DNA from: a virus
DNA length: 38,941 bases
IMG/VR virus record: IMGVR_UViG_3300042562_001413
Span: 1 to 38,941 of that record
Direction: 5' to 3' (one strand)
The notes beneath the pieces were generated by a model. That model was not told where the DNA came from. It was given only the letters and a program-made list of their open reading frames with translations, and made no database searches. Below, one piece after another: positions 1-38,941 of this stretch (the stretch's first letter is position 1; every line of letters begins with the position of its first letter). A program made the position numbers and the translations under genes.

Positions 1-3000
1 TAATCTTATTTTCTTTAATACTTACACCTTTAGGTAATGAATCAGTTTCATTTCTAGTAATAGTATATAATAAAGGTCCATTAATATTTGATTGTAAGTA
101 ATTATTAATAAAATCAGATTCTAATTCAGTTCTATTTAAACCAAATACTTTTTTAATACTTGTATCATCATTAGTTCTTAATGCTTTATTAGCAGTTTCA
201 ATTTGACTTAAATATGAATCCATTGTAAATGGACTTATAGCTTCTAGTAAAGATTCATAACCAAGTTGTAAGCCATCTTTGACCATTATATAATTGATTA
301 TAGATAAAGCATCATTCTTTGTCTCTAATGAACCGTATAGTTTAGCAAATGAATTTTGTAAGTCAACCTTTTGACCAGCATTTAAACTTCTAAATGTATT
401 AGCATTAAGTAAATTCAAACCAGATTGATTTTTAGAATCAGTGGCTTTTACACTTATTGCAAAATTATCCAAGAAGAAATTATTTTTACCTACTTCTGTT
501 GTACGTAATCTATCAACTATATCATTAATTGATTCATATCCACCACCAGGGTAAATTAGATTATTATTTAATGTTGCTACAGATTGTGGATCATTATTTA
601 ATTTATTTTGCTCATAAGCTTTTATAGTTAAATATGATAACAAGTCTCTTGAAATTTTTGCTTTGGTCTCTTCAGTAAATTCTATTGAATCAGAGTTAAT
701 ATTATCCAATAGTTTAGTAAGTATTGATTGGAAATTCTCACTAGCTGATAAAAATGTAGCTGGCAATAAATCATTTTTAATTTGATTAAATATTTCAAGA
801 TATTTTGATTGCCATGTTTTGCTTTTGTATATTGGATTTAAATCCATAATAGCATCTTTGTTAAACAACTTATCTATTTGTTTAGCCTTTTCATTTACTG
901 ATGCAATATCTTTACCTAAACCATTTGTTAATCCGGCTATAGCAGACATATTGCTTGTAAAGTCTTTAATCTTTACAGCATCTGAAAATAAATTTAATAT
1001 TGCAATCTTTTCATTATTGGTTACTTCTTCAAAACCATTAAATGCCTCTATTAAAAGTTTATCATTAACTTTAATTAATTCTTGAGAGTTTGCTTTTGCT
1101 TTTTTAATTAGTTCATTTAATGTACTATCTAAAATACTATTAACTCCCGGATCTAATTTATCTTTTTTATTTAATGCTTCAGAATATATATCTTGTATTA
1201 TTGGATTATTAATTAACAATAAAGATGTTTTAATAGGAACACCCAAAGCGGTTAAGTTAGCTACTACACCAAGAGCGTGTCTATTTAAACCAAGTTTAGC
1301 AACAAGACGTTCTTTAGCATTATCTGTAGCCATTGTAATCAATGATGAAATAATATCTTGTTTACGTAACCCTTGTAAACTATTTGGTAGTTGTTCTCTA
1401 GTTACTCCAAAGTCATCATAAGTAATACCGTTGACACTAATCTTTGGTCCCTTATCGTTTATTGTAATACCATACTCAGTTAATAAACTTAAGTATAAAT
1501 TTGGTAATACAATAGCTCCAATAGCAGCACCTTTGTTATTGGTAAATGCTTTTATTTTACCAATCATATTATTGATATCAATATTATCTTCTCTTGAACG
1601 TTCAAGTAATCCTGGTAATACTTCTTCTAATTCCTTTAATGAATCAGTTAATATATCTAAACTAGCAGCTGTATATGAAATTGGTGTTTCATTTTCATTT
1701 GTTGTTTCTGTTACACCTGTATTACCCATCAATGCATATTTGTAATCTAAAATAGCATTGTTCATTGGAGCTTCATATGGCTCACGGAATTTCTTTTTGT
1801 ACTCTAAGTATTGTTCTTTTGTAATAGGTAACCCTAGAATTTGTAAAGCTTTCATACCATTTTCTGATAGTCCTGCATCTGAAGCTATTTCTTGTTCAAT
1901 ATCTGTTACAGAATTTGCAATGCTTGATGCTTGAAGATTATTTTTATATAAATCCAATGCTTCAGCATATGTTGTTCCTGGCTGATTAACTTTTTCAGAT
2001 ACATACTTTAAATAATCTGTGTATTTACCTTCATCTGTAGTTTGTTTGCCATACTCATAGAATTTACCTTTCTCTTCATAGAACTCTTTAATCTGCATGT
2101 AAACTTTATCAATATCAAAATCCGCTCCTGATATCTCAATAAGTTCTTGAGCAAACATTGCTGATGAACCATAAAATGCAGGTAAGAAGTCAACATGTTT
2201 TACATTTATTGTAGAATGATTATCTTGAGATGGAATACGTACAGCAAACATTTTTGATAATAGCTCTGGAAAATTCATGCTACCATTTTCAACTAAATCC
2301 ATTATAGATTTAAAATGAGCTGGCATAAGCATCTCAGTATATCTTTCACCTGTAAACTTACCATTCTTATCATATTCTTTTACACCCGATCTTAAACGGT
2401 CAAGTATAACAATACCTTCTTTAGGAACGTTAATATCCTTCCAAGATCTTTCACCACCTATATTATTTGATTCTATAATATCAGGTTTATATTTATTTAA
2501 TTTATTAAAAACTTCTTCTCTTATAACTTCAGATCTATCAGGAATACCATTTTCATCAAAACTAAACACTCTTCTATAAACTTTAACACCAAAATCAGAT
2601 ACTAAAGCTACAGCATGTCCTGGTGCTTTTTCAGCAAGTGCACCTTTACTTAAATAACTTAAGAACAATTGCTCAAATTTATTTAAAGTAATAGGATTAT
2701 TTAAATCATATTTTTGTTCTCCATCTTGAGTTGAAAAGAACTCCAACAAATTACTACTTGCTTGAGATGCTTTAAGACCCTCAGTAGCATATCTTAAGAA
2801 TGCTGTTAAGTTAGGAGTCAATTTATTGTTTTGTTTAGAAATTGCAAGTTCTTGCATTCCTTTTTCAAAACTAAAAATTAAATTCCTTTTGTTTTTAAAC
2901 TTTAACTCAACTTTAGCTGAGGTAGCAAGATTGTATGCAGTTCTAATTTGACCTACAGTCATTCCTAAAGCTTCTACATATACACTATCTTTTTGTTCAG

Positions 3001-6000
3001 AAGTAACAATATTCTTTACTTGTGTTGGATCAATAACTTCTGTCTTATTTGAAGGAGTTAATACCTGAAGACCCATGTATTTTGCACTCAATGTACTATA
3101 ACCATTTGTAAATGAGCTAGTATTACCCAAATCACTTAATGGATTTACACGTTGCTTTAACATTTTAAGTGCACTTAATGGTGCAGCTATACTAATTGTA
3201 TCTTTAGTTTTCTCAATAGCTTCAAGTTTAACTCTTAAATTATGTAAGTCAACTTTAGTTTCTTTAGCTACAAAAGTTATATTTCCATTTTCATCTACTA
3301 CTTTATTAGATGTGAGTTGTGGAGTTAATACAAAAGCAGACATCTTAATAAATGTTTTACCATCACCATATACTAACTTTTTAGAGTTAAGCATACTACC
3401 CATATCAACATAACCATCTTGACCAAAATATTCTTCAGAAGAAATATCTTCACCAGCTTCAATTTTATCAATAAGTTTTGCTTGTGCAGGAGTAAGTTTA
3501 CCAAATCCAAACCACATATATCTAAATGCTTTTGTAGTCATCCACATCTGAGCATCTGATCTATTAATATTCTTTCCCGTTAAAGTAGAAACACCCACGG
3601 GTTCTTCTAAAGAAACTAAACTAATATCATCAACTGTATGCATCACACCTAAATCTTTTGCAGATATAGAAGTATAAGCACTATAGTATGCTGCATTCTG
3701 CATCTTAGCTCTTTTAACAGCATCAACTCCATCTTTTAATGTAATAGCTTGGTCACCCAAAAGAACATCATTTATAGAGGCTGTATTGATCCAGTCATTA
3801 AAAAATATTTGTTTTAAGTTATATTCTTTATCATAAGTAAGATTAAGTAATTCAGCTGACTCAATTAAATTTTGATCAGCTTTTCCTGTAGTAACTAAAC
3901 CTTTAGTAATACTTTTACCTAATTGATCTTCAATTTTTAAATCTACTAAGCCTTTAGAAAAGATATCATATTGACTTTCTAACTGAGTATTAACAATAGC
4001 TCTAAAAGCATTGGTAGTTACATTTAATTCTTTTAAAGCCTCCTTCAATAATGGAGCATCTTTACGTTTTGCAATTTCTTCTAAAGAAGCTTTTAATTCT
4101 GGAGTAAGTAATAAACCTGTATTTATTAATTGAAATGCTCTACCATCTTCAGTATTGTAACCAAGTTGAGTATTTTGATCAGCAGTTAAAGGATTTAACT
4201 CTCGTATAACTCTAGCAGATTCTTCTCTTCTGATTCTATCATACTCACTTTCAATATTATTTGTAAATGCATCTAGTATTTCATCAGTCAATACAACTTT
4301 ACCACCACCTGGTTTTTCAAACTTAACAGCTTTAACCACAGGTAGATACATTAAATCTCCAGTATTAGATGCTTCTAAAACTCTAATGAGAATTGGAGCT
4401 AATGCAGCTTTAACTGTTTTATTTAATTTGTCATCAAAGTATTCAACTGAATCTACTTTATTACTTTTAGTATTTAATAATGCAGTATATGTATTAAGTA
4501 TACTCAATGCAAATTCCTGTGGTGTATAATTACCATAAGTTGATTTATTAGATAGACCTGAGATTTTATCATTAAGTTCTTCTTCAGTACTATTAATTTT
4601 ACCAACACTACTTCCCGCTACTCTTAATACCTTTTGTCTATTTTCTGCAGACATTTGTATAAATGCATCGCTATTCAATAAGAAGTTATTAGCCAAGTAA
4701 GGATCAGAATCTTTAAGACGTTCTAATTCTGCTACATCATTTAACTCTTGTATTCTTTTTAAATGATAAGTAGGTAATTGATGAGCATATACTAAGTTAC
4801 CTTCAGGATTTTTGAATACAGATGCTCCAATTGTTTCATCAAACGGTGCATTTTGAATTGCTAATGTTCTAAGTCTAGAACTAGCTCCTGTTTCTCCTTC
4901 ACTAAAGATATCATTACCTTGTTGAATTAATTTATTTATTTCAAGAATATCACTATAGGTCATTGGTGTTTGTTCAGAATTAGCATTTAATAATGCTGCC
5001 TGTGCAACTGTAGGATTATTTCTTGATGATGCAATACTAAATGCAATAAACTGCTTACTTAACTTAATACCAGTAAGTCTAAAAATATCTTGTGAATATT
5101 TAGAAGATAACTCAGATAATTTTGGACCTGTAAGTTTTGTATCACTAGGTTTTAAATAACTTGCAAAATCTTCTAATATTTTAATAGTTTCATTTTTAAC
5201 TTTAGCATCAGATTTAATTTTCTTTTCGGCTTGACCCCAAGCTTGAGACCATGATTCTAATTGTGAATTAATATCATCTCTTTGAGCAGCAGAATAAATT
5301 AATACTGCACCAGCATTATCTCTTTGTACAAATAAGTAGTCTACTCTAAAGGTTGTAAATCCTTTTACAATAGATTGAAATAAAGAACCATTTTTAATCT
5401 CAGTAGGTAATGGACCTGACTCTAATAATGTATCAACAGATATGCCAAAGTCTTGCAATAATCTTGTTACAACGGCACCAGTTTGAGGATTATCTAATCC
5501 AAAGAAGTACATATTCTGTAACATCTTTTTAGGATCATCAATATTCTTAACAGCTTTTAATAATCCGTTATAAGCAGATACAAAGTTAATTGGAACAATT
5601 AGTTTTACTCCTGGCTTTAATTCTTTGTTACCAAAGTAATCTGTTTCCTCTATAGTTGTAGTAGCTAAGTAACTTCTTAATCCTTCAGATAAAGAACCAA
5701 ATCCACCAATCATAGAAGCATCCATGTTATATTGCTCTACATTTCTTAAACCAACTTGCTCTTCAAAATACTCGTTATTGTATTCTTCTTCCTGAGTTTG
5801 TTTAGTTATGATGTTTAATACTTTATAAACTTCAGATTTTAACTCATCAGAAAAATTATAAAACACGTCATTAATTTGAGGTAAAAATTTCTTTTGTTCA
5901 TCTGAAAGTTTTTGATTTGCTTCAGTTTCTTCATCATATAAAGCAGCAAAATCATTTAAAACATTTTCAAGTATGTCTCCGCGTTTAACATTTGGATCTT

Positions 6001-9000
6001 TTACTTTTGCAATTTCTTGTATATACATAGCTGCTATACTTGAAACCAAAGGTTCAGCAATAGCACTATCTAAGAAATAATATCCAATTTTATTGTTAGC
6101 ATTTTGTTCTGTATCATATGGTAGTAATGCATTAGCTTCTAATGATATACCAGTCATCAAACTAGTAACAAACTGATTTTGACTTATTGACGCATTTTTA
6201 AATTTACCTGCATCAATGTTTTCAAATAAAGTAAGTAATTCATTCTTAGTAAAGGATTTGAATACAGACTTAATCCACTCCATAATTCTAGTGAATAAAG
6301 ACTTAACAGTAGAATCTGTTTGAGTTGACTTTGCATTTGCTTTAAATTTTTCAAATTCATCAGCTAAATATTCTTCATAATATTCTTGTTCTAATCTTTC
6401 AGGGCTCATATTAGTATAAGTATTAGCTGAATTTCTGAATCTTTCTAACTCAGTTTTAAAGCTTTTACCTTCTGCTCTTAATTTTGCCCTTACTTCTTTT
6501 CTAGCAATTGCTAAATATTTTTTAATTTCTGCATCAGTTAATAACATTCTGAATACACCGTGGAATGCTTCATGATATTTAAATGGTGATTTAGCTCCAG
6601 TAAATAATGTACCATTAACAGTTAATCCTCCACCTATATTATTAAGGTTTAATACAAATGCTCCAACACGTACACCACCAGCTTTAAGATTATCAGCTAA
6701 TGTTTTAATATCTTCTAATGTTATAAAACTTGGAAGATTATCTGAAGTCCATGCTGTAAATACAGCAATATCTTCAGCATCAGTAATAGCATCTTCAACA
6801 GAAACTATCTTATTAGCTTCACTTTCTAATTTCTTTCTTTGAGCTAAAAGATCTTGATACTCTTTACTTTTTTGAGTAGCTACACGTTTAGCTGATCCAA
6901 CCAATCCTTCAGTAAGTTGTGCTTTAAGAGTTTCTAATTGTTCTTTAACAACTTCTAATTTATTTAATCTAACACCATTTCTTAATGCATTAATATCATC
7001 TACATTAATATCTTCAGGATTAATGTTTTCTGTATCAACAGTATTAGCTTTTTCTTCTTGTCTTCTTTTTTCTGCTTCAATTCTTTTTTCTGCTGCTTCT
7101 ATATCTAAAACAATTTCTGTTGGAACAAAAGCTGTTTGTTGAACTACAGGAATATTTCTAGCAGCTTGAATAGCTGAAGAATCTGCAGATAATTGAATTA
7201 CATTAGGAGACACTACTTGTGGTGCAACTTGCGTTGTTGTTTTATCAAGTATCTCTTGAACACCAGCCTCTCTTGAATATGAAGATCTAAAATTTGCAGC
7301 TGTAATATTTACATCAGCAGCAACTACTGCAGGTAATTCATTAAATTTATCTAATAATAATTTAACTTTATCATCAACTGATAGATCTTTATTTGAAATG
7401 TCAGTTTTATTTAATCTAACTATACCTATTTGTTTATTATTTGAATCAGAAATTTCTAATTCAATTTTACCCCATGGACTTACTTGTAAAGAAAGTCTAT
7501 AACCAGGTTTAGCACTTATAAATAATTCACTTCTTAATGCTTTGTTATAATCAATATTAAATCTTTTATCAAATTTTTCAGGATTTGATTCTGGATTATC
7601 AACTAAAGTTGTTTCAGCTCTATTTAATAATTCAAGGAACTTAGCATTTAAATCAATTGATTTAGCTTTTAAATTTGCTAAGGCATATGTTCCATCAGGT
7701 AATAATACTGCAGCTACATAGGCATCTGTCAAACTTGTAATACTATCTAACAATCCTTGTTTAGTTAAACTTTCTTCAACTCTATCTATTAGTTGTCTTC
7801 TTTCTTCACCTTCAAGATTAGATATAGCAACTTTAGTTCTTGCTCCTCCTTTGTTATTTTCTAATTGATAAATTAAATAATTACCTTCTTCATCAGCAGC
7901 ACTAAATTGTAAATCTACTAATGGCTTTGGAGATTTATTATACATTGTTACTCCTGGTTTAGAAATAAAAGATAAACCATTTGGTAATTCAGAAAATGGA
8001 ATAACTCCATCAGGATTATTTGCTACTAACTCAGGTAATGCAGAACTTAATAAATTATTTAATGCAAAGTTATTTTGAGCACGTTTTAAATCTTCTTCAC
8101 TATTTACATCCATTCCTGCAGGAACATAAACTATATTTTTATATTCTTCTACTGTCATGGTAGCTGGATTAATAACAGTACCCTGAGAATTAGTAATTAT
8201 AAAATTGGTATTTTGCATAAAACCAAAAACACCATTTAATGCATTACTTTTGTTTAAACCATTCTTTTCAATAGCAGCATCAATCTTAGCTTGTACAATA
8301 GGATTAGAAGTTCTAATTCCTACAGAGTAGTTTGCAGTTATTGTTTGAATATATGGATTTGCTTCTTTAAAACCAGGAATAATTAAATATCCATTGTTTA
8401 ATCCACCTTCAGGATCTAATGTAACAACTAATTCTAATTCATTAAGATCTTCAGGAGACAATACAGACATAACTAAGTTATATCTTGCAATTGCTTGTTC
8501 TGGACTTTCTAACCATTGATTAGTAACAGCATCTTTATTTCTGTATGCATAAGGTTGAATAGGTTCATTTATATTCAATCTACTAACGCTTTGCGGTAGT
8601 ACTTTAAGATCTAAATCTTGAATACTAAATGATGCTTTAAATTCACCAGGCATTACATTAATGGTGGCTTTTTTAGTTTCTTCTATTGAAGGACTGATTT
8701 CATCAGATGGTACTACTAATAATTTACGTTCAGTACCAATTTGTTTTGGTTGACTTACTACAATAAATTCTTTACCTGTTTGATCATAGACAAGTTGACC
8801 ATAGTTTAACTCTACATCATCAAAAACAAATGTAGTAATATCTGGTGCTGCACCATCAATAGCTTTTTGTATAGATAATGCTTTAACTTTGTCACTTTCA
8901 ATAAAGATACCAAATGCAGGAACACCAAATCTATTTAATGTTTCTTCATCTAATGGTTGCTTATATTGATCAACCAATTGATATGAAGTACTTATATTCC

Positions 9001-12000
9001 CTTCTGAGTCAACAGTCTTTAGTTCAATTAATGAAACAGCATTACCTTTCTTAACTATTGTTATATTCTTATTTCCTTCAACAGCTTCTCCTTCACTAGG
9101 TAACGATTCAGTTTGGCCTGTAATATCATCAATAGTTAATCCTAATGCATTAACAACGTTCTGTACTAAGTCATTTGTTTTACCTTCTTGACTTTGTAAC
9201 CATGGTATTAACCCAGATTCATTTTGAATTTCTACTTCAGTTAACGGGTTATTTGGATTTACTAATGTATCATTATCAATCCAAATTTTCTTAACAGCAA
9301 TAAATGCAACTCTATGATTTTTACCATCTTCACTATTGATCCATTTATCTAAAGTGATTGGTTTTTTACCAGCAACAGTTTGTTTAGCTGCATATTTAGC
9401 ATAGGCTTTTTTCATTGTATTATCTAATACAACTGAATCTTTAACTGAAACTTCAATGTTTATATCAGCTAATATATCATCTACATCAGACCTACTTTCT
9501 TCTGCTACTTCTTCATCTGTTTTAACTTCTTCTATTTTTTTATCAGGTCTAGTTTGTTCATAGTCATTTAATAATGCTTGTATATCTTCTAGATCTTGTC
9601 TGTCTAAAATACCTAATTGTTCACCTTTTTGATTATAAAATATTTTTAAATATTTGGTGTCTCCAGTTTCTAAAAACATTTGCATTTGCTCATTATTGGG
9701 AATAAATCCTGCTTTTGCAATTTGATTGGCTAATTCATTTCTTTCAATTATACCAATATAATCACTTACTTGTTGTTCAAATATTGATTTTCTGTTTTTG
9801 TATTGTTCTTTTAATACTTCAGATGTTCTTTCAAATACAAGATCAAACTTTTGAGGATCATTTAAATACTCAATTGCTTTATCATAAAGTTTAGCTCTAC
9901 CTTGTAATGCAGTATAATCTATAATTTGTTTTAATGCAGCATCAATATTATCTTTATTTACAAATGTACCAGATGTTTGAGCCATATGTTTAATATAATT
10001 TTCAAATTCTTTTCTGAGTGCACCCATTTTTCTTTTATCAAAAGAACCATCTTTAGTTTGATTTTCTAGTAATACATTTTTAAATGCGGATAATCTTTCT
10101 TTTTTGTCTGTTTTTTCTTTTATTTTGCTTTTATTACTTTTATCTCCATCTAAAATTTTAATTTCCTCAGTTAAAAATGCTATTTCTTTATCAATAGATT
10201 CTTGATCTAACAATACAGTTAAATCACTTGCTGCCATTTTATCAAACAATGGATCAGATGCTAAACTTTGATATATACTATTTGATCTTTCTAATGCTCT
10301 AGTGAATCCATCTTGAGTGAACATATAAAGATATCTAGCATGCTCAAATGCAATTTGTTTTATTTTTTCTTCTACGTATTGTCTTGAATCTTTTTCATAA
10401 GCTTCAGGTATAAATGGATTTGGATATCTATCTTTTGATTGACTATATACTTCTTCAGTTTTGTCAATTTGATTGACCATACTTTGAAGACGTTCTCTAA
10501 TCTTTCCATTCTTAATATCTTTTTTGCTTGAAGGAAAAGCTGTAGCTAAATCTTCATCAGACATTTTCATATAATCAAGTAATTGATCTTGAAATAAAGC
10601 AGCACCACCAGAAACTAATACAGTATGTATTTGATTAAATTTAGCAAAATCAGTTTCATCAGTAAAATAAAATCTATCCATAGCAATAGATGCTAATGTC
10701 TTTCCCTGAGCTGCTGCCTTTTGTTGTAGAAAATTAAATCTTTTAGGATCAAAAATTGAACTTGGATCTTGTGCTTGTGCATTCCAAACAGCGTTGTAAG
10801 TATTAACTGTAGATTTAACTAGGTTATCTCTTTTTTGTTTATACTCAGCATACTTTTCTGGATCAGAAACTCTTTGATATAAAGCAGGTACACCTTGGAA
10901 AAATAATTTTTGCGGTATAGAAACTATACCACCCATTAAAAATCCTGACATAAATGTTTCAAATCCTTGAGCTGAAACTTGTTGACCTAATCCAGCTTTA
11001 ACTGAAGCATTAAACAATTCAGGTCCTCCATTCATTGGATCTTTTAATACGGAAGTATAATAGTTTTTAGTACCCGATGAAATAGCTTCCTGAGAAAGTT
11101 CTTGTACACCCTCTCCTAAATTTGCTGCAAAATATCTTAATGAACCCTGACCTAATTTTGTTAAATTACCTTTAACTCCTGCATTAGCAAGTCTTGTGGC
11201 TAATCCTTTAAGTCCTGTACCAGCATCTTTAAATGGAGATAATGATTTTACACCATCTTTTCCAACAGTTTGTGCAGTTTTAATAATTCTACTACCAATA
11301 CCTTTTGCTTGTTCATTAAATATTCTACCCAATGATTTGTTAAAACCTCCTAATGAATTACCTAAAACTAATTTATTAGTCAAGTATATTACAGGCATGT
11401 TTGTCATTGTAGTTGCAAATGCAGCTTTGTGTGCATTATTTTGAATATCTGCAACTTGTTCTGTAGTAACCGGGTTACCATTATTTTCAGCAAATTTAAT
11501 ATCCATACCATCTTTAACCAATTGATTATAGACCATACCTCCTTCAAGTTTACTTTCTGATAATGCTAAATTTAAAGCTCTAGCATCTCTATAAAATGCT
11601 CCAGCATACTCAGATGCTTTAGCCATATTAGTTAAGTTTTGTGCTACTACTTCTGTAGTTTTTAATCTTTTAACAGCAGCTAATGTTTCAGGTGCAAATA
11701 TTCCAGCAGTCATTTTACCACCAGCTCTGGCAATAGACCAAAAATCTTTTGCTGCATCAACACCTTTTAATGCAGTCATCATTCCTCTACCTGCACTATA
11801 GAGTCTACCAACTGTAGTAGCTTGACCAATACTTCTTACTAGTCTTTCAGCATTAGCTGTAGTTCTTGTTGCTAATAATGGAGTAGCACCACCAAATGTT
11901 CCTACTTCTAAAGCCGCTAATGCTAATTCTTCTGCTGCAATTGAACCAATAATACCTACTGTGTATGCAGAATTTAATAATAAATTATTTGTAAAACCTA

Positions 12001-12694
12001 AAGCACCTCCTCTAGTTGAATTACCAATTGCCATTGCATCTTCAAACTCATTAGCAGATTTTAAATCTGTTGTCATTGATTCACCAGTAAACATAGATCC
12101 AATAGATCTATATCCACCCATAAATCCTGTTCCGGTTAAACTTCCAAACTGACCCCACATTCTACTCATATCATCATAGATGGTTGAGTTAGCATTATAG
12201 TATGCTTCATTATCTGCAAATGGTTTCCATCCTAATTTTTGAAATTCAGGATGCTCATAATAACGCATGAAATTACTTTGCACCATTCCCGCAAAAGCAG
12301 GAGCAGCTACACCTGTTCCAGGCGCAATATTTCCTTGACTTTTTTGAAAACCTGCTTTTACATTTTGTTCTACTATTCTTTCAAATCCACCCGGTTCATT
12401 TATATTTGGTGGATTTTGTTGAAGAACCGGATCAAATGTATTAGAAGATAATGTAGGTCTTCTTGCGGCTGCATTTCCATTTGATCTAATTCCTGTTGTA
12501 TCAATTAATGGCTTTAATGCATCAAGTTGTTGTAACTGTGCTAAATCTATTCTGCTCATAAGAGCATTATTTTCTTCACTATCAAACATATCCATTACAG
12601 GTTGAAATGAATTATCTTTTGGAATAACACTTTCTGTAACTTGATTATTTAAAATTGTTTGATCTAAACTGTTATTTTCAATTTGATTTTCCAT
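1..12694 (-). CDS. Giant virion RNA polymerase with zincin domain (3' end outside window)
   Basis: Open frame of at least 4231 codons from ATG at 12694 to the left edge; no stop codon seen. Residues 1-600 hold Ala/Gly-rich hydrophobic stretches (about 236-273, 420-443, 576-598) and 680-1010 look helical and charged. HEAFH at 2041-2045, with a Glu-rich helix near 2098-2106 that could give the third zinc ligand, marks a zincin-like metallopeptidase. RIPSQ at 3486-3490 is followed 39 residues later by DFDID at 3525-3529, in the context SGADFDIDK. DFDID is the metal-binding motif of the crAss-like virion RNA polymerase (phi14:2 gp66), and the pair resembles RxPT...NADFDGD of bacterial beta prime. 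A Lys/Gly segment near 3105-3125 may belong to the other double-psi barrel. It is the last gene seen in the cargo block. It probably enters the cell with DNA and transcribes early genes. The polymerase call is firm; peptidase activity is inferred from the motif only. Confidence 0.88.
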   Translation of the reverse strand, partial: MENQIENNSLDQTILNNQVTESVIPKDNSFQPVMDMFDSEENNALMSRIDLAQLQQLDALKPLIDTTGIRSNGNAAARRPTLSSNTFDPVLQQNPPNINEPGGFERIVEQNVKAGFQKSQGNIAPGTGVAAPAFAGMVQSNFMRYYEHPEFQKLGWKPFADNEAYYNANSTIYDDMSRMWGQFGSLTGTGFMGGYRSIGSMFTGESMTTDLKSANEFEDAMAIGNSTRGGALGFTNNLLLNSAYTVGIIGSIAAEELALAALEVGTFGGATPLLATRTTANAERLVRSIGQATTVGRLYSAGRGMMTALKGVDAAKDFWSIARAGGKMTAGIFAPETLAAVKRLKTTEVVAQNLTNMAKASEYAGAFYRDARALNLALSESKLEGGMVYNQLVKDGMDIKFAENNGNPVTTEQVADIQNNAHKAAFATTMTNMPVIYLTNKLVLGNSLGGFNKSLGRIFNEQAKGIGSRIIKTAQTVGKDGVKSLSPFKDAGTGLKGLATRLANAGVKGNLTKLGQGSLRYFAANLGEGVQELSQEAISSGTKNYYTSVLKDPMNGGPELFNASVKAGLGQQVSAQGFETFMSGFLMGGIVSIPQKLFFQGVPALYQRVSDPEKYAEYKQKRDNLVKSTVNTYNAVWNAQAQDPSSIFDPKRFNFLQQKAAAQGKTLASIAMDRFYFTDETDFAKFNQIHTVLVSGGAALFQDQLLDYMKMSDEDLATAFPSSKKDIKNGKIRERLQSMVNQIDKTEEVYSQSKDRYPNPFIPEAYEKDSRQYVEEKIKQIAFEHARYLYMFTQDGFTRALERSNSIYQSLASDPLFDKMAASDLTVLLDQESIDKEIAFLTEEIKILDGDKSNKSKIKEKTDKKERLSAFKNVLLENQTKDGSFDKRKMGALRKEFENYIKHMAQTSGTFVNKDNIDAALKQIIDYTALQGRAKLYDKAIEYLNDPQKFDLVFERTSEVLKEQYKNRKSIFEQQVSDYIGIIERNELANQIAKAGFIPNNEQMQMFLETGDTKYLKIFYNQKGEQLGILDRQDLEDIQALLNDYEQTRPDKKIEEVKTDEEVAEESRSDVDDILADINIEVSVKDSVVLDNTMKKAYAKYAAKQTVAGKKPITLDKWINSEDGKNHRVAFIAVKKIWIDNDTLVNPNNPLTEVEIQNESGLIPWLQSQEGKTNDLVQNVVNALGLTIDDITGQTESLPSEGEAVEGNKNITIVKKGNAVSLIELKTVDSEGNISTSYQLVDQYKQPLDEETLNRFGVPAFGIFIESDKVKALSIQKAIDGAAPDITTFVFDDVELNYGQLVYDQTGKEFIVVSQPKQIGTERKLLVVPSDEISPSIEETKKATINVMPGEFKASFSIQDLDLKVLPQSVSRLNINEPIQPYAYRNKDAVTNQWLESPEQAIARYNLVMSVLSPEDLNELELVVTLDPEGGLNNGYLIIPGFKEANPYIQTITANYSVGIRTSNPIVQAKIDAAIEKNGLNKSNALNGVFGFMQNTNFIITNSQGTVINPATMTVEEYKNIVYVPAGMDVNSEEDLKRAQNNFALNNLLSSALPELVANNPDGVIPFSELPNGLSFISKPGVTMYNKSPKPLVDLQFSAADEEGNYLIYQLENNKGGARTKVAISNLEGEERRQLIDRVEESLTKQGLLDSITSLTDAYVAAVLLPDGTYALANLKAKSIDLNAKFLELLNRAETTLVDNPESNPEKFDKRFNIDYNKALRSELFISAKPGYRLSLQVSPWGKIELEISDSNNKQIGIVRLNKTDISNKDLSVDDKVKLLLDKFNELPAVVAADVNITAANFRSSYSREAGVQEILDKTTTQVAPQVVSPNVIQLSADSSAIQAARNIPVVQQTAFVPTEIVLDIEAAEKRIEAEKRRQEEKANTVDTENINPEDINVDDINALRNGVRLNKLEVVKEQLETLKAQLTEGLVGSAKRVATQKSKEYQDLLAQRKKLESEANKIVSVEDAITDAEDIAVFTAWTSDNLPSFITLEDIKTLADNLKAGGVRVGAFVLNLNNIGGGLTVNGTLFTGAKSPFKYHEAFHGVFRMLLTDAEIKKYLAIARKEVRAKLRAEGKSFKTELERFRNSANTYTNMSPERLEQEYYEEYLADEFEKFKANAKSTQTDSTVKSLFTRIMEWIKSVFKSFTKNELLTLFENIDAGKFKNASISQNQFVTSLMTGISLEANALLPYDTEQNANNKIGYYFLDSAIAEPLVSSIAAMYIQEIAKVKDPNVKRGDILENVLNDFAALYDEETEANQKLSDEQKKFLPQINDVFYNFSDELKSEVYKVLNIITKQTQEEEYNNEYFEEQVGLRNVEQYNMDASMIGGFGSLSEGLRSYLATTTIEETDYFGNKELKPGVKLIVPINFVSAYNGLLKAVKNIDDPKKMLQNMYFFGLDNPQTGAVVTRLLQDFGISVDTLLESGPLPTEIKNGSLFQSIVKGFTTFRVDYLFVQRDNAGAVLIYSAAQRDDINSQLESWSQAWGQAEKKIKSDAKVKNETIKILEDFASYLKPSDTKLTGPKLSELSSKYSQDIFRLTGIKLSKQFIAFSIASSRNNPTVAQAALLNANSEQTPMTYSDILEINKLIQQGNDIFSEGETGASSRLRTLAIQNAPFDETIGASVFKNPEGNLVYAHQLPTYHLKRIQELNDVAELERLKDSDPYLANNFLLNSDAFIQMSAENRQKVLRVAGSSVGKINSTEEELNDKISGLSNKSTYGNYTPQEFALSILNTYTALLNTKSNKVDSVEYFDDKLNKTVKAALAPILIRVLEASNTGDLMYLPVVKAVKFEKPGGGKVVLTDEILDAFTNNIESEYDRIRREESARVIRELNPLTADQNTQLGYNTEDGRAFQLINTGLLLTPELKASLEEIAKRKDAPLLKEALKELNVTTNAFRAIVNTQLESQYDIFSKGLVDLKIEDQLGKSITKGLVTTGKADQNLIESAELLNLTYDKEYNLKQIFFNDWINTASINDVLLGDQAITLKDGVDAVKRAKMQNAAYYSAYTSISAKDLGVMHTVDDISLVSLEEPVGVSTLTGKNINRSDAQMWMTTKAFRYMWFGFGKLTPAQAKLIDKIEAGEDISSEEYFGQDGYVDMGSMLNSKKLVYGDGKTFIKMSAFVLTPQLTSNKVVDENGNITFVAKETKVDLHNLRVKLEAIEKTKDTISIAAPLSALKMLKQRVNPLSDLGNTSSFTNGYSTLSAKYMGLQVLTPSNKTEVIDPTQVKNIVTSEQKDSVYVEALGMTVGQIRTAYNLATSAKVELKFKNKRNLIFSFEKGMQELAISKQNNKLTPNLTAFLRYATEGLKASQASSNLLEFFSTQDGEQKYDLNNPITLNKFEQLFLSYLSKGALAEKAPGHAVALVSDFGVKVYRRVFSFDENGIPDRSEVIREEVFNKLNKYKPDIIESNNIGGERSWKDINVPKEGIVILDRLRSGVKEYDKNGKFTGERYTEMLMPAHFKSIMDLVENGSMNFPELLSKMFAVRIPSQDNHSTINVKHVDFLPAFYGSSAMFAQELIEISGADFDIDKVYMQIKEFYEEKGKFYEYGKQTTDEGKYTDYLKYVSEKVNQPGTTYAEALDLYKNNLQASSIANSVTDIEQEIASDAGLSENGMKALQILGLPITKEQYLEYKKKFREPYEAPMNNAILDYKYALMGNTGVTETTNENETPISYTAASLDILTDSLKELEEVLPGLLERSREDNIDINNMIGKIKAFTNNKGAAIGAIVLPNLYLSLLTEYGITINDKGPKISVNGITYDDFGVTREQLPNSLQGLRKQDIISSLITMATDNAKERLVAKLGLNRHALGVVANLTALGVPIKTSLLLINNPIIQDIYSEALNKKDKLDPGVNSILDSTLNELIKKAKANSQELIKVNDKLLIEAFNGFEEVTNNEKIAILNLFSDAVKIKDFTSNMSAIAGLTNGLGKDIASVNEKAKQIDKLFNKDAIMDLNPIYKSKTWQSKYLEIFNQIKNDLLPATFLSASENFQSILTKLLDNINSDSIEFTEETKAKISRDLLSYLTIKAYEQNKLNNDPQSVATLNNNLIYPGGGYESINDIVDRLRTTEVGKNNFFLDNFAISVKATDSKNQSGLNLLNANTFRSLNAGQKVDLQNSFAKLYGSLETKNDALSIINYIMVKDGLQLGYESLLEAISPFTMDSYLSQIETANKALRTNDDTSIKKVFGLNRTELESDFINNYLQSNINGPLLYTITRNETDSLPKGVSIKENKI

Positions 12695-12735
12695 GTATTA
12701 GTACCTGAATTATTTTTTGTAAATGTAGTGATTTT

Positions 12736-15700
12736 TTAATTTTTTCTGCCTTTAACTGCAGAATTTCTATTATAATCCTCTAAGTTTAATTGCCTTTTAA
12801 TTTCAAATGATTCTTGTAATTTTCTTACTTGTTCATCAATTGATTGAGCTGCATTAAAAGAACTCATTTCTATTGGAACTTGTTGCCAATCACTTGTATT
12901 ATAAGTTCCATTAGGTTGATAAGTACTATATTTATATGTAGCATAAAACTGATCAGTTCCTGTTTTTACAATTCTATATGATGCAGTTGGTGTCATACCA
13001 TCTACTCCAGGATAATTATATTCTACAAATTTTTCAGGACTAGCTTCAATAGCTGACAACGTACTTGAATAATATTGATTACGTTCTGATCTAGGATTGA
13101 TATCTTGTTTTTTATCAAACACCATACTAATTCCATTTTGTAATTGATCTACTTCAGATTTGCTAAATAAACCATATTCTCCTGCAGCACCAGTTGCTTC
13201 TGTTACTGAACCTTTAACTTTACTTGATAACCATTCATTAAATCCATCAATAGTATAACCAGCTGTAGTTTTATCACCTTCTCCTGCAGGACCCATTGTA
13301 CCAGAATATATAATGTTTGCTCTTGGTGTAATACCCGCTGTATTACTACGTTTAGGATTACCTAACCATGTTGTCATATCTGATATATATGCATTATATG
13401 CTTTAGTAGCTAATGCATCATTAACTATAGATTTACTATCTTTTTTATCTGATAAATTACCAAGTACCATTGTATAGCCACCACCTTGTGAATCTAACAT
13501 CTTTTTTTGAGTAATCATTTGAGCTAAGGTAGCTTGACCTTCTGATGTAGCAGATAAAGGATCTATGATAGCTTTATAAACTGGTGATATAGTCATATCA
13601 GAAGCACCAGTTCTTCCATACAAAGTACCTTTAAATGTTCCTGTTTCAAATTTATCACCAAGATGTCCTGTTAAAGCACTATTAGTTTTTGCTTTAATTT
13701 TATCATATACTAAACCAGCTTCAGCTTCAATAGCAGCTTTATCTAATTCGGTAACTGTTGTCATACGTTCTCTTTGTTCAGTACCACCTTGACCATCTCT
13801 AACAGTATAATATTGACCTGTACCTTTTTTAACAGTATGCATATACTTGCTATTACTAGTACCAGTATCCCATCCAATTAAATCTATATTTTTAACTTTT
13901 CCTTGATTAATAAGTGATATTACATTATTAATATATTCAGGTTTAGTTAATTCACGTTGTACACCACTAGGAAGTGTTTTATATATTCCCGGCATACCTG
14001 CATTTTCCATTAAAGATTTAACGTTAGCATCTTCACCTTTAACTAATTCTATAGCTTTATCATGAGTATTTTTATATTTATTAGATACAGTTTGAAATGT
14101 TTTATCAAGTACTTCAATTGTTGTATTAAGACCTTTATCAGAATATATTTGTTTATACAAATCATCATAAGTTTTGGTCTTACCTTTACCTGGATACTTA
14201 GCCATTTGTTTTGGATCATCTAATATTTTAGATTGTTGTTGATACAAATTATCTATATCAGATGCATATATATAATTACCCTTTTCGTCTTTTGTACCAA
14301 GTTTATTTTTTATTTGATCAATTGTTCCTATAAAATCTTTACCTTCCACTTTTACTGTATACTTTTGTGTAGGTTTACCAGAATTATCTATATCTCCTGC
14401 AGGATTTAAAAATGTTAATACATTAGTTAAAACATTAAGTTGTTTATCTCTAGCTTCGTTTCTTGGTTTATCATAATCAATAATTAATTTAGTATACATT
14501 TCTGTATTTGGATCAGGCAATCCATCTGGACCTACTTTAAATTCTGTATTTCTAGCATCGCCAATAGAAGCTTCACCACCTAATAATGTATTTAATAAAG
14601 GATTTTGAGATACAAGTTCACCTTTTGCTTTTGCCAATTCAAAATCAATTGAACCTTTAATATTAGCTAACTCAATTGCATTTAAATGTTGTTGTGTAAC
14701 TTTAGCCATATCAAATTGAAACTGCTTTTGTTGTTTAGCATACTCATTAACTTTCATAGTATACTCCATATCTCTAGCACCATAAGCTTGAGCAGCAGCT
14801 TGCATATCTTTAGCTATATTATTTTGCATTAAAAGATTATAAGCTTTATTTAATGTTCCTTCAAAATCTTTAACGGGTGCATTAGCTGTTTTTTGAATAT
14901 TAAACTTTGCATCTAAAGCTGCTTTAGTAGCTTCATAAGATGAACGTTCTGCAAGCATTGCTTTTTCATCATCTGAACCCGGAACAACACCATTACTTAT
15001 TTTATAGTTATCCCATCTAACATTTACATCTTGAGCATTAGCTAAAGCTTTTATATCTTTCTTTAAATAATATTCATTTTGTTGATTAATTCTATTAATA
15101 GTTTCAGATGCCCAAGCAGCTTGACCTTCTTCTTTAGTTGCAAATATTCCATTAGCCATACCTTCTGCAGCAAAATCTCTACCTCTTACAAAAGCTTGAT
15201 TTTGATAATGTCTAACAACTCTTGGATCATCTAATAAAGCTTTTTGAATATATTGTAATGCAGGACCAGTAACTAAATTACCATTCTGTTCTGTAATAAT
15301 CCAATCAGTATTTACTGTACCATTGGGATTCATACCATAATGATCTACCTTTACTTTTAAAGGAGGTTTCATTGCACCTAATGTTTCTTGTGCTAATTCA
15401 AATAAATCAGCATCTTCAACAAACTTAGGTAATCCCATTTTAATTGCTTTATCAGGAGAAGAGTTAATAAAATCCTCCATATGATATTGTAAACCTTTTA
15501 CTCCATCTTGAGAATATTTTTCTCTTTGCTTTTGATCAGGAGAATCAATAAGTCTATTTGCATAATCCATTTCTTTTCTATAGTTAGAAGTATGCATTAT
15601 ATCACTAACTATTAAATCATCTTCAAAAAATGGAGCGAACACTGACTTAGCAGAATCTGCATTTTGTGCCAATGATAAATCCATCCCTGAGATCTTCTCT

Positions 15701-15924
15701 AAAGATGGAGCTAATTGATTTATATATTGGTCTCTTTGTTCTTTGGTATCTGTTCTAGACAAATCTGCATAGACAACTTTATTGTAAAGATCATTAGTTG
15801 CCTTCCAATTAGTATTATACTTATCTGTTCTGACATCAAGTACAGCAGACAAAAATTTATAGTCTGGTGTAAATGGTTTAATGTCGGGTAAATATGTTTC
15901 TGCTCCTGGTACGTATGTTGCCAT
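12736..15924 (-). CDS. Putative internal virion (cargo/ejection) protein, 1062 aa
   Basis: Complete frame from ATG at 15924 to TAA, placed directly before the giant polymerase gene with a 41-base gap. There is no signal peptide or membrane segment. The N-terminus is Pro/Tyr-rich (YVPGAETYLPDIKPF). Residues about 250-480 are rich in Ala, Gln, Lys and Glu and look strongly helical or coiled-coil. The second half is mixed and soluble, with many Lys, Asp, Gly and Thr residues. No catalytic motif was recognised. Its size, helical character and position between tail and polymerase genes match the capsid-internal cargo proteins of crAss-like phages, which play the part of T7 gp15/gp16. The role is inferred from position, not from a recognised domain. 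A large structural scaffold protein would be an alternative. Confidence 0.7.
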   Translation of the reverse strand: MATYVPGAETYLPDIKPFTPDYKFLSAVLDVRTDKYNTNWKATNDLYNKVVYADLSRTDTKEQRDQYINQLAPSLEKISGMDLSLAQNADSAKSVFAPFFEDDLIVSDIMHTSNYRKEMDYANRLIDSPDQKQREKYSQDGVKGLQYHMEDFINSSPDKAIKMGLPKFVEDADLFELAQETLGAMKPPLKVKVDHYGMNPNGTVNTDWIITEQNGNLVTGPALQYIQKALLDDPRVVRHYQNQAFVRGRDFAAEGMANGIFATKEEGQAAWASETINRINQQNEYYLKKDIKALANAQDVNVRWDNYKISNGVVPGSDDEKAMLAERSSYEATKAALDAKFNIQKTANAPVKDFEGTLNKAYNLLMQNNIAKDMQAAAQAYGARDMEYTMKVNEYAKQQKQFQFDMAKVTQQHLNAIELANIKGSIDFELAKAKGELVSQNPLLNTLLGGEASIGDARNTEFKVGPDGLPDPNTEMYTKLIIDYDKPRNEARDKQLNVLTNVLTFLNPAGDIDNSGKPTQKYTVKVEGKDFIGTIDQIKNKLGTKDEKGNYIYASDIDNLYQQQSKILDDPKQMAKYPGKGKTKTYDDLYKQIYSDKGLNTTIEVLDKTFQTVSNKYKNTHDKAIELVKGEDANVKSLMENAGMPGIYKTLPSGVQRELTKPEYINNVISLINQGKVKNIDLIGWDTGTSNSKYMHTVKKGTGQYYTVRDGQGGTEQRERMTTVTELDKAAIEAEAGLVYDKIKAKTNSALTGHLGDKFETGTFKGTLYGRTGASDMTISPVYKAIIDPLSATSEGQATLAQMITQKKMLDSQGGGYTMVLGNLSDKKDSKSIVNDALATKAYNAYISDMTTWLGNPKRSNTAGITPRANIIYSGTMGPAGEGDKTTAGYTIDGFNEWLSSKVKGSVTEATGAAGEYGLFSKSEVDQLQNGISMVFDKKQDINPRSERNQYYSSTLSAIEASPEKFVEYNYPGVDGMTPTASYRIVKTGTDQFYATYKYSTYQPNGTYNTSDWQQVPIEMSSFNAAQSIDEQVRKLQESFEIKRQLNLEDYNRNSAVKGRKN

Positions 15925-15983
15925 AATTGTAAATTACTAAAATTTATTAAGTTTAACAAGATAAATCATAAAACTTTTAAAGT

Positions 15984-18335
15984 TTATGCTCCCATCTTTC
16001 CTGTATAGAATGGCACCACCATTCTTTTTATTTCTTTTCCTGATTTACTCTGAGTCTGTGGATAACCTATTGGAGCACCTCTTCTTTGTGCCTCTAATTG
16101 TGCATTAGTTATATCAGGATCAATTGCTGTTTGTCCTGGAAATAATTTATTAATAAGAGCATCTGGCATTGGTTTACCCGTTTGTCTTTCATAATCAACA
16201 ACTTGATCATAAAAGTTTTTAATTAAATCAGGTTGTTTACCTACTTTTTGAAGAGCTTTAGCACCTTTAAATCCAATAATACCTCCAGTTGTAGGATCAA
16301 TTGAATAATTATCATATATTGAATTTAAATTAGCTGTATTAGCTCTATTAGTAAGTGCAGCATTAAATAATTCATTCTCTTTACCAATCTTCCAATTTTG
16401 AAAGTTATCACTAGATTGCAAAGTCTTTTGAGTATCATCATAAACTTTCATATTTCTAGCTTGATTGATAGCATCAACTTGCATATTCAATTGTGATTGC
16501 ATTGGAGCTACTTGATTCATTATACGCACATTATTGGTATTGACATTATTAATACCTTGAGCAATGTTATCCATAGCCGTACCTTGAATATTTGAAGCAG
16601 CAACAGCTTGTGGTCCACCGACAGCACCTAATGCTTGAGCCATAGTATTTGCAGCTGCTAAATTTGCATTAGCATTACCTCTCCAATCATCTAATACATA
16701 ATCTACTTTAGCTGGTGCAGCATCTGGTGCCCATGGTAAATATAAATTATCATCAATTAAACTTAATGCATTTAGATTATTAACATCTTGTCTCCACCAT
16801 TCTGGTTGAGGTGGCATATATTCGTTAACTGGTGGAACTTCTAAAGGAGTTTTTGATACTGGTGGAACATTACTATTAATTGTAGCATTACTAGGTTGTA
16901 TATCACCTAGTTTAAAACGTGGTGTATTGTATGTACGTAATCCTAATTTACTATCAAATCCTTCACCCTTAACATAACCTTTATCACCTTTTTCTTTAAA
17001 GTAAGGTATATAATTATCAAGATTACCAAATGCAGCAATGTGTTCTTTTTTTCTAGTATCTTCAGCTTTTCTTTGAAACTGTCCCCACTGAGGAGCATCT
17101 GGATTATCATAATCAAATCCTGGTATTGTTGCTACAACATCTCCCCATCTATCATAAAAATCAGCTTTTGATTCTGGTAAAGCAATATCTGCAGAACCAT
17201 ATGCATTTCCAATTCTATTTTGAAATTCAGGTCTATTACCTTGTGATAATCTACCATATTTATATAAACCAATAGGACTTTCATTCATTGCTTTTTCTTG
17301 ACCCATAAGATCTTCACCATAAATAGATACAGAACCTTGTCCTTTTTGATTTTGACTTGAAATTTTTTCTTTTCTTAATTGAGCTTCTTTATCTGCTTTA
17401 AATTTAGGAGTTTCTTTACCATCTTGATACATTCCTATTTCTTTACCATATCTTGCCATTTCCTCATTATCCATAACATCTTCATCAGCCATAGCTAATT
17501 GTTGTTCTTGCATTGAAGGATCTTCAAAAGACTGTTCTTGCTGAGGTTGTTGTTGATCCATCTGTGCCATCATTTCTTGTAACAATATTAATTGTTGTTG
17601 TTGATCAGGAGGCAAAGCAGCAAAGGCTTTCATCTGAGCTTGCTTCTTAGTAATGTTTTCCACCTTAGCAGTAAACTCAATTGGATCTTCTCCAATAGAA
17701 ACTAAGTATGGATGAGCCGCTAAAGGTACACCATCATCAAATTTCTTTTTAAGTTCTTGACCAAATGCTAACTTAGACAAACCCATCATGTTTTTCTTTA
17801 ACATAATCTCAGAACTACGCGCTGTTATCTCATCAGCAAATTGATCTTTCATAGTACCATAGTACTTATTAAGATCATATCTTTTAGATACTTGAGCAGG
17901 AGTCATTTTTAATTTAGTCTCTATACCATACTCAGTAAGCTCTTCTTGATTAAATCTCATCTTATCTGTATCAGAATAGATAAAAGATTGTTCTGGTAAA
18001 AACATTGGCACACCACCTTTAGAGTGTCTTGGTCCTGTTATATTATACAGACCAAATTGATTGTCATTGTTTAAATCAGTTAATACCGTTTCACCACCCT
18101 CAGCTTCAATATTTGCTTTGTCTCTAGGTACGCTAGATAAACTGTATCTAACAGATTCATCTCTTGTGGTATTTATATTAGCATTATTATAATACTCCTG
18201 TGGTAAAGTAACTAATCCATAACCAGCTTGATCACCAGTTACATAACCACCTTCTCTCATCATTTGATCTTCTTCTACTTTACCATTAACTAATTTAAAG
18301 CCTGCAGGTAAACTATTTATTTTAATTTTTGCCAT
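15984..18335 (-). CDS. Putative crAss-like cargo protein with GG motifs, 783 aa
   Basis: ATG at 18335 lies two bases after the TAA of the upstream 570-residue gene, so the two are probably translated together. Short GG motifs occur at residues 29-30 (REGGY), 80-81 (AEGGE) and 107-108 (SKGGV). The segment about 70-130 (GGETVLTDLNND, then GPRHSKGGVPMFLPE) is of a type I recognise from crAss-like virion proteins. Residues about 240-290 are very Gln-rich, with runs of QQQQ and repeated QEQ. A region near 520-545 is Pro-rich, and the C-terminal third is Asn/Gln/Ala-rich and helical. No enzyme motif was found. The role as a capsid-internal or ejected protein is inferred from its neighbours. The 59-base gap after it holds only a weak AT inverted repeat. 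Confidence 0.68.
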   Translation of the reverse strand: MAKIKINSLPAGFKLVNGKVEEDQMMREGGYVTGDQAGYGLVTLPQEYYNNANINTTRDESVRYSLSSVPRDKANIEAEGGETVLTDLNNDNQFGLYNITGPRHSKGGVPMFLPEQSFIYSDTDKMRFNQEELTEYGIETKLKMTPAQVSKRYDLNKYYGTMKDQFADEITARSSEIMLKKNMMGLSKLAFGQELKKKFDDGVPLAAHPYLVSIGEDPIEFTAKVENITKKQAQMKAFAALPPDQQQQLILLQEMMAQMDQQQPQQEQSFEDPSMQEQQLAMADEDVMDNEEMARYGKEIGMYQDGKETPKFKADKEAQLRKEKISSQNQKGQGSVSIYGEDLMGQEKAMNESPIGLYKYGRLSQGNRPEFQNRIGNAYGSADIALPESKADFYDRWGDVVATIPGFDYDNPDAPQWGQFQRKAEDTRKKEHIAAFGNLDNYIPYFKEKGDKGYVKGEGFDSKLGLRTYNTPRFKLGDIQPSNATINSNVPPVSKTPLEVPPVNEYMPPQPEWWRQDVNNLNALSLIDDNLYLPWAPDAAPAKVDYVLDDWRGNANANLAAANTMAQALGAVGGPQAVAASNIQGTAMDNIAQGINNVNTNNVRIMNQVAPMQSQLNMQVDAINQARNMKVYDDTQKTLQSSDNFQNWKIGKENELFNAALTNRANTANLNSIYDNYSIDPTTGGIIGFKGAKALQKVGKQPDLIKNFYDQVVDYERQTGKPMPDALINKLFPGQTAIDPDITNAQLEAQRRGAPIGYPQTQSKSGKEIKRMVVPFYTGKMGA

Positions 18336-18337
18336 AG

Positions 18338-20050
18338 TTATAATATTTCAATGTCAGCTCCCGCTGCAATTAATTTTGCTAATAAATTTGAATCAACATT
18401 TACAGTATTCTTTTCACCACCGTATTTGCTCATATATAAACCAGTTGTTCTATCTCCTTCACTTCCTGCAGTTCCTGTATTAATATCAAATAGTCCTCTT
18501 TTATTAAAAGGATCTTCTGCAGTAGAGTATTGAAAATCAGCACCCAATTTATTAAAGTTATCTTCTCTTGCTTGATTAATATTTTTATCTCTAAAATAAT
18601 CATTAATAACATCCGCACCTTTTACTGCAAAGTTAGACAATTTTCCATAGCCTTGTACACCCGGACTATCTATAAATCTATTAAGACCACCTTCAAAATT
18701 ATTTGTTCTTTCTACTTTTATTGGTTGAAATGCTGGTATACTTGTTGTTTGAGATGCAGGAATGGGTTCCATTGTAGATACATAAGTTTGATAATCATTT
18801 TCATCTATTAACTCTTGTCCAATCATACCCCTTCCATTTTCACTCATCCATTCATCTTTGGACATTAGTTGACCACCAAATTGCATTATATCTCCACCAT
18901 ACATGTATCCATTATTAAGATAAGCATCATATTCAGACTTAAGTTGATCAGAACTTTTACCTTGATTTCTAATAGCATCCCCTGAACTATACCATTGTTT
19001 AAATGATTTTTGTGGAATATTAGTTGAAGCAGAAGGAATTGCATTCATCATTGATGTTGCTGGTTTTGTATTAAACATACTAGGAGCGGGTTGACCATTA
19101 TCTCCAGTAGGTATCATTGAATTTTGTTTATTTATATCATTAGCATCCTGAGTAATTTTATAATTATAGTAATTACCTTTAGATGCATCCCTTATTGCAG
19201 ATTTTTTAGAACCATCTCTAAAGAAACCATCTTTAATACCATCTTTATTTTCATCAGCACCACTTAAAAATTCTTTATAACCACCATAAGCAACAGCAGC
19301 AGCTTTACCTAAACTAAAGTTATCATTTGTATATTCAAATTCCATTGGATTAATATATAATGGAGCCCTTTGCCAATTCATATCTTTATTACCTACAGAT
19401 ACATTATTGACTGCTGCTACTTTACCTTGAGGAACACCACCCATTTGATAATTTTCACCACCATATTCTTTATTCCATCCGGCAGCATTCTTAGCAAAGT
19501 TTGCCATCTTAACTACAGCTGGCGGATACTCATCTGTATTTGCCATAACTTTACTTGCAGCTTCTTGTACAGACATACCGCGTGCTTGAGCCCATCTAGT
19601 AAACTTACCTTCATTTTCAGGTTTAATTTCTATACCAGATTTACCTAAAGATAATCCCGCTTCTTCAGTTTCTTTTGCAGACATATCATCAGCATGCATT
19701 CTTTCATCTTGAGTTAATTGTTCCGGAGTTTGATTTAAATTAGCAGGATCAGGTTCACCACCAACTTGTTCTTCTGGTTGTTGACCTTGACTCATTTGTT
19801 CAAACAAAGACATAATATCATCTTCTTCAAAACCATTCATCATTAAAGCTTGACCAATAGTTTGTTGATCAACTTGTTGCTGAACTAAAGACATAACAAC
19901 TTCTGCAGCATTTTGTCCTTGGTTAATTGCTTGAGAAATAAAATCTGAAATTTGTTGTATAGCAGGATCTACTGATTGTTGTGGTTGTGCCCCAACTTGT
20001 TCAGTAGCTTGTCCTCCTTCTTGCTTTAAACTTATTTTGTTTACTTTCAC
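18338..20050 (-). CDS. Putative crAss-like cargo protein with GTG start, 570 aa
   Basis: The frame begins with GTG at 20050, giving MKVNKISLKQEGG; no ATG lies nearby upstream in this frame. The first 130 residues are Gln/Glu-rich and helical, with repeated QQ, and the body is rich in Asn, Gly and Lys. Double-glycine motifs recur: GG at 12-13 (KQEGGQ), near 95 (QVGGE), near 197 and 204 (EYGGE, QMGGV), near 385 and 391 (YGGD, QFGGQL) and near 545 (KYGGE). QFGGQL recurs in the neighbouring 857-residue protein. No enzymatic domain was recognised. It sits between the transglycosylase-bearing protein and the 783-residue protein, so it is probably part of the same internal-virion set. The 60-base gap upstream has no clear terminator. 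Confidence 0.66.
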   Translation of the reverse strand: MKVNKISLKQEGGQATEQVGAQPQQSVDPAIQQISDFISQAINQGQNAAEVVMSLVQQQVDQQTIGQALMMNGFEEDDIMSLFEQMSQGQQPEEQVGGEPDPANLNQTPEQLTQDERMHADDMSAKETEEAGLSLGKSGIEIKPENEGKFTRWAQARGMSVQEAASKVMANTDEYPPAVVKMANFAKNAAGWNKEYGGENYQMGGVPQGKVAAVNNVSVGNKDMNWQRAPLYINPMEFEYTNDNFSLGKAAAVAYGGYKEFLSGADENKDGIKDGFFRDGSKKSAIRDASKGNYYNYKITQDANDINKQNSMIPTGDNGQPAPSMFNTKPATSMMNAIPSASTNIPQKSFKQWYSSGDAIRNQGKSSDQLKSEYDAYLNNGYMYGGDIMQFGGQLMSKDEWMSENGRGMIGQELIDENDYQTYVSTMEPIPASQTTSIPAFQPIKVERTNNFEGGLNRFIDSPGVQGYGKLSNFAVKGADVINDYFRDKNINQAREDNFNKLGADFQYSTAEDPFNKRGLFDINTGTAGSEGDRTTGLYMSKYGGEKNTVNVDSNLLAKLIAAGADIEIL

Positions 20051-20110
20051 GGTACTTATATTATATTATTAATATACAAATAAATCAATAGATTTACTAA
20101 TTTTTAAGGT

Positions 20111-22684
20111 TTAAGAGTTGTCTGCAACATGCGTCATTATGTAATTTGCTGCACTCATTCCTAGTTCTTTTGCTTTACTATAATAAATTCTATTTAACTT
20201 ATCATAGTTTTTTACTGCTTCTGTTTCATTTTCAATATTACCTTTTATATAATCTTTATACATGGTAATGTTACCAGAATTTAATTGGCCACCAAATTGT
20301 TTTTTATTGACAATAGCACCTCCCATTTTCTTTTCCATTGGAAGTCTGTTATATGCCTTCATTAATGGACCTGGTTTTGATTCACCACCATCTCTAAAAC
20401 CATATAAACGTTTTATTGGTATATTCTTTTTATCACTTAATGCTTTAGAAAAATCACTGTTAAAAGTAGTATTTTTTTGTAATAATATATCATTAATATA
20501 TTTTCTTGATTCTGAAGGTAATTTATTAATCCAATCTAAACTATTATATATATCAACACCCTCTTCTTTTAAATCATTTAATAAATCAGAAACTTTAGTC
20601 CTACCTAAATTATAAGAAGCTAAAGTTTTAGCAAGCCTTACTTCTTCTGATTGTCCCGGTTTATCAATAAAACTTGAATTATACAATTCATTCATTGTAT
20701 ATTTTTGGACATCAGAGTTTTGCTTTATATTAAAAGGATCTATTTCACCTGTAATATTATTAGCTTTTTTATAATCTTTTATTACAGCCTTTCCAATTTG
20801 ACCTATACCTTTAAATCCAGCAGGTGAAACAGCATTGGGGTTAAATGTAGATTCTCTATATGCTTGTCTTATTAAAAGTTCTGGTGTTATTCCTTTTAAA
20901 GGAGGGGCAGCAGGTTTTAATTCTGTTGAATACCTATTACCTTTATATAAGAAATCAGAGTCTCCTTCTATACGTGCTGCTCTAAATGCTTTTTTAAATG
21001 TACCCGCATCATCATATCTAGATGTACCCCAGTTTGCTGGATTTAAATATGCTGTCCATGGAGTATCTTCTTGTTCTCCACCTTCTTGCTTAGGTTTGAT
21101 ACGTTTGTTATTATCTATTTGTAGTTGCTTATTAAGTAGTGCATTATTGATAAGCTTTAAACGTTGCTCATCTGTAAGTCCTGGTATAGAACCTATTTGT
21201 GCACCAATCTTATTATTATAAAAATCCATATCTCTACCTTCAGAATTATAGTTTGCTACTTCATATAAAGCACCTAATGCTCTTGATCCATATTCTCTTA
21301 TTGCTTGTTCAGATCCTGACAAAATATTATTCATAAATGATGGTACAGGTAAATTAGATGCAACACTTGCTGCAGCACTTGCATGTCTTACAGCATCTAA
21401 TGGTCCTTGATTATCTTCACCAAATCCAAATCCTTTTGCTTCAGCCATATCAGCTGCTTTGTTTGAAAAAGATGCAGGTCTTAGTTTATCACCATACTGA
21501 GCAACCTTTTTTACAATTCTTTTGCCATATTCAGTCATTAAATCTTCTTCACCTGTAGAACCTCCTGTTTGATAATTTTGAGCAATACTTTCATCATAAG
21601 GATTACTAATATTTTCTCTTTTTATATTATCAACCTTTCTGCTATATATACCAGGAACTCCTCTTTTAATCATTGAATGTGCTTCAACGTTATCTATAAT
21701 AGATTCAGTACCATTTGGATTTCTCATAACATAAACTTTGTTATCAGGAACGTATTGATTGCTATCAACTGACATAGGTTTTAAAGAAAGATTATCATTT
21801 GCATCAATATTTGAAATACCTCTTGATGGAATTGTATCCATGTTTGATCTTTCAAGATAATAAGGTTGTTCAGGTTTTTTAAAATTATAAACCCATTCTG
21901 ATGAACCACCTGCATTAGGAGAATATGTACCTACTTGTCTAGTATAATCTATCATGGGTGATGTCCTAGTGCCAAAATGTTCATTTATATACTTAACATA
22001 GTCACCTCTTAACTTTCTATATTTATCTTTGTTATCCTTACCTTCAACTAACGCAATATTATATTTTACTCCTTTTTCATAATTATCATCACCAAAAACT
22101 TCTTTCTCTTTTTCTAATCCATTTGGCAAACTATTATGAAAATTCATAAGTTTATTTTTCAAGTTAGTACCTGTATTAAAAACACTCAAACTATCACTGT
22201 AGTTTTTAAGTCTTGGATCATTACGATCAGTTACAGGAATAGAAACTCTTCCTCCTTTTTGTGCTTTTACCATACCTTCCCCACCACACTTGTGACAATC
22301 CATAATATCTGAACCACCATCAGCAGCTTTCCATTCCCAACCACAACTAGAACACTTAATAGTTTTATCTAATAAGCCACCACCCATTTTAGCTAGCAAT
22401 GTTTCTTTTACTTGTGTACCGGGAAATTCATAATCATATCCTGGATACATAATTTGTTCATTACCTAAATTATCTACACCATAGATTGGTCCCTTTCTTA
22501 GAGGGCTACCATCTTTTTCTTTCATAGTAATAGATCCAGATGGTATAATGTTTTCATAGTTATTAACATCTGGACTATCCATCCTAAATCCTTCTGTAGA
22601 AAATATACCTGTGGTATAAGTAAACATCTCATTTGGACCACCGGGTAATCCTCTACTTTCTTTATGTTGTATTTTTTTCTCCAT
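20111..22684 (-). CDS. Virion protein with zinc ribbon and lytic transglycosylase domain, 857 aa
   Basis: ATG at 22684 uses the last A of the preceding TAA stop (TAATG), so it is coupled to the tail-hub gene. A zinc ribbon is formed by C111/C114 and C130/C133. Around residue 428 there is a DAVRHA helical motif seen in several phage and bacterial proteins of unknown function. The C-terminal third is an SLT-type lytic transglycosylase: RESTFNP with predicted catalytic Glu611, then GIGQI about 15 residues on, then SYNLGR, and a closing ESRKYIND segment. Such domains cleave the glycan strand of peptidoglycan. A virion-carried copy would open a local hole for DNA and polymerase entry. GG motifs (KMGGG, QKGGR, YQTGG, KQEGGE, RDGGE, QFGGQL) recur as in the two genes that follow. 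The enzyme call is good; the zinc ribbon role is unknown. Confidence 0.8.
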   Translation of the reverse strand: MEKKIQHKESRGLPGGPNEMFTYTTGIFSTEGFRMDSPDVNNYENIIPSGSITMKEKDGSPLRKGPIYGVDNLGNEQIMYPGYDYEFPGTQVKETLLAKMGGGLLDKTIKCSSCGWEWKAADGGSDIMDCHKCGGEGMVKAQKGGRVSIPVTDRNDPRLKNYSDSLSVFNTGTNLKNKLMNFHNSLPNGLEKEKEVFGDDNYEKGVKYNIALVEGKDNKDKYRKLRGDYVKYINEHFGTRTSPMIDYTRQVGTYSPNAGGSSEWVYNFKKPEQPYYLERSNMDTIPSRGISNIDANDNLSLKPMSVDSNQYVPDNKVYVMRNPNGTESIIDNVEAHSMIKRGVPGIYSRKVDNIKRENISNPYDESIAQNYQTGGSTGEEDLMTEYGKRIVKKVAQYGDKLRPASFSNKAADMAEAKGFGFGEDNQGPLDAVRHASAAASVASNLPVPSFMNNILSGSEQAIREYGSRALGALYEVANYNSEGRDMDFYNNKIGAQIGSIPGLTDEQRLKLINNALLNKQLQIDNNKRIKPKQEGGEQEDTPWTAYLNPANWGTSRYDDAGTFKKAFRAARIEGDSDFLYKGNRYSTELKPAAPPLKGITPELLIRQAYRESTFNPNAVSPAGFKGIGQIGKAVIKDYKKANNITGEIDPFNIKQNSDVQKYTMNELYNSSFIDKPGQSEEVRLAKTLASYNLGRTKVSDLLNDLKEEGVDIYNSLDWINKLPSESRKYINDILLQKNTTFNSDFSKALSDKKNIPIKRLYGFRDGGESKPGPLMKAYNRLPMEKKMGGAIVNKKQFGGQLNSGNITMYKDYIKGNIENETEAVKNYDKLNRIYYSKAKELGMSAANYIMTHVADNS

Positions 22685-25600
22685 TATCTCATTGATAAAA
22701 GTAATTTAGTGTTATTCAATCTTAATAACATCTTTCTATTTTCTGATTTAACTCTTCTCAAAATAACATTAGTATAGTAATGTCTAAACTTCTTATGTTG
22801 TAATGGAGGTTTATTATAATTTAAGTTTATAGTATTTAAAACTTTAATATATCCATTTGGTTGTGTATCCCATATTGCCTGTTCAGCATTTGTAAATTCT
22901 CCTCTATCTTTAGTGATATCATAGAACTGATTGAATCTATATTTCTGTTCTACTTTAGAACATAGTATATTTATACTATTTGTATTGATAATAGGATAAC
23001 TCAATTCTAATACAGGATTATTATATGGTGTTGGAGTTAATTGTAATAAACCAGATACCTGCTCATTATTATAAATAATTGATTGGTCAAAGTTAAAGTT
23101 TAAATCTTCCCATTTATCATCATTACAAGCAAATCCCATGTCTCCTTTATATACATAAGTTTCTAATTGGTATTCCATACTTCTAACAGTATTAACCATT
23201 TGTCCTGTATTAGAAACTAATTCTACTTCCCATGGATAATTAGTACCATAAAAATTAGCAAAACTATCGCACCTTGAATTATGTCTCCAAAATGAACCAA
23301 CTTTAAAATTAGCTGGTGTAGATTCATATTTAAAATAATTACAAATCCTTGGATTTGGATTTACATATGTTGGATTTCCAACTAAATAAACATCATCACA
23401 ATTTCCTGTTGTTGTAGTTGTTGTACCTACAGGAGATATAGGACATGCACAAGTAACTTTTCTACAGATAGGTGGTTTAATATTATTACATATACCAGTT
23501 GGTGAAGTATAAACATTGGTTGTAGAATTATAAAATACTTTTGTATAACCCGGAGGACAATTACAAATAAAAGGATTAGGAAATCCGCCACTAATAACAG
23601 AATTAACTTCTTCTATTGTAATAATAGCACGCTCACTAATATTGATTGATTGTTCACATAGTCCATTAGCAGCATTATATGTATAACCTGGAGGACATTG
23701 TGGAATAGTAGTAGTCATAGTCTTAGTAGTAAAGAAATGATTAATACTAGGTAATGCAAATTCTGGATGCCAATCATGAAATGATATCCAAGCTTTAGCT
23801 TTAGGATCATAACTTACAGTCCAAGAACAATCATCAAAATAAATTGGATCACCTAATGTAATAGGGTTTCCTAATAAAGCAAATCCTCTATTTTCTGTAT
23901 ATGTAACATCAGCAATATATGTAGCTTTAACTCTATAGTCTTTTTTCATAAAGTAAACTATATCATCATTAGGATCATAAATTGTTTGACAACCCACACC
24001 AACTACAGGATTATCTGATAATGGTGAAGCTTCTAATTGAGGATATTGTTTAACAAGTTGAGATGGTAAGTATTTATTAAACCACCATTTCATTCCTGCA
24101 TTAGATATTGGATCTAATGTTTGTCCAGTAAAGTGAAATATTTTACCTTGAGCTTGAGATATAAAAAACAAACCTGCAGGTGTATTCATAACACTTCTTA
24201 AACTTTCACATGAACCATACTCATTTGATAAATCTGCATTAACAATATTTTGGAATGGTTGACTAAATAATCCTCCATCACCAATAGTAAGTTTAGTATC
24301 CAAAGATGTTCTCAAAGTATCTACTCCTTGAAACATTTGAGGAGATAAAAAAGGAAAGAATATAATAGCACCATTTTTATTAATAGGTTTAATTACACTG
24401 ACTTTATTTTTAAAGTCTTGATAATTAAATGGTAAGAATACTCTCCAAAAATCTTTCTTAGATTCCTTTTGTGCTTGTAATGAATAGATTAATCTTTTTG
24501 GATAACTAACATAACAATTTTCTGCAGTGTATGGATCATAGTATCTTGGTTGAATCTCACCAAAACTACCTAACTGTGTTACAAATTTAGATGGACTTAG
24601 TGATTCATCATATTTATAGAAGTTATCTTTCTTTTCTATTTGTGCATGAAATAATTCATCTATATCATTATATCCATATACATCATATATTCTTGCTTCT
24701 GTTCTATCTTCCCAATCTCTATTAGCTAAGTTAACTTCAGACTCTACAAAGAAATCTAATATGCCATTAACGTGAGTATACATATAAGCATATCTCATAG
24801 CAAACTTAGGATTAGGATCACCACTACCACCAAAGATTGCACTTAAACCACTAGCACAACTATTTGATCCTCTATCTAAATAAAACAAATCATTAGGAAA
24901 AACATTATCTAATTCACCAGAACTTGCAAAACCAAGAGAAGCAATTTCCTCAGCTAAAGTACTCATATCAAATTTTTGAGAATTTAACCAAAATCTTGGA
25001 TATGGTATATTAACGTGTTGAGAATAATCATATGTAAATTCATCAGGTTGTCCTAATAAATATTGAGCAAATATAGGCATAATAACTTTTTCAGTATATC
25101 TAGTAATAAATATATCACCACTAAATATAGCTGAACTAGAATATTTAAAAGCATCGGGTTTAGTAGGATCTAAATATTCTACACAACCTCTCATTTGAAC
25201 TTGCTTAATGCCATCTAATTGACCATACTGATTATCAAAATTAAATTTAAGAGCACCATAATAAGCTGATATAGGCGTTTTTTGTTTAACTGATGGATTA
25301 GTTATATTTTCATCTGTAACATTAACACTACCAGTAGTACTAACAGAACCCCCAATTGTAAATCTTGATGTATCAATTACACTTGGTTCTGTTACAGGAT
25401 TACTTAATGAAACAACTACAGTAGATGGTCTAAATAAATTATTAATTTTATACTTCCCACTATCAAATGATTGAAATGATTGACCTAAATAATTTGAATC
25501 TGTATTTTTAATTCTAAATAATCCTGTATTAATTTTTTGATATGAATTAAAAAATCCATAAGAATTGTATTTAAATGCAAAATCAGATTTATTAATTAAG

Positions 25601-28125
25601 TTATAAATTAATTCTAATATTTCATTTCCACCAATTGCTATATTAGTTTTAGCCATAGTTGAAGCTACAAACAACTTTACAATTGTAGGTAATGATGATT
25701 CTGATGAATCATTAACTTGTGTTTTAGTTATAGTACCACCTGTTACACCAGGAAAAGCACCAGCAGCAATAGCGGCTCCTGCATTAAGCATATCTTTTGA
25801 ATATGTTGCTGTTCCACCAGTAAGATAAAGATCTGCTAATCCTGCAGCGTCTCCAAGTAATACATCTATAACTACTGCAGCAGCTGATTGTGCTCCAACT
25901 GCTCCCATTCCTGCAACTATATATGGAGCAAGTACAAGAGGGTTTGGACCAAATCCACTTGAAAGACCTGCCATAAGAAAACTTGATGAATCAAAATTTC
26001 CTCTAGCACCTTCCACTGTTGTACTTCTTGTTCCTAATACTTTATGCATAGCATAACCAACACCAATAACAGAAGCTATTATTGCAGCACCATTTCTTAA
26101 TAATTTAAATTGTGGATGATCCTCAGATGCTTTAAAATAACCGCTTGAATTACCACTTACCTCACCATATAATCTTGTTTCATAAGCATTTAAAAAAGGT
26201 TTAGTAAACATTAAATCTGGTGAAGAAAAACTAAATACTGTTTTTGAATATCCAGATGGATCACCGGCTACAGCAGGTGCTGAACCTAATGGTTTAAAAT
26301 CACGTATTGATTCAGTATAGTTATCACAACCTTCTGTTCTATTGATAGAATTTGCAGCACCATCATGAAAGTAAACATCCGGTCTTAAATCATTGTATGG
26401 ATAATTAGGATATAAACCTTGAACAGAATTACCTATTAGATTTTCTGCATTAGGTATAGTATACTTACGCATATTTCTAAATAACCCTTTTGCTAAAATA
26501 GATTTTGCACCTGCTCTAGATCCTCTTAATATTTCATAACCAACTACATTTGATATATATGTTCCGTCATTATTTTTTGGTCTTCCAATATTTGTAAATT
26601 CAACACCCAAGATATTAATTAAATCTCCAGCTGTTGTACTTATATGTAATGGTGAATTTGCACCTCCCACTTCTTCAGTAGGAAACTTATGATGTCTAAT
26701 AGGTTTACCACAAAGATCACCCCAAATGTCAGGTCTATTAGCAGGATATCTTTCGGTTGATTCCCAATATCCCATTTCACCTCTAGCAATAACTAATGAA
26801 CCATCTGGTTGAACTTCAGTTAAATTTTGTGCTGTAATTGTTCCTGTATTATAAACCTTATATAAAGGATCTCCAGCAACATCTAACACATTATTGCCGT
26901 ATATAGTATCTGTTTCAAGATATGTTCCTGAAGGGGTTGTAAATGGCCTTGGTGCTCTTCCTGGAATATGATAAGAAGAAGATCTTTCTCCTGTGTTATA
27001 AATCCATCTAATAAAGAATGCATATTGTTCATCTCTTAAGAATCCCATCTTATTACCACTTAAATGATAATAACTAGCATTTATTTGATTTGCTACCCAA
27101 TTAACTTTAATATCATTTGCTATTGGTTGATAGTTAAAATCAAATTGACTTACAGGTCCTTGTCTAATTAACCAATCATTTACAACATACATTGCATTTG
27201 ATTTTTCATAAGCAGGACTTCTTTGAGGTATTGTTTTTAAACTTACAGCAACTAATGTATCATCAATATAATCAATATTAATATCTTGTTGTTGTGTACT
27301 ATAAAGACCTATGCGTTTAGCATATATCTGACCTTGATTTCTAACAAGTAATACTAACTCATAGTAATCATAATCTTTATCTAAATTACTTAATTTAACA
27401 TTTAATGAACCAGCTGTACCAGAATGTGACCATAATGTTTGAATATTAGAAACACCAATATAATCAGTTACTTTTTGTTCATTTTCTGTATAAGCAATAA
27501 ATGCTTGATATGCACCATTCTGTAACATACCACCATCTATTGATTTACTTAAAGTAACACAAGGTGTATCTACTAAAGGAGCTAATCTTATTTTCTCACA
27601 ATTTAAAGACGTTGTATCAGCAAAAGTAATACAAGAATCACCAGGTGCAGAAGACACAGTTTGAATCCAAGGAACTTTATCAATGTTTAATGAACGTGAA
27701 GGATTGTTTCCATCATCCCAATATACTTGCCAAGTACAATCAAAATTTTCTTTTGCTGCACCAACTATTAAATGTTTTCTATTAAAATTTAAACAAGGAT
27801 CATTTACAATAACTTCATACTTACATTCACTATCATCAAATCTTCCAATTTCAGAATTTATATCATCAGTAGAATATACAATCCATTGATCACCATATCT
27901 ATGTATAGCACCAATAATTGTATAAGGTATAACACCACATTGTAAATTTGATGGTTCATTACCTATTACACCAAGATCTCCATCAGTAGAATTATTCATT
28001 GCATTACGTGCATGCCACCAACTTTCTTTTGGTTCCATTGCCTGCGTGATATCTTTATTCATTCCTTTAATGAATGAATTAGTATTTACAGAGGATGTCC
28101 CAGGATTTTCATTTTGTTGTGCCAT
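22684..28125 (-). CDS. Tail hub/muzzle protein (P22 gp10-like tail stabilization), 1813 aa
   Basis: This is the largest complete gene in the window. The start MAQQNENPG is followed by SFIKGMNKDI and WWHARNAM near residues 18-45, the signature start of crAss-like tail stabilization proteins related to P22 gp10. The first 640 residues are beta-rich with many Trp, Tyr and Asp, as expected of a beta-propeller hub. Residues about 675-800 are an unusual Ala/Gly/Val-rich hydrophobic stretch with several membrane-like segments. Residues about 1478-1577 carry two CPPGYT Cys-rich units and a TTTTTT run. It follows the 314-residue tubular protein by 15 bases and overlaps the transglycosylase gene by one. 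It probably closes the tail and forms the external muzzle. The family call rests on recognised motifs and gene order. Confidence 0.78.
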   Translation of the reverse strand: MAQQNENPGTSSVNTNSFIKGMNKDITQAMEPKESWWHARNAMNNSTDGDLGVIGNEPSNLQCGVIPYTIIGAIHRYGDQWIVYSTDDINSEIGRFDDSECKYEVIVNDPCLNFNRKHLIVGAAKENFDCTWQVYWDDGNNPSRSLNIDKVPWIQTVSSAPGDSCITFADTTSLNCEKIRLAPLVDTPCVTLSKSIDGGMLQNGAYQAFIAYTENEQKVTDYIGVSNIQTLWSHSGTAGSLNVKLSNLDKDYDYYELVLLVRNQGQIYAKRIGLYSTQQQDINIDYIDDTLVAVSLKTIPQRSPAYEKSNAMYVVNDWLIRQGPVSQFDFNYQPIANDIKVNWVANQINASYYHLSGNKMGFLRDEQYAFFIRWIYNTGERSSSYHIPGRAPRPFTTPSGTYLETDTIYGNNVLDVAGDPLYKVYNTGTITAQNLTEVQPDGSLVIARGEMGYWESTERYPANRPDIWGDLCGKPIRHHKFPTEEVGGANSPLHISTTAGDLINILGVEFTNIGRPKNNDGTYISNVVGYEILRGSRAGAKSILAKGLFRNMRKYTIPNAENLIGNSVQGLYPNYPYNDLRPDVYFHDGAANSINRTEGCDNYTESIRDFKPLGSAPAVAGDPSGYSKTVFSFSSPDLMFTKPFLNAYETRLYGEVSGNSSGYFKASEDHPQFKLLRNGAAIIASVIGVGYAMHKVLGTRSTTVEGARGNFDSSSFLMAGLSSGFGPNPLVLAPYIVAGMGAVGAQSAAAVVIDVLLGDAAGLADLYLTGGTATYSKDMLNAGAAIAAGAFPGVTGGTITKTQVNDSSESSLPTIVKLFVASTMAKTNIAIGGNEILELIYNLINKSDFAFKYNSYGFFNSYQKINTGLFRIKNTDSNYLGQSFQSFDSGKYKINNLFRPSTVVVSLSNPVTEPSVIDTSRFTIGGSVSTTGSVNVTDENITNPSVKQKTPISAYYGALKFNFDNQYGQLDGIKQVQMRGCVEYLDPTKPDAFKYSSSAIFSGDIFITRYTEKVIMPIFAQYLLGQPDEFTYDYSQHVNIPYPRFWLNSQKFDMSTLAEEIASLGFASSGELDNVFPNDLFYLDRGSNSCASGLSAIFGGSGDPNPKFAMRYAYMYTHVNGILDFFVESEVNLANRDWEDRTEARIYDVYGYNDIDELFHAQIEKKDNFYKYDESLSPSKFVTQLGSFGEIQPRYYDPYTAENCYVSYPKRLIYSLQAQKESKKDFWRVFLPFNYQDFKNKVSVIKPINKNGAIIFFPFLSPQMFQGVDTLRTSLDTKLTIGDGGLFSQPFQNIVNADLSNEYGSCESLRSVMNTPAGLFFISQAQGKIFHFTGQTLDPISNAGMKWWFNKYLPSQLVKQYPQLEASPLSDNPVVGVGCQTIYDPNDDIVYFMKKDYRVKATYIADVTYTENRGFALLGNPITLGDPIYFDDCSWTVSYDPKAKAWISFHDWHPEFALPSINHFFTTKTMTTTIPQCPPGYTYNAANGLCEQSINISERAIITIEEVNSVISGGFPNPFICNCPPGYTKVFYNSTTNVYTSPTGICNNIKPPICRKVTCACPISPVGTTTTTTGNCDDVYLVGNPTYVNPNPRICNYFKYESTPANFKVGSFWRHNSRCDSFANFYGTNYPWEVELVSNTGQMVNTVRSMEYQLETYVYKGDMGFACNDDKWEDLNFNFDQSIIYNNEQVSGLLQLTPTPYNNPVLELSYPIINTNSINILCSKVEQKYRFNQFYDITKDRGEFTNAEQAIWDTQPNGYIKVLNTINLNYNKPPLQHKKFRHYYTNVILRRVKSENRKMLLRLNNTKLLLSMR

Positions 28126-28140
28126 AATAATTTAATTCTT

Positions 28141-29085
28141 TTATTGGTGTGTAGGATTATTAATACTACTTGATGTATTAATTCCTCTATGAAGTCTTGG
28201 ATTATAAGGAGCATAACTCATAAACATATTATAATAATTATGGTATTGAGCTCTTCTATTCATTACAAAGACTTTTTGCATTTCTGCAAAATCTGGTGTA
28301 TTAACAAATGATAATGCATTATTTCTTGCAGGTCTTAAACGTGCTTCAACTAATTGCAATTGAGGAGATACTTGTTCTCCTTGCCAAATCATATTTTCTA
28401 ATATTCTTTGCTTTAATGCATATTCATAATATTCATTACAAAGAGGTTGATCTAGAACTAATAAATCTCCATCAGGTGATTCCATTGCTCCTTGATAACT
28501 TATATAAACTCTACCACTATTAAAATTAGTAAGTAAAAAACCATCAACTATTTGAGCAATGTCTGGAGCTTGTGCTGCCAAATCAGGACAAAAACAACTT
28601 TTCTGATTTATATCTTGAATTTTTAATTGAGTCCAAGTACTATAAGTTCTATATTGATTTGGAGAAATCCTTTGAACTAATTGATAACTATTTTTATCTT
28701 CACATGTTTGAACTACACATACATCAGCACATCCTGTTCCTGTACTACATGAAGCAACTTCACCTGGTGCTGGTACATATGGTACATCATTAAAAGTTTC
28801 AACGTGTGTACCTGAAGGCATTGATGCATTGATATGATACTCACCACAAAGAAATGCATAATTGATATATGCAAAATCTCTAGGTAATTGAGCTCTACCA
28901 TGTTCTACATCAATTATAGTTTCCTTAGTTCTATGTATTTTTAAACCAAGTTCATAATTAATTCTAGTAGCAACTTTAATTAACTGTTGTGGTTCAATCA
29001 ATCCTTCTAATGAATAAGATGCAAAGTCAACTGCAACATCTTCATATAATTGACTGAATGTTCTATATTTATGTGATACTCCCAT
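28141..29085 (-). CDS. Tail tubular/adaptor protein (P22 gp4 / T7 gp11-like), 314 aa
   Basis: ATG at 29085 overlaps the TAA of the 225-residue gene by one base (TAATG). The protein is mixed alpha/beta. It has a helical N-terminus (LYEDVAVDFASYSLEG, then QQLIKVATRINYELGLKIH). A central Cys-rich insert lies near residues 100-130. A late DGDLLVLDQPLCNEYYEYAL segment precedes a long helix. That helical-bundle layout, together with placement between a ring protein and the gp10-like hub, matches crAss-like tail tubular proteins. These sit under the portal and connect it to the hub. The C-terminal 50 residues are Asn/Tyr/Arg-rich and probably extended. The homology call is from pattern and synteny, and the exact ring assignment is uncertain. 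Confidence 0.7.
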   Translation of the reverse strand: MGVSHKYRTFSQLYEDVAVDFASYSLEGLIEPQQLIKVATRINYELGLKIHRTKETIIDVEHGRAQLPRDFAYINYAFLCGEYHINASMPSGTHVETFNDVPYVPAPGEVASCSTGTGCADVCVVQTCEDKNSYQLVQRISPNQYRTYSTWTQLKIQDINQKSCFCPDLAAQAPDIAQIVDGFLLTNFNSGRVYISYQGAMESPDGDLLVLDQPLCNEYYEYALKQRILENMIWQGEQVSPQLQLVEARLRPARNNALSFVNTPDFAEMQKVFVMNRRAQYHNYYNMFMSYAPYNPRLHRGINTSSSINNPTHQ

Positions 29086-29762
29086 TATCTATTTATATTT
29101 TGTTTATTATCAGAATCTTCACTTGGTATCTTCATTGTATTCATCATAACATTTATGATTTGAGATTCTATCTCAGCAAACATTGCTTCAGGTACATAGA
29201 TTGGTTGTTTATATCTAGGAATACAATCATCTTTTGTATCACAATTCCAGTTTGTAACATCATCATTAAACACACCTTCAACTCTAATAGCATCCCATTC
29301 AATATTAGGTGAATAAATATATCCATCTAACCACCAGAAATATTTTGTTCTATTATATTTAAAAGATGTTGTTTTTGTCATGGATGTATATACTCCAGGA
29401 TATGTTGCTTGAAGTTCTTGTGAACTATCTATTGAGGTTACAGTACGAATGAGTGGACCCCAATAACCTTCAATCATAGAAGGTAATCTTAATTTTGTAC
29501 GTTTTATTGTACATCCGCTAGTTATTCCAGAACAACCTGCTTCTACTTTATCTACATCAATTAATTCAACATATGGAAGAGCTTTCCACACAGAGTTAAA
29601 TTTCATTAATTTGTTTAATGAATCTTGTCTCCTCATTAAAACCTGAGAAAACTTTTCTATTAAACTGTAAATATATCTATCTGTAACAAAAGAATCTTGG
29701 ACTTCAGCTTTAACCTGTCCTCTTATTCTTGATACTGCTTCTCCTATTATTATCTGTGACAT
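29085..29762 (-). CDS. Tail ring/adaptor protein, 225 aa
   Basis: The gene starts five bases after the 188-residue gene and shares one base with the 314-residue gene. The N-terminus is helical (GEAVSRIRGQVKAEVQDSF, then IYSLIEKFSQVLMRRQDS), as in head-tail connector proteins that insert helices at the portal interface. The centre is beta-rich, with aromatic residues (KYFWWLDGYIYSP) and four Cys residues in two pairs. The last 35 residues are helical then polar. In crAss-like genomes a protein of this size and pattern stands immediately before the gp4-like tubular protein. It is most likely one of the ring proteins of the tail collar. No enzymatic motif was seen. The structural role is likely; which ring it forms cannot be told from sequence. 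Confidence 0.65.
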   Translation of the reverse strand: MSQIIIGEAVSRIRGQVKAEVQDSFVTDRYIYSLIEKFSQVLMRRQDSLNKLMKFNSVWKALPYVELIDVDKVEAGCSGITSGCTIKRTKLRLPSMIEGYWGPLIRTVTSIDSSQELQATYPGVYTSMTKTTSFKYNRTKYFWWLDGYIYSPNIEWDAIRVEGVFNDDVTNWNCDTKDDCIPRYKQPIYVPEAMFAEIESQIINVMMNTMKIPSEDSDNKQNINR

Positions 29763-29767
29763 TATGT

Positions 29768-30334
29768 TTATGTTTCAAATTCATTATAAAACTCTAATTC
29801 TTTTTTGGTTTCTTCTGTATTCATATCATATAAATGAGCCACTCTATATTTGTTTTTCATTACAACATATTTAGTCCAGCTTTCTGGATATGTTTTAGCT
29901 ACTGATCTTTTAAATTCTCTACAAGCTACAAATCTCCATAACTCTCTATTTTTAAATCTATATTTTGTTGACCAGTTAGTATAAAATATTTTACCCAAGT
30001 TACCGTCAGTTTCCCAATTTTTGTTTTGCAAAACTTTACCGTATTGTTGAGATAGTGCATAGTTTGTATTTACCGTTTTAGAAGAAGGACATGTGCCAAT
30101 AAACAAATATCCTAATGAGTCAGGTAACTCCACACCATCTCTATTTTTAATTACTGCTTCCCATAAGTTTGTATTATAAAGCTTTATTATTTTTTTTAAC
30201 TTATTATTATCTATACTATAATATAAAGGGTTTTTTTCCTTAAATTCCTTTATAGTTTCTTCATTTAATAAACCTAATCTTTTTTCTCTGTATCTTGGTG
30301 CCTTTAAATCTGGTTTTCTAAAATTGTTTATCAT
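29768..30334 (-). CDS. crAss-type conserved protein of unknown function, 188 aa
   Basis: Small basic protein with an N-terminal APRYREKR segment, a helical Lys-rich part (residues about 25-65) and a dense C-terminal half rich in Trp, Tyr, Arg and Lys (GKIFYTNWSTKYRFKNREL, then ELWRFVACREF). I recognise the pattern as one conserved next to the tail block in crAss-like phages, but I know of no function. The base-rich, aromatic surface would suit nucleic-acid binding, though this is only a guess. It starts 58 bases after the phosphoesterase gene and ends five bases before the ring gene, so it belongs to the tail transcription unit. There is no signal peptide or membrane segment. Confidence 0.7.
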   Translation of the reverse strand: MINNFRKPDLKAPRYREKRLGLLNEETIKEFKEKNPLYYSIDNNKLKKIIKLYNTNLWEAVIKNRDGVELPDSLGYLFIGTCPSSKTVNTNYALSQQYGKVLQNKNWETDGNLGKIFYTNWSTKYRFKNRELWRFVACREFKRSVAKTYPESWTKYVVMKNKYRVAHLYDMNTEETKKELEFYNEFET

Positions 30335-30392
30335 ACACTTATATTTATAATTTACAAAAAAAAGACCACTTAATGAAATTTAAGTTGCTTCT

Positions 30393-31598
30393 TTATACTG
30401 ATTGATGAGTTAATTCACATATGATGCCTAGAATTGGATCTTGTAATTCTAATTTACCTGATCTTCTATTGCCAGTATATTTATTGCTATAGTGATAATA
30501 GTCTGTTTTACCTAAACTAGGAAGTGTCTTCTCTATAAATCCTGCCGTCTCATTAGATGTCATGTATTCTACTTTTCTATCAGTATGGATGTGACCCTTA
30601 TATAAAGTCCTATTCGTTGTGCTACCCCACTCTTTTGGGTATTCTGATGCATATATTAAAGGATTGTTTTTACTTGATTTATCTCCATGCTCAAATGCAT
30701 TGAAATTATTATGCCATACATGTACTTTTCTTTCTTCATACTTTATATCCCATTCTATATCTCCATCATTATAAATAGATTTAGATAGGGCATGCACCAA
30801 ATGATGAGAGGATAATCTATCATGATTACCAGGAACATATACCACTACAAGTTCTTCACAATATTGTTTTATATAATTTATAGCCCAATGCATTGCATCA
30901 AAAGCCTGCATATAAGCATCTGTTGCAGACATACAATTATCAACAGGTGTTCCACTTGTTGTTGAACCATTAAAGGTATCCATATTGATTAAGTCACCAC
31001 CTACCACAAAGTACAATACTTTAATGTTATGTGATGCAGTACCTTTGTTTAATAAGTTTTTTATTGTATCTTCAAAATCTTTATCAATGGTTTCATTTCC
31101 TTGTTTTCCAAAATGAATATCCTGTAAAGATATCACCCCGCATACATCTGCTTTATTAGAGTCATGGGGTTTTTTTATAGTATCTATTTTATAAACCTTT
31201 GGTTTCCAATTGTTTAATAAATTTATTAATAAATCTTCTTTTGTATTTTCTTTAATTTTAGTTATTAAAGCTGAAACTCTCCAATGGTCTCCCATTTGTT
31301 TATTCCAATATTGTGATAACTTCCAAACTTTTGTATCAATTTTTAAAAGTTTAATTATCTCTTCTGCTGATTTTGGTTCATATGTAAAAGAACCTGAAAT
31401 TGTTGATTCACCCTTTTCTAAATCTACAGACTCACTTATTTTAGAATCTTGTTTTTTATATACTTTTTTAAATTTACTCAGAATCTGATCTTTAATTTTA
31501 ATGTATTCTTCTTCTGATATTCCTAGTTTTGAAGCACAATAAGCTGGTGATTTTTTCCATTTTAATGACTCAAGTATTTTATTTTTTAAATAACTCAT
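30393..31598 (-). CDS. Metallophosphoesterase with HTH-like N-terminus, 401 aa
   Basis: Calcineurin-like metallophosphoesterase with its motifs in order: D160-x-H162 (QDIHFG), GGD near 198, GNHD with N258/H259/D260, HGD near 308, and GHIH with H336/H338. These residues bind two metal ions and cleave phosphoester bonds. The first 45 residues (SPAYCASKLGISEEEYIKIK) look like a small helix-turn-helix, and 75-135 are helical. The substrate cannot be read from sequence; DNA, RNA and nucleotides are all possible. The gene opens the tail block. It lies downstream of a strong terminator (31660-31692) and has a TACATTTA box 24 bases before ATG, so it may begin its own transcript. Phage copies of this family are common in this phage group, but their role is not established to my knowledge. 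Confidence 0.85.
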   Translation of the reverse strand: MSYLKNKILESLKWKKSPAYCASKLGISEEEYIKIKDQILSKFKKVYKKQDSKISESVDLEKGESTISGSFTYEPKSAEEIIKLLKIDTKVWKLSQYWNKQMGDHWRVSALITKIKENTKEDLLINLLNNWKPKVYKIDTIKKPHDSNKADVCGVISLQDIHFGKQGNETIDKDFEDTIKNLLNKGTASHNIKVLYFVVGGDLINMDTFNGSTTSGTPVDNCMSATDAYMQAFDAMHWAINYIKQYCEELVVVYVPGNHDRLSSHHLVHALSKSIYNDGDIEWDIKYEERKVHVWHNNFNAFEHGDKSSKNNPLIYASEYPKEWGSTTNRTLYKGHIHTDRKVEYMTSNETAGFIEKTLPSLGKTDYYHYSNKYTGNRRSGKLELQDPILGIICELTHQSV

Positions 31599-31659
31599 AG
31601 AACATTTTTAAATTAATTGTGTAAATGTAAATTTTTTTTTTAATATTAAAGATTAATTT

Positions 31660-31692
31660 AAAAAAAAAGAGACTGGGTTTCCCCAGCCTCTT
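31660..31692 (-). terminator. Intrinsic terminator after the Cys-rich/FN3 gene
   Basis: On the minus strand, AAGAGGCTGGG and CCCAGTCTCTT pair as an 11-bp stem around a four-base loop, followed by a run of T. One pair is G-U in minus-strand RNA but an A-C mismatch in plus-strand RNA, which fixes the direction. It lies downstream of the 186-residue gene and upstream of the phosphoesterase gene, dividing the adhesion genes from the tail block. Confidence 0.88.
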
Positions 31693-31746
31693 GCAACGCC
31701 TGTGACAGAAAACCAACAAACCGCCACTATTGTTGTTTTTTTAATA

Positions 31747-32307
31747 TTATACTGCTAGTGTAGAAAATAGTATTTCAATTGGTTTACATGATGATGAGTT
31801 ACCCACATTTACCACTTTTACTTTATATGCTGTACTAGACAAAAGATTTGTTATTGTAAAGTTAAATATGGTTGGTACAATTGGTGCAGGATTAGCTAAA
31901 ACCCAAGTGGTAGGAGCTATCTGAGTATTATAATAAATGTTTACTCCAGTGCTTCCACTCCAAGTACCATTCCATAATACTGATACACTATTACTTGTAA
32001 TAACACCCGCATATACATTGAATGGATCATGTGGTAAATCATTAGATGTACATGCTCCTAAACCATTAGATACTATCATAGCAAATTTTTGAATAATAGA
32101 ATCAAGTCTTTCACCTTTAGCTATTTGTAATAATGACCCTGCAGAACCTATTTGAAAAGAGGTTCCACAATAACTAACACATTCTGCACATTGTATATCA
32201 TCACATCTTTCACTACCAACACTACAGTCAGTATATGTACATGGACTTGTTAATGCTGTATCAGCACAACCACAATTACTACTACATTTTGAACAATTAC
32301 ATGCCAT
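31747..32307 (-). CDS. Cys-rich N-terminus plus FN3-like domain, putative virion surface protein, 186 aa
   Basis: The first 47 residues hold eleven Cys in a metallothionein-like spacing: C3, C5, C8, C12, C14, C23, C28, C35, C40, C43 and C47. A short helix (KGERLDSIIQKFAMIV) follows and resembles the DTISDVTAKLATLVC segment at the start of the 752-residue neighbour. The last 95 residues form a fibronectin type III-like beta sandwich ending STAYKVKVVNVGN...FSTL. The gene lies 18 bases after the vWA gene and before a strong terminator, so the pair ends one transcript. No signal peptide is present, which fits a virion protein made in the cytoplasm. It could be a head or tail decoration or fibre-associated protein. 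The Cys cluster could bind metal, since disulfides are unlikely in the cytoplasm. The function is inferred. Confidence 0.65.
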   Translation of the reverse strand: MACNCSKCSSNCGCADTALTSPCTYTDCSVGSERCDDIQCAECVSYCGTSFQIGSAGSLLQIAKGERLDSIIQKFAMIVSNGLGACTSNDLPHDPFNVYAGVITSNSVSVLWNGTWSGSTGVNIYYNTQIAPTTWVLANPAPIVPTIFNFTITNLLSSTAYKVKVVNVGNSSSCKPIEILFSTLAV

Positions 32308-32325
32308 CTTTATATTTTATTTAAA

Positions 32326-34584
32326 TTAACTTAAAGCACAACCATTAGTAATCAATGCATTTACAGCTGCTGTTGTATAAGCTGTATTATAATAACCACC
32401 TGTAGCTACAGCAAAATCTTGCCAAGGATATGTTACTGTTCCACCTGGTGGTGTATATGGTAATGATACACCGCCTCCTAATACAAAACACTTAATACCT
32501 TGAGTTAAACAAGTTTGTGCTAATGAAGCTAATCTTGTTATATCTGTAGCATTAAAGATATCATCATCTCCACCAGGATACTGATCTGTATAAATTATTA
32601 CATATTTAGCAACACCTGATCTAAATGAACCGGCAAATGCATTTGATTCTACAACAAAACCAATAGCCATATCTACTGGCTCTGGTGCACCACCACCCTC
32701 ACCTATTGGCCAATATGTAGGTGGAGGACCACCAACACCATTTGTACCATTATAAACTTTATTTAATTGAGTTGTAAATGATGTACTATTATTTGTAGCC
32801 ATTTTTTCTACCGCAGTAATATACTGCCATTTACTACCAACACCTGTGTTTATAACTCTTTGGTTACTTGGTAATGCAAGATAATCTGTTGATGTAGCAT
32901 AAGTTGGTGTATTATCATTTCCTTCATCAGCTAAAACTAAACCTAATCTATAATCATTACTTCCAGATGCTGACTGTATTACACTTATAGTAGATGGTAT
33001 ACCTGTTTTAATTTCGGTAATAACCTCACTCATACTTCCTGTATAATCTACTACAAACACTACATCTAATCCATTACTACATGGAACAGCTGCACTTGTA
33101 GTTGTAAATGTTACTGTATTAGTACAAACTTGTGTTTGACCACCAATTTGAACTGTTATTCTTGTTTTATATTGTGTTCCTGCAACTAACCCCGTAAATG
33201 CACGTGTTACTGTAGGACCTGGACTATTTTGTGTATATGTACTTACAACAAGATTTGTTGAAGCATTAAGAATATCTATAATATAGGTTGCTGTTGAACC
33301 TAACATATTTGTAAATGTAACAGTAGCTCCTGTTGTTGTAATTGCACTCATAACTGGTAATGGACAAGGAATAACTCCTGTGACTGATTTTACTATTGTA
33401 TCACTACATGTATCACCACCATTTGTAACACAGAATGCAATACTTGTAGTTAATGCTCCATAAGTATTTAAACCCGGTACTGAAATAGTAACTCCTGATG
33501 CAGAATTTTGTAAAGCTGTAACACTTACTGTACTAGTAATAGTAACATTATTAATATCTCTAATAGTTATAACTGTACTACCCGCACAATCATTGAATCC
33601 TACTGGAATAACAGATCCATTACCTGTTGTATTTTGAAAATTAAAATTAAGACCTGCTATTGTACCTTCACCACTTAATACATTTATTACATTATATCCA
33701 AAAGATACACTATCACAACCTGAAGGACAACAGTTAGTTTTGATACTTGAAACAGATTCATACATATCACACAATACAATCCACATGTTTTGAACTGTTT
33801 GTGCTAAATTAATAGGGGTATTATTCCAACCAGTTTTTGAACCATATGATACAGCTGAATTAGCTAATGTAGTTGTAGTTGATAATATACAAGCCTGACT
33901 AATAGCAGCATTAATTGCAGCAGGTAAACCCACTGCTGTTTCTAATGCACAATATCTTACTTCTAAAGCAAGTAATAAAACAGATATATCTGTTAATTGA
34001 CCAACATTAATTATACATGTTGGAACTACTTGCGTTTCTGCTACAGCACCTGAGCATGGTAATACACATGCTTCTAATGTTAATAATCTAGTATTATAAT
34101 TGCTTAAAGTTGAATTAATAATTACTATAGATGAAAGTATATCACAAATTTTGTTTGCTAATAAAACAGTAAAGTTATCTAAACGTAATTGTGTTACAGG
34201 ATTACCTGATGCATCATCATAGATTAAACATGCAGGCAAAGTCATCATAGGAAGGTTTGCTTGAATATATATTGAAGTAGGTCCTGCTGGTGTATTTGTC
34301 TCACATATTGCATTAACCATTTGTTGTAAAACAGGAACTAATGTAGTAGGCGTTGTACCAGGAATATTAAGACATGATAAGTCTAAACCTGTTAAGTTTG
34401 GATTAGCAGCAACCCCATCTTCAATTAAAGAACATACTAATGTAGCTAATTTGGCTGTTACATCACTTATTGTATCTCCATTACAAAGGTTTATACAACT
34501 AATATCTGGACCTTGCCAAATGACACAATTAGATGAGATACTATCACATCCATTTGTTGTATTACTTGAATTTGTTGGTATCAT
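32326..34584 (-). CDS. Ig/FN3-like and von Willebrand A domain protein, putative phage adhesin, 752 aa
   Basis: The layout is modular. Residues about 1-300 are Cys-rich and helical, with repeated Leu/Ile-rich segments each flanked by Cys (for example LDLSCLNIPG). Residues about 300-405 form an Ig-like beta domain, and about 408-500 an FN3-like domain (SAITTTGATVTFTN to VTFTTTSA). A complete vWA fold follows: FVVDYTGSMS with D513/T515/S517 as the MIDAS loop, and YTDQYPGGD with D667 as the later metal ligand. vWA domains bind protein ligands through a metal ion. A run of Gly/Pro near 615-625 lies inside the vWA region. A promoter-like pair lies just upstream and the FN3 gene follows, so both may be adsorption proteins. 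No enzyme motif is seen. The vWA call is strong, the adhesin role inferred. Confidence 0.8.
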   Translation of the reverse strand: MIPTNSSNTTNGCDSISSNCVIWQGPDISCINLCNGDTISDVTAKLATLVCSLIEDGVAANPNLTGLDLSCLNIPGTTPTTLVPVLQQMVNAICETNTPAGPTSIYIQANLPMMTLPACLIYDDASGNPVTQLRLDNFTVLLANKICDILSSIVIINSTLSNYNTRLLTLEACVLPCSGAVAETQVVPTCIINVGQLTDISVLLLALEVRYCALETAVGLPAAINAAISQACILSTTTTLANSAVSYGSKTGWNNTPINLAQTVQNMWIVLCDMYESVSSIKTNCCPSGCDSVSFGYNVINVLSGEGTIAGLNFNFQNTTGNGSVIPVGFNDCAGSTVITIRDINNVTITSTVSVTALQNSASGVTISVPGLNTYGALTTSIAFCVTNGGDTCSDTIVKSVTGVIPCPLPVMSAITTTGATVTFTNMLGSTATYIIDILNASTNLVVSTYTQNSPGPTVTRAFTGLVAGTQYKTRITVQIGGQTQVCTNTVTFTTTSAAVPCSNGLDVVFVVDYTGSMSEVITEIKTGIPSTISVIQSASGSNDYRLGLVLADEGNDNTPTYATSTDYLALPSNQRVINTGVGSKWQYITAVEKMATNNSTSFTTQLNKVYNGTNGVGGPPPTYWPIGEGGGAPEPVDMAIGFVVESNAFAGSFRSGVAKYVIIYTDQYPGGDDDIFNATDITRLASLAQTCLTQGIKCFVLGGGVSLPYTPPGGTVTYPWQDFAVATGGYYNTAYTTAAVNALITNGCALS

Positions 34585-34628
34585 AAATATTTTATTTACT
34601 ATAATGTGATAGTTTATTGTGCTCTATA

Positions 34629-34661
34629 CAATTATAATATACAAAAAATTTTATAACCAAA
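34629..34661 (-). promoter_or_regulatory. Candidate Bacteroidota-type promoter for the vWA gene
   Basis: On the minus strand TTTG (34661-34658) is followed after 21 bases by TATAATTG (34636-34629), seven of eight matches to TAnnTTTG. The ATG of the vWA gene is 44 bases further on. The spacing fits flavobacterial -33/-7 promoters. The spacer contains one arm of the inverted repeat at 34643-34689. Confidence 0.42.
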
Positions 34662-34689
34662 CAAGAAAAGTTCAGTTATAAAATTTTTT
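34643..34689. repeat. Perfect 15-bp inverted repeat, possible terminator or operator
   Basis: AAAAAATTTTATAAC at 34643-34657 is repeated exactly in inverted form at 34675-34689, around a 17-base spacer. In minus-strand RNA it folds into a hairpin ending in six U, so it may terminate the 94-residue gene upstream. It also overlaps the promoter-like pair of the vWA gene. The stem is almost all A/T, so a regulatory binding site is an alternative. Confidence 0.6.
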
Positions 34690-34713
34690 ATAAAATACTT
34701 ATGAATAAAGAAT

Positions 34714-34998
34714 TTACCCTAATGGGTTAGCAGAGGGATCTATTGGTGCAATTGTACCATCAGATAGGTTAACATTAACATCACCATATTTGTCTTGTAA
34801 TGTTTTTGCAACAGCATCCCATTCAGCCTTAATTTTAGAATATTCAACAAACATTGTTTGTTTAGCCAATTCAGCATTACCTAAATTTAAAGTAATGTTA
34901 TTAATCTTTTGTTGAACATTAACTAGATTTTCTAATTCTTCTGTTGTAAGTTTCTTAACTTCAACAGTTTTTTCTTGTGGTAACTTTGTCTTTGCCAT
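34714..34998 (-). CDS. Small coiled-coil protein of unknown function, 94 aa
   Basis: The protein MAKTKLPQEK...PSANPLG has a helical, coiled-coil-like middle (residues about 18-75, heptads of Leu, Val and Ile among Lys, Glu and Gln) and a short polar tail with a YGDVNVNLSDG segment. The frame stays open 18 codons further upstream to an ATG at 35052. That start would overlap the previous gene by 13 bases and add a basic stretch. I prefer 34998 because it follows an A-rich leader and a clear TAnnTTTG box ending 26 bases before it. Similar small coiled-coil proteins occur near fibre genes of flavobacterial phages, but I know no function for them. A minor structural or assembly protein is possible. 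Confidence 0.6.
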   Translation of the reverse strand: MAKTKLPQEKTVEVKKLTTEELENLVNVQQKINNITLNLGNAELAKQTMFVEYSKIKAEWDAVAKTLQDKYGDVNVNLSDGTIAPIDPSANPLG

Positions 34999-35023
34999 TT
35001 TTATTGGTTTATTAAATTGTTTA

Positions 35024-35052
35024 CAAATATATAATTTATTTAGGATTTCCAA
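35024..35052 (-). promoter_or_regulatory. Candidate TAnnTTTG promoter for the 94-aa gene
   Basis: On the minus strand TTTG (35052-35049) and TATATTTG (35031-35024) are separated by 17 bases, matching the flavobacterial TTG/TAnnTTTG pattern. The -33 part lies in the last codons of the 172-residue gene. The ATG at 34998 begins 26 bases downstream, which supports that start over the longer one. Confidence 0.52.
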
Positions 35053-35558
35053 AAAGTTTTATCAATTATTTTACTTCCATTGAAATTTTGAATAATCAAA
35101 CCTTTCATTGTTTCAATATGTCTTTCTGATACATTGTTTATAATATAATCTATAATTTCCTCTTTTAATAAATTTCTATAATCACCTGTTTCTACTTTAC
35201 TATTAGGATTTACATCTTTTGGCAAAGTAATCGTTCCTGCTAATGCATATTTTTGATCATTTAAAGTACCAATAAATTCATAGGTTATTTGAACAATAAC
35301 ATTAGTTGAGTTGTTAATTTCAATATTTTCTAAATCCCAACTATAAATAATTTCTGGTACAATTGGTTTTTTAAATGAAGGTTTAATAATTTTAGTAATA
35401 ACCTTAACTTCTTTACTAAGAGTTTTAGCATTTGGTTTTGCTTTAATTGGTTTTTTAATTATAGGTTTTTCAATTGGAATTTGCTTGACCACCCCCTTGA
35501 CCACCTTCTTGACCACCTCTTTTTTTGCAATAGACATTTTAGCAATTGGTTTTTTCAT
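35040..35558 (-). CDS. Lys/Pro-rich tail plus small beta domain, 172 aa, unknown function
   Basis: The first 75 residues are a highly basic, disordered-looking stretch of Lys, Pro, Ile and Val in tandem (KKVVKGVVKQ, KPIIKKPIKAKP). Part of it is encoded by a 12-base direct repeat at 35484-35517. The remaining 95 residues form a compact domain (IIYSWDLENIEI, then VIVQITYEFIGTLND) ending in helices. That part resembles a small phage domain of unknown function that I have seen near fibre genes, but I cannot name it with confidence. The gene follows a terminator and a TATATTTG box. The basic arm could bind DNA or the acidic surface of a capsid. That is a guess, and no catalytic motif is present. 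Confidence 0.65.
   Translation of the reverse strand: MKKPIAKMSIAKKEVVKKVVKGVVKQIPIEKPIIKKPIKAKPNAKTLSKEVKVITKIIKPSFKKPIVPEIIYSWDLENIEINNSTNVIVQITYEFIGTLNDQKYALAGTITLPKDVNPNSKVETGDYRNLLKEEIIDYIINNVSERHIETMKGLIIQNFNGSKIIDKTFWKS
35484..35517 (-). repeat. Three copies of a 10-base word in a 12-base period
   Basis: CTTGACCACC (plus strand) starts at 35484, 35496 and 35508. On the minus strand it encodes three K-x-V-V units in the basic arm of the 172-residue protein. Such a short in-frame repeat can expand or contract by slippage. Confidence 0.75.
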
Positions 35559-35624
35559 AACTTTATTTTTTATTTAAATTAAAATTTACCTTCTTTAATT
35601 CTATATAGTCATTATTTAATATTA

Positions 35625-35632
35625 CAAATATA
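35625..35632 (-). promoter_or_regulatory. Candidate -7 box TATATTTG for the 172-aa gene
   Basis: A perfect TATATTTG lies directly after the T-run of the terminator at 35633-35663 and 66 bases before the ATG at 35558. No TTG is present at the expected -33 position, so this is a half-match only. Confidence 0.35.
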
Positions 35633-35663
35633 ATAAAAAAAGCCACACATTTCTGCGTGGCTT
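35633..35663 (-). terminator. Intrinsic terminator after the 152-aa gene
   Basis: On the minus strand AAGCCACGC and GTGTGGCTT form a stem around a six-base loop, followed by TTTTTTT. One pair is G-U in minus-strand RNA and an A-C mismatch in the plus direction. It lies 22 bases after the stop of the 152-residue gene, as expected for its terminator. Confidence 0.85.
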
Positions 35664-35685
35664 AATTTGGGTAGAGAATGTGCTA

Positions 35686-36144
35686 TTACTTTTCCATTAC
35701 TAAGATAAGCAAGTCCATGAACGCAGGATATGACTCCTCAGTATCTAGGTCTTTCAACTCTTCCATAGAAATTTCTTCAAATTCAAACTCAATTTCTTTA
35801 GCTAAAAGCTCTTCCATTTTGTTAGCGAACTCAACGTACTTAGGGTTAAACTCTTTTACTTCTGCCTCTGCATCTACATACATAGGGATTGAAATAGAGC
35901 CGTTCTCACCTTCCGTACCATACTCTTTGATTAACTCTTCCCTTAACTCATCATTTGCCTTCTTAATAGTTGACAAAGAGTTAAGTAACATTTTTAATTT
36001 AAACTTGGCAATCATCGGCATTTTATGGCTTAATAAGCCTTTTAAAATTGATTCACCTGTTTGTTGGTTTTGTAAACCCCCTATCTCTGCCTCTAAAGAC
36101 ATGATTTGAGATAGCTTTAGTGTAGCTTTTTTCTTTTGATTCAT
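35686..36144 (-). CDS. Small acidic helical phage protein (DUF1617-like pattern), 152 aa
   Basis: The protein begins MNQKKKATLKLSQI and is helical in its first 85 residues. The motif ELIKEYGTEGENG follows, then a Tyr/Val/Phe segment (YVEFANKMEELLAKEIEFEFEE) and an acidic C-terminus. The order of long helix, KEYG motif and L-L-x-x-E-I/V strand resembles DUF1617-type phage proteins, whose role is unknown. This similarity is from memory and weak. The gene lies 17 bases after the 92-residue gene, probably in one transcript that ends at the following terminator. A strong Glu excess in the last third could chelate metal or mimic DNA, but nothing shows this directly. A fibre assembly chaperone is an alternative because of its closeness to the fibre gene. 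Confidence 0.6.
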   Translation of the reverse strand: MNQKKKATLKLSQIMSLEAEIGGLQNQQTGESILKGLLSHKMPMIAKFKLKMLLNSLSTIKKANDELREELIKEYGTEGENGSISIPMYVDAEAEVKEFNPKYVEFANKMEELLAKEIEFEFEEISMEELKDLDTEESYPAFMDLLILVMEK

Positions 36145-36161
36145 ATAGATTTAAATTTAAA

Positions 36162-36440
36162 TTATTCTTCAATAAGAACTAAGCCTTTTTCATCAGCAAC
36201 AATTTCATACAATACTGAGTTATCAGTACCCCATGTTGCGAATTGCTCGTCAGTCATTTGCACATTTCCTTGTAATAATTGCATACCATTAGCATCAGCT
36301 AAGTAATAGTATAAAGTACAATTTACAGCTGAAGCTGAGAAGCTATTAGCTTGTACATACAATTGAGTAGCTGTTCCTAATGTGGGTACTACTACTGGTT
36401 CGATAGGCTTTAAGCCATTTGTCATAGGTGTTGTTTCCAT
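36162..36440 (-). CDS. Small beta-rich protein of unknown function, 92 aa
   Basis: METTPMTNGLKP begins a Pro/Val-rich arm of about 22 residues. A beta-rich domain follows (QLYVQANSF, CTLYYYLADANG, LLQGNVQMTDEQFATWG), ending VLIEE. Similar small proteins follow fibre genes in Bacteroidota phages, but I know of no assigned function. It could be a fibre tip, cap or assembly factor. A perfect TATATTTG lies 48 bases before the ATG, at the end of the fibre gene, so it may have its own promoter as well as readthrough from the fibre gene. There are no Cys clusters and no membrane segment. Confidence 0.6.
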   Translation of the reverse strand: METTPMTNGLKPIEPVVVPTLGTATQLYVQANSFSASAVNCTLYYYLADANGMQLLQGNVQMTDEQFATWGTDNSVLYEIVADEKGLVLIEE

Positions 36441-36487
36441 TTTTTTTTAATTTAAGTAAAGGTAAGTATTTATTTTTATAATTTAAG

Positions 36488-36495
36488 CAAATATA
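36488..36495 (-). promoter_or_regulatory. Candidate -7 box TATATTTG for the 92-aa gene
   Basis: A perfect TATATTTG box lies in the 69-base gap between the fibre gene stop and the 92-residue gene. No convincing TTG lies 17-23 bases upstream, so the match is partial. Confidence 0.33.
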
Positions 36496-36509
36496 ATTAT
36501 TTATTTTTA

Positions 36510-38941
36510 TTATTCTAGTTGTACTAAAGCTAATTGGTAAGATGACCCACCTATTACTACTTCAACATATTGACTTGTTATTAATGAAACAGTTGCATTT
36601 TGCACATCCCCTAATTGCCAAGCCGCTGATCCTAAACCCGGATCCGCTGTAGTAATACTACCAGCTGTTTCAATACCACTACTACTTACAATTAAGCTAC
36701 TTGCTCCATTAATATTAAAAAGATGTGAGTGTGATGTTGTTGTATCATAATTTGCACCAGCATTATTAGTGAATATGTTGACCGCTATACTAGAGTCAGA
36801 AGTTGTTAACCTTAATAGACCCCCCGCTGTTGTAGTTTGACCTGCAATATGTAGTGTAGTGTAGTTAGCATAAGTTGTTGGAGAAGTTGTACCAAATGCA
36901 ACATTTTTACCTGTTGCCCATAATTGTACTTCACCTGCACCATCTGCCAATACTACCGTACTTGCTAATGTAGTTGTACCTGCATAACCTCCTATAATAG
37001 TATTATTGCTTCCTGTTGTAACAAGACCACCTGCCGATGCTACAGTACTTCTACCAATAAATGTATTATAAGATCCTGTACTTAAATTTGTACCTGCTTG
37101 ATTCCCCACAGCTGTATTCCAATTACCTGAAGTTAATAATAACATTGATTCATAACCTACAGCAGTATTATATTGACCTGTATTATTAACAGCGGTTAAA
37201 CTACCTCTCATTGAATCTCTACCTAATGCTGAGTTATATTGACCCATCATGTTTTGCATAGAATTGTATCCAACAGAAGAGTTATAAAATCCAGCAGTAT
37301 TTGAGTATAAAGAACCTGCACCAATAGCTACATTTGAATTACCAGTAGTGTTACTATATAATGCATTATTACCAAGTGCAGTATTTCGTATTGCTGAAGT
37401 TGTACTATACATTGCAAAATATCCAATTGCTGTATTTTCAGAACCACTAGTATTTGAGTATAAAGGATTAACTCCAACTCCTAAATTTGTGCTAACACTA
37501 TTTGATCCCTTACCTACCATTACCCCATTAATTCTAGCATTACCCCCAACAACATCAAGTTTGAATTCAGGAGCATTTGTTCCAATACCTACATTACCTG
37601 TTGCCCTTTGAAGCATAAAAGCAACAGTTGCTGTACCATATGAATACATCCAAAAATCACCACTTGTAGCATTAACCATCTGCCAATCAGGAGTATTATT
37701 TCTTGCCCAAATAATACCACCGTCATTTGAACTATTATGATTTAAAGAAACGTAATAGTTTGCTGCGGCATTTCCGGAGTTAAATCTAATATCACCTCCA
37801 TCTACTGATAATTTACCTTGAGGGCTTGAAGTACCTATTCCTACATTACCACCTGATGCTATTCTAACAGCAAGTGCACCATTGTCTTTTATATCAAATG
37901 TTTGAGCTGCTCCTCTAAAATCTATACCATTAGAATCATAATCTGTATAAAAAGTACTATTGTATCTTGCTCGTATAACAGGTAATGTAGAATTACTATT
38001 TATTTCTAATCTAGCTCCGGGAGTACTTGTTCCAATACCTATATTACCATTTTGCTTCCAAGTCATTAAAGCTGCAAATGTAACTGCATTCCCAGCGTTA
38101 CCCCCAGCAGTAGATGTTTGTAATGTAAAATCGCCAGTTGATGATGCACATCCTAAAGCACCTGCAAAATTACTTGAAGAACCAGCTCCATATTTCCATC
38201 CACTATCATAATATGTATTAAACCCTATATGAGGGTCATTATTAATTAAATATATTGGCATACCTGCCCCAAACTTTGCAGTAGTATTAGTATATGCTCC
38301 CCCTACAACATCTAATGCTGTAGCAGGGGATGTAGTTCCGATTCCTAATTGCCCACTTGCAGTTAATGTCATAGATTGCGTAAATGTGATTACATCTCCC
38401 GCAGTTCCACTTGCAGCAATAAACCATTTATGTTCACCACTTGTTTGACCATAAGCATTAGCAGTTCCAGTTGCTATATATCTATTGTTAGTACCATCAT
38501 AATATAAATTCGAACCTAAAAATGTGCCATTTGCACTTGAATTATTATATAAAGATGTTCCAATCCCAATTTGTAATGCTTTAAAACTTGTATCCCAAGC
38601 ACTTGGCGTAACTCCTAATCCTATTGCACTTGTACCCTCTTGTAATAAAGAATCCCCTAAATCACTTGTTCCTGTCCACTTAGGTAAATAATCAGTTGTG
38701 CCTGATCCAGATACACCACCCGGAATAGCTTGAGTAGATAAAACACCTGACGCATCTGCCACTACCATTCTACTACCTGTGCCTGCAAGGTTTGCAAAAG
38801 TTGCTGCACCTGTTGCACCATTTAACCTTAAAGATGGACTTGTTCCACCTCCAATAGATAATCCATTTGCATCATTTGTTATAGACCAAGTAAAAGATAC
38901 ACCTGCAACACCTAATAAACTTAAAGATGAATTTGCAGCAG
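36510..38941 (-). CDS. Repeat-rich phage fibre protein (5' end outside window)
   Basis: The frame is open to the right edge and the upstream residues continue the same repeat style (LRLNGATGAATFANLAGTG), so the Met at 38768 is internal. Two repeat classes are seen. From the edge to about 37560 there are four clear GxxGIGTxxPxxxLxV units, with conserved GIGT and a hydrophobic strand. From about 37470 to 36960 there are nine N-[TSV]-x-[AVIL]-G units (NTALGNNAL, NVAIGAGSL, NTAVGYESM), like the trimeric left-handed roll of YadA-type adhesin heads. The C-terminus is a small beta domain ending in LALVQLE. No peptidase S74 autochaperone is visible at that end. It is likely a trimeric tail or head fibre for adsorption. 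Whether it is tail or head cannot be decided here. Confidence 0.78.
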   Translation of the reverse strand, partial: AANSSLSLLGVAGVSFTWSITNDANGLSIGGGTSPSLRLNGATGAATFANLAGTGSRMVVADASGVLSTQAIPGGVSGSGTTDYLPKWTGTSDLGDSLLQEGTSAIGLGVTPSAWDTSFKALQIGIGTSLYNNSSANGTFLGSNLYYDGTNNRYIATGTANAYGQTSGEHKWFIAASGTAGDVITFTQSMTLTASGQLGIGTTSPATALDVVGGAYTNTTAKFGAGMPIYLINNDPHIGFNTYYDSGWKYGAGSSSNFAGALGCASSTGDFTLQTSTAGGNAGNAVTFAALMTWKQNGNIGIGTSTPGARLEINSNSTLPVIRARYNSTFYTDYDSNGIDFRGAAQTFDIKDNGALAVRIASGGNVGIGTSSPQGKLSVDGGDIRFNSGNAAANYYVSLNHNSSNDGGIIWARNNTPDWQMVNATSGDFWMYSYGTATVAFMLQRATGNVGIGTNAPEFKLDVVGGNARINGVMVGKGSNSVSTNLGVGVNPLYSNTSGSENTAIGYFAMYSTTSAIRNTALGNNALYSNTTGNSNVAIGAGSLYSNTAGFYNSSVGYNSMQNMMGQYNSALGRDSMRGSLTAVNNTGQYNTAVGYESMLLLTSGNWNTAVGNQAGTNLSTGSYNTFIGRSTVASAGGLVTTGSNNTIIGGYAGTTTLASTVVLADGAGEVQLWATGKNVAFGTTSPTTYANYTTLHIAGQTTTAGGLLRLTTSDSSIAVNIFTNNAGANYDTTTSHSHLFNINGASSLIVSSSGIETAGSITTADPGLGSAAWQLGDVQNATVSLITSQYVEVVIGGSSYQLALVQLE

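Follow-up and report, generated by a model that had tools for sequence, protein, structure and literature searches.

Introduction

The closest described counterparts of the giant protein analysed here are the virion RNA polymerases gp66 of phage phi14:2 and gp50 of phage crAss001 (6vr4). They share with it the DFDID motif and homology over the polymerase core, and they carry a cysteine at the C-terminal tip, as do relatives of the giant. Each of them is, however, the product of a separate gene, starting with MACK or MSKRC, whereas the polymerase studied here is fused behind a cargo module and a zincin-like domain and has no cysteine at the junction. A further separate protein, crAss001 gp47 (2341 aa, annotated as 'RNA polymerase subunit'), carries the motif HEAFH at residue 2157, near its C-terminal end, and this end aligns to residues 2040-2168 of the giant (BLAST of modules). 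It is encoded convergently and ends with ...LRCNS, while the giant has no end at this point.

Giant ORFs with the order cargo, HExxH, and DFDxD in one frame of 4460-5443 aa are found in the Suoliviridae (cr1_1 gp76, cr10_1 gp32, cr118_1, and cr7_1). Their order is that of the window giant, but they belong to another family, are distant in sequence, are in some cases TAG-recoded, and carry no annotation beyond hypothetical protein or DNA helicase. Annotations at odds with TAG recoding were seen for cr7_1 gp32 (L043, NC_055895, 5539-21870), which has 148 in-frame stops under table 11, and for a Bohxovirus record (L038, PV686213), which is annotated as short fragments.

In N4-type virion RNA polymerases (gp50) and the polyvalent zincin proteins, a virion polymerase is chained to an HExxH domain and is free of cysteine; self-processing has been proposed (PMC5512222). 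Unlike the window giant, the N4-type enzyme is a T7-like single-subunit polymerase, has its zincin after the polymerase, and forms a single link devoid of tip cysteines. Thermus phage P23-45 gp96, a structural protein of 5002 aa, unites a two-barrel virion RNA polymerase with a DFDGD motif and a metallopeptidase (PMC10770324). In this case, the polymerase is at the N-terminus of a long-tail tape measure protein, unlike in the window giant. The presence of a virion RNA polymerase and a metallopeptidase in one chain is already known from N4 and P23-45 (PMC5512222, PMC10770324). Giant multidomain transcription proteins have also been described in PMC7886860, the main text of which does not mention a protease.

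A giant ORF in the window

The window, the complete 38,941-base stretch that was analysed, is a whole IMG/VR record from a crAss-like phage. A giant ORF runs on its minus strand from an ATG at position 12694 to position 2; it comprises 4231 codons and has no stop before the contig end. In its reading direction this gene is the last one, and its 3' end is off the contig. According to the original prediction, HEAFH (residues 2041-2045) and DFDID (residues 3525-3529) are part of a single uninterrupted frame of at least 4231 codons. This was confirmed, with both motifs at exactly these residues. The features are listed below.

2..12694, minus strand: giant cargo-zincin-polymerase ORF, 4231 codons, 3' end cut, zero cysteines
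7145..12694, minus strand: residues 1-1850, putative gp47/gp67-type cargo module (from its location ahead of the zincin and from homology at its zincin-proximal end)
6860..7144, minus strand: residues 1851-1945, indel-rich and probably a linker/coiled coil, most variable part of the giant (relatives' alignment)
6170..6727, minus strand: residues 1990-2175, zincin-like domain (motif and conservation; in the AF2 model, HEAFH and the EE pair on two different helices)
6560..6574, minus strand: HEAFH, residues 2041-2045, putative zinc ligands and general base
6353..6376, minus strand: EEYLADEF, residues 2107-2114, with invariant E2107/E2108, A2111, and F2114; putative third ligand
2..6157, minus strand: residues 2180-4231, predicted gp50/gp66-type virion RNA polymerase module, C-terminus truncated
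1355..3991, minus strand: residues 2902-3780, profile-aligned to phi14:2 gp66 (6vr4 chain 818-1649; E=2.3e-60; Foldseek 1.3e-8)
2108..2122, minus strand: DFDID, residues 3525-3529, predicted catalytic metal-binding motif
12736..15924, minus strand: upstream 1062-aa ORF, zero cysteines, no terminal cysteine

At least 27 relatives of the giant were found in a scan of IMG/VR, 17 of them full-length and stemming from independent metagenomes. Among the matches listed, each of the 17 full-length relatives has an ORF of 4462-6253 codons, free of interruptions, that contains both HE[AG]FH and DFDID. The fact that every one of them retains both motifs in one frame indicates that the frame in the window is real and did not arise by chance. 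The two motifs are about 1470-1560 residues apart in 16 of the 17; the exception is L031 (9122-27880), with a giant ORF of 6253 aa, large insertions, and a single cysteine near the C-terminus. Judged from the relatives, the window giant lacks about 250-320 C-terminal residues. A relative with 53% identity (L364, WLWP01000004.1) sits in a MAG labelled Pseudomonadales and is probably a binned phage contig, with the host unproven.

Column identity in the alignment of the relatives is about 81-85% in the zincin block (residues 2001-2150), 84% around the catalytic motif, and about 50-65% over most of the cargo. The sole long indel-rich linker, residues 1851-1945, is N-terminal to the zincin and is probably disordered or a coiled coil. 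A DNA-level search of the window against phage records gave no match, and Pfam and PHROGs scans with the whole giant and with the zincin domain returned no informative family.

Polymerase module and domain order

A profile of residues 2900-3780 matched exactly one solved structure, that of phi14:2 gp66 (6vr4), with E=2.3e-60; the match spans about 880 residues and begins at residue 818 of the chain. The AF2 model of this stretch, which has a pLDDT of 59 and a low overall TM-score, also retrieved 6vr4 by Foldseek (E=1.3e-8, probability 1.0). Residues 3443-3535 match crAss001 gp50 in tblastn, and when modules were compared by BLAST, residues 2921-3538 matched gp50 930-1496. The DxDxD catalytic motif is present in a conserved context. 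An N4-type (Schitoviridae) identity was rejected, as this is a DxDxD polymerase homologous to gp66 and not a T7-like single-subunit enzyme.

In the Suoliviridae-type giants, gp66 residue 82 aligns about 106 residues after HEAFH (profile-profile alignment, probability 100%, E ~4e-121). Giants of the window clade are collinear with the Suoliviridae-type giants across zincin and polymerase, again by profile-profile alignment. Because the gp66 profile begins at this distance from HEAFH and the giants are collinear, we assign the module order cargo, zincin-like domain, and gp66/gp50-type polymerase to the window giant. The polymerase is predicted to be of the two-barrel type, with both double-psi beta barrels in the same polypeptide. 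A cargo protein fused to a complete gp66-type polymerase which starts just after the zincin had been predicted. The profile alignments and the 6vr4 match bear out the fusion, the position of gp66 residue 82 bears out the polymerase start, and nothing polymerase-like was found before residue 2041. The overall reading thus stands with respect to the fusion and the polymerase start but has to be revised on two points. By homology, the zincin is assigned to the cargo module, since its counterpart is the C-terminal end of gp47 in crAss001 and of the homologue in Dulem virus 41, and the fusion proved not to be unusual.

Fused and separate genes in crAss-like phages

Three arrangements of the genes for gp47, gp50, and gp49 are found in known crassviruses. 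All three are separate in crAss001, Dulem 41, DAC15, and phi14:2. In cr3_1, crAss002, and cr127_1, gp47 is separate and gp50 is fused with gp49. The third arrangement, gp47 fused with gp50 and gp49 separate, is that of Suoliviridae including cr1_1, cr10_1, cr118_1, and cr7_1 and of the window clade. Among the matches listed, about 100 of 193 polymerase clusters, dereplicated only at 90% core identity, are fused. Cargo-polymerase fusion is therefore a common state among crAss-like phages and not peculiar to the window phage. The tree used for the comparisons below was computed with FastTree from about 400 columns and has many weak forks; ORF starts were set to the first ATG. Five loci (L113, L218, L210, L254, and L227) were considered as fused or undefined giants and rejected, being N-extended polymerases. 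In two of these (L113 and L218), gp47 is encoded on the other strand.

Cysteines at gene breaks

The window giant has no cysteine in 4231 residues, while about 34 would be expected if it had the cysteine content of the other ORFs from these loci; the window shows only the cysteine-free part of the protein, its C-terminus being cut off. All full-length giants of the clade (17/17) have exactly one cysteine, which is located at position -2 to -4 from the C-terminus. In all 11 cases examined, the downstream gp49-type protein (1876-1991 aa) likewise contains a single cysteine, at residue 3-4, and the same holds for the gp49-type protein of L364, which is from a separate collection.

Cysteines at gene breaks were counted in the 193 clusters listed. 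A cysteine is present at both facing ends in 54 of 59 gp47|gp50 breaks and in 152 of 157 gp50|gp49 breaks, compared to 0 of 56 control pairs of adjacent genes from the same loci. Random interior 12-mers contain a cysteine in 1.2% of cases, and interior cysteines per 1000 residues amount to 1.0 in the cargo chain versus 8.0 in other ORFs. For the polymerase ORF (clusters listed), an N-tip cysteine occurs in 83 of 86 cases with an upstream break versus none of 81 fused cases, and a C-tip cysteine in 154 of 157 cases with a separate gp49 versus none of 15 with a fused tail and no gp49 seen as a protein of its own. The outer end of gp49 has a cysteine in only 3 of about 130 cases. A tip cysteine usually lies 1-4 residues away from the C-terminus or 3-6 residues away from the N-terminus.

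The pattern can be followed in described phages. In phi14:2, the last residue of gp67 is its only cysteine, gp66 carries two, at residues 3 and 2179 of its 2180, and the single cysteine of gp65 is residue 3. In crAss001, gp47 has one (residue 2339 of 2341) and gp49 has one (residue 5); the N-tip tryptic peptide of gp50 which contains the cysteine is CITTNSTIEELAAK. On the tree, the tip-cysteine trait shows at least 12 changes, always together with a break, and the informative contrasts all point in one direction (sign test, p ~0.008).

Many of the breaks are only 2-60 nt, with stop and start codons close to each other, and the end cysteines might accordingly be a DNA-level signal around these codons without any function in the protein. 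In phages with a convergent gp47 on the opposite strand, the C-tip cysteine is still present (13/13), and the rule thus follows protein order and not neighbouring DNA. Furthermore, other adjacent genes of the same loci lack the pattern (the 0/56 given above) and the nucleotides at the breaks are not conserved. We consider such a signal extremely improbable and have rejected a nucleotide-signal origin, as it is contradicted by the convergent gp47.

The four apparent fused exceptions, L348, L355, L360, and L328, start with MSC, MAC, or MKC; because the protein preceding each of them upstream ends in a cysteine, these represent breaks inside the cargo with a cysteine on both sides. The N-tip cysteine missing in crAss002 is explained by an internal MSC start. 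There are a few breaks where one or both cysteines are lacking (L203, L061, L154, L159, and others), some of which look like introns, frameshifts, or mis-chosen starts. In bajarodcaudo virus 1 (L037, PQ006092, 13860-22043), the polymerase gene is interrupted inside DFDxD beside an endonuclease gene; this interruption is probably an intron, and the break has no tip cysteines. Possible further splits were seen in L345 and L096, involving a polymerase broken past the catalytic motif or a gp49-type protein ending in NCK, with cysteines at the new ends.

As read from the sequences, the predicted ejected series gp47→gp50→gp49 is nearly free of cysteine save one on each side of a break, and fusion removes both. 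Within the literature searched, we found no description of a cysteine or disulfide pattern in ejection proteins, nor of a zincin in crAss-like phages, although a zincin may be mentioned by Yutin 2018 or Drobysheva 2021. The cysteine rule thus appears to be new, whereas the polymerase family gp66/gp50 was already known.

Cysteine content was also inspected in other proteins. In the window, the three ORFs just upstream of the giant (12736-20050; 1062, 783, and 570 aa) have zero cysteines, which is consistent with these being ejected proteins. The 1062-aa ORF has no terminal cysteine, and the chain is therefore not extended upstream in the window phage. Two ORFs at 31747-34584 contrast with the cysteine-free cargo: one of 186 aa with 13 cysteines, which starts MACNCSKCSSNCGC, and one of 752 aa with 27 cysteines. 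Among other phages, N4 gp50/51/52 (L361), T7 gp16 and part of gp15 (L362), and P22 gp7/16/20 (L363) are free of cysteine. Avoidance of cysteine may be general among ejected proteins, with tip cysteines so far seen only in crassviruses.

The zincin-like domain

Residues Y2040, H2041, E2042, and H2045 and, about 62 residues further on, E2107, E2108, A2111, and F2114 are invariant in 23 sequences, down to 15% identity; the invariance was confirmed with 20 rows. An AF2 model of residues 1960-3060, of moderate confidence (pLDDT 68), places HEAFH and the EE pair on separate helices. This model gave no significant match in Foldseek, Pfam has no family near the cut-off for the zincin-like domain of the window, and a profile search of solved structures with this domain returned a weak similarity to FtsH/YME1. 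By motif, spacing, and conservation, residues 1990-2175 are classified as zincin-like, and the peptidase function is putative.

The distribution of the domain is uneven. Among the clusters listed and with corrected labels, it is kept in 114 of 115 clusters where cargo-zincin sequence and polymerase are in one polypeptide versus 15 of 49 where the neighbouring gene is separate and complete. In the tree contrasts for fusion and zincin, 4 to 0 are in the same direction, but there are few independent changes and the result is not significant (p ~0.12). In some lineages, the gene break is upstream of the zincin, so that the zincin remains with the polymerase. HEAFH is intact in the already separate proteins of crAss001, cr112_1, and Dulem 41, and the phi14:2-like clade has lost the zincin motif. 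The view that HExxH simply decays after a gene split is only partly true, as some Steigviridae and Intestiviridae keep the motif near the C-terminal end. Among those listed, 20 fused clusters (including L087, L093, L101, L109, L112, L119, and L121) have HExxE (HEAFE, HEIFE, or HEVGE), with the downstream Glu and the rest of the site kept, which suggests an altered metal site rather than decay. In one fused giant (L072), the zincin domain is missing; a low-complexity linker at about residues 1410-1760 of this ORF seems to replace it.

These data bear on the possibility that the giant is a polyprotein which the zincin cuts at or near the cargo/polymerase junction, be it inside the cell, within the particle, or once ejected, yielding equivalents of gp47 and gp50. 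The zincin is exactly at the boundary, is as conserved as the catalytic core, and has the biased distribution given above. Self-processing has been suggested for polyvalent phage proteins with zincin domains, and cleavage of P1 DdrB precedes its packaging (PMC5512222). The N4 virion RNA polymerase, which also has an HExxH domain, is however packaged unprocessed (PMC5512222). HExxE is found in 20 fused clusters and the domain is absent from one, which speaks against an internal protease being essential to the fused form, while the split phages crAss001, Dulem 41, and cr112_1 keep HEAFH. Region 2110-2170, in which the cut had been proposed, has no long linker, the only one being residues 1851-1945. 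A cut yielding equivalents of gp47 and gp50 would leave ends devoid of tip cysteines, unlike those of any genuine split. We rejected the idea that cutting a fused junction is the sole role of the zincin, since split phages keep the domain and some fused ones lack or alter it. Cleavage of the junction by the zincin is possible but not obligatory, and we regard the polyprotein as an unlikely though serious explanation.

Fusion might instead do no more than fix the stoichiometry and the order of ejection, which has been proposed for P23-45 and N4, with the protein staying whole and the zincin being host-directed or structural. This would agree with P23-45 gp96, which unites virion RNA polymerase, metallopeptidase, and tape measure in 5002 aa (PMC10770324), with the N4 polymerase, which stays intact together with its HExxH domain (PMC5512222), and with the retention of the rest of the site in the HExxE variants. 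It would be odd for a host-directed effector, however, to be found beside the polymerase with either partner gene and to be dispensable in the zincin-less split clade. We doubt that plain fusion accounts for the data, without dismissing it.

Proposed ejection as a single thread

We favour, with some reserve, the view that the ejected cargo is one N-to-C thread whose parts are joined either by fusion or by reducible cysteine links. It starts from what was observed, namely the fusion, the homology, and the end-cysteine pattern. Large proteins would be carried in the head and injected ahead of the DNA, with the window ORF encoding one link. The links would be coupled head to tail through pairs of tip cysteines, in the simplest case by a disulfide that forms in the particle, and the continuous thread would leave via the narrow tail in a fixed order. 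The host cytoplasm would then reduce the couplings and release the polymerase. In the window phage, gene fusion would replace the bond between cargo and polymerase, and the polymerase C-terminus is expected to carry a cysteine for the next link, which is of gp49 type. A thread free of other cysteines would avoid wrong cross-links while the couplings maintain the order. As a weaker element, the zincin beside the junction of fused forms may free the polymerase by proteolysis after ejection. The covalent bond, its redox release, and the release by the zincin are the parts that we infer.

The corresponding full version is a covalent train with tip disulfides head to tail which are released by redox and are evolutionarily interchangeable with fusion, the zincin then taking over release. 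We put it forward tentatively; it is plausible but falls slightly short of what we would call probable. Disulfides between subunits are known at the portal vertex and in the tail of crassvirus virions, which also contain gp47, gp49, and gp50 (PMC10172136). crAss001 gp45 is thought to exit N-terminus first, and large cargo must partly unfold at constrictions under 50 Å (PMC10172136). A point against a disulfide thread is that the phage is assembled in a reducing cytoplasm, so that the bond would form late.

The tip cysteine pair could alternatively be a binding site for a metal, a cofactor, or an enzyme. The two cysteines may constitute a non-covalent or metal-mediated dock (bridging by Zn, or a thiol modified by a phage protein) which orders the cargo during packaging. 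The comparative pattern gives the pairing of ends and not the chemistry, and the loose position of the cysteine (1-4 residues from the C-terminus, 3-6 from the N-terminus) fits several side-chain chemistries. Two cysteines alone are a poor metal site, however, and no conserved His or extra Cys was noticed beside them; moreover, other virion proteins of crassviruses are known to be linked by disulfides (PMC10172136). We consider such a dock distinctly unlikely. Ligation or intein-type splicing at the ends was rejected, since we noticed no intein domain, and a cysteine whose place shifts by several residues speaks against backbone chemistry.

Implications of the proposed thread for crassviruses and N4-like phages

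The thread would bear on the question of how several copies of enzymes of 150-500 kDa leave the head in order through tail constrictions under 50 Å. This question concerns the crassviruses, which are among the most abundant human gut viruses, and the N4-like phages. The cysteine rule would provide a specific and falsifiable answer, a chain with reducible couplings. It would set the chain order as gp47→gp50→gp49 and would flag which of the encoded proteins are links. The giant fused ORFs may then be regarded as the same chain, with peptide bonds in place of the couplings, and the zincin would be given a testable job.
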